DNA of 38,157 bases, from positions 1-38,157 of the IMG/VR virus record IMGVR_UViG_3300044712_000270; one strand, given 5' to 3'. Origin of the DNA: a virus. The notes beneath the pieces were generated by a model that was not told the DNA's origin, did not search any database, and saw only the letters and a program-made list of their open reading frames with translations. Shown one piece after another: positions 1 to 38,157 of this stretch (position 1 is its first letter; each line of letters opens with the position of its first letter). A program made the position numbers and the translations under genes.

Positions 1-240
1 CTCCCGGCCAGAAATGCATACTTTTAGTTCCTAAACTCGCGCCCCGCGCACCGATTACCCGCGCTACGGGTTGCAATCGCGCCCGATTACCATCGCGCAG
101 GTCTACAATCGCGCCATTGACCATGCGTTATGCATACTGGCGCATTACAGAACCCCGCCAGGTACCCCATGGGGTATAGCGTGCGAGCTTGGTTTGTGCT
201 GGGTTTTGGCCGTTATCGGCCATCGGGGCGGGGCGGGCCG
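1..240. other. Non-coding GC-rich left end, possible part of the cos region
   Basis: I see no convincing gene here; the rightward frame opening at 130 looks like a shadow and runs into the HNH gene on the other strand. The stretch has short direct repeats (ATGCATACT at 14-22 and 130-138; CAATCGCGCC near 73 and 107) and a perfect palindrome TACCCCATGGGGTA at 163-176. If the genome circularises, this stretch plus 38061-38157 separates the HNH gene from the small terminase gene, where cos sites usually lie. That is inference from gene order; no cos motif was recognised. Confidence 0.35.
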
Positions 241-666
241 CTAGGGGCGGGCCATATCGGCGGGCAAGGCCGCCAGGGAATAGTCCACCGGGCCTTTATC
301 CGTGTAATGACGGAAAACGCCGCGCCCCTCAAGCCCCGTTTTAACGCTATGACATGGCCCGCATAAGCTTTGCAAGGGGCTTGCATGGAAAGCCCACGGG
401 CCTAGCTGGCGCCAAGGTATGACGTGGTCAACGTGGGCCGCTTGCGTTACCCGGCCCGCCAGCGTGCAGGCTTGGCAAAGCGGGGCCATGGATAGCTGGC
501 GCATACGGGCGCCATGCCAAGCCGCCGTTTTATATGCTTGATCGGATTGCAGCTTGGCCGCTGGCGGTTTGCTGGCGGGCGAATGGTCAACACAAAACCG
601 CGAACCCTTGATGCTAGGGGCTTTGCATCCGTATTCGCAACACTGTGCGCGGGGTAGTGTAGGCAT
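241..666 (-). CDS. HNH endonuclease, candidate packaging HNH (HK97 gp74-like role)
   Basis: This 141-residue protein has an N-terminal Cys/His cluster (C9, C10, C14, C25, H28) and a zinc-stapled HNH domain: C64-x2-C67, AHVDHV with H78, D80 and H81, then LCGPCH with C102, C105 and H106. Such small HNH proteins sit beside the terminase genes of many cos phages and are needed for specific end cutting. Here it reads leftward off the left end; on a circular map the next genes are tRNA-Thr, small and large terminase. The HNH fold is clear from sequence, while the packaging role is inferred from position. A LexA-like box lies 11-30 bp before the start codon. Confidence 0.85.
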   Translation of the reverse strand: MPTLPRAQCCEYGCKAPSIKGSRFCVDHSPASKPPAAKLQSDQAYKTAAWHGARMRQLSMAPLCQACTLAGRVTQAAHVDHVIPWRQLGPWAFHASPLQSLCGPCHSVKTGLEGRGVFRHYTDKGPVDYSLAALPADMARP

Positions 667-676
667 AAAAAAATTT

Positions 677-696
677 TACTGTATAAAAATACATTA
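677..696 (-). promoter_or_regulatory. LexA/SOS-box-like sequence upstream of the HNH gene
   Basis: The 20-mer TACTGTATAAAAATACATTA matches the proteobacterial LexA consensus TACTG(TA)5CAGTA at 17 of 20 positions. One mismatch falls in the conserved ACAG half-site (ACAT here). On the minus strand it contains TATACA, a plausible -10 for the HNH gene at 666. LexA control is a guess from the motif alone. Confidence 0.3.
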
Positions 697-806
697 GGGT
701 TTTTAGTGCCGAAACATAGGGTTTATCCTAAGATGATTGCCTGTTGACAAGATGTAAATTTATGACTCCTTCGGGAACCCCGCAAACAACCAAATGAAAG
801 TACAAG
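697..806 (+). promoter_or_regulatory. Putative leader/promoter of the 807-2280 operon
   Basis: This AT-rich stretch between divergent genes has a near-repeat (TAGGGTTTTTA near 695, TAGGGTTTATC near 716) and a TTGACA at 744-749. TTGACA has no good -10 at 17 bp; TTGCCT (737-742) with TATGAC (761-766) at 18 bp is an alternative. Promoter location is therefore uncertain, although the divergent layout requires one here. Confidence 0.35.
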
Positions 807-1034
807 ATGTCACCCATTGCTTACAAAACAGGCCGCACTTATGACTGCGAACAGGTGCTGGAAATTTTCATTGAATCACGGGCAACCGATGATTTCGGCA
901 TTGAAGATATGGTCGTTGTATTCAAGGATGCAAGTCGACACATTCAAGGCCGCGCTGAAATTGCCGTATTCGCTGACGGCATCGGCCCGGCTGTGTTGGC
1001 CGCTTACGATGCTGGCCGCTATCAGGCAATTTAA
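807..1034 (+). CDS. Hypothetical 75-residue phage protein
   Basis: I do not recognise this acidic 75-residue protein (begins MSPIAYKTGRTYDCEQ). It is the first gene of a short rightward operon whose next start codon follows 10 bp after its stop. No membrane segment or known motif is visible. The competing frame from 817 contains the real small gene at 1045 but is otherwise a shadow. Coding status rests on operon position, length and sensible composition. Confidence 0.55.
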   Translation: MSPIAYKTGRTYDCEQVLEIFIESRATDDFGIEDMVVVFKDASRHIQGRAEIAVFADGIGPAVLAAYDAGRYQAI

Positions 1035-1044
1035 GGGATACACC

Positions 1045-1140
1045 ATGCGCGAAAAAATGATTGACATCCTAACCGCCGTTTGTATCGGGCTTGCCCTTGC
1101 CATGCTGGCATTGCATGGCCTTGATGCATTGATCAAATAA
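1045..1140 (+). CDS. Small single-span membrane protein (31 aa)
   Basis: This 31-residue protein begins MREKMIDILTAVCIG, followed by a hydrophobic run to about residue 24 and a short polar tail, a typical one-pass inner-membrane peptide. AAGGGA lies 6 bp upstream of ATG 1045 as ribosome-binding site. I chose this start over the longer frame from 817 because that extension would overlap the upstream gene almost entirely. Function is unknown; similar tiny membrane peptides are common in phage accessory operons. Confidence 0.5.
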   Translation: MREKMIDILTAVCIGLALAMLALHGLDALIK

Positions 1141-1166
1141 CCCAAACCCACAAAGGACAAGACACC

Positions 1167-1364
1167 ATGAAAAATTTTTTCATCCAAGCTAGCGTCATTG
1201 ATGGTTTGCGTGAATGCTCGCCGGATCATTTTGAAGGATGTGAAATTGTCAGTGAATCAATTTTTTGCGAGTCGTTGCCGACACTCGCGCCCCATCAAGT
1301 AATCGGGGCATGGATTAGCGAAAAAACGCGCCAAGCCCTTGCGGATGAATACGACATTAAGTAA
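1167..1364 (+). CDS. Hypothetical 65-residue phage protein
   Basis: The protein begins MKNFFIQASVIDGLREC and ends LADEYDIK. It has four cysteines but no recognisable metal-binding spacing. AAAGGA precedes the ATG by 9 bp, and the gene sits evenly between the small membrane gene and the GP88-like gene with short leaders. The overlapping frame on the other strand (1257-1547) looks like a shadow. Function unknown. Confidence 0.6.
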   Translation: MKNFFIQASVIDGLRECSPDHFEGCEIVSESIFCESLPTLAPHQVIGAWISEKTRQALADEYDIK

Positions 1365-1392
1365 ACAAAACCACACTACAGGATAAAACACC

Positions 1393-2073
1393 ATGAAAAT
1401 CATCCCCATCAAGAAAGCTGATGCCCGCGCCGTTTGTGGCACGCTCACCCAGACTAGCAAGATGCCCTGCAAATCCTCAAGCTTGCCCACGGAATCTTGC
1501 ATTACGGGTTTTCGCATGGCCCAAATACCCGGTTCAATTTGCGCCATGTGCTATGCCGATAAGGGCTTCTATGCCATGTATCAAAACACAATCAAACCCG
1601 CGCAACATGCCCGCTTAGATGCGGTTTGGCAAGCTATGCAAAGCCCGGAATTGGCGCATATTTGGGTTAGCGCTATGGTGTCGCTAATCGGGGCCGATGA
1701 ATATTTCCGTCATCACGATAGCGGCGACTTGCAAGGGCTTGCCCATCTTGAATTAATCGCCGATGTCGCACGCGCCACGCCGCATTGCATGCACTGGCTG
1801 CCGACGCGTGAATATGGCATTGTGCGGGAATATGTCGCCAAGCATGGCGCATTGCCCGATAACTTGATTGTGCGGTTATCGGCCATGTATCCCGACAAGC
1901 CCGTTAAGGTGCCCGCTAGCTTGGCCGGCGTTAAAAATGTGACCGTGTCGAATGTGCATTCACCTAGCGGGCGCGTGCATGGCATGGCATGCAATGCGCC
2001 GGACAATGGCGGGGCATGCGGGGATTGTCGGGCATGTTGGACTAACACGCCCGTGTCTTATGCTTTGCACTAA
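1393..2073 (+). CDS. GP88-like cysteine-rich phage protein
   Basis: This 226-residue protein resembles the phage GP88 family (mycobacteriophage gene 88 type). Visible features are C26, C36, a CAMCYADKGFY block (C50, C53), FRHHDSGD at about 105-112, the PHCMHWLPTREY block near 130-141, and a C-terminal ACGDCRACW block with C209, C212 and C215. The spacing suggests Zn or Fe-S binding, but no activity is established for the family that I can name. AGGA lies 11 bp upstream of the start. It is the largest gene of the rightward GC-rich operon and differs in composition from the rest of the phage. Family assignment is from motif memory. Confidence 0.7.
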   Translation: MKIIPIKKADARAVCGTLTQTSKMPCKSSSLPTESCITGFRMAQIPGSICAMCYADKGFYAMYQNTIKPAQHARLDAVWQAMQSPELAHIWVSAMVSLIGADEYFRHHDSGDLQGLAHLELIADVARATPHCMHWLPTREYGIVREYVAKHGALPDNLIVRLSAMYPDKPVKVPASLAGVKNVTVSNVHSPSGRVHGMACNAPDNGGACGDCRACWTNTPVSYALH

Positions 2074-2085
2074 TAGGGGCTTGCA

Positions 2086-2280
2086 ATGGGTTTTTTTTCC
2101 GATATTGACATTGTGCGGGGCAGTGATTCCCGCCCGTTTGGGGCGTGTTTGACCGATAGCGCGCCCCGGTTCTATTGGCAGTGCGGCCCCGCCGATTCGG
2201 GCGGGCTTGCGCCGTTTGAGTGCGCCGATACTGGCGCGATTGTGCAGTTTGCGCTCGCCGATTTCTGGCCGCTGATCTAG
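2086..2280 (+). CDS. Hypothetical 64-residue phage protein
   Basis: The protein begins MGFFSDIDIVRGSDSRP. It has repeated short Gly/Pro/Cys turns (C21, C33, C46), no membrane segment and no family I recognise. It follows the GP88-like gene after 12 bp, with GGGGC upstream of the ATG. It is the last gene of the rightward operon; its TAG stop at 2278-2280 is followed immediately by a hairpin terminator. Confidence 0.6.
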   Translation: MGFFSDIDIVRGSDSRPFGACLTDSAPRFYWQCGPADSGGLAPFECADTGAIVQFALADFWPLI

Positions 2281-2283
2281 CTA

Positions 2284-2330
2284 GCAAACCCAAACCCGCC
2301 CGGCCATGCGCCGGGTTTTTTTGGGCTTGC
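2284..2330 (+). terminator. Intrinsic terminator of the 807-2280 operon
   Basis: AAACCCG (2292-2298) pairs with CGGGTTT (2312-2318), and the stem can be extended by AGCAAACCC against GGGCTTGCT with one mismatch. T7 follows the core GC stem. It closes the rightward operon directly after its last stop codon. Confidence 0.75.
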
Positions 2331-2336
2331 TAAGTT

Positions 2337-2350
2337 AGTGAGCGCTCACT
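2337..2350. repeat. Perfect 14-bp palindrome AGTGAGCGCTCACT
   Basis: The two halves AGTGAGC/GCTCACT are perfectly complementary. The 12-bp core GTGAGCGCTCAC equals that of the ideal symmetric lac operator, so it could bind a LacI-type or other dimeric regulator. No gene starts next to it on either strand, so function is unclear. Confidence 0.5.
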
Positions 2351-2473
2351 TCGCTAGATTATCCCCTGCCCGTATCTTGATCCAATGGGCGCGGGCGGGG
2401 ATAGTTGCGCCCGCATATCGGCGCGGGGCTTTGCGGCCCGCTGGCGGGGCTTTGCGGGGCTTTGCAACCCCTA

Positions 2474-2532
2474 GCGGGCGGGCGCATAGCGCGGCCCCTA
2501 GCGGGCGCGGCCCATGGCGGGCGGGCGCATAG
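2474..2532. repeat. 16-bp direct repeat GCGGGCGGGCGCATAG
   Basis: Exact copies lie at 2474-2489 and 2517-2532, 43 bp apart start to start. A degenerate copy (GCGGGCGCATCGG) lies near 2736. They are the clearest repeated words inside the GC-rich spacer. Confidence 0.7.
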
Positions 2533-2820
2533 TGCGACACCCAGCGGGCTTGGCCCCTAGCGGGGCGCGGGCATGGCCCCTTGCGGGCTTGGCCGCATAA
2601 CGGGGCGCGGGCCATGCGCTAAGGGCGCGGGCGGGGCCGGTATCGGGGCCGCTGGCGCGGGTTTTCCGGGCCGCTGGCGGGCTCGGGCGGGTTATGGGCG
2701 CGGGGCCGCTGGCGGCATGGCGCGGGCATGGCGGGCGCGGGCGCATCGGGCGGGTTTGTAGCGATTCCGACTTACAAACCGCGGGCGCGTAGTGCGCCGG
2801 TACTCATTTGCTGGCGCCGA

Positions 2821-2838
2821 TACCCCTAGGGGTACCCC
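2821..2838. repeat. Nested palindromes TACCCCTAGGGGTA / GGGGTACCCC
   Basis: TACCCCTAGGGGTA (2821-2834) is a perfect palindrome and overlaps GGGGTACCCC (2829-2838). The same TACCCC-NN-GGGGTA form occurs at 163-176, so the pair brackets the GC-rich left segment. Confidence 0.6.
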
Positions 2839-2903
2839 AGACACCCCCGAGGGGTCGAAAAAATGGGTTACCCCACTACGCATTCTTAAAAAAAAAAATT
2901 TGA

Positions 2904-2931
2904 AACAAAAAAAGCCCGGACGAACCGGGCT
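2904..2931 (-). terminator. Intrinsic terminator ending the leftward 2962-9697 operon
   Basis: On the minus strand AGCCCGG-TTCGT-CCGGGCT forms a 7-bp GC stem (2913-2931) followed by seven T residues and a second AT-rich tract. It lies 31 bp beyond the last leftward gene. Confidence 0.9.
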
Positions 2932-2961
2932 GAACATGGCAATTTTTTCCGGAAGGCAAAA

Positions 2962-3171
2962 TTATCCAAAATTATCTGGCAATGGATAAATTTTGCGCTG
3001 GATATTTTGGGCAGGATTGGCTGACTCGTTGCTAACCTGGCTGACTTGGGTTGATTCACCTTTGTAGCCGTGCGCGTAGGCGGCGCGGGCTACTGCAAGG
3101 GCTTTTGATTTGCTGTCAAACGGCCCTTTGCTTCCCCAATACCATCCGTCTTTGCGTTTGGTCAGCGGCAT
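2962..3171 (-). CDS. Small conserved phage protein with KRKDGWYWGSKGPF motif (69 aa)
   Basis: The N-terminal MPLTKRKDGWYWGSKGPF followed by an alanine-rich helix ending in AYAHGYKG is a pattern I associate with a common small phage protein of unknown function. The C-terminal half is Ser/Asn/Gln-rich and probably disordered. It is the last gene of the leftward operon, starting 6 bp after the stop of the DUF5856-like gene and lying just before the terminator. Confidence 0.65.
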   Translation of the reverse strand: MPLTKRKDGWYWGSKGPFDSKSKALAVARAAYAHGYKGESTQVSQVSNESANPAQNIQRKIYPLPDNFG

Positions 3172-3177
3172 GATGGC

Positions 3178-3564
3178 TCACTTGAATCGAGTCAGTTTGT
3201 AAATCGTTGACCGGCACAGATCAGCAATTTCATCCACGATGTTTTGGATTTCCGTTTCCTGCGGGAAACCATCCATCTTTCGCATGAGGTTGGTTTCATC
3301 AAACAGTTGGTTGACCAGCGCCAGACCATTTTCCCCAGGAAAATAGGGCTTCAAACTGGAAATATTTTGGCTTTTCCGCTGGAGGCAGGCTTCGGCCAGG
3401 GTGTCGGTCAAATCTTCCAGTCCTTCATAGAACTCACCCAAAGCAATGTGTTCAGCATAGCTCACGCTGTTCAAATGGTGGACATGGGCGGCGGTGACAC
3501 CATGCAGCAGGCACATGATGTAGTCGTTCAAGACGTTGGATTGCTCGTTGACGTTGAATCGCAT
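3178..3564 (-). CDS. DUF5856/Dps-like helical phage protein
   Basis: This 128-residue, predicted mainly helical protein contains the stretch LLHGVTAAHVHHLNS-SYAEHIALGEFYEGLEDLTDTLAEA. That resembles the ferritin/Dps-like first helices seen in DUF5856 phage proteins; H24, H27, H29 and H30 cluster near the N-terminus. Whether it binds metal or DNA is unknown. A strong ribosome-binding site (AAGGAGAACGCC then ATG) fixes the start. The family call is from pattern memory. Confidence 0.55.
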   Translation of the reverse strand: MRFNVNEQSNVLNDYIMCLLHGVTAAHVHHLNSVSYAEHIALGEFYEGLEDLTDTLAEACLQRKSQNISSLKPYFPGENGLALVNQLFDETNLMRKMDGFPQETEIQNIVDEIADLCRSTIYKLTRFK

Positions 3565-3585
3565 GGCGTTCTCCTTGCGGGCATT

Positions 3586-3972
3586 CTAGCCCATGACCTC
3601 TTTCATGGCGAGATGGAATGTCTGCACCGGAATGGTTGTCCATTTTTCCACACAGATTTGCAAAGCATTGTCCACAGTGACTGCGTAATCTTTGCGCCAC
3701 TTAAATCGCGCCTCACTGCATTGCGTCAAAACGTTCATAGCCGAACGTAGCTTGCGGTACTCCACGCTTTGTGTTTGGCTCATTAGCTCGTATGCCCGTG
3801 CCATGCTGAAGATGCCATCTGCCAGGGGCACGATTAGTCCTTTGACATCCTCGCCATCTTCGGCTAGGTACAGTTTGATTTGGCAATCAAGCATCAACTT
3901 TTTGAGCCGTTCTTTGGCATATGCCCGTGCGATGGGGTTGCGGGCAATGTTGCGAGGCTTGATGTCAATCAT
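3586..3972 (-). CDS. Hypothetical 128-residue basic phage protein
   Basis: It starts MIDIKPRNIARN at 3972, with ATG overlapping the TGA stop of the upstream HTH gene (ATGA), so I reject the longer frame to 4029. The protein is helical and lysine/arginine-rich, with KLMLDCQIKLYLAEDGEDVKG near residues 26-46 and a Trp-rich C-terminal half (FKWRKDY, EKWTTIP). I recognise no family. Coupling to an HTH gene hints at a DNA-related role, but this is inference. Confidence 0.6.
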   Translation of the reverse strand: MIDIKPRNIARNPIARAYAKERLKKLMLDCQIKLYLAEDGEDVKGLIVPLADGIFSMARAYELMSQTQSVEYRKLRSAMNVLTQCSEARFKWRKDYAVTVDNALQICVEKWTTIPVQTFHLAMKEVMG

Positions 3973-4154
3973 GGTGCCTTCCCAAAGTAACGTGTGAGTT
4001 TGCCGTCTTTTTTCTTGAGGATTGTCCAACCTTTTTCTTTTAGGTCGGCCAAGCGTCTGTGCGGGGTGACGCTAGGCAAAGTTTGAACAATATCCACACT
4101 GGTGCAACCCGTCTTGCGAGTCAACAGCTTCTTGAGTTTGTCCTGTTGTGTCAT
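3969..4154 (-). CDS. Winged-helix/HTH protein (HTH_39-like, 61 aa)
   Basis: TQQDKLKKLLTRKTGCTSVDIVQTLPSVTPHRRLADLKEKGWTI reads as a small winged helix: helix 1 at 2-12, recognition helix around PHRRLADLKEKG and a wing ending KLTRYFG. Phages encode many such proteins, used as regulators or in primosome loading. It overlaps both neighbours by 4 bp (ATGA), implying translational coupling. Confidence 0.7.
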   Translation of the reverse strand: MTQQDKLKKLLTRKTGCTSVDIVQTLPSVTPHRRLADLKEKGWTILKKKDGKLTRYFGKAP

Positions 4155-4324
4155 TTAGTCCTCGTTGCTCTGAATGTCCAACATCCCGCGCACATCCATT
4201 TGACAGGTGTCATTTGAATGCCCCCTTCTGGCGGCTTTTCTGTCTTGCACTTGTAGCATTCTTTGAATTTATGCCCCTGAATTTTTTTGTCGTTCAGTAC
4301 CAGTTGCTGCTTTACGAAACTCAT
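4151..4324 (-). CDS. Small zinc-ribbon protein (57 aa)
   Basis: A frame from ATG 4324 to TGA 4151 encodes MSFVKQQLVLNDKK, then ECYKCKTEK (C23, C26) and MCAGCW (C45, C48), a two-knuckle C-x2-C...C-x2-C zinc ribbon. Its stop overlaps the start of the HTH gene as ATGA, matching the operon style. Its first 56 bp overlap the 3' end of the upstream gene in another frame, which is unusual. Function unknown; small zinc-ribbon proteins are frequent in phage early regions. Confidence 0.7.
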   Translation of the reverse strand: MSFVKQQLVLNDKKIQGHKFKECYKCKTEKPPEGGIQMTPVKWMCAGCWTFRATRTK

Positions 4325-4487
4325 TCAACTTCTTTCTTGATTCTTGCTCTGCCATTTTGTACCCAGCAAAAAAAGCCATTTCCATGATTTCCTTGCGGGT
4401 CATTTCGTTGTTGTTAAGCAAGTGCCCGTACTTGCGGTCTGCTTTACGCGCCCACTCTATTGCTAGGGTGCTTGCGCTGATCCTCAT
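4269..4487 (-). CDS. Hypothetical 72-residue phage protein
   Basis: It starts MRISASTLAIEWARKADRKYG at 4487, overlapping the upstream TGA as ATGA; the longer frame to 4556 is rejected because it runs deep inside the upstream gene. It is helical and charged, with NNNEMTRKEIMEMAFFAGYKMAEQESRKK in the centre, reminiscent of small phage proteins with a conserved FxAGYxxA patch. The 3' end overlaps the zinc-ribbon gene. Confidence 0.6.
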   Translation of the reverse strand: MRISASTLAIEWARKADRKYGHLLNNNEMTRKEIMEMAFFAGYKMAEQESRKKLNEFRKAATGTERQKNSGA

Positions 4488-5185
4488 GCCATCACCTCGT
4501 AGTCGTGAAACACGCAACCAAGCTCTGCTCGGCCAACTTTGCACGGTTTGACCCACACATTCTTGCCAGAACGCAAGCGCCGGACATGGCCCCTGCGGTC
4601 GTGCAGCCTAGGCGATGCGTGCGTACCGCCCTGCGGCTCATTGCGGGCCTCTTTGGCCTTGATGTAGACCGTAGTCCAATCGTATGTCGGCGGTTTGCCT
4701 TGGGCGATTTTGCGCTGGTTTGTGAATGTCTGTTTGACTACAGGCCGGTAAACGGCACAACCTTTGTCCATGGAGGACAACCACATGGCGACCAGCGACA
4801 GCATTAGCTCGGCCACATCTTGTGGCAACTCGTGATTTTCATCTGCTGGGCCAAATCGAATTTGCCCTTCATCAATCACGTAAACCAAAGGTGGAAACGT
4901 TTCCTGTCTGCCGGGTATCCCTTTGGTAATGTCCACCACAATGCCTTCCTGTGGATCAGAGCCAGCCACCAGCATCATGATTTCGTAGTATGGATGCGTC
5001 TTGCTTTGCCCGCCATACAAAACCAAGCTTTTCTCAAAAGGTGGCCGGTGTGTTTCCAGATACTTGAGGCTGACAGCCCGGTTGCCGGGAAAAACATCAG
5101 ACACATCAAACCACTGCACTTCAGTCGGGTCAAAGCCAACACCAATGACCGCCTTCATGATTGATCGAATCAGTGGGGTGGTCAT
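4484..5185 (-). CDS. Conserved hypothetical phage protein (233 aa)
   Basis: The C-terminal region carries PTYDWTTVYI, GGTHASPRLHDRRGHVRRLRSGK and VWVKPCKVGRAELGCVFHDYEV, a pattern I have seen in many proteobacterial phage proteins of unknown function. The N-terminal half is acidic and mixed alpha/beta. The basic HDRRGHVRRLRSGK patch suggests nucleic-acid contact, but no catalytic motif is visible. ATGA overlaps at both ends indicate translational coupling. Confidence 0.7.
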   Translation of the reverse strand: MTTPLIRSIMKAVIGVGFDPTEVQWFDVSDVFPGNRAVSLKYLETHRPPFEKSLVLYGGQSKTHPYYEIMMLVAGSDPQEGIVVDITKGIPGRQETFPPLVYVIDEGQIRFGPADENHELPQDVAELMLSLVAMWLSSMDKGCAVYRPVVKQTFTNQRKIAQGKPPTYDWTTVYIKAKEARNEPQGGTHASPRLHDRRGHVRRLRSGKNVWVKPCKVGRAELGCVFHDYEVMA

Positions 5186-5460
5186 GCTTCCACCCCGCAG
5201 ACTTTCTCCATGTAGGCCACGTAGACCTGATCCAACGTGTTGAATTGGCGCTCATCCCAGTCGAGGAAATAGAACCGTTCCTCGGGCTTCCAGCCGCCGT
5301 AGATGTCGCCGTGTCGCTTGCGTTTGGTGAGCACCTCAATCTGAACGCCGCACTCGTCGTTGCGGTAGGCCCGCTGCGCTCCCCAGTCGCCGGAAAAGCC
5401 TATCCTGCAAGAGAATGGCAGTTGGCAAAATTCCTCAAAGGTCAGTTCTGGGCGTGTCAT
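5182..5460 (-). CDS. Hypothetical 92-residue phage protein
   Basis: It starts MTRPELTFEEFCQLPF at 5460, overlapping the upstream gene end; the extension to 5493 is inside that gene and rejected. The sequence RIGFSGDWGAQRAYRNDECGVQIEVLTKRKRHGDIYGGWKPEERFYFLDW suggests a small beta-rich domain. I recognise no family. It sits in a run of overlapping small early genes. Confidence 0.6.
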   Translation of the reverse strand: MTRPELTFEEFCQLPFSCRIGFSGDWGAQRAYRNDECGVQIEVLTKRKRHGDIYGGWKPEERFYFLDWDERQFNTLDQVYVAYMEKVCGVEA

Positions 5461-5705
5461 GCTTGCCCCCTTTCGCGAATGGCGGCAGCGCAAGCACGCG
5501 CCTCCATATCTTCGCGGTTACAGTCGCCCATGTCTCGGTCATCGCATACTTGAGCGCAGGCTTCACGCTCGGCAGCAGCGCCAGCGGCATAGGCGACTTT
5601 GAAAAACCGTTCAATGTCCATCAGGCTACAAGTGAAAGTGGCGTACATGTTGTGCATGTCAAACCCGGCCTCTCGTGCCATGCGGATGATGTCTTCTTGG
5701 TTCAT
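5457..5705 (-). CDS. Small conserved phage protein, AAAEREAC type (82 aa)
   Basis: It contains MNQEDIIRMAREAGFDM, then AYAAGAAAEREACAQVCDDRD and a terminal ARACAAAIRERG. This layout is common among small phage proteins of unknown role. Cysteines at about 48, 52 and 60 could bind a metal but show no standard spacing. It is coupled to its neighbours by 4-bp overlaps. Confidence 0.65.
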   Translation of the reverse strand: MNQEDIIRMAREAGFDMHNMYATFTCSLMDIERFFKVAYAAGAAAEREACAQVCDDRDMGDCNREDMEARACAAAIRERGQA

Positions 5706-5914
5706 TTATTCTTCTCCTTAAATTTTCTAAGCGCGTACTCTCGGCGTGCCTCATGGATGAGGCTGCGCTCATCGTCCGCATACTCACCACGCCGAGCAAC
5801 AAGCCAAAGCACGGCCACCTTCCGAACAATGTCTGTTGGGACATCTCGCCACACATACCAACGCCCGCACGCATGCCGCCAAGAAGCACGCATCACGTAG
5901 TACCAAAATCTCAT
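5702..5914 (-). CDS. Hypothetical 70-residue basic phage protein
   Basis: It begins MRFWYYVMRASWRHACGRWYVWRDVPTD and is rich in Trp and Arg, followed by a short hydrophobic stretch (VRKVAVLWLVARR) and a charged helix ending KFKEKNK. It may associate peripherally with membrane or nucleic acid, but no motif decides. Overlaps of 4 bp on both sides support coding. The alternative frame 5659-5889 is a shadow. Confidence 0.5.
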   Translation of the reverse strand: MRFWYYVMRASWRHACGRWYVWRDVPTDIVRKVAVLWLVARRGEYADDERSLIHEARREYALRKFKEKNK

Positions 5915-6306
5915 GCGTTCTTCTCTCGTCCAATGTGGTGTTGTTGCTTGGCCTTCATGTATGCAGCATGAGCCAGTTCTGGCGTGTCATACACACCAAG
6001 ATATTTAACTTCACCATTGATCCTGATTTGCGATTTCCAGCGATTGCGATACGGTGATGCACCCATCAATCCAGACTGGCTATCAACCCTTGCGCTATAT
6101 CTGTTTTGCTGGTTGCGTGTGTCATCAACATCGCGCAGGTTTGCCAGCCTGTTATCGGACTTGTCCCCGTTGATGTGGTCAATGGAGTGCTTAGGCCATG
6201 TGCCATGCGTCAGCAGCCATGCAAGGCGATGCGCTTTGTAGAATTTCGCCTTGTACATAACCACAATGTAGCCGCGATTCAGTGTTCCGGCTTGCTTGCC
6301 GCGCAC
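5911..6306 (-). CDS. AP2-HNH endonuclease, N-terminally truncated by an amber codon
   Basis: The open part, from GTG 6306, gives 131 residues: AHRLAWLLTHG (H26), SIDHINGDKSDNRLANLR (D43, H44, N46, N52, N56), then an AP2-like segment (SGLMGASPYRNRWKSQIRINGEVKYLGVY). This is the free-standing AP2-HNH homing-endonuclease architecture. The usual family N-terminus (xYDPxTGxxxW) is still readable upstream in frame, but TAG at 6352-6354 interrupts it. Either a short protein is made from GTG, the TAG is suppressed, or the gene is decaying. Catalytic HNH residues are intact. Confidence 0.75.
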   Translation of the reverse strand: MRGKQAGTLNRGYIVVMYKAKFYKAHRLAWLLTHGTWPKHSIDHINGDKSDNRLANLRDVDDTRNQQNRYSARVDSQSGLMGASPYRNRWKSQIRINGEVKYLGVYDTPELAHAAYMKAKQQHHIGREKNA

Positions 6307-6393
6307 AGATTTGTGGGCTGCATCAGTCCAAAACAGTTTGCCTGTGTCTGGCTAATACCAAAGCATTTGCGTCAGTTCAGTTTCAATATCCAT
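6307..6393 (-). pseudogene. Stranded N-terminus of the AP2-HNH gene, with in-frame TAG
   Basis: From ATG 6393 the frame reads MDIETELTQMLWY, TAG at 6352-6354, then PDTGKLFWTDAAHKSV and runs straight into the open HNH frame at 6306. WY-stop-PDTGKLFW aligns with the family motif xYDPxTGxxxW, so the stop occupies what is normally an Asp codon. The ATG overlaps the upstream gene end by 11 bp, as expected for the ancestral start. Confidence 0.65.
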
Positions 6394-6697
6394 TTTTGTC
6401 TTTCAGCTTGGCTTCGATGGCGCGGGCAAAGTCCAGCCAGTCGGCGCTCATGCAGCCGCAGTTGCAGGCAATTTCGCCGCGCTCCTCCTCCGTCAGCCCC
6501 ACCCACGGCTTGCGCTCTGCCTTCATCATTGCGATGGTCATGGCTTGGTCGGCAGCGACTGCTTCCCAGTCCACCGGCTCCTGCTGTGCTGGCTGCTCCA
6601 GCGCTTGGCGCAGGGCGGCTCTTGCTTTATGTAGCGCGCTTTCGCTGCGCTCCAGCCCCTTCAGCGCCATGCGTGCTGCTTTCTCAAGGTCGTTCAT
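6383..6697 (-). CDS. Hypothetical phage protein (104 aa)
   Basis: It starts MNDLEKAARMALKGLERSESALHKARAALRQ at 6697, with GGGGGAAGA just upstream and an ATGA overlap; the extension to 6727 is inside the upstream gene. The N-terminal half is a long Ala/Leu helix followed by a Gln/Pro linker. The C-terminal half has PWVGLTEEERGEIACNCGCMSADWLDFARAIEAKLK with three close cysteines. It resembles common phage proteins with a W[VI]GLTEEE motif of unknown function. Confidence 0.65.
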   Translation of the reverse strand: MNDLEKAARMALKGLERSESALHKARAALRQALEQPAQQEPVDWEAVAADQAMTIAMMKAERKPWVGLTEEERGEIACNCGCMSADWLDFARAIEAKLKDKNGY

Positions 6698-6852
6698 TCT
6701 TCCCCCTTTTTGCCGCACCAGTTGCACTCACCCTGCACATCAATGTAGGTTTTTTCAACAGGGCAAAAATGTTGCCACAATCGCGCCTCAATCCATTCGG
6801 TGTATTGCTGGTCAGGGCAGGGAGGTTCTTTAGGTTCTTGAGGTTCTGTCAT
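6694..6852 (-). CDS. Small Cys-containing phage protein (52 aa)
   Basis: A frame from ATG 6852 to TGA 6694 encodes a Pro/Glu-rich start (MTEPQEPKEPPCPDQQYTEW) and a C-terminal part CPVEKTYIDVQGECNWCGKKGEE, with C12, C30, C43 and C46, a probable zinc knuckle. Both ends overlap neighbours as ATGA, so it fills exactly what would otherwise be a gap. Function unknown. Confidence 0.7.
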   Translation of the reverse strand: MTEPQEPKEPPCPDQQYTEWIEARLWQHFCPVEKTYIDVQGECNWCGKKGEE

Positions 6853-7178
6853 GTCTTATCCGGCAGTGGAATGTTGATCGGCCACAGTCCCTGCTCCACC
6901 AGGCATTGAACTGTGCGTTCATGAGCATTCTGCCATAGATTTATTCGCTCTTGTTTAGAAAGCCCCTTGCCTTGGTCGGTTATAAAATGACATTTGTAAC
7001 AGAGCGATGCAATGCGGTTGTCATCGGCTTTTATGCCGCGCCCCTTGTTATGAATGGACTGGTTGCTGTGAGCCGCAACCACAGTTCCATCATCTGCGCC
7101 GCAGTGCTGGCATGGGATATGGCGGGCGTTGGTAAGCAATTCCTTGCTGCGGATGTATTGGTGTTTCGGATATTTCAA
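6849..7178 (-). CDS. YbcO/DUF1364-like HNH-type nuclease
   Basis: This 109-residue protein has IPCQHCGADDGTVVAAHSN (C23, C26, H37), a GKGRGIKADDN loop, and LCYKCHFITDQGK (C60, C63, H64, D68). The layout matches the small YbcO/DUF1364 nuclease-like proteins found beside ninB in lambdoid phages. It probably cuts DNA during recombination or replication-intermediate processing. Its start lies 89 bp inside the ninB gene in another frame, a long overlap. Nuclease activity is inferred from the motif. Confidence 0.75.
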   Translation of the reverse strand: MKYPKHQYIRSKELLTNARHIPCQHCGADDGTVVAAHSNQSIHNKGRGIKADDNRIASLCYKCHFITDQGKGLSKQERINLWQNAHERTVQCLVEQGLWPINIPLPDKT

Positions 7179-7473
7179 TGGTCACTCCGTTTTGGGCACA
7201 CCAGGCCATCAAGTATTCGGTGAACTCGATAGCTTCTTCCTTGGTCAGCTTGTGGCTTTGCAAACCCAACTGAACAATCCCTTCGCCATCCAGCGCGGGC
7301 ACGACCTGGCTCGGTTTCTCGCCGCGCTCCCTGCGCCAGTTGTAGAGGTGCAGACGTTTCCAGTCATCTGTTGTCCAGCGGCTTCCCAAATGGGTTGCTT
7401 GCTTTGCGATTTGCCCCAAGATGCTGTGGAACATCTTGTTTTGCTGACCAGAACGTTGAACGTCAATTTTCAT
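7090..7473 (-). CDS. ninB: NinB-family recombination protein
   Basis: The 127-residue product carries QNKMFHSILGQIAKQ, GSRWTTDDWKRLHLYNW and VVPALDGEGIVQLGLQSHKLTKEEAIEFTEYLMAWCAQNGV. These match the core of lambda NinB, an ssDNA-binding recombination-mediator-type protein that helps annealing. It is shorter at the N-terminus than lambda NinB (142 residues). It starts 11 bp inside the upstream nuclease gene and its tail overlaps the YbcO-like gene. Confidence 0.85.
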   Translation of the reverse strand: MKIDVQRSGQQNKMFHSILGQIAKQATHLGSRWTTDDWKRLHLYNWRRERGEKPSQVVPALDGEGIVQLGLQSHKLTKEEAIEFTEYLMAWCAQNGVTIEISETPIHPQQGIAYQRPPYPMPALRRR

Positions 7474-7726
7474 GAATGGCTTTCAGGGCATCTTCCGGGC
7501 TGTTGACCCGGACAAGTGACGGAGCAGGCCAGTTGGCAAAGAAATCCTCCTGCAATGCGGTCAATTTGCTTTTGCGCGTGGTTTTGACTTCCATAAGCAA
7601 GGTCTTGTTTTTGTAGCCGACCAGCAAATCCACTGGAAGGCCAATTACCCACACAAATGCCCCAGCGTTTCGCAGCGCCTGAACGATTTGCTTTTGATTG
7701 GCGTCAGTGCGTGCGGCGTGTCTCAA
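7463..7726 (-). CDS. VRR-NUC/PD-(D/E)XK-like nuclease (87 aa)
   Basis: The sequence has N-terminal MRHAARTDANQKQIVQALRNAG, then VIGLPVDLLVGYKNKTLLMEVK. D33 and E46-x-K48 form the D...ExK core of the restriction-like PD-(D/E)XK fold, as in small VRR-NUC or resolvase-like phage proteins. Placed beside NinB and the YbcO-like protein it likely belongs to the recombination/repair set. Substrate is not determined by sequence. Confidence 0.75.
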   Translation of the reverse strand: MRHAARTDANQKQIVQALRNAGAFVWVIGLPVDLLVGYKNKTLLMEVKTTRKSKLTALQEDFFANWPAPSLVRVNSPEDALKAIHEN

Positions 7727-7917
7727 AACAAACCATCCTCAACGTATTCTTGGTTGTAACGGTTTTGCACACGCCGACATTTGCTTTTTTTGACCCAGAT
7801 TGGCGGCGCAGGAAACGGCCAGGTTGGGTTAATGACCGACAGATGCAACGCATCATCCGTGCGGTTAATTTCAAGGGCTTGTTCGCCCGTTTCAAGTTGC
7901 CAGAGGTCGCCTTGCAT
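7723..7917 (-). CDS. Hypothetical 64-residue phage protein
   Basis: I place the start at 7917 (MQGDLWQLETGEQALEINR) because the ATG overlaps the upstream stop as TAATG; ATG 7929 would add four residues. The centre has a Trp/Pro patch (INPTWPFPAPPIWVKKSKCRRVQNRYNQEY). No family recognised. It is linked by a 4-bp overlap to the downstream nuclease gene. Confidence 0.6.
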   Translation of the reverse strand: MQGDLWQLETGEQALEINRTDDALHLSVINPTWPFPAPPIWVKKSKCRRVQNRYNQEYVEDGLF

Positions 7918-8318
7918 TACATCATCCAAGCAGAAGCAATATCGGGCCGAGGCTTGAATTGCCTGCGGCGCTTTGCGGCCAGGTAGTCAAGGTATTTTTC
8001 AGGATCGGCTTTGGTGCGCTCCCATGCGCGGGCATACCGTTCGTTTTTGCTCATTGGCGCGGGTTTTGGGGCGTTTTCACCCTGCCCCGCTACATAGACC
8101 TTGACTGGATACCAATTCGCGCCCACACGGTCATATCGTGCGATGTGGACACGGTTGTTGTCCAACAGGTATTGCAGGTAGCGACTGGCAGTGTGCGGGT
8201 CAACAGCAATTGCCTCGGCAACTTGGTGTTTGTTCATCCCGTCACCCAGCACCTCGAGGATGCGCTCAATCTTGAGCAGCGCAGGGCCACGAGTGAATTT
8301 CATGCTGTTGTACTTCAA
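7917..8318 (-). CDS. Winged-helix DNA-binding phage protein (133 aa)
   Basis: Residues about 14-60 (LLKIERILEVLGDGMNKHQVAEAIAVDPHTASRYLQYLLDNNRVHI) form a winged HTH: helix, turn, recognition helix HTASRYLQYL, then a wing. The C-terminal part is basic (RRRQFKPRP) and ends SAWMM. It probably binds DNA as a regulator or replication accessory. The 8318 start is TTG overlapping the upstream stop, with GGAGAG before it; ATG 8303 (MKFTRGPAL) is an equally plausible start. Confidence 0.7.
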   Translation of the reverse strand: MKYNSMKFTRGPALLKIERILEVLGDGMNKHQVAEAIAVDPHTASRYLQYLLDNNRVHIARYDRVGANWYPVKVYVAGQGENAPKPAPMSKNERYARAWERTKADPEKYLDYLAAKRRRQFKPRPDIASAWMM

Positions 8319-8509
8319 TCCATCTCTCCGTTTCGTATCTTGTTCATGTAGTCCCTGATGCGTCCAACACTTCCAGGGCCATATCTTTTTTCAATCATCT
8401 CGATGCGTTCAGGCGTCAGCACCTTTTGCTTTGTCCACAGCCATGTCCTGTACAGAACTCTAGCCTCGGCACGCTCAAGAACCTGTCTGTCCGTCAATGA
8501 TGTTTCCAT
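8315..8509 (-). CDS. Hypothetical 64-residue phage protein
   Basis: The protein METSLTDRQVLERAEARVLYRTWLW...RIRDYMNKIRNGEMD is helical and highly charged, with a Trp pair near residue 23. No family recognised. It overlaps its upstream neighbour by 35 bp in another frame and its downstream neighbour by 4 bp. Confidence 0.55.
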   Translation of the reverse strand: METSLTDRQVLERAEARVLYRTWLWTKQKVLTPERIEMIEKRYGPGSVGRIRDYMNKIRNGEMD

Positions 8510-8678
8510 TTATGCAACGATACCACAAACGATCTTTACTAACAATTTTTTCTTCGGCGGCAAGAGAACGCATCACGTACTTGATTTGCAACTCTGTGTA
8601 ACCAGTGACTTCGCGGATTTGCTTGCGGGTCAGCGGGCCATGCATCAACAACTTTTGGATAACTTCTGTGCGGGTCAT
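8475..8678 (-). CDS. Small winged-helix protein (67 aa)
   Basis: TRTEVIQKLLMHGPLTRKQIREVTGYTELQIKYVMRSLAAEEKIVSKDRLWYR is a compact winged HTH: helix 1, LTRKQIREVTG as helix 2, TELQIKYVMRSLAAE as recognition helix, and a wing. It is directly downstream of the replication protein (4-bp overlap), so it may act with it at the origin or regulate the operon. Role inferred only. Confidence 0.7.
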   Translation of the reverse strand: MTRTEVIQKLLMHGPLTRKQIREVTGYTELQIKYVMRSLAAEEKIVSKDRLWYRCINGNIIDGQTGS

Positions 8679-9400
8679 ACTTTTTTCAGGACGGATTGAA
8701 TTTGTTGACGGATGTGGTCAGGCATGGGAGCCGCCAGCTTGCGGTCGTTTTCTATCTTAACCAAAACAGGGTCAGGTTCTTTGGGGCCAGGAACAGTTGA
8801 CCGGGCAATGTCAGCAGCACGTTGAGCAAAGGTTGCTCGTTCAACAGGCTTGATCCAATCGGCTTGGAGTCCTTGCGATCCACGCGAACACCAAATGGCA
8901 AGAAATTCGTTGATGGACATGTCGGCCTTCTTGGCTTCCCGAAACGCAGCGTTGACCACGGTCTGCGTCACGGGTGCTTTTTTGGCTTTCCTGAGTTGCT
9001 TCCAATCTTCCCAAATTTGTTGGTCAACATCAGGGGGGCGGGCAACGCCAGTTGCCTTTTTCTCTGTCTCTGTCTCTGTCTCTCTCTCTGTCTCTGGTGC
9101 ATCACTTTGATATCGCTCTGATATCACGTTGATATCATCATGTTCCAGCCAATGTGACAGCTTGGAAACGCAATCAGAAGTTTGCTTTTCTGACATCCTT
9201 AGCCGAAAAGCCAAGGTTTTCATGTCAGGAATGGCTCCATCAGCTTCACTTGCGATCAACCAGCACATAACCAGCACTTTGCTGGCAAGTGGATCAAGTT
9301 GATGCCATTCCATGTCATCCAGAAGTTCTCTGTACAGCTTAATCCAAGGAGGTCTGCGATCCTTGAAATGCTGAAATTTAGACCAGTTTTTGATCTTCAT
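8675..9400 (-). CDS. Phage replication initiator (lambda O/DnaD-like)
   Basis: The 241-residue protein has an N-terminal winged-helix-type region (KNWSKFQHFKDRRPPWIKLYRELLDDMEWHQL then WLIASEADGAIPDMKTLAFRLRM, about 1-85). A repetitive acidic Glu/Thr linker (about 105-117) follows. A C-terminal domain with WEDWKQLRKAKKAPVTQTVVNAAFREA...IWCSRGSQGLQADW resembles DnaT/primosomal loaders. It probably opens the origin and recruits host helicase, since no phage helicase or polymerase is present. The DNA encoding the linker is a hexanucleotide microsatellite. Confidence 0.75.
   Translation of the reverse strand: MKIKNWSKFQHFKDRRPPWIKLYRELLDDMEWHQLDPLASKVLVMCWLIASEADGAIPDMKTLAFRLRMSEKQTSDCVSKLSHWLEHDDINVISERYQSDAPETERETETETEKKATGVARPPDVDQQIWEDWKQLRKAKKAPVTQTVVNAAFREAKKADMSINEFLAIWCSRGSQGLQADWIKPVERATFAQRAADIARSTVPGPKEPDPVLVKIENDRKLAAPMPDHIRQQIQSVLKKV
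9061..9096 (-). repeat. GAGACA hexanucleotide microsatellite inside the replication gene
   Basis: On the minus strand the codons run GAG ACA with one GAG AGA unit, giving an ETERETETETE linker. The period is 6 bp, so slippage would change linker length without a frameshift. Confidence 0.8.
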
Positions 9401-9506
9401 GTCGCGCCCAAATTGTGCCGCCCTGAAGAAACCAACGGCAGGAGGGGCGGAATCTCTTTTCGGCCTGGGGATCAGCCAGACCTAGCCGGGGTTCAAAATC
9501 ACTGTA
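9401..9506. other. 106-bp intergenic leader with no clear feature
   Basis: Between the 63-residue gene and the replication gene I see no open frame with good context. It is moderately GC-rich and could carry an RNA leader, but no strong hairpin or promoter stood out. Confidence 0.4.
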
Positions 9507-9697
9507 TCACTTTTTTGACCCGATGGTCAAGTTGACCTTGGCCGCACCCTTGGCAGCGTTCTGACTGTGCTTGAGGCTGTTAAGCCATTGATGGTCAAAA
9601 GTCTGCGGCGTCCAGTTCTTCCAATCAAAAGCGTTGCCCTGGCTTTTGGGCGTCCCATCGCGCCACACTAGGGTTTTTACTGTCTTTTTCTGTTGCA
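9507..9697 (-). CDS. First gene of the leftward early operon (63 aa, unknown)
   Basis: The start MQQKKTVKTLVWRDGTPK at 9697 is chosen because the leftward promoter predicts a transcript start near 9720; ATG 9731 lies in the -10 box. The protein is basic, with FDWKNWTPQTFDHQWLNSLKHSQNAAKGAAK. I recognise no HTH and no family, although a first gene next to a divergent operator is often regulatory. The longer frame to 9872 overlaps the rightward operon and is rejected. Confidence 0.55.
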
Positions 9698-9715
9698 TTT
9701 TTTTGCTCTGCTGTG

Positions 9716-9743
9716 TTGAAAGCCAAATCATATCATGTATGAT
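9716..9743 (+). promoter_or_regulatory. Sigma70-type promoter for the rightward operon
   Basis: TTGAAA (9716-9721), a 16-bp spacer and TATGAT (9738-9743) make a good sigma70 promoter. It points at ATG 9770, which has AGGA just upstream. Confidence 0.7.
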
Positions 9744-9756
9744 AGAGCCTCCACAA
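9727..9756 (-). promoter_or_regulatory. Sigma70-type promoter for the leftward early operon
   Basis: On the minus strand TTGTGG (9756-9751), an 18-bp spacer and TATGAT (9732-9727) face the gene starting at 9697. The two divergent promoters overlap. Confidence 0.6.
9731..9744. promoter_or_regulatory. Palindromic operator TATCAT-GT-ATGATA
   Basis: Two 6-bp arms, perfect apart from the 2-bp centre, overlap both -10 boxes, so one bound dimer could switch both operons. The cognate regulator is not identified; the HTH proteins at 3969, 7917 and 8475 are candidates. Confidence 0.55.
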
Positions 9757-9769
9757 CACAGGATATGAC

Positions 9770-9937
9770 ATGAAAACCACTCTTCCGCTGATCCCAGTCG
9801 GCCATCCCGACTACAAATGGCGCTCAGGCGCAGATGTTCAGGCAACCTGGCATCGCTACACTGGCTGGACACCTCCGTCCGGTAGCTGGGTCAAACCGCT
9901 ACAACCGATTCAATCGACTCCGGCGTTCATCAAATGA
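9770..9937 (+). CDS. Small conserved phage protein (55 aa)
   Basis: The frame MKTTLPLIPVGHPDYKWRSGADVQATWHRYTGW...TPAFIK starts at ATG 9770 with AGGA upstream and ends TGA 9937. The PVGHPDYKWRSGADVQATW block is a pattern I associate with small early phage proteins of unknown role. It is the first gene after the rightward promoter. Confidence 0.75.
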   Translation: MKTTLPLIPVGHPDYKWRSGADVQATWHRYTGWTPPSGSWVKPLQPIQSTPAFIK

Positions 9938-10113
9938 TTGAAGCTGGTGACGTTCGCATATATGTGCGGGAACATGCCAACAATGTGCCGTTCTTGGAAA
10001 GCCTACTTGCGGCCATCATCTGCAACACGCAGGACAAAGCAATTGAGCAAATCATGCTTGAGTGCTACACCAAACTTACAGAAGTGAAAAAGGCGTTCAA
10101 CCAGCCTGTTTAA
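9934..10113 (+). CDS. Hypothetical 59-residue phage protein
   Basis: It starts ATG 9934, overlapping the previous TGA as ATGA, and ends TAA 10113. The sequence MIEAGDVRIYVREHANNVPFLESLLAAIICNTQDKAIEQIMLECYTKLTE is a helical acidic protein without known motif. It is translationally coupled to the upstream gene and precedes the ssDNA-binding-like gene. Confidence 0.7.
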   Translation: MIEAGDVRIYVREHANNVPFLESLLAAIICNTQDKAIEQIMLECYTKLTEVKKAFNQPV

Positions 10114-10137
10114 TGGTTGTTTTCTTGGAGATTGAAA

Positions 10138-10755
10138 ATGGGATTCATTGCATCTGATTCTGGCGGCGGCGACTACAAAAAAGTCCCGCAAGGCGTCCAT
10201 ATGGGACGTTGCTACAGCCTTATTGACTTGGGGACGCAACTTGTCCGCAGTCAACATGGTGACAAAACACTCCACAAGATTCGCATTGGGTGGGAGTTGT
10301 TTGGCGAGGACGAGCAGGGCGCACCCCTTGAAGTTGAGGGCAAGCCCATGACCATCAGCAAGTCCTATACGCTGTCCCTCAACGAAAAATCCAATCTCCG
10401 CAAGGATTTGGAATCGTGGCGGGGTCGTGCGTTTACTGATGAAGAAGCGAAGGGCTTTGACATCACCAAGTTGCTCAATGTGTGGTGCATGGTTAACGTC
10501 ACACACAGCGAGAACAATGGCAAGACGTACACCAATGTGGCGTCCCTGACCCCTCTGCCTGCTGCGCTCAAGAATGCTAAGCCCACGCCTTACCACGAGG
10601 TTGTTGTGTTTGACCTTGACCAGCCAGACTGGGCGGTGTTTGAGAACTTCCATGACAAACTCAAGGAAGCAATCAAAACCTCGCCTGAGTATGCTATGGC
10701 CGCTGGCACTAGCGCGATGGGTGGTGTTGGCGAAATGCAATCGGATGACTTCTGA
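10138..10755 (+). CDS. ssDNA-binding/recombination-associated phage protein (205 aa)
   Basis: It starts MGFIASDSGGGDYKKVPQGVHMGRCYSLIDLGTQ at 10138 with GGAG upstream. The central KIRIGWELFGEDEQGAPL, SKSYTLSLNEKSNLRKDLESWRGRAFT and LLNVWCMVNVTHSENNGKTYTNVASLTPLP look like the OB-fold-type core of phage DNA-binding proteins encoded beside Gp157. It probably coats ssDNA or assists an annealing reaction. No annealase such as Beta, Erf or RecT is present in the window. Confidence 0.6.
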   Translation: MGFIASDSGGGDYKKVPQGVHMGRCYSLIDLGTQLVRSQHGDKTLHKIRIGWELFGEDEQGAPLEVEGKPMTISKSYTLSLNEKSNLRKDLESWRGRAFTDEEAKGFDITKLLNVWCMVNVTHSENNGKTYTNVASLTPLPAALKNAKPTPYHEVVVFDLDQPDWAVFENFHDKLKEAIKTSPEYAMAAGTSAMGGVGEMQSDDF

Positions 10756-11249
10756 TGACTTCCCTGTATCAACTTGCTAACGATTTCCGCGAGCAGCTTG
10801 ATTCATTGTTTGACCCGGAAACTGGTGAGGCTCTGCCCGAGTTTGAACAGTTCCGGGTCATGCTGGGCAACAAGGCCGCGCAGGTTGCGGCCTATGTCCT
10901 CAACTGTGAATCTGATGCCGACCAAGCCAAGAATGCTATCAAACGCATCAAGGCTCTACAAACCACGCAGGAGCGCAAAGCCGAGAGATTGAGGTCTTAC
11001 CTTGCCGAGAACATGAAAACGGCTGGTATTAACGAAATCAAAGCCGCAGACGGTTCTTTTGTGGTCAAGCTGTATGTTGATCGGGATGAATCTGTTGAAA
11101 TTGAGGAAGGCGCAAAGTTCCCACCGGAACTGTGCAACGACCCCAAGCCGCCAGAGCCATCCAAGACAAAGATCAAAAACGCCATCCTTGCCGGTCAGCC
11201 TATTGCCGGTGCAAAAATTGTTCGCAAAGACAGGTTGCAAATCAAATGA
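10755..11249 (+). CDS. Siphovirus Gp157 family protein
   Basis: The 164-residue protein has LFDPETGEALPEFEQFRVMLGNKAAQVAAYVLNCESDADQ, a coiled-coil KNAIKRIKALQTTQERKAERLRSYLAENMKTAGINEIK, and a terminal beta segment with KTKIKNAILAGQPIAGAKIV. This is the Sipho_Gp157 layout, encoded next to ssDNA-binding/recombination genes. Its role is thought to be accessory to replication or recombination. The ATG overlaps the previous stop (TGATG). Confidence 0.9.
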   Translation: MTSLYQLANDFREQLDSLFDPETGEALPEFEQFRVMLGNKAAQVAAYVLNCESDADQAKNAIKRIKALQTTQERKAERLRSYLAENMKTAGINEIKAADGSFVVKLYVDRDESVEIEEGAKFPPELCNDPKPPEPSKTKIKNAILAGQPIAGAKIVRKDRLQIK

Positions 11250-11587
11250 GCATCAAAGACAAGACACTACAAAATGCCATCAAATTGCTTGATGTGCTGG
11301 GTTGCCAATATGCCATCATTGACCACAATGGTGACAAATGGGGGGAGCTTGAAACAGCAAGCCCTAAGCCAGCCAAACGCAAACTCAACAACTTCAAAGA
11401 CACCGGCTACATTGAGCAGCTTAAAACAATGCAAGTTGGTGATGTGTTGACGTTTGTCGCGCCTGAAGGCAAAACAGCCAAGCAATATCGAGGCGCAATT
11501 TCTGGGACGGCCTGCAACCTTTGGGGGATCGGTTCCAGCACCACTTCTATCAACGGCAATGCTGTTGAAATTCTCCGCATTTCTTAA
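11246..11587 (+). CDS. Hypothetical 113-residue phage protein
   Basis: It starts MSIKDKTLQNAIKLLDVLGCQYAII at 11246, overlapping the Gp157 stop region. The frame continues upstream to 11132 inside Gp157 but the ATGA-type overlap fixes the start. It has a helical N-terminus, a basic linker (KPAKRKLNNF) and a compact C-terminal region with TMQVGDVLTFVAPEG. Unknown function. Confidence 0.65.
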   Translation: MSIKDKTLQNAIKLLDVLGCQYAIIDHNGDKWGELETASPKPAKRKLNNFKDTGYIEQLKTMQVGDVLTFVAPEGKTAKQYRGAISGTACNLWGIGSSTTSINGNAVEILRIS

Positions 11588-11596
11588 GGAACCACT

Positions 11597-11779
11597 ATGG
11601 CACAAAGCCGCATCTATCTCATTGAATTCCAAGGCAACAAGCACTTGGTCAAAGCAATCAACCGCACGATTGCTGTCGCGTACATTGCTGAAAAGCACAT
11701 GAACGTTGAAGTTGCCAGCCAAGAAAAACTCATTGAAATGCTCAACCAGGGCGTGACTGTGGAGTCCACCGTCAAATGA
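11597..11779 (+). CDS. Hypothetical 60-residue phage protein
   Basis: MAQSRIYLIEFQGNKHLVKAINRTIAVAYIAEKHMNVEVASQEKLIEML is a small alpha/beta protein preceded by AAGGAACC before ATG 11597. It may be a compact binding domain with a beta-hairpin start. No family recognised. Its stop overlaps the start of the MazG-like gene. Confidence 0.65.
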   Translation: MAQSRIYLIEFQGNKHLVKAINRTIAVAYIAEKHMNVEVASQEKLIEMLNQGVTVESTVK

Positions 11780-12081
11780 GTTATGCAGATGTTGAAATGC
11801 AAGTGATTCGCTGGGCAGAGGCTCGGCGCATCATTCCCAACAGCACGCCAACAGCCCAGTTGCTCAAGGCGTTCAGCGAGATGGGCGAACTGGCAGATGC
11901 AACCGCCAAGAATGACCGCGCAGGCATTGTTGACGGGGTTGGCGATGTGATGGTTTGCCTCATCAACTACTGCGCCTTGCAGGATATTGATTTGGTCAAA
12001 TGCCTTGAAGCGGCGTATGAGGAAATCAAAGACCGCAAAGGGACAATGATGCCATCCGGCGTGTTTGTCAAAGAAGGCTGA
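11776..12081 (+). CDS. MazG-like nucleotide pyrophosphohydrolase
   Basis: The 101-residue protein has FSEMGELADA (E35, E38) and GIVDGVGDVMVCLINYC (D53, D57), the ExxE...DxxxD metal-binding pattern of the all-alpha NTP pyrophosphatase superfamily. Phage MazG-like enzymes hydrolyse non-canonical (d)NTPs or affect alarmones, acting in the cytoplasm early in infection. It is the last rightward gene; its end overlaps the convergent lysozyme gene by 14 bp. Confidence 0.85.
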   Translation: MSYADVEMQVIRWAEARRIIPNSTPTAQLLKAFSEMGELADATAKNDRAGIVDGVGDVMVCLINYCALQDIDLVKCLEAAYEEIKDRKGTMMPSGVFVKEG

Positions 12082-12508
12082 CTTCTGCCTGTCGGCGCTT
12101 AACCAGACCGGGGAGGACTTTGCCGCCTCCCCGTGTCCACTTCATCAATTCTTCTTTTGCGCCATCCCAATCCTGAGCATTGATTTTTCGGCGCAACGTG
12201 CTGGTTTGCAGTCGCCCAACACCTAAGTTGTAAACGAAATCAACGATGGCATTGCAACGACGCTCATCATTTGCAAGCACAGGGCACAACCTCAACACAC
12301 CTGGCAAATAAGTGTGGCTAAGTTCGTGCATCAATAAATCGGACGCTTGCTGCTCACTGACCCAGGCGTCTTGCAACGTCACCTTGCGGCCATCAGCGTA
12401 ATAGGTTGACCCATAGCCAATTGTCGCAATGCCAGCAGGGCACAGATAGGGCTTTGACCTAAAGCCCTCAAACCGTTTGCACAGTTCGGCGGCAATTGTA
12501 AGGTTCAT
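12068..12508 (-). CDS. Endolysin, GH24 lysozyme
   Basis: It starts MNLTIAAELCKRFEGFRSKPYLCPAGIATIGYG at 12508 (ATGA overlap with the upstream holin-like gene). E14-x8-C23-x5-T29 is the E-C-T catalytic triad of phage lysozymes such as the P21/P1 type. NAIVDFVYNLGVGRLQTSTLRRKIN and PGLVKRRQAE are the usual C-terminal lysozyme motifs. There is no N-terminal signal or SAR anchor, so release should need a holin. The 146-residue length is normal. Confidence 0.95.
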   Translation of the reverse strand: MNLTIAAELCKRFEGFRSKPYLCPAGIATIGYGSTYYADGRKVTLQDAWVSEQQASDLLMHELSHTYLPGVLRLCPVLANDERRCNAIVDFVYNLGVGRLQTSTLRRKINAQDWDGAKEELMKWTRGGGKVLPGLVKRRQAEVSLL

Positions 12509-12999
12509 AGCCCACGTTGCTTCAAAGTGCGGTCGAGGAACCAATAGTTAATGGTGCCCGACAGCAACGCAGAAAAGTCGGGCGACATCATGATCTTGAA
12601 CACCTCGGTTGGCGGCAATCCATTTGTCCAAGCATTCCAAGCAAACCAAATGTTTGCAAACGACCAGATCACCAAAATCCAATAGGTGACCACAGGACGC
12701 ACGCTGGCAGACAGTTTTGCCGCCCACCCACCTGCGGCCTTGGTCATTTCGGTTTGTTGCGTTATGGCGGCGTTGAATGCGTCCATGACGCCAACATCAA
12801 GTGCAGCATCTCGAGCAGCGCCAATCTCGGCCAGCTTCTGTTGACCGCGCACCTTTTCAAGGTCGCATTGCTTGTCAAACATGGCGAGTTCATGCTGACG
12901 CTCGTTCTTCTTATCAAAGAACTTCAACACCTCCGGGGCCAGCCGGAAGATGCCACCAATCAAGCCGCCAAGGACGCCGCCGCCAAGTAGCTCAAACAT
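12505..12999 (-). CDS. 3-TM holin-like protein (GTA-type Holin_3TM)
   Basis: The 164-residue protein has a Gly-rich hydrophobic N-terminus (LLGGGVLGGLIGGIFRLAPEVL), a charged coiled coil (about 24-65), a second membrane helix (VVTYWILVIWSFANIWFAW, about 103-122) and a third hydrophobic segment ending INYWFLDRTLKQRGL. This matches the 3-TM holin family associated with gene transfer agents. It sits directly upstream of the lysozyme with a 4-bp overlap, in the classic holin position. Confidence 0.8.
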   Translation of the reverse strand: MFELLGGGVLGGLIGGIFRLAPEVLKFFDKKNERQHELAMFDKQCDLEKVRGQQKLAEIGAARDAALDVGVMDAFNAAITQQTEMTKAAGGWAAKLSASVRPVVTYWILVIWSFANIWFAWNAWTNGLPPTEVFKIMMSPDFSALLSGTINYWFLDRTLKQRGL

Positions 13000-13417
13000 T
13001 TTTGCCTCCAGTCGTAATCACATCGTCACCTTTTTTCACGGTAACTTTGTTGCCTTCAACATCAACGCGCATGGGTGCCTCTTTGCGGTCAAGACGGTCA
13101 AGTTTGTCAATCAAGGAACGGATGACTTCAAATTCCGGCTTTTCTTGCTTTGGCGCAGTTCCTGCCACACCGTTAAGCATTTGGATCAAAGCCATCAATG
13201 CCGCGCTCAACATGCCAATCACTGCGGCAATTTTTTCTTTGTCAAGAATGATGCTGGCAGCAACACCAATCACCACAATGATTGTGATGTAAAGCAATCC
13301 GCTTTTGCCAATTGATTTACCGGCAACTTCTTTGGCGGTTTCAGTTGCCCGCAATTGCTCAAGTTCAATTTCGGCTTGCGCCTTAATAAGAGCAATTTTT
13401 ACTTGGAGTTCATCCAT
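12992..13417 (-). CDS. Two-TM lysis-cassette membrane protein (141 aa)
   Basis: It starts MDELQVKIALIKAQAEIELEQL at 13417, since the extension to 13450 is inside the upstream small gene. It has an N-terminal amphipathic coil, two membrane helices (about 41-58 LLYITIIVVIGVAASIIL and 65-84) and a soluble charged tail with repeated DKLDRLDRK. It may be an accessory holin or antiholin, or a virion-associated membrane protein. Family not recognised. Confidence 0.65.
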   Translation of the reverse strand: MDELQVKIALIKAQAEIELEQLRATETAKEVAGKSIGKSGLLYITIIVVIGVAASIILDKEKIAAVIGMLSAALMALIQMLNGVAGTAPKQEKPEFEVIRSLIDKLDRLDRKEAPMRVDVEGNKVTVKKGDDVITTGGKNV

Positions 13418-13508
13418 ATGCCCACCATAAAACAAGTTGCTTGCAACCAAACAGGACGATCAAAAAAGCAATGGCCGCATAGATGAATCCAAGCAGCCAG
13501 TCTTTCAT
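13410..13508 (-). CDS. Tiny single-span membrane protein in the lysis cassette (32 aa)
   Basis: A frame from ATG 13508 to TGA 13410 encodes MKDWLLGFIYAAIAFLIVLFGCKQLVLWWAYG, one hydrophobic helix with a Lys at each end of the N-terminal half. LFGC is lipobox-like but Phe at -2 is atypical, so lipidation is doubtful. Both ends overlap neighbouring genes. It could be a spanin-like or holin-modulating peptide. Confidence 0.6.
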   Translation of the reverse strand: MKDWLLGFIYAAIAFLIVLFGCKQLVLWWAYG

Positions 13509-13717
13509 GATTTCATGTGGCTTATTACCCAACTGACAAAGCCTCCAACACCAGAGGCAATTGTCATCCCCATCCAAAACCCACCTTTGGACTTGTTGGC
13601 AAGTTCAAGAAGTTCCTGAATCTGGCCTTCCATCTTGTCCATTTTTTTGTCCATGTTTTGAACGCGCTCCCACAGCACGCCATACTTGACCAAATCAATG
13701 TCCTGCTCTTTATCCAT
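13505..13717 (-). CDS. Coiled-coil plus C-terminal TM protein (XhlA-like, 70 aa)
   Basis: Residues 10-45 form a charged coiled coil (RVQNMDKKMDKMEGQIQELLELANKSKG) and residues 47-66 a Gly-rich membrane helix (FWMGMTIASGVGGFVSWVIS). This matches the layout of XhlA/hemolysin-type phage proteins that help holins. It precedes the other membrane genes in transcription order with a 4-bp overlap. Confidence 0.7.
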   Translation of the reverse strand: MDKEQDIDLVKYGVLWERVQNMDKKMDKMEGQIQELLELANKSKGGFWMGMTIASGVGGFVSWVISHMKS

Positions 13718-14204
13718 GATTGAAAAAAGCCCCGTGAAATTTCTCTCTTGCCATTTGCATTACAAGTTCAGCAAGTTCGAGATCATCAAAACTTCCTAGG
13801 ACAAACCGTTTTTGGTTTACAGCTATCCTGGCCTCGTATTTTTTGTTGTCTTTTCTGAAACGAACACCTTTGACGCCAACAGTGTTCCTTTTGCAAATTT
13901 TTCTGTTGTGCATGTTTTGCGCTCTTGTGCATTCGCGCAAATTGTCAACTTTGTTGTTTGACCTGTTGCCATCAATGTGATCCAACATTGCAGGCATTTT
14001 GCCATAATGGAATAGCCAAACAAGATGATGTTCTTGATAAGGGACGCCATTAATTTCTATGATTGTGTAACCATAAGGCGACACACGACCGGCTTTTGCT
14101 CCCTTACACTTAAAACCGCCGCGATTGATTTTCCAATACAAATGCCCATCAATATAGTCAAAAAGATGATGCATCAAACATTGGTCAATTTCATTCGGTT
14201 CCAT
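13710..14204 (-). CDS. AP2-HNH homing-type endonuclease
   Basis: The 164-residue protein has the family N-terminus (LFDYIDGHLYWK), a HNH core with EHHLVWLFHYG (H59, H60), MLDHIDGNRSNNKVDNLREC (D75, H76, N80, N88), and an AP2-like C-terminus (VGVKGVRFRKDNKKYEARIAVNQKRFVLGSFDDLELAE). It is a free-standing selfish endonuclease lodged between the glycosyltransferase and lysis genes. It overlaps the glycosyltransferase end by 14 bp and the next gene start by 8 bp. Unlike the copy at 5911 it is intact. Confidence 0.9.
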   Translation of the reverse strand: MEPNEIDQCLMHHLFDYIDGHLYWKINRGGFKCKGAKAGRVSPYGYTIIEINGVPYQEHHLVWLFHYGKMPAMLDHIDGNRSNNKVDNLRECTRAQNMHNRKICKRNTVGVKGVRFRKDNKKYEARIAVNQKRFVLGSFDDLELAELVMQMAREKFHGAFFNHG

Positions 14205-15249
14205 GGCTCATGAACTCAAGGTTGGCAATCAGACGAGAATTGTCTGGGGCAAATTTTAATGCCTCACGGCACAACTGGGTAGCCTCATCTTTGAGTCCAA
14301 GATTCCAGGCGCAAATACTTGCCAAATCCCAAGGCTTTTCAGTCCACACAGAAGGATCCATTGTGTAAACCAGCGCCTTGTCTTTGATTGCAAGTGCACT
14401 TTTGGCCGCAGCATAACCCTCTGCCCACATGCTCAAACGATAGCAAATCATGGACAGTTCAACCCAAGGCTCACGGGTGCCTGGTGCTTCTGCAACGGCC
14501 AACCGCGCCCATTTGATTGCCTCCCAGCCATTTCCAAGTTCGTCGTGGCACTTGGACAAAAGGCGCATGGCATAGCATCGTTCATTCTGCCAGGTGGCCT
14601 CGGGCATTGCTAGGTACTTTGTCAGCGCCTCAATGGCTTCTTGCCAGCGGCTGTAAAACGTCAACTCTCGCGCATGGTAAAAGGCATTGCGAGGGCAATG
14701 CGGGTCTTCCTTGACCGCCAACTCAAGCAGCGGCATGTATTGCCCACGGCTCTTTGTTGGGTCAGGATGATGGCTGACCAGCAACATGTCCGTGTGAGCA
14801 TAGACCTCGGTGATCCTTGCATCAGCGCGGGGGTACTCATGCACCGGGTGGTGCCAGTGATAGCCGTGCCGGTGATGGATTTTTTCGTAGTAGAAACTGA
14901 TGCCACAACCCCAGTCAAACTTGTATCGCAGACGGGTCGTGTCATCTTTCCAAACGCGCTCAATTTCCTCGCGCCAGCCAGGCTCGAGCACTTCATCAAG
15001 ATCAAGCGAGATGCACACATCAAAGTCACTTGGGATGAGCGCAAGAGCCGCATCACGGGCTTTGTCAAACCGCCAAGGCTTGATGCAAATGTCATAGACA
15101 AATGCACCAGCCTCATGTGCAAGTTGGGCTGTCTTGTCCGTTGAGCCAGTATCAGCAATCAAAATCAGATCGGCATCTTTTGCGGACTCACAAAAGCGTT
15201 GCACAAACTGTTCTTCATTTTTGCTGATTGCATAGACTGCAATTTTCAT
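14191..15249 (-). CDS. Glycosyltransferase family 2 with C-terminal TPR repeats
   Basis: The 352-residue protein has the GT2/GT-A start MKIAVYAISKNEEQF, the nucleotide-sugar segment DTGSTDKT (33-40) and the DLDEVLEPGW motif (83-92; DxD at D83/D85). A HWHHPVHEYP segment (131-140) typical of this subgroup follows, then helical repeats (about 190-345) of TPR type. It transfers a sugar from a nucleotide donor; the acceptor is unknown. Position immediately downstream of the fibre genes in the late operon suggests modification of a virion protein, with the neighbouring Gly-Pro-Thr fibre the obvious candidate. Host surface modification is the alternative. Confidence 0.85.
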   Translation of the reverse strand: MKIAVYAISKNEEQFVQRFCESAKDADLILIADTGSTDKTAQLAHEAGAFVYDICIKPWRFDKARDAALALIPSDFDVCISLDLDEVLEPGWREEIERVWKDDTTRLRYKFDWGCGISFYYEKIHHRHGYHWHHPVHEYPRADARITEVYAHTDMLLVSHHPDPTKSRGQYMPLLELAVKEDPHCPRNAFYHARELTFYSRWQEAIEALTKYLAMPEATWQNERCYAMRLLSKCHDELGNGWEAIKWARLAVAEAPGTREPWVELSMICYRLSMWAEGYAAAKSALAIKDKALVYTMDPSVWTEKPWDLASICAWNLGLKDEATQLCREALKFAPDNSRLIANLEFMSHGTE

Positions 15250-15267
15250 GTCTTGTCTTTAAATGTG

Positions 15268-15570
15268 TTAAACAGCAGAACTGCCAGCCATGTCAGGCTG
15301 AGTCATGACCCAGGCATAGCATTTTGCCAAAAAATTCCCGCCGCTTTGCGCTTCAATTTCTTCAATTGGCACATGCAGTTTTTGCACGCTTAAAGGAACT
15401 GTGTTTTGATCCACCGGCTTTGTTGCAAAACAGCAAAGATCAATAGACACAAGATGTTTGAAATTGCTTGGCATGGATTGACGCAAAACCATTGCAGCAT
15501 CAATCCTGAAATACGCATTGTTAAATGCGATTCCGTATGCGGAATTTTCAACGTCGTGTTCAATAGCCAT
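15268..15570 (-). CDS. Conserved phage tail-module protein (100 aa, unknown)
   Basis: The protein begins MAIEHDVENSAYGIAFNNAYFRIDAA and contains VPIEEIEAQSGGNFLAKCYAWVMTQPDM. I associate this pattern with small proteins near phage fibre genes. It looks like a mixed alpha/beta soluble domain, possibly a fibre chaperone or structural part. It lies 9 bp after the fibre gene with TAAGGAAAC before its ATG. Confidence 0.65.
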   Translation of the reverse strand: MAIEHDVENSAYGIAFNNAYFRIDAAMVLRQSMPSNFKHLVSIDLCCFATKPVDQNTVPLSVQKLHVPIEEIEAQSGGNFLAKCYAWVMTQPDMAGSSAV

Positions 15571-15579
15571 AATGTTTCC

Positions 15580-18809
<3,230 letters not shown>

Positions 18810-18867
18810 AACAGTTCCCTGTTCTCAGGTGGTGACGTTTCCCCACTCACTGCGGGGCACGAACTGT
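18810..18867 (-). promoter_or_regulatory. Hairpin over the ribosome-binding site of the 18324-18809 gene
   Basis: On the minus strand AACAG-GGAA-CTGTT lies directly before the ATG with the Shine-Dalgarno bases in its loop. GAACTGT can alternatively pair with ACAGTTC (18861-18867), enclosing a CCCC/GGGG hairpin. Two mutually exclusive folds could tune translation. There is no T-run, so it is not a terminator. This also accounts for the 82-bp gap. Confidence 0.35.
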
Positions 18868-18891
18868 CTTATGTTGTGTTTTTATTCTACA

Positions 18892-19497
18892 TCAAGCAGT
18901 GCGTTTCCACATATAGACAACGATGTAGGGCGGCAGGTTGGCATTGGTGCCAGACGAACCAGTTGTGCTGATATTGGTTGTGTGGTCGTGACCAGGGTCG
19001 GTAATCGTAACAATGCCACCTGTAGCAGCATACAATGACGCCAATGTACGTTGTGCAGGACGAGTTTCGCTACCGTTGCCAGAACCAATTGGAGTCGTGG
19101 CAGTGATGCCGGTTTGGTTGCCAAGAGTCGCCGCCGTGTGGCTGTGGCTGACAACAATTGCATCCTTGGAGCCGCCCGTGCCTTCTGCGGTATTGAAAGA
19201 AGGGTCGCCAGCGTTGTAGCTGACCGGCACTCGACCAGCGCCAAACGCAACCCAAGTTCCAAACCCAAGCAATGTTGACGGATTGGTGCTACTGGTCGCG
19301 TTGATGTAGATAGAGCCAACCGGGTACATCAGCTTGCCAATTTCGGCCTGAAGCGCAGATGCTGCACCAGCCGCAGTTGTTGCGCCAGTGCCGCCGTTGG
19401 CAATTGGAACAGCATTCACCAGACCATCGGATGCATCAAGGCGACCAGATGTATCAAGGTTGTTTGCGAGTTGGGAAAGGTTGTATGCTTGTGTCAT
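18892..19497 (-). CDS. Tail collar-type fibre protein (201 aa)
   Basis: It has an N-terminal anchor (MTQAYNLSQLANNLDTSGRLDASDGL, PIANGGTGATTAAGAASALQ), then GKLMYPVGSIYINATSSTNPSTLLGFGTWVAFGAGRVPV and paired HSH and HDH motifs, and ends NLPPYIVVYMWKRTA. This is the phage tail-collar/fibre tip architecture in which HxH motifs bind iron along a trimeric fibre. It follows the J-like gene and probably attaches to the tail tip. Confidence 0.85.
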   Translation of the reverse strand: MTQAYNLSQLANNLDTSGRLDASDGLVNAVPIANGGTGATTAAGAASALQAEIGKLMYPVGSIYINATSSTNPSTLLGFGTWVAFGAGRVPVSYNAGDPSFNTAEGTGGSKDAIVVSHSHTAATLGNQTGITATTPIGSGNGSETRPAQRTLASLYAATGGIVTITDPGHDHTTNISTTGSSGTNANLPPYIVVYMWKRTA

Positions 19498-19506
19498 GGC
19501 TTTTCC

Positions 19507-22500
19507 TTATGCCGCACCGTCACGGGCATATGTTTGGTTGTTGAGCAAAGTGTAATTGTTGTTGATGGCATTCGTCAAAGTGTACCCAGCACTATTGGCT
19601 GTGTAGTCATATGACGATCCTTTTGCAAGCAATGCTCCGTTGGCATAGAGCGAGAACGCAAGCGGGTTGTTTGCAAATGAATATGACAATGCACCATTGA
19701 TTGAGTAGGCAACAGTGTTGGTGATGTTGCTACATGGGACGCCATAGTTGTTTTCAGCAAATTGAATGATGATGAATTTGCCCGTCAACGCAGATGGGAA
19801 TCCCGTGATTTCAGTGCCAGACACATCGTAATCAATTTCACTAAAAGCAGTTCCGTTAGCAAACAGCATTTCAAAACCGTTAGCCACAGAAAAATCAGTT
19901 GGCGTAATCGTTGTCGCGCCAGTCACATCAATTTCAGCACGGCTGAATGGAGCATATGCCGCCCCTGTCGCACGATAACGATACAAGCTATTGCCAGCAG
20001 TCACGCCAGAAATGGTTGTGGTGAATGTAATCGTCTTGGTTGACGAGTTCACCGTGCTAACCGTGTATTGTGTTGGCGTGCCACTATTTGTGAATGTGAT
20101 CTTGTCACCAGCATTGACCAACTGATATGGCATTTGGTTGACCACAACAGAACTGGAACCAACCGTCACCACTTCCGAGCGCAAGTTCTCGTAGTACGCA
20201 TCTGTGCTGACTGCGCGGAAATTCAACACAACAACAATCTCGCCAGCAGCACATGCATTGTTCATGACAACCGTTGATGCTGTTTCTGTATAGTCGCCAG
20301 TGGACAGCAACACGCCATCGCGGAACACCAGCACATTGCCGACAGTGTGAGTTACCGAAAAAGAAGTTTGACCTGCGGTGGCAGAGAACACCGATTCGGT
20401 GAAATAGAAACCATCTGGCTGCGTGTAGCCAACCACGCGACCATAAACGTCAATTGTCAGCGTTGATACGTTAACCGTCTTGCTGTAAACACCAGCGCCA
20501 AAATTGAGGAACTTTTCCAACGACACAACCATGGAGCCGTTTGTGTTGTTGGTCACACTTAACAAGCCATCAGCACTGCTGACAGATGTCGTGCCAATCT
20601 TGGTCAACTGACCTGTCCGTTGGTCAAGGTCAATGATGTTGGTGCCTGTCTCCAATGCCGACCAAATTGACGTGTCAAACTTGGCCGTATCTGTCGGAAC
20701 AAATGTGGCACTCACCCCAGCATATGCGGCACCACCAACATCAAAACTGAATCGTCGGCTTGTTCGATTGCAGAACAATACAAAGTCCGACGAGCCAAAC
20801 GTCAAGCCAGCCGGGAACCATGTGTACAACGATGGATCAGTGACAGGGTTGGCAGATGGTGTATTGCTCAAACCATAGTAGGTTTTGCCAGAAGATGTGA
20901 GGCTGAAACCAGCGCCAGAAGAACTGGTTGCATATGCGACCGACAAATACCGATTCTGGAATTGGATTGTGGTGGGACTCCAATTCAAAACAGTGGATGG
21001 CGCAGAGAACTGACTGCTTGCCAACCCATTAACCAACTTGGTGAAGAAATACCAGCTACCAGGCGGCGGCGAAAAAGTCACGGTAGGCAGCGTCTGGCCG
21101 ATTGTGTAGGGCGTTCCGTTGCTAGGCGTAGCCGTCACCCCTCCAAAGTACAACTGACTTGCTGTGGGGCTGCTAAAGGCCGAATACCACACCTCGGCAT
21201 ACAACACAAAGTTGGCCGCACCCATGTAAGGCTGGATCGTGATTGTCGGTGTCGGGATGCTGGGATACTGAGCAATCACCACAGGGGCAGGAACCGGGCC
21301 AAAATAGCTCGGATCGGGCAGATTGCTATTGCCTGCCGCCGTGTACTTGGTAATGTCTTGATCGTCATAGACCTGGGAGTTGTATTCGTTCAACTCAAAG
21401 GACGCGCCAAGAGTGCCATCAGGCATACAGAACTCAGTGACACGCATGACACGGAATGGCTTTGCATCCCAGCCATAGTTGGAGTTGGTCACGGACACCA
21501 CATCGCCAGCTTCAACTTGAATGCCAGGGTAGGCAGACTTGAAACTAACAATCAAATCCTCGCGGTTTTGCTCCAGCAAACGATTGGCAAGATATTGCGC
21601 CTGCACACTGTCATTGACCAACAAAAAGTTTAGGGACGATTTGTTTAACGGCTCGTTTGCGTACAACAATTCAGATGGTGTTTCTGCATAGACATAGTTG
21701 GATTTGTCTCGGTTGCTTCCATCCGGGAACTCAGCTTCAATTTGATTGATGCTGCTTGTGATGTCAAAGGCACTGACACGAATATCCCCAACAATGACAT
21801 CATCAGTGAATGCATAAGCAATTGTTTCAGGCTTATTTGGAATTACGCTCCATCGTCCATTAACTTCATCGTATTGATTCCATGAATCGCACGCCGTCAT
21901 GATTTCGTTGATGTTTTTCAGGCAAGTTTCGCCTGGATCAATCACGCCATTGATACGGTAACGTGGCTGGGTGTATGTGGTGCCGTTGAATTGGTAGGAA
22001 ATGTTTTCGTTGGAGTATGTGTTCAGCGCAGTTGCAGATGCTGAATCAACCAACGATGTGTCCATCGCGCAACCATAAACTTGATTGGTCAGGTAGTCAT
22101 ACCAAACATCCCCAGGCAACGCCACAGTTTGACCGTTGAGCGCATGTTTGACCTTGTACGTAATGTTTTGAATGCCAGTAACGTTATCCTCACGGCTGTA
22201 AATCAATTTGATAATAGCAAACGCAAGGCCATTCATTTGTCGGCCACTAGCAGGCCAACGCAAACTTTCATCAATATCCACGCCGCCCATAACACTGCTA
22301 GGCAATGCAGCGCCGTTTGCACTGGCAATCACTCCCGCTTGGTCGGAAGTGTAAAAATACATGAACAAGTTGCCATCAATTTTTGTGTCAACGTTGCCAG
22401 AGCCGTCTGTCAAACTAACAACACGAGTTTGGTCTGTTCCGTCAAATGTAATTTTGCGATCACCCCAATACATGTCATTTGTGTCAAACGTAAATTGACC

Positions 22501-22791
22501 GTTGGGGCTAATGTGAGAAATAGTCATGACATAGTACAGAGTCTGATTATCTGTAGTCATGACGGCATCAACAAACTGACCTCCTGTGTACGCAGTGCCA
22601 TACACAATAGGAATGCTGTTGGTTGACGATGGCGGGACTTGTTGGCGAACACCGTTGTCAGTTTTTTGCGATTGACTTGGCGCAAAAGATTCAAAAACAA
22701 TTGACGAAACAGCATAGTTGATGGCGAATGCTGTCGCGTAATATGCGAATCCTTCAAGAGCCATCGCTGACGCGATCATTGTTCCGACCAT
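19507..22791 (-). CDS. Tail tip attachment protein, lambda J-like (1094 aa)
   Basis: After a hydrophobic Ala-rich N-terminus (about 1-40) come QQVPPSSTNSIPIVYGTAYTGGQFVDAVMT and a long beta-rich phage-tail_3 type hub: IKLIYSREDNV, GCLKNINEIM-like GETCLKNINEIMTACDSWNQYDEVNGRWSV, ANRLLEQNREDLIVSFKSA, EAGDVVSVTNSNYGWDAKPFRVMRV. The C-terminal 500 residues are fibronectin-like and beta-rich with a DUF-type fibre end. It should form the central tip that contacts the receptor. Length is like lambda J (1132). Confidence 0.85.
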   Translation of the reverse strand: MVGTMIASAMALEGFAYYATAFAINYAVSSIVFESFAPSQSQKTDNGVRQQVPPSSTNSIPIVYGTAYTGGQFVDAVMTTDNQTLYYVMTISHISPNGQFTFDTNDMYWGDRKITFDGTDQTRVVSLTDGSGNVDTKIDGNLFMYFYTSDQAGVIASANGAALPSSVMGGVDIDESLRWPASGRQMNGLAFAIIKLIYSREDNVTGIQNITYKVKHALNGQTVALPGDVWYDYLTNQVYGCAMDTSLVDSASATALNTYSNENISYQFNGTTYTQPRYRINGVIDPGETCLKNINEIMTACDSWNQYDEVNGRWSVIPNKPETIAYAFTDDVIVGDIRVSAFDITSSINQIEAEFPDGSNRDKSNYVYAETPSELLYANEPLNKSSLNFLLVNDSVQAQYLANRLLEQNREDLIVSFKSAYPGIQVEAGDVVSVTNSNYGWDAKPFRVMRVTEFCMPDGTLGASFELNEYNSQVYDDQDITKYTAAGNSNLPDPSYFGPVPAPVVIAQYPSIPTPTITIQPYMGAANFVLYAEVWYSAFSSPTASQLYFGGVTATPSNGTPYTIGQTLPTVTFSPPPGSWYFFTKLVNGLASSQFSAPSTVLNWSPTTIQFQNRYLSVAYATSSSGAGFSLTSSGKTYYGLSNTPSANPVTDPSLYTWFPAGLTFGSSDFVLFCNRTSRRFSFDVGGAAYAGVSATFVPTDTAKFDTSIWSALETGTNIIDLDQRTGQLTKIGTTSVSSADGLLSVTNNTNGSMVVSLEKFLNFGAGVYSKTVNVSTLTIDVYGRVVGYTQPDGFYFTESVFSATAGQTSFSVTHTVGNVLVFRDGVLLSTGDYTETASTVVMNNACAAGEIVVVLNFRAVSTDAYYENLRSEVVTVGSSSVVVNQMPYQLVNAGDKITFTNSGTPTQYTVSTVNSSTKTITFTTTISGVTAGNSLYRYRATGAAYAPFSRAEIDVTGATTITPTDFSVANGFEMLFANGTAFSEIDYDVSGTEITGFPSALTGKFIIIQFAENNYGVPCSNITNTVAYSINGALSYSFANNPLAFSLYANGALLAKGSSYDYTANSAGYTLTNAINNNYTLLNNQTYARDGAA

Positions 22792-22793
22792 TT

Positions 22794-23240
22794 TTATTCC
22801 TTTACAAACGTCACCGACACAGGCTTGTAGCCGCGCTTCCGGTAGTCAATCAATGGGCCAGTGGACGATGTGGAGGTGGCAATCATTTGGATGTCACCAC
22901 GAGCCAGCATCTCACTGCCAATCCTGTCAAATTCTTTCCACAACCGCCCACCAATTGTGCCATTTCTATATTCTGGCTCAACCCACCAAAGAAGTTCATG
23001 CAACTCCTGAACCTTGGGCGACCAAATGTTGCCTTGTCTGATGGCAATCAATGCGCCATGCATGTGCTTGTCAATCAGGATAAAGCCACGGCCAGCAATG
23101 ATGCCAAACAAAAGTTCTTCCACAAATCGAGGGAAGTGATTTGTTTCTTGGCCCAACGTCTTGATTGGATTTTCAAACGCATACGCTTGAACAATCTCAA
23201 GCAATCTTGGAATGTCGTATCTTGTTGCGAGGCGAATCAA
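22794..23240 (-). CDS. GNAT family acetyltransferase in the tail module
   Basis: The 148-residue protein begins MIRLATRYDIPRLLEIVQAYA and carries WWVEPEYRNGTIGGRLWKEFDRIG, which resembles the acetyl-CoA-binding Q/RxxGxG/A-like motif in degenerate form, then IQMIATSTSSTGPLIDYRKRGYKPVSVTFVKE, the final GNAT strands. It would acetylate a small molecule or protein. Its 4-bp overlap with the upstream tail gene and position before the J-like gene mean late co-expression with virion proteins. The substrate is unknown. Confidence 0.75.
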   Translation of the reverse strand: MIRLATRYDIPRLLEIVQAYAFENPIKTLGQETNHFPRFVEELLFGIIAGRGFILIDKHMHGALIAIRQGNIWSPKVQELHELLWWVEPEYRNGTIGGRLWKEFDRIGSEMLARGDIQMIATSTSSTGPLIDYRKRGYKPVSVTFVKE

Positions 23241-23878
23241 TCGTTTGCTCCTGCCGAAACATCTGAAGGAGCATCAGTCACTGCCTGGCTCCCTTGGGGC
23301 GGCGGGGCACCAAAATCAAAATATGAATTGGCAATCACCGGCACGCGAGACATACTCAAATCACCAGGGTAATAGACCTGCCAAATTTTCGGAGTTGTTC
23401 GCACGCCACCAGTTCGGTTCTCAAGAATTGTGCGGAATGAAGCACAAGACAATCCAACTGTAGCCACGCGAATTCTTGCCTGCTCATTCCAATCTTCACT
23501 GATGGAATAGTTGGAGACAATCCCAGTATATCGTTTAAAAAACTGTTGGGTTGGCGTTGTGATGATCTGGTTGTTGCTATCCAGAAAACCACGCCAAATT
23601 TCAATACGCGATCCTTTGATGTTGGCGGCAAGAACCAAAGAAATGCTTGCACCATCAACACCAGTCAATGACACAGACAGGTCAGTGCTAGTGGCTTTGA
23701 GGTCGCGCTTAACCTCGGAAATGTTGAGCAGACTACCAAGATTGGTGTAATCAACACCATTGACCGTAATAGGGCTTGCAGCGTTGCAAAACGTGTATGT
23801 CGCAGTTGATGTGGTCAACCGGACAAATTCAGCGTGGTTGATTGAATTGCTGCTCAATGCAGCCATTGTCGTACTCAT
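23237..23878 (-). CDS. Distal tail/baseplate protein (213 aa)
   Basis: It starts MSTTMAALSSNSINHAEFVRLTTSTATYTFCNAASPITVNGVDYTNLG at 23878 (ATGA overlap; the extension to 24001 is inside the upstream gene). VKRDLKATSTDLSVSLTGVDG and RIEIWRGFLDSNNQI, SISEDWNEQARIRVATVGLSCASFRTILENRTGGVRT recall DUF2163-type tail proteins. It is likely a minor tail component between tape measure and tip. Confidence 0.65.
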   Translation of the reverse strand: MSTTMAALSSNSINHAEFVRLTTSTATYTFCNAASPITVNGVDYTNLGSLLNISEVKRDLKATSTDLSVSLTGVDGASISLVLAANIKGSRIEIWRGFLDSNNQIITTPTQQFFKRYTGIVSNYSISEDWNEQARIRVATVGLSCASFRTILENRTGGVRTTPKIWQVYYPGDLSMSRVPVIANSYFDFGAPPPQGSQAVTDAPSDVSAGAND

Positions 23879-24513
23879 GTGATGTCCTCTCGAAACACAA
23901 ACGGGCCGTCCCACTGAACAAACGCGCCCCCAGGTGCAGGCACAAGTGTATATGTTGGGCAGGCTTCTGCCAACACATTGAATGTGCAATTCACACCGCA
24001 AGCAACCGCAGTTCCTGCAATCGGCGTGCCAATGATGGGACGATGGATAGACACCGTAGCTGTTGCGCCTGTGTAGGCAACGTTTGCCGTGATTTTGTAG
24101 GTGTAGCCGTTGATGCAGATGAAATCACCAGCCTTGAAAATGTCGCCAGTAGCTGTGGGAATGCCGGTCAACGACAACGTTTGCGAGTTGGCAGCAGGCT
24201 GCGCCGCCAACGTGATGCCGGTCGGCGTAGATGTAGCACCACCTTGGTAAGCAATGAACCAAGACAAATTGCTGTTGTTGAAATTGATGACTTCGGGGTT
24301 TTGCCGGTCAAGGTTGTCAATTGTTTGGATGATGTCGCGGCTGGTTTGGTAGGGCAGGTATGCATGAGGCGTGACGCTGAACACCCACGGCACTGCTGTG
24401 AGGTATTGCGCCACACGGACAAAACCAGAACGGCTCACTTGCTGACCAACAACCCTGCGGTTGTTAACCATCATTGACTGTTGGATGTTGAAGATGGTTT
24501 GAAAAGACATCAC
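23875..24513 (-). CDS. Minor tail protein (212 aa)
   Basis: It begins MMSFQTIFNIQQSMMVNNRRVVGQQVSRSGFVRVAQYLTAVPWVFSVTPHAYLPY and has GDFICINGYTYKITANVAYTG and a C-terminal YTLVPAPGGAFVQWDGPFVFREDIT. I have seen this combination in phage minor tail proteins downstream of tape measure genes. It probably forms part of the distal tail ring. Overlaps of 4 bp on both sides. Confidence 0.7.
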   Translation of the reverse strand: MMSFQTIFNIQQSMMVNNRRVVGQQVSRSGFVRVAQYLTAVPWVFSVTPHAYLPYQTSRDIIQTIDNLDRQNPEVINFNNSNLSWFIAYQGGATSTPTGITLAAQPAANSQTLSLTGIPTATGDIFKAGDFICINGYTYKITANVAYTGATATVSIHRPIIGTPIAGTAVACGVNCTFNVLAEACPTYTLVPAPGGAFVQWDGPFVFREDIT

Positions 24514-26945
24514 GTTCTCCCGTAGGTGGTGGCAAGGATTTTCTCGCCATACTTGTTAGCCGCCCACACAGCGTTCGGGCTACTCATCAGGCGTTCTTCA
24601 AACGACTTGGAATCAATCGCGCTGATGTTGAAATAGTTGTTCACAGTGCTGCTACCAACATTTTCCAGCGCATTGTTGGGAATGATGGTTCCGCTTCCGT
24701 TAGGAACAAACAACTCGGGGCCACGTTCACCAACCATGTAAGGCGTGCCGTCATAGACCGGGCCACCGTTTGCCCTTGGCGCAAGATATTGGTTGAACGA
24801 GGCATCAAGTGCGCCGCCACCACTAGGCGATGGCCCCATACTTGGCCCAGTAAAAAAGTTGAAGGCGTAGCGCATGATCTGCAACGCTTGGGCCTTCATT
24901 TGCATAGCAATCATGTCACGAATAATGCTTTGTGCAAAATCTTTGAACTTGGTTTTGCCACCCTTCACAAAGTTGTCAATGGCGTTGCCCATCGCAGAAT
25001 ACACATTGTTGAACACTTGCTGCGACTTCAATGTTTTGTCTTGCAATTCAATGTTGAAGTTCTCAATAGCCTGCTGTTTGTCCAGTTGTGTTTTTAAGAA
25101 TTCTTCGTCAGCTTGACCAACAATTTCTCGGCGTTTTTGTTCGTACTTCAAAGACACTTCCGCAAGTTTTTGCTCTTTTTCCGTCATGTAAATCAGGCGG
25201 TTTTGCAACTCAACCATCTCTTTTGCATTTTCAAGAGATTTGGTTTCGTTTTGTGCCGCAGTGCGAATTGCTGCTCGTCGGTTATCTTCCGCAACTTCAG
25301 CATTGGAAATTTCTTCTTGCGTTCGGATGTGTTCGTTGTATTCAGCAATACGATTTCGATCACGGATCGCACGCAATTTGTTTTGCGTATCAATCTCAAT
25401 CGCAATGATTTGTTGGTCGGCAATCTTCTTGTTTTGCGCTGCAAACACACCGCGCTCGGCCTCATTCTTTTGGGCCATGTCCCGCAACACATCAGCTTTG
25501 CGCTTTTCTGCATCAAGTTCAATTGCTTGAATTTCACTTGCGCCCTGTTTGGCGGTTTCAATTTTGTTGGCGGCAACCAGTTTGTTGTACTCGTTTTGTA
25601 GCTGCACGCCTTTGGCAAGATCACCAGCAGCAATAAAGTTGTTGATGGCTTCTTTTTGACCGGCAACACTTTTTGCAGTAGCCGAACGATTTTGCAACCG
25701 CTGAATCTCCAAAATGTTTTCTTTGGAGTCTTTAAGGGTCTGCAAGATTTTGCGCCAGCCACGCGCAAAAGCAGTATCCTCGTCAGCAGCACTGCCTTTG
25801 AGCTTTTCTTCAATGTCGGCAATTTGCTTGTCTAGGGACGCAAGAGTTTCGCTTTGAGATGGGCCTGCAATGAGACTCTTGAACTTGTCCCAATAATCCG
25901 ACATTGCCTTGGTGACTTTATTCCAAGCACCTTCAAGCACACCAAGGTCACGCGCTTGCTGTTGCAATTTGGTATTGAGTGCAACAGTGGCAATCTGAAT
26001 AGCATCTTGCGTTTTGCCAGCACGCTCAAGAGCCGCAATTTGCTTGTATTGCTCAAGCGTAAGGAAATTCATTTCCTTGTTGAGCGATGCAGCCCCAGAT
26101 GCTGTGCCATTCAAACCACCAGCCAATTTCTGCGCGGCTGTGGCAGCATCAACGCCAGCAATCTTAGAATAGTTCAAGACGGCTTGCGAAACAGCACTAA
26201 TGGTTTTGTCAGTGTATTGCCCTGTGGCAACCAACGCCATGATGGCATCTTTAGCTTTGCCCGTGCCAACACTCATACGGTCGCCAAGAACCGTAGCCAA
26301 ATCATTGAATTGGTCATACGACAACTTTGTGTAGTTGCCGGTCAAAGCCATTGTGTCTTTGAATTTGTCCAGTTCTTTGTCTGCTTGATATGCGGCAATA
26401 GCCACCGCGCCTAGCGTTGCAGCAAATGCGCCCATAGCCACATTGGCAGGCGTCACAAACGTGCCCAGCATCCTGAACATGTTGCCCAGGCCACCCATTG
26501 AATCTTTCAACTGACCGCCCTGCTGAATCAGCGCAATCATGGGGTTTTGGCCGGAGGCAATCTGCGTAAACAGGTCGGTGGTCTGATAGGTCAGCGCCAT
26601 CTTCTGTTGTTGCGTCATGCCATCGGTGACGTTCTTTTGCGCCTTGGCAACATCGTCATATGCCTTGGCTTGCAGACGCAGAGCATCAATCATGCTCTTG
26701 TCGGCATTCTTGTAGCGACCAGCAGCAATCTGGCGCTCAATCAACTCAACCTTGGTCAGCGTCTTGCCGTAATCAGCCGTCTGATAAACCAAGTCTTGCA
26801 GGTCTTTGGCGGCTCGTTTTGTGGCCGATTGAGCAGACTTAGCCAAGCCATCAAATGCGGCTTCTGCTTCCGAAATTTTGGTTTTCAGTTCCGCACTATC
26901 AACCGCGAGAACAATGCCCAATCGGGCTGCGTTTTGGCTTGCCAT
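24510..26945 (-). CDS. Tail tape measure protein, lambda family (811 aa)
   Basis: The N-terminus MASQNAARLGIVLAVDSAELKTKISEAEAAFDGLAKSAQ is the usual coiled tape-measure start. A hydrophobic segment lies near 165-190 (NVAMGAFAATLGAVAIAAYQ), long helical coils at about 350-660, and the C-terminus has ARANGGPVYDGTPYMVGERGPELFVPNGSGTIIPN, diagnostic of lambda-type tape measures. It sets tail length and is ejected with DNA. At 811 residues a tail of roughly 120 nm is expected by the usual 1.5 angstrom per residue rule. Confidence 0.95.
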   Translation of the reverse strand: MASQNAARLGIVLAVDSAELKTKISEAEAAFDGLAKSAQSATKRAAKDLQDLVYQTADYGKTLTKVELIERQIAAGRYKNADKSMIDALRLQAKAYDDVAKAQKNVTDGMTQQQKMALTYQTTDLFTQIASGQNPMIALIQQGGQLKDSMGGLGNMFRMLGTFVTPANVAMGAFAATLGAVAIAAYQADKELDKFKDTMALTGNYTKLSYDQFNDLATVLGDRMSVGTGKAKDAIMALVATGQYTDKTISAVSQAVLNYSKIAGVDAATAAQKLAGGLNGTASGAASLNKEMNFLTLEQYKQIAALERAGKTQDAIQIATVALNTKLQQQARDLGVLEGAWNKVTKAMSDYWDKFKSLIAGPSQSETLASLDKQIADIEEKLKGSAADEDTAFARGWRKILQTLKDSKENILEIQRLQNRSATAKSVAGQKEAINNFIAAGDLAKGVQLQNEYNKLVAANKIETAKQGASEIQAIELDAEKRKADVLRDMAQKNEAERGVFAAQNKKIADQQIIAIEIDTQNKLRAIRDRNRIAEYNEHIRTQEEISNAEVAEDNRRAAIRTAAQNETKSLENAKEMVELQNRLIYMTEKEQKLAEVSLKYEQKRREIVGQADEEFLKTQLDKQQAIENFNIELQDKTLKSQQVFNNVYSAMGNAIDNFVKGGKTKFKDFAQSIIRDMIAMQMKAQALQIMRYAFNFFTGPSMGPSPSGGGALDASFNQYLAPRANGGPVYDGTPYMVGERGPELFVPNGSGTIIPNNALENVGSSTVNNYFNISAIDSKSFEERLMSSPNAVWAANKYGEKILATTYGRT

Positions 26946-27419
26946 TTACTTTCTCCTGCGCGAGACTTTGCCCCAGAATTCTCGCAGATAATCTTCAAAA
27001 TCAGTCTTAAATAGGCTGATGACCTGATCCTTGTTTTGCTCCAATGCGCGGCGCAAAAATGGCTTGCCAGCAATCTTGGATGTGCCAAACTCCTGCGCCA
27101 ATGACACAGCAGATTTCTTCACGGACACAACCGCAATGGCAACGTCCGTTTGGCTAACAAAGGTGGATTTGTAGTCGCCAGAGGTGGGCCGTCTGGCAAC
27201 AAGTTTTGCAGTGTCCCGCATGTGAAACGGGTTTCTGGCATCGCGGGGTTTATCGCCCACCGGAGCCGTAGCAATGACCTGCTGCAACACAGGCTCCATT
27301 GCGTTCTTTGCCGCCTTTACAAGAACAGCATTTGTGGCCTTCTTGGGGTCAGACAGGTCGGCCAACTCAAGCAACTTTGCTTCAAGTTCCTCCAACCCCT
27401 TGACCTCAATGATGACCAT
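26946..27419 (-). CDS. HK97 gp10-like head-tail/tail component (157 aa)
   Basis: It begins MVIIEVKGLEELEAKLLELADLSDPKKATNAVLVKAAKNAMEPVLQQVIATAPV and continues with the family AQEFGTSKIAGKPFLRRALEQNKDQV near the C-terminus. These are hallmarks of the HK97 gp10/tail-completion family, which normally sits between the connector and tail-tube genes. Here it lies downstream of the chaperones and just before the tape measure, a displaced position. Confidence 0.8.
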   Translation of the reverse strand: MVIIEVKGLEELEAKLLELADLSDPKKATNAVLVKAAKNAMEPVLQQVIATAPVGDKPRDARNPFHMRDTAKLVARRPTSGDYKSTFVSQTDVAIAVVSVKKSAVSLAQEFGTSKIAGKPFLRRALEQNKDQVISLFKTDFEDYLREFWGKVSRRRK

Positions 27420-27420
27420 T

Positions 27421-28232
27421 TCATGCTTTCAAGAAAGCCTCCGATCCTGGGGCCAACATCATGAAAGACAAAAGGCTGTCATTCACTTGTTGTCGCAACT
27501 GTTCCTCAGTAGGCGGCGGCGAGATGTATTCATGCGTTGACGGCAAGACATCCTTCATTGTGAAGGGCCGTGCCGACTTTTGTATTTTGCTGTTCAGGTT
27601 CCCTGTGGTCAAGGAACTCAAAGCCAAGAGGATTGCCTTTGGCCCAATCATGCCGTCAGACAGCATGATCTCAATGTTTCGCATGTCATCAGCCGGGACA
27701 TCATCAGGACACCCGCCATGAGCGTAAATGTACGCCCGAGCCTGCTGGCGAATGTCCTGAATTAGTTTTTTCGGCTTTCCTTGTACCCGGGCTGGATGGC
27801 CTCTGTGATCTTGGAAATCATTTCCAATTGCACAGGCATCGGCCACTCAGCTTCAACTTCTTCATACGTCAAGCCTTCCCAATCCCCATTCACGGGGACG
27901 AGCAGCTTGATGTATTCAACAATTCGTTGTTCCATCGTCAGGACGGTCTTGACCAAATCCCGAGTGGAGCGCCCATCAAAAATGACATCATCCTCCGTGA
28001 TGGTCAACGCATCGGAGTTTTGCATGTCCTTGAAGGGAGCCGTCATCTTCTCAAAGCGGCGTTGCGCTTCGTCTTGGTCGATGTTGGCAATACGCGCCTC
28101 AATCTCATCCAATTCCTTTTGCAAAGGAATCCTGACCTTGAAAGTGAAGCCACCAAGCTCAAACGTCTTGGTGCGGATAGTTTCGGCGGCTTTTACATAT
28201 GCCTCGCCAAAGGCAGAGCCAAATCTTGTCAT
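27421..28232 (-). CDS. Tail assembly chaperone GT-type fusion made by -1 frameshift (about 270 aa)
   Basis: The downstream frame (27421 to about 27775) has no credible start of its own; its open frame extends back over the slippery site. Slipping back one base on A AAA AAC (27771-27765) joins 156 residues of the upstream frame to 114 residues encoded to 27421 (continuing LIQDIRQQARAYIYAHGG). This matches the G/GT organisation of siphovirus tail chaperones between the tail-tube and tape measure genes. The 27846 start of the shadow frame is rejected. GT would bind both tape measure and tube subunit. Confidence 0.8.
27705..27771 (-). promoter_or_regulatory. -1 ribosomal frameshift signal: A AAA AAC plus downstream stem
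   Basis: The heptamer lies at 27771-27765 with zero-frame TAA at 27764-27762. Downstream, CAGGACA (27759-27753) pairs with TGTCCTG (27711-27705), CGCC with GGCG, and an inner GCGTA/TACGC hairpin fits in the loop. Spacing of 5 nt from heptamer to stem is typical for -1 frameshifting. Confidence 0.85.
27762..28232 (-). CDS. Tail assembly chaperone G-type (156 aa)
   Basis: This is the unshifted product, MTRFGSAFGEAYVKAAETIRTKTFELGGFTFKVRIPLQKELDEIEARI, ending PGYKESRKN at TAA 27762. It is acidic and helical, like lambda gpG in place and size (lambda G is 140 residues). It would coat the tape measure protein before tube polymerisation. Its last two sense codons AAA AAC plus the preceding A are the frameshift heptamer. 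Confidence 0.75.
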   Translation of the reverse strand: MTRFGSAFGEAYVKAAETIRTKTFELGGFTFKVRIPLQKELDEIEARIANIDQDEAQRRFEKMTAPFKDMQNSDALTITEDDVIFDGRSTRDLVKTVLTMEQRIVEYIKLLVPVNGDWEGLTYEEVEAEWPMPVQLEMISKITEAIQPGYKESRKN

Positions 28233-28450
28233 TTCTTGATGATCCTGTTGTAAATTGTCTGATTGAGTTCAATGGCGTATTCCACCACTTGCTCAGGCGT
28301 CATTTTATCCGCATGGCTGCGGGCGATGTCATGAGCCAAAACAATCGCTGTGATGCGTTGCTGTGTGAAGCCAAACCAATTCTTTGAAGAATCGGCCTGG
28401 CCCACCAGAAATGCAAGAAGGTCTGTGCTGTCTTTTACTGTTACTGTCAT
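28229..28450 (-). CDS. Hypothetical 73-residue protein in the tail module
   Basis: MTVTVKDSTDLLAFLVGQADSSKNWFGFTQQRITAIVLAHDIARSHADKMTPEQVVEYAIELNQTIYNRII is mainly helical. I recognise no family; small helical genes between tail tube and chaperones are common. It overlaps the chaperone start by 4 bp. Confidence 0.6.
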   Translation of the reverse strand: MTVTVKDSTDLLAFLVGQADSSKNWFGFTQQRITAIVLAHDIARSHADKMTPEQVVEYAIELNQTIYNRIIKK

Positions 28451-28451
28451 T

Positions 28452-28634
28452 TCATTCCTCTGTTAGAGGTGCCGGGTTGTACTTTCGCAAGAGTTGCAAG
28501 GCAACATACTCAGCGGTGTCAGGCGTAGCCTTAAACGCCGCAAGTTCAGCAGCATCCACGGGGAGACTGCGGGCAACAACTTCAATGTCGCCCATAGTCT
28601 CCACGATCAACTTGATAGCGTCCTTGGCTTTCAT
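28452..28634 (-). CDS. Hypothetical 60-residue protein in the tail module
   Basis: MKAKDAIKLIVETMGDIEVVARSLPVDAAELAAFKATPDTAEYVALQLLRKYNPAPLTEE is an Ala-rich helical protein. Its ATG overlaps the stop of the second tail-tube gene (TAATG), so translation is coupled. Function unknown. Confidence 0.65.
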   Translation of the reverse strand: MKAKDAIKLIVETMGDIEVVARSLPVDAAELAAFKATPDTAEYVALQLLRKYNPAPLTEE

Positions 28635-29152
28635 TAGTTGTTCGACCAGCCGTACTGGTTGCCTCGGGGATGGATTGTAAACACAGCTTTGGCTTCCGCA
28701 CCGGGCTGGGCATCAATTTGGAAGTTGCCAACGCGACCGTTGAACGCATACGCAACCGTGTTGGTGCCATCAACAGCGGCAACCACGAACGTGCGGTCAA
28801 CCGTGCCGTTGTAGGCGTCAGCGCGGATTTGCAGCAGCGCGGCATCGCTGGGGTTCCAGGCGGCGGTGATGGTCAGGCTGGTCGGCGCAGATTGAGTCGG
28901 GATTTTGTCCGACTGGCGCGAACCGGCAACAGCATAGTTCGCCATTGCGTCATCCATACCGAAAGCCGGGATGGCTTCAGCAGGGATTTGCACGCCAGCA
29001 GTGCCTGTGCCGTTGGCGGCGGTGCCAACAATGGTCTGCACTTGCGATGCCCACACCGACAGGTTTGCTGTCGTGAATGCGCTCGGCGTAGCAGCAGACT
29101 GCATCCACATGCTTGCGGAAAAACCAGGAAGGACTTTGCTCGGGATCGACAT
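28634..29152 (-). CDS. Major tail protein paralogue 2 (172 aa)
   Basis: It begins MSIPSKVLPGFSASMWMQ and shares with the adjacent gene long nearly identical blocks: IPAFGMDDAMANYAVAGSRQ, SDKIPTQSAPTSLTITAAW, NPSD, RADAYNGTVDRT, AFNGRVGNFQID, QPGAEAKAVFTIHPRGNQYG. The pair is a tandem duplication of a tail-tube subunit. The N-terminal third (about 18-55) differs in sequence and is slightly longer. It may build part of the tube or a decoration. Confidence 0.75.
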   Translation of the reverse strand: MSIPSKVLPGFSASMWMQSAATPSAFTTANLSVWASQVQTIVGTAANGTGTAGVQIPAEAIPAFGMDDAMANYAVAGSRQSDKIPTQSAPTSLTITAAWNPSDAALLQIRADAYNGTVDRTFVVAAVDGTNTVAYAFNGRVGNFQIDAQPGAEAKAVFTIHPRGNQYGWSNN

Positions 29153-29161
29153 GATTGCTCC

Positions 29162-29656
29162 TTAAGCGTTGTTCGACCAACCGTACTGATTGCCACGGGG
29201 GTGAATGGTAAACACCGCCTTGGCTTCAGCACCAGGTTGCGAGTCAATCTGGAAGTTGCCCACACGGCCATTGAAGGCGTAGTAAACAATGTTCGTGCCA
29301 TCGGTGGCCGAAATCACATAGGTGCGATCCACAGTGCCATTGTAGGCATCAGCACGCACCAGCAGCAGATTGGTATCGCTGGGATTCCAAGCAGCCGTGA
29401 TTGTCAGGCTGGTAGGAGCCGATTGCGTAGGAATCTTGTCCGATTGACGCGAACCAGCCACGGCATAGTTGGCCATCGCATCGTCCATGCCAAACGCAGG
29501 AATCGCCTCAACAGGCAGTTGGTTGGCCGACACGGCAATGGGCGACACGCTGGCAACCAAGGCCAGTTGAGCAGTTGTCAAAGGGGTCGGGGTAGCGCCA
29601 GGTTGGCAGTAGAGTGCAGCACTGAAACCAGGCAAGACTTTGTTAGGGAGAGCCAT
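29162..29656 (-). CDS. Major tail protein paralogue 1 (164 aa)
   Basis: It begins MALPNKVLPGFSAALYCQPG and is closely related to the next gene downstream. The conserved core from IPAFGMDDAMANYAVAGSRQ to the C-terminus is the shared part. Location between tail terminator and chaperones fits the tail-tube protein, which stacks as hexamers around the tape measure. AAGGAAATGCAAA precedes ATG 29656. Family not recognised by name; tube role inferred from order. Confidence 0.75.
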   Translation of the reverse strand: MALPNKVLPGFSAALYCQPGATPTPLTTAQLALVASVSPIAVSANQLPVEAIPAFGMDDAMANYAVAGSRQSDKIPTQSAPTSLTITAAWNPSDTNLLLVRADAYNGTVDRTYVISATDGTNIVYYAFNGRVGNFQIDSQPGAEAKAVFTIHPRGNQYGWSNNA

Positions 29657-29695
29657 TTTGCATTTCCTTCAAGAAGTTGAACAAATGTCTTGTCT

Positions 29696-30115
29696 TTACG
29701 CTGAAATGTCCAAGGTGCAATCCAAATAGATTTGCGCCATATTTTCTTCGTTGTTGTAGCTATTGTAAAGCCACATCACATCAGCTTTTGTGAGATAAAA
29801 CCCATCAGCCAAGGAACCAAATTGCCCGCTGTAACCGTGTAGCTGATCCAAAATTGTATTGGCGATTGTGAAACCATCTTCAATCTTTTGCGTAAAGATA
29901 GAAATCTGGCAAACAGGTCGGTCAATACCTTTTACGGTTTTGTTTGTGCCCGTGTAAACCGGCTGGTGGACGTTCCGCAACTGCCACACCACAAACTTCG
30001 GCTCATTGGCAAAGTTGCGGTTGAACGAGGCGTAAACAGGCACAGGATTAACAATTTGGCTCAGTTGATACTGAATCGCCTTGCCATACTGTAAAACGTC
30101 ATTTTGCTGTGCCAT
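29696..30115 (-). CDS. Tail terminator/completion protein (139 aa)
   Basis: MAQQNDVLQYGKAIQYQLSQIVNPVPVYASFNRNFANEPKFVVWQLRNVHQPVYTG, then VCQISIFTQKIEDGFTIANTILDQLHGYSGQFG, reads as the alpha/beta tail-terminator fold (gpU/gp17-like). It lies between head closure and tail-tube genes, the expected slot. The assignment is by position and fold pattern. Confidence 0.65.
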   Translation of the reverse strand: MAQQNDVLQYGKAIQYQLSQIVNPVPVYASFNRNFANEPKFVVWQLRNVHQPVYTGTNKTVKGIDRPVCQISIFTQKIEDGFTIANTILDQLHGYSGQFGSLADGFYLTKADVMWLYNSYNNEENMAQIYLDCTLDISA

Positions 30116-30460
30116 TTAAACCGCCGTAACAGGGTCAGAACGGTAACACATGAATGTCACGCGCATCCGGTCATTGGACTCGCGCACATCCGTGATTCGC
30201 CAAGATGCATTACGCCAGGTGATTGAATACCATTGCTGGTGGTCAACAATCTGCTTCATGTTCGGCGTGTAGTTCAAGGTGAAATTCACCAAGTCTTGAT
30301 ACAGACGATATTTGTCCGCGATCTTCACATTGTTTGCAACGTCACCCACCAACGCACGAGTGCCAAACCACTTGGTTTCAGTGGTTTCACCTTCGCCAAA
30401 ACTTGACTTGGAGAAAGTCAGGTTGTTGACGGTAATGTTCTCGTAGCGGGTAATTGCCAT
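30116..30460 (-). CDS. Head closure / head-tail joining protein (114 aa)
   Basis: The product contains MAITRYENITVNNLTFSKSSFGEGETTETKWFGTRALVGDVANN and ends QWYSITWRNASWRITDVRESNDRMRVTFMCYRSD. The final strands match the head-tail joining pattern of SPP1 gp16/HK97-like stoppers (RYRITWRG...ITDVRE). It is coupled to the connector upstream and abuts the tail terminator. Confidence 0.75.
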   Translation of the reverse strand: MAITRYENITVNNLTFSKSSFGEGETTETKWFGTRALVGDVANNVKIADKYRLYQDLVNFTLNYTPNMKQIVDHQQWYSITWRNASWRITDVRESNDRMRVTFMCYRSDPVTAV

Positions 30461-31131
30461 TACATCACCAGCGGTTTGTATTTGCGGAGCAATGTGGTCA
30501 CACCGAACGGAATATCCTTGAGTTTCGTTTCGGTCGCATTGGCCCGGTTGTTGTACAGATGAGTGTACAGGAGCAGGGCCGCTTGCTTGATGACCGGATA
30601 CGTCTGCAAAGGATTGGGCGCAGTGGAATATTCCACCACAATCGGAGCCGTCATCGCGCTATTGATGTCAGTCGGGATGCTGTTGACCACAACCTTGTTG
30701 CCAGACGCATCGTAGTAATACTGCGTCGAGGAAATTGTGGTCAGCACCGGGGGCGATGCGTTGCTCCAAAACTTCACCGAATTGATGGTGACGCCAGATT
30801 GGTTGGGGTATTGATTCTGGCTGACCTCGGGCAAGTCAAGGCTGACAGGGCTTGCCACGAGGCTTTCCGCACCATACCAAACTCGGTATGTGATGGGGAA
30901 GATGGACATCCCAATGTAGTCCTCGATTGCCATGCGGACGGCAAGTTCAAGGCTCTTGAGATATTCATCTTGGCTCTCGTCCTCATACAAGTTGATGTGC
31001 TGGGTAATCTCATTCAACGTCAGCCAAGGCGTGACCACATCACGGTCGATTTCCTCAACCTTGACGTAATTGAATGGATTGCGCGTTTGCGCCCCAAACG
31101 GGAAGCCAGCAATCAAATCTGTAGATGACAT
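30460..31131 (-). CDS. Head-tail connector (gp6-like adaptor, 223 aa)
   Basis: Helices LTLNEITQHINLYEDESQDEYLKSLELAVRMAIEDYIGMSI are characteristic of the gp6/gp15 connector family. A beta insertion (about 85-180) and a C-terminal helix (YPVIKQAALLLYTHLYNNRANAT) follow. It should ring the portal and recruit the head-closure protein. It follows the second capsid gene after 10 bp. Confidence 0.8.
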   Translation of the reverse strand: MSSTDLIAGFPFGAQTRNPFNYVKVEEIDRDVVTPWLTLNEITQHINLYEDESQDEYLKSLELAVRMAIEDYIGMSIFPITYRVWYGAESLVASPVSLDLPEVSQNQYPNQSGVTINSVKFWSNASPPVLTTISSTQYYYDASGNKVVVNSIPTDINSAMTAPIVVEYSTAPNPLQTYPVIKQAALLLYTHLYNNRANATETKLKDIPFGVTTLLRKYKPLVM

Positions 31132-31141
31132 TACCTACCCC

Positions 31142-32155
31142 TTACGCAGACAGACGGGCACCAGCAAACGGGTCGCGCACAGTGCTAACCACACGCTTTT
31201 CCGCATAGATGGTCAAGAAGCCAGGAGCAGTCTGTTCAAAGACTTGGATGCTCATTTCTTCATTGTCACCGATTGTCAGGAATCGCGGCCAGTTGGCAAG
31301 GTAAATCGGGAAAGACGAGGACAGGTAGGGGTTCGGCACCACAGGGAAGCCAAACATACGAGCCACAGCGCCGCCATCTTCGTCACCCACCTCGAGGAAC
31401 AGCGGCAGACCTTGCGTGTCCTTCAGTTGGCGCAACGATTGGATCATTGCAGGCGACACATGCCAAGCATTACCCGGCAGGCTCCAGTATTGGCTGGGGA
31501 AAGCATTGACCACGTTCACGATGTCGTTGTACGCGATTGTGCCGCCAGCCTGGGCCACAGTTGCCAGTGTATGAATACCGCTTGTGATGGCTGTGCCAGA
31601 GGTGCCATAAGCCGCCGTAGAGGCGCTGGCGTACATGGCAAGGCCACGCAAGCCAGAAGTCGCGCCAGTGGCCGTTGTGGTCGAGCCAGACTGGTCATTG
31701 TTGATTGCCATCGAGGCAGCTTCCTGTTGGCCGAATTCCAGCGCTAGGTCATCAACAATCGCGGCTTGCAGGCCGTTCACATCCGACATCACAGCAGTGC
31801 GAATGGGCAACTGAGCCGTAATTGCACGCACAGGCAATTGCCAAATGCTTGTGTCGGTGTTCGGGGTGCCGGTGTTGTTTTGCACCGGATAGCCCCAAGG
31901 ATTTGTTTGGTAGGTTGCGTTACCAGTCTTGGCAACGAACTGCGCGTCACTGCCAGCAACGGGGATGATTCGTGCGGCTTGACGGAAAGGGTTGGCGTAA
32001 CGCAGTGTGGCGAACGCATCATCAAACAGAACGCGACCACCCACACCAGAGCCGGAGCCAGTGATGGCAGATGCTTCCTTCAGGTCGATGGTGACTTTGC
32101 TGCCCTGTTCATAGGCTTCTTTGATGCCAGCAAGGATTTTTTCGGTAATGGTCAT
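31142..32155 (-). CDS. Second HK97-fold capsid protein (337 aa)
   Basis: It is clearly paralogous to the capsid gene just upstream: WGYPVQNN, NTDTSIWQLPVR, LPIRTAVMSDVNGLQAAIVDDLA, NNDQSG, PSQYWSLPGNAWHVSP, MFGFPVVPNPYL, YLANWPRFLTIG, FEQTAPGFLTIYAEKRVVSTVRDPFAG. It lacks the roughly 100-residue N-terminal delta/scaffold domain, keeping only a short helical start (MTITEKILAGIKEAYEQG). Start has AGGAACCGCC upstream. It may be a minor capsomer, vertex or form-switching subunit. Confidence 0.85.
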   Translation of the reverse strand: MTITEKILAGIKEAYEQGSKVTIDLKEASAITGSGSGVGGRVLFDDAFATLRYANPFRQAARIIPVAGSDAQFVAKTGNATYQTNPWGYPVQNNTGTPNTDTSIWQLPVRAITAQLPIRTAVMSDVNGLQAAIVDDLALEFGQQEAASMAINNDQSGSTTTATGATSGLRGLAMYASASTAAYGTSGTAITSGIHTLATVAQAGGTIAYNDIVNVVNAFPSQYWSLPGNAWHVSPAMIQSLRQLKDTQGLPLFLEVGDEDGGAVARMFGFPVVPNPYLSSSFPIYLANWPRFLTIGDNEEMSIQVFEQTAPGFLTIYAEKRVVSTVRDPFAGARLSA

Positions 32156-32179
32156 GGCGGTTCCTAAAACAGTGAATCC

Positions 32180-32212
32180 AAAAAAGGGGAGAGGTTTCCC
32201 CCTCCCCCTTCT
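32180..32212 (-). terminator. Terminator between the two capsid genes
   Basis: On the minus strand AAGGGGG...AAACC...CCCCTT folds as an imperfect GC stem (about 9-10 bp, one mismatch, two G-U pairs) followed by TTTTTT (32185-32180). Its place, between capsid 1 and capsid 2, would make it attenuate downstream transcription and set their ratio. Confidence 0.65.
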
Positions 32213-32218
32213 TTACGC

Positions 32219-33568
32219 TCAGGTGGCGGTGCCAGTCGAGCGATAACGGACGCCTGCGAACGGATCGCGCACCGAGGTGCCCAGACGCTTTTCACCGTAG
32301 AAGGTGATGAAGCCAGGGGCGGTCTGGTCGTAGCGACGAACCAGCATGTTCAGGCGATCAATGATCGTGTAGAACCGCGAGAAGTCGCCAAAGTACGCCG
32401 GGTACAGGCTGTTGGTGCCAGCGGAACCAGTGGTGGTCTGGCTGGGGGTGTCGAGGTAGCTGTTAACCACCACCGGGAAGCCCAGCACAGTGCCCACGAT
32501 ACCGTTAGTTTGCAGCGGGTTCATACGCTCAAACACCGGGGTGCCGTTGTTGTCGGTCAGACCACGGATTTGAGCCATGAACACGTTGTTCACCATCAGC
32601 ACAGCCGAATCAGTCCAATACTGCTGCGGCAGGCTGTAGATGAAGTTCACCAAGTCCTTGTAGGTGACGTTGGCGGCACCGACAGTGTTGGCGTTGGTGG
32701 TCAACTGGTCATAGGTAGCCAGGCTGTGCAGACCGCTGGAAGAACCAGTGCCCGACGAGCCGAAAGCAGCCGTGCTGACCTTGCCGCCAGTGTAGGTGGC
32801 GTTGGCGCCGCCGTACTGATCCAGGCCGCGCAGGCCATCAGCACCACCAGTAGCCGTGTCCGAACCCGTGCCAGTCTGGTCGTTGTTCTGGATCATCGAC
32901 AGGGCTTCCTTCTGGGCGAATTCGGCCAGCATGTCATCAACCACGTTGGCTTCCAGGCCGTCAATGTCATCCAGGGCCGCAGTGCGGATCGGGAACTGAA
33001 CGTTGATGTCCTTCAGCACGATTTGCCAAATGCTCGTGTTTTCAGTCGTGGCCGAACCGTTGTTCTGGATGCTGTAGCCCCACTGAGCACCAGCGTCACC
33101 AGTCTTGACACGGAACTGATACGACGAACCATCCGTAGCCACAGTGCGGGCAACGCCGCGCAGCGGGTTGTACAGACGCAGAGCAACAAACACCGGATCG
33201 TAAGCAGTACGACCGCCCTTGCCGTCACCACCAGCCGTCAGGGCCGAGGCTTCCTTCAGGTAGTCTTGCATCTGGGCTTCGTCAGCAAAAATCTTCAGTT
33301 CTTTTTCAAACGAGGACTTGCCCGAGGCGATGCCCTTCAGTTGCTCACGAACGTTGCGGTTAACGTCTTGGCGAACCGACTTGGCTTTCTCTTTGTGGAT
33401 GGCGGGGGCTTGCACCGAGGCCACTTTGGCTTCCAGAGCAGCAACCTTTTCCACAAACTCAGCCTTCACGGCTTCGATAGCGGCGGGGATTTTGGCTTCA
33501 ACAGCCGCGACAGCCTCGGCCTGCTTGGCTTCGATGGCGTCGAGTTTTTCAATAATGACTTGCGACAT
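32219..33568 (-). CDS. Major capsid protein, HK97 fold with delta domain (449 aa)
   Basis: Residues about 1-60 are a coiled coil (KLDAIEAKQAEAVAAVEAKIPAAIEAVKAEFVEKVAALEAK), the scaffold-like delta domain removed by the protease. From about 115 the HK97 core follows: NPLRGVARTV, NTSIWQIVLKDINVQFPIRTAALDDIDGLEANVVDDML, NNDQTG, LPQQYWTDSAVLMVNN, GTVLGFPVVVNSYLD, YDQTAPGFITFYGEKRLGTSVRDPFAG. Start at 33568 has GAAAGG upstream. Confidence 0.92.
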   Translation of the reverse strand: MSQVIIEKLDAIEAKQAEAVAAVEAKIPAAIEAVKAEFVEKVAALEAKVASVQAPAIHKEKAKSVRQDVNRNVREQLKGIASGKSSFEKELKIFADEAQMQDYLKEASALTAGGDGKGGRTAYDPVFVALRLYNPLRGVARTVATDGSSYQFRVKTGDAGAQWGYSIQNNGSATTENTSIWQIVLKDINVQFPIRTAALDDIDGLEANVVDDMLAEFAQKEALSMIQNNDQTGTGSDTATGGADGLRGLDQYGGANATYTGGKVSTAAFGSSGTGSSSGLHSLATYDQLTTNANTVGAANVTYKDLVNFIYSLPQQYWTDSAVLMVNNVFMAQIRGLTDNNGTPVFERMNPLQTNGIVGTVLGFPVVVNSYLDTPSQTTTGSAGTNSLYPAYFGDFSRFYTIIDRLNMLVRRYDQTAPGFITFYGEKRLGTSVRDPFAGVRYRSTGTAT

Positions 33569-33570
33569 GA

Positions 33571-34371
33571 TTAACCTTTCAATCGGTTTTCAAGGAGTTT
33601 AAGGAGTTCACGCTGCTCAATGGCCGCGAGAATTTCCGCTTCGGTTGCCTCCGCATCAGAATCACTCTGGTTCGGCGCAGTTTCAACAGGCACTTCAACA
33701 GCATCACGCTGTTCCAGCACCTGCTTGAACACGGATGCGGCGGCAACCGCTTCCGACTTGGACAGCCCTGCATCCCGCAGTGCTTCTTCCAAAACTTTGA
33801 GGTCGGCGCTGCCGTCTTGCCGGAAATACTCCAGCTTTTTGACTTGCGCCTTGGGGTTGTTGGGGTACATCACCACGCTGGTTTCCCGCAGGCCACCTTT
33901 GGTGATTTGGAAATAGCCTTCATCCCAAACATCAGCAGAGCCAGCCGGGAAAACTTCGCCATCTTCCTTGACCCACTGATATTCGTCAGCATAAGCGCCA
34001 ACGCTCACGCCGCCAAACATGTTGGGCGACTCGCACATGACTTGATAGAGGTCAGAACCAGCAGTGGTGTTGAGGAACAAACGGCCCTTGGCATTCATGC
34101 CTTCATCGTCCATCTCAACTTCGTACCACTCGCCAACAGGCATCGTGTCAGCGTTGTGATTCAGGAACATCGGCAGGGGTCGGCCAGATGCGGCAAACTC
34201 CTTGGCCCACTCCATGAAACCTTCAGGCTTGTAGAAGAACTTGCGGCCATCTGCGCCTTCACGCGCCCCCCAAGTGGTGATGCGGGCCTCAATCTTGCCT
34301 GTCGGTTCGCCGTTTGCGGCCTTTTCGGACAGGTTGAGTTTGGCTTCGCAGATCAGTTGAACTTGCTTCAT
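33571..34371 (-). CDS. Prohead maturation protease, S78 family (266 aa)
   Basis: It starts MKQVQLICEAKLNLSEKAANGEP at 34371. The catalytic His is in MFLNHNADTMPVGEW (H72) and the Ser in GGVSVGAYADEYQW (S123), the order of HK97-type S78 proteases. A C-terminal acidic coiled tail (about 215-262) may act in scaffolding. It cleaves the capsid delta domain, lying between portal and capsid genes. The frame extends to 34389 (MQLGQS), but GGGGC before ATG 34371 favours the shorter start. Confidence 0.9.
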   Translation of the reverse strand: MKQVQLICEAKLNLSEKAANGEPTGKIEARITTWGAREGADGRKFFYKPEGFMEWAKEFAASGRPLPMFLNHNADTMPVGEWYEVEMDDEGMNAKGRLFLNTTAGSDLYQVMCESPNMFGGVSVGAYADEYQWVKEDGEVFPAGSADVWDEGYFQITKGGLRETSVVMYPNNPKAQVKKLEYFRQDGSADLKVLEEALRDAGLSKSEAVAAASVFKQVLEQRDAVEVPVETAPNQSDSDAEATEAEILAAIEQRELLKLLENRLKG

Positions 34372-34510
34372 TGATTGCCCCAATTGCAATTGACAAATCG
34401 TTGTCTTGTATTTTATGGCTATTCTGTCTTTGTACGTGTTTTACGTAATCAGGTTGTAAAACCTGTTTGGCTAATGCTACCAGATATTTTGAATCGGTAC
34501 GCATAATTTT
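34372..34510. other. Portal-protease gap with small inverted repeats
   Basis: This 139-bp gap holds CAGGTT-TTAC-AACCTG and TACGT-AAAAC-ACGTA hairpins on the minus strand and a CAATTGCAATTG tandem. A 71-residue frame from 34504 overlaps the protease start by 83 bp in another frame and looks weak. I see no terminator (no T-run) and no strong promoter; an RNA processing or translational signal is possible. Confidence 0.4.
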
Positions 34511-35911
34511 TCAAGTGGTGCCCATGTTCATCTTGCGGGTCTGATTTCCACCACCGCCACCAGTGTCCTGCGGAGAAGTGCCGGGAATCGGCTCGGCGTC
34601 TTGACCGTCATCGCGCAATTCATCGCCGCCTTCCATGGGGTCAAGCCCCATATACGCACGGGCTTCGTTGGGAGTGAGAATACCACCTTTGACGCCAGCA
34701 GTCGCAAAATTCATTTGATCCAGCGGCGCACCCTTGAGGAAATCCTTGGTGTCAAACTCAATGGACAGGCTAGGGAACCCGACAAAAAGATGGCTGTTCA
34801 GCTTTTCTTGGACGTTCACAATAGTCGGGTAAATTGCCGACTTGTAAAACTCATCCATCGCGGTTTGCGTGTTGTTGAACTTGCCGTCATGAATGCCAAT
34901 CATCTGCGGCGGCACACCAAACAGGCCACAAATGCGGCGCATGGTTTGCAGCTTGAGTTCTCGCGTGTCGTTGTCCTGCAACTTCAGCATTTCCAGCGGC
35001 GTGTACTTCATACCCTGGTCAAGCAGCATCCCTTGGCCCGGTTTGGACGGGTCGGATTGCTTGGAACCAACCATGTTGCTCCAAGCCTCTTTGAGTCGGG
35101 CAGCAATCTCTTTGTATTTGCTGTCAGGGATGACTTGCTCAGTCATGAACACGCCAGAAGGCTTCGCGCCGTTCTGCATGACGTAGTTGGCGTACAGGTC
35201 AATGTCTTGGTCAAGACCAACCAGTTCGGCCATCAGCACGCCTTTGTTGAAGCCAGCAGAACCCTGCCAGGCCATCTCTTTGCAGTGCATCACCTGATGG
35301 GCGGCAAGAGGCTCGTCACGGTTGAAGCCATAGGACGGGGTTGACAGGCGGTAGGACGGATACCGGGTCGGCGTGATCGTCACAGCAATCAGCGTCGAGT
35401 CCAGAATGTACATTTCCAGCGGCGTTTCTGTCGTGGACTTTTGATCCTTCCTCCACCAAAGGGCAAAGGACTCACCTGCCAGTTCGTACCACATCAACCA
35501 CTGATACCAGAACTCGTACTTGGACTGGAAATTGTTGGGGTTGTTCAGCAGACGGGCAACCTGCTTGGCCTTGGCCTTGTCGCGGGCACCAACCGACTTG
35601 TCTTTGACCGCATCAATCTTTTTGCCGTCCTCATCTTCGTAAAAGACCTTGATGGGCAATTGAGCGAGGGCACGGGCTTTGACAGCAACGCACGACATAA
35701 CCGTGCTGTTGCGTGCCAGCATGGACATGTCCACAGGCCGACCAGCATTGGTTGAACTGGCGGTTGTGACGTACAGAATCTGCGTATTGACGTTGGGCTG
35801 CTGATTTGTGCCTTGGTAAACAATGTTGTTGCCCAAAGCAGTCTGGCCGAACATGCTGTTCGACTCATTCTGAGCCACCGATTTACGCTTGAAAATGTCC
35901 AAAATCGCCAT
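34511..35911 (-). CDS. Portal protein, HK97 family (466 aa)
   Basis: It starts MAILDIFKRKSVAQNESNSMFG at 35911 with AGGAG 10 bp upstream; the frame to 35932 is rejected. Family markers are VMSCVAVKARALAQLPIKVF, LNNPNNFQSKYEFWYQWLMWYELAGESFALWW, KYTPLEMLKLQDNDTRELKLQTMRRICGLFGVPPQMIG and NTQTAMDEFYKSAIYPTIVNVQEKLN. It forms the dodecameric DNA gate at the head vertex. It lies 24 bp downstream of the large terminase, with the protease next after a 139-bp gap. Confidence 0.95.
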   Translation of the reverse strand: MAILDIFKRKSVAQNESNSMFGQTALGNNIVYQGTNQQPNVNTQILYVTTASSTNAGRPVDMSMLARNSTVMSCVAVKARALAQLPIKVFYEDEDGKKIDAVKDKSVGARDKAKAKQVARLLNNPNNFQSKYEFWYQWLMWYELAGESFALWWRKDQKSTTETPLEMYILDSTLIAVTITPTRYPSYRLSTPSYGFNRDEPLAAHQVMHCKEMAWQGSAGFNKGVLMAELVGLDQDIDLYANYVMQNGAKPSGVFMTEQVIPDSKYKEIAARLKEAWSNMVGSKQSDPSKPGQGMLLDQGMKYTPLEMLKLQDNDTRELKLQTMRRICGLFGVPPQMIGIHDGKFNNTQTAMDEFYKSAIYPTIVNVQEKLNSHLFVGFPSLSIEFDTKDFLKGAPLDQMNFATAGVKGGILTPNEARAYMGLDPMEGGDELRDDGQDAEPIPGTSPQDTGGGGGNQTRKMNMGTT

Positions 35912-35935
35912 GATTTCGCTCCTATTCTTCACATA

Positions 35936-37615
35936 TTACCACTCAATTGAACGAAAACCAAACGATTCCGACACGAACACATTGTCCAAATGACCATGAA
36001 TTGCCATGATTAGGGCAATGATGCCGTCCACCTTGGCTGATGGGTCTGCCTCATTCTTCCTGACCTTGACGTTTCCATTGACATCGGTGTAAACCTCGCA
36101 GTTGCCCAGTTGCCAACCAACAAAAGGATTGCCATCGTGGTGAATGGCTTTCTTCATAATCAACTGCTCGGTGGCCTTGGACGGGTTTGACAGCACCGCC
36201 ATCCCCTGCCCCACCTTCACCACCGGCAAGCCTTCAGCATACAGGTTTGCCACCAATGCAGCAGCGTTGTACGGGTCATAGTTGACCGCCTTGACCTCGT
36301 GTTCAGTGCATTGCTGCTTGATGTACGACTCAATCTGGTTAAGGTCGGTCACATTACCAGGCGTCAGGTGCAAAATGCCAGAACGCACCGCTTCGGCAAA
36401 GATTGGCTTGTAGTGGTTCGGGATCAAGTCCATTGATTCTTCTGGCAGGAAGAACTTGAACACCGCTTGGAAATCTTCTTCGGTATAGCGATGCAAGGTA
36501 CACACCGCATTCAAGTCTCGGGTATGTGCCAAGTCAAATGCAAGGAACGTGCTTTCAGGCTTTTGATCGGGCTTTTGCCTGATGGACTCATCCCAATATC
36601 GGCGGTCAATCCAAGCTGAATTGGCGCTGACATAGATGTTCAGTTGCTTGCACAAGAATTCATTCAAACTCGCCGGTTTGGCTGACGCTTCCTCGGCCAT
36701 ATGTTGAATATGCTCTGTCGTAACAGAGATGCCCAACATAGGATTAGCTTTTCCCCAAACAGCAGGATCAGCCCAATGGTCACCGGGATCAACGCTATAT
36801 AAAAGACCAAACCAGCGGAAATTGTCAGCAGCCGCGCCCCGTAGTAATGAACGGAAGTGCGATAAGTCCTCATAGAACTTGGTTTCCTTTGTAAAGCTGG
36901 CAGTGGTCAGGTACATTCGCAACGGGTTCTTGCGGGCACCCATACCTGAGTGCAACACCTCGATGTTGGTGCGCTCTGTCACCTGGGCGGCTTCATCCAC
37001 CATCGCACAGGACGGGTTCTTGCCGTCACCAGTCTTGCGGTTTTCCCGCGACAGCGCCCGGTATGTGGATGTGCTGTCGCCAGCTTTCTTCAGTTCACTG
37101 CGGTAAACAAGGAACTTGGCTTGCAATTCAGGAACCATGCCCTCAACGATGGCCTTGGACGAATCAAAGCAAATTGACGCCTGCTCACGGTTTGTCGCCA
37201 GGGTGAATACTTCCGCGCCAGCATCGCCAAACTGCAACTCGTACAGGGAAATGATGGACGCAATGGTGGTCTTGCCCGACTTGCGGGGCACAAACAGGAT
37301 GACATCGGTTGTCCAACGAATGCTTGGGTCACGTTTGTCACGGAACCCATAGATGCCAGCCAAAAACAAGATTTGGAAGGCTTGCAGTTCAATCCGCTTG
37401 CCAGCGTCCGGCCCTTTGACATGCCGACAGAAACTGACGAACTTCAGGACATGCTCAACCTTGGCCGGGACAAATTCGTAGGGCGCGTCTTTACGCTCCA
37501 CCATGTCCAGAAACCGCTGGCACGCTAGGCGAACATCCTCACATGCAAGAATGTCGCCACGTACAACCCCAATGGCGTACTCAAACGCCTTGTTAAGCGT
37601 TGGCGAATAGCTCAT
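35936..37615 (-). CDS. Terminase large subunit, HK97-like (559 aa)
   Basis: It starts MSYSPTLNKAFEYAIGVVRGDILACEDVRLAC at 37615 and overlaps the small terminase by 23 bp. The ATPase has Walker A PRKSGKTT (110-117), Walker B CAMVDEAAQ (about 203-211) and motif III (MYLTTAS). The nuclease has FDLAHTRDL, NYDPYNAA and a final KVDGIIALIMA with metal-binding acids. It translocates and cuts DNA at the portal. Confidence 0.95.
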   Translation of the reverse strand: MSYSPTLNKAFEYAIGVVRGDILACEDVRLACQRFLDMVERKDAPYEFVPAKVEHVLKFVSFCRHVKGPDAGKRIELQAFQILFLAGIYGFRDKRDPSIRWTTDVILFVPRKSGKTTIASIISLYELQFGDAGAEVFTLATNREQASICFDSSKAIVEGMVPELQAKFLVYRSELKKAGDSTSTYRALSRENRKTGDGKNPSCAMVDEAAQVTERTNIEVLHSGMGARKNPLRMYLTTASFTKETKFYEDLSHFRSLLRGAAADNFRWFGLLYSVDPGDHWADPAVWGKANPMLGISVTTEHIQHMAEEASAKPASLNEFLCKQLNIYVSANSAWIDRRYWDESIRQKPDQKPESTFLAFDLAHTRDLNAVCTLHRYTEEDFQAVFKFFLPEESMDLIPNHYKPIFAEAVRSGILHLTPGNVTDLNQIESYIKQQCTEHEVKAVNYDPYNAAALVANLYAEGLPVVKVGQGMAVLSNPSKATEQLIMKKAIHHDGNPFVGWQLGNCEVYTDVNGNVKVRKNEADPSAKVDGIIALIMAIHGHLDNVFVSESFGFRSIEW

Positions 37616-37964
37616 CAATCTCACTTGCCTTTGCTTTCAGTTTCGGACGCCCACGAGCAACCAGGCCAAGTTCACCAAGAATCTTGGTGGCCTTGTCGAT
37701 CATCTCCGTCCGAATCTTGTACCAAGGGCCAGTGGCTTCACCGCTGTTGTAGTTCGCGGTATGTCCCATCTCACGAATGTTGATTTCTGCCGTCAGCAAA
37801 GAATCAACCGTCAAAGTCAGCATCCCAATCAGCATCTCATCGGACGCCGTGAGCGCACCTGTGCTTGCCTCGACCTCTGCACGCACGGCAGTTTCAAAGG
37901 CATTCCGATCCCATGTGTTCGGGTCGTTCAGGTATTTCAGGATATGGCGGGCTTTCTTTGACAT
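37593..37964 (-). CDS. Terminase small subunit, P27-like (123 aa)
   Basis: It starts MSKKARHILKYLNDPNTWDR at 37964 with AGGAGAA upstream; the extension to 38015 runs through the tRNA and is rejected. The helical core (AEINIREMGHTANYNSGEATGPWYKIRTEMIDKATKILGELGLVARGRPKLK) matches P27-type small terminases that recognise packaging DNA. It lies 21 nt downstream of the tRNA and overlaps the large subunit. Confidence 0.85.
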   Translation of the reverse strand: MSKKARHILKYLNDPNTWDRNAFETAVRAEVEASTGALTASDEMLIGMLTLTVDSLLTAEINIREMGHTANYNSGEATGPWYKIRTEMIDKATKILGELGLVARGRPKLKAKASEIDELFANA

Positions 37965-37985
37965 AGGTTCTCCTATCTTGTGAAC

Positions 37986-38060
37986 TGGTGCTGACAGAAG
38001 GAATCGAACCATCAACCTACCGCTTACAAGGCGGTTGCTCTACCGTTGAGCCATGCCAGC
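37986..38060 (-). tRNA. tRNA-Thr (anticodon TGT)
   Basis: The 75-nt molecule begins GCTGGCATGGCTC and ends in encoded ACCA. Acceptor GCTGGCA pairs with TGTCAGC (one G-U), the D stem is GCTC/GAGC, the anticodon stem ACCGC/GCGGT encloses C-T-TGT-A-A, giving UGU (Thr). The T stem has one U-U mismatch. It precedes terS in the late operon, perhaps supplementing the ACA codon. Confidence 0.9.
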
Positions 38061-38079
38061 ATTGAGCAAAGAATAGCAC

Positions 38080-38119
38080 AAAAAGGGAGGGCGGGAAGGT
38101 GACCATCCCTCTCCCCCCG
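38080..38119 (-). terminator. Putative terminator upstream of tRNA-Thr/terS
   Basis: On the minus strand GGGAG (38115-38111) pairs with CTCCC (38089-38085), with an inner GGGA/TCCC, followed by TTTTT (38084-38080). It would stop leftward transcripts entering from beyond the window, for example from the HNH gene if the map is circular. The stem is bulged, so strength is uncertain. I see no gene in 38061-38157. Confidence 0.5.
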
Positions 38120-38157
38120 TTCACCCCCTCTGTCGTTAGGACACGGGGGAAATTGAC

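Follow-up and report, generated by a model that had tools for sequence, protein, structure and literature searches.

Tandem HK97-fold capsid paralogues in a group of small aquatic siphoviruses, and a possible division between hexamers and vertices

The window analysed here is the whole 38,157-nucleotide stretch of the virus record IMGVR_UViG_3300044712_000270. Its head genes include two capsid genes in tandem, referred to below as A and B, and the features that concern us are the following.

35936..37624, minus strand: terminase large subunit (PF20441 and PF03354)
34511..35932, minus strand: portal protein (PF04860, E 7e-64; the start codon is the ORF tool's call, unrefined)
33571..34389, minus strand: prohead protease (Peptidase_S78), adjoining A and predicted to cut off the A delta coil
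32219..33568, minus strand: capsid protein A (HK97-fold, 449 aa), whose N-terminal region of about 105 residues holds a delta-like coil; likely the hexamer-forming major capsid protein
32180..32213, minus strand: terminator-like hairpin with a 15-bp stem, a 4-nt loop and a T-run ending the 3' arm (AAGAAGGGGGAGGGGGAAACCTCTCCCCTTTTTT)
32161..32166, minus strand: TAGGAA, a probable ribosome-binding site lying 5 nt ahead of the ATG of B
31142..32155, minus strand: capsid protein B, 337 aa, an HK97-fold paralogue without a delta domain; likely a vertex (pentamer) protein
30460..31131, minus strand: head-tail connector (gp6-like / Ad1), the next gene past B

The locus is a standard lambda-like siphovirus head module with one extra capsid gene: terminase, portal and S78 prohead protease lie upstream of the pair, the gp6-like connector lies downstream, and 63 nt separate A from B. 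A and B both belong to the HK97-fold major capsid family (PF05065 / PHROG 10). Against PF05065 (Phage_capsid, curated cut-off 24.2) A scores 104.9 bits (E 7e-30) and B 87 bits (E 2e-24), both match PHROG 10 'major head protein', and the two align with each other at 41% identity over 368 columns (E 1e-78), which together rule out chance similarity or mis-called open reading frames. An earlier note, made from the DNA letters, had described two HK97-fold capsid paralogues in tandem with an N-terminal coil in the upstream copy only, and both observations hold: the two frames are intact on the minus strand and 41% identical, and a long helix is modelled at the N terminus of A and none in B. The blocks it took to be shared need one correction, for TAPGFxTxYxEKR is found in both proteins, whereas SxVRDPFAG fits B only (B reads STVRDPFAG and A reads TSVRDPFAG, and the block common to both is VRDPFAG). 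AlphaFold2 models of moderate confidence (pLDDT 67 for A and 75 for B) arrange the elements of both proteins in the HK97 order, though as monomer models they do not distinguish a pentamer from a hexamer subunit. The best solved-structure match for both, by sequence profile and by fold, is the RcGTA capsid Rcc01687 (Foldseek E 1e-18 for the A model and 1e-16 for the B model), which differs in that a single capsid protein builds hexamers and pentamers alike.

Several features set B apart from A. First, the long helix spans residues 2-51 of the A model, and in sequences where the shared E-A-S-A motif can be located it is preceded by about 105 residues in A and about 26 in B. A therefore fits the HK97-like delta-domain type of capsid protein, which uses no scaffold protein apart from itself and is defined by an N-terminal coil and an adjacent prohead protease, and B, which has no coil, has the form used to recognise vertex proteins, namely a major capsid paralogue with a short propeptide or none. 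Second, B consistently lacks the C-terminal tail and three loops of A (254-260, 289-296 and 377-385), and it carries a short insert of its own in the E-loop region (B 84-86). Third, 72 conserved positions are shared by the two proteins and 19 more are conserved in each yet differ between them. The missing loops and the differently conserved positions suggest that A and B have different neighbours, a pattern that fits specialised neighbours better than mere loss of function.

Both genes are kept together across a large set of relatives. Searches seeded with B, with A and with the A protein of Methylophilaceae phage P19250A gathered more than 200 loci, in 199 of which A and B are adjacent with A always first, a count that includes some contigs twice; the remaining loci with a match are contig ends, plus one probable chimera (L218). 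No A without B was found among the informative relatives, including those from the A-seeded searches, which were able to reveal such loci, and a plasmid collection gave no match. There are 144 distinct pairs with both proteins complete; in these A measures 439-477 aa and B 330-360 aa, and every A but no B has the long N-terminal part. Degraded copies in close relatives, named in the earlier note as the genomic side of what would speak against its proposal, were not found: the pair is intact, with single split frames in B of one locus (L070) and A of another (L104), and median dN/dS over 60 close pairs is 0.11 for A and 0.12 for B. Both genes are under strong purifying selection, and this together with their co-occurrence rules out a degenerating duplicate. 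Mean pairwise identity is 0.78 in the A core, 0.67 in the B core and 0.61 in the N-terminal part of A, which is the least conserved. The A-B phage group is widespread and common in aquatic metagenomes, and it includes an isolate: P19250A (KX815270) carries both A and B as orthologues (59% identity each) in the same order; it differs in that its B is annotated as a hypothetical protein only, and the available portions of the literature on P19250A and its kin do not mention the pair. P19250A is reported to share a genus-level cluster with OM43 phage Venkman, which we considered as a relative and set aside: its annotation shows a single capsid protein, with scaffolding as a protein of its own, and it matches neither A nor B. 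L218, a contig of a metagenome-assembled genome, was likewise rejected as a single-capsid relative, because its A-type C-terminus gives way to one unplaced gene and then to genes of a bacterial chromosome. Another fragment from that MAG (L225) is itself a patchwork, and both look like assembly chimeras. Longer contigs of the group mostly end near 36-41 kb; one contig with the pair reaches 76 kb (IMGVR_UViG_3300022748_000017, our L087 and L198) and may be a larger phage, a concatemer or an assembly artefact.

The pair appears to be old. All B sequences form one clade (bootstrap 100) on a stem of length 0.94, which makes a single ancient duplication that preceded the group's radiation the likely origin; within one genome A and B are 37-46% identical over the trimmed core. 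Four single-capsid outgroups (Bcep176, VW-6S, Cd and RHph_X2_25) are 19-24% identical to A and B and join the tree inside A with weak support, so that the exact branching around the duplication is uncertain and, of the tree, only the monophyly of B is firm. All four are slightly nearer A than B, and B is for this reason probably the derived, faster-evolving copy.

The gap between the genes carries a conserved element of its own. In the window the gap folds more stably than dinucleotide shuffles (z -3.35), and its hairpin ranks first by number of G-C pairs among terminator-like sites in the roughly 20 kb from 18300 to 38157. Most relatives have a gap of 38-68 nt and an AGGA-type core upstream of B. 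Of 99 gaps (58 distinct sequences), 97 have a stem of 6 bp or more, with a mean z of -3.6 against mononucleotide shuffles; under a strict definition, stem and T-run occur together in 76 of 104 gaps. The hairpins are G+C-rich, usually with the T-run after or at the 3' end, and their stem arms vary while pairing is kept (GGAG..CTCC, GATG..CATC, GCAG..CTGC), as read off hairpins picked by folding rather than from a formal covariation test. Far longer gaps of 342-642 nt, possibly with small inserted genes, occur in three loci (L015, L017 and L123). A hairpin also follows the capsid gene in the single-capsid outgroups, and for this reason the element may be older than B and would mark lower expression of the following gene rather than a vertex protein.

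Codon usage points in the same direction. The effective number of codons (Nc), an indirect proxy for expression, is 37.9 for A, 40.3 for the tail tube gene, 43.1 for B and 49.7 for the protease, and in 95% of loci it is lower in A than in B (p 4e-18, over loci that are phylogenetically non-independent). The conserved hairpin and the weaker codon bias of B together suggest that B is probably made in intermediate amounts, below those of A, a signal equally expected of a portal-vertex protein or of a minor subunit in a mixed shell.

The earlier note had offered a mixed shell, a vertex protein and a size switch, and of these the vertex protein is favoured by the obligate co-occurrence of the two genes, the lower inferred expression of B, its lack of a propeptide and the gene layout of phages T4 and Sour; the other two are less so. 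We put the probability at roughly 0.6 that A forms the hexamers and supplies the scaffold while B, without a propeptide, occupies the 11 non-portal vertices. An ancient duplication would have split the two jobs of the ancestral capsid protein. A would have retained the delta coil as an internal scaffold, would be cleaved by the adjacent S78 protease and would form hexamers; B, having lost the coil, would join the prohead through contact with A hexamers and form the pentamers. The hairpin past A would terminate most transcripts, or stabilise the A message, and B and the genes downstream would be expressed at a lower level through read-through. We infer the presence of B in the virion, and its seat at the vertices, by analogy with known systems.

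Solved structures offer two such precedents. In T4, gp23 forms hexamers and gp24 the vertices, and gp24 loses a propeptide of 10 residues compared with 65 in gp23 (PMC9958956). The likeness extends to an HK97-fold pair downstream of the prohead protease, a much shorter propeptide in the vertex protein, and a strong hairpin with a U-run directly after the hexamer gene, between genes 23 and 24 (L228, 7012-7080). T4 differs in that gp23 and gp24 are only about 20% identical, a separate scaffold protein is used, a homing endonuclease gene lies between the capsid genes and the phage is a large prolate myovirus. Profile searches of solved-structure sequences with A and B matched no T4 gp23 or gp24 chain, and with B only the RcGTA and EcCI2 capsids at E up to 0.1; B as a vertex protein would be gp24-like in function, and its profile search lends no support to descent from gp24. 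In the second precedent, the SaPIbov5 protein Ccm is found in pentamers only, with a delta domain of 87 residues compared with 128 in the phi12 capsid protein (PMC8569155), which forms the hexamers. Ccm is thus also an HK97-fold homologue with the shorter delta domain, though it is satellite-encoded and only 24% identical to the phi12 protein; its 87-residue delta domain shows that vertex paralogues can have one, and B, with no propeptide at all, is unlike both T4 gp24 and Ccm. A third parallel comes from Gordonia cluster DR phages, which by annotation have hexamer and pentamer major capsid proteins (PMC9413003). In Gordonia phage Sour (MH153810) a 'major capsid hexamer protein' of 564 aa is followed by a 'major capsid pentamer protein' of 268 aa, and the 96-nt gap between their genes holds a strong hairpin and U-run (L227, 13186-13281). 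The Sour proteins belong to other families (PHROG 777 and 779), and BLASTP found no similarity between the two. The earlier remark that tandem capsid paralogues are uncommon is accordingly fair for small siphophages, but T4-type phages have the gp23/gp24 pair, and hexamer and pentamer capsid proteins are annotated in Gordonia cluster DR (PMC9958956, PMC9413003).

The same observations can be read in other ways. B could be a minor hexamer subunit in a mixed lattice, at fixed quasi-equivalent or random sites, tuning curvature or stability. With 41-42% identity and 72 shared conserved positions, co-assembly within a capsomer is conceivable, and an HK97-fold two-component encapsulin assembles into mixed shells whose composition varies and whose tiling is irregular (PMC12407261). 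We nevertheless consider this unlikely, given the three missing loops, the 19 differently conserved positions and the separation of the two proteins into hexamers and pentamers in both T4 and SaPIbov5/phi12. A true two-component lattice, with B at fixed positions in some hexamers rather than at vertices, seems more doubtful, and we found no description of one in a tailed phage in the literature consulted. There is still less to recommend B as a non-shell structural protein with a capsid fold, such as a portal-vertex collar or ring or a surface protein: although its gene sits after the hairpin, between the capsid and connector genes, in the usual position for head completion, its model retains the HK97 elements, E-loop strands and spine helix among them, Foldseek matches that model to shell subunits of capsids, and its codon bias, stronger than that of the protease, suggests more than a few copies.

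We give little credence to a size or shape switch, in which A alone would build one shell and A with B another, the A:B ratio setting head size. The model for such a switch is Ccm, which in pentamers turns phi12 heads from prolate to isometric (PMC8569155), but Ccm is made by a satellite that profits from a smaller head, whereas A and B are always together in one genome, and the longer contigs of the group, which mostly end near 36-41 kb, make no second head size evident. Least probable is a redundant backup capsid protein under weak selection, for although point mutations in gp23 bypass T4 gp24 (PMC9958956), so that vertex paralogues can become dispensable, B is present in all informative relatives, at the low dN/dS given above and with no degraded copies beyond the two split frames.

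If B is indeed a vertex protein, the division of labour between hexamers and pentamers exists in small lambda-like aquatic siphoviruses. What would be new is the combination of a recognisable pair, a vertex candidate without any propeptide and a small siphovirus. The 41-42% identity of A and B would then make them a good system for asking which changes adapt a capsid protein to the vertices, and whether a subunit placed there can do without its own scaffold. That three phage groups have a terminator-like hairpin between the capsid gene and the vertex gene suggests a simple genetic means of setting the ratio of subunits.

Other features of the window lie outside the head module. A second tandem pair (29162-29656 and 28634-29152, minus strand) consists of major tail protein paralogues that are 74% identical, with a nearly identical core. 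Two copies, 65-84% identical to each other, are found in 31 distinct related loci and one copy was detected in most others; as two copies occur in only some loci, the tail-protein duplication is either more recent than that of the capsid genes or more variable. A tRNA-Thr (TGT) lies at the window edge (37986-38060, minus strand). In the tail-fibre region, a 915-aa protein with collagen-like repeats (15580-18327, minus strand) is followed by one that resembles glycosyltransferases and matches TPR weakly (14191-15249).
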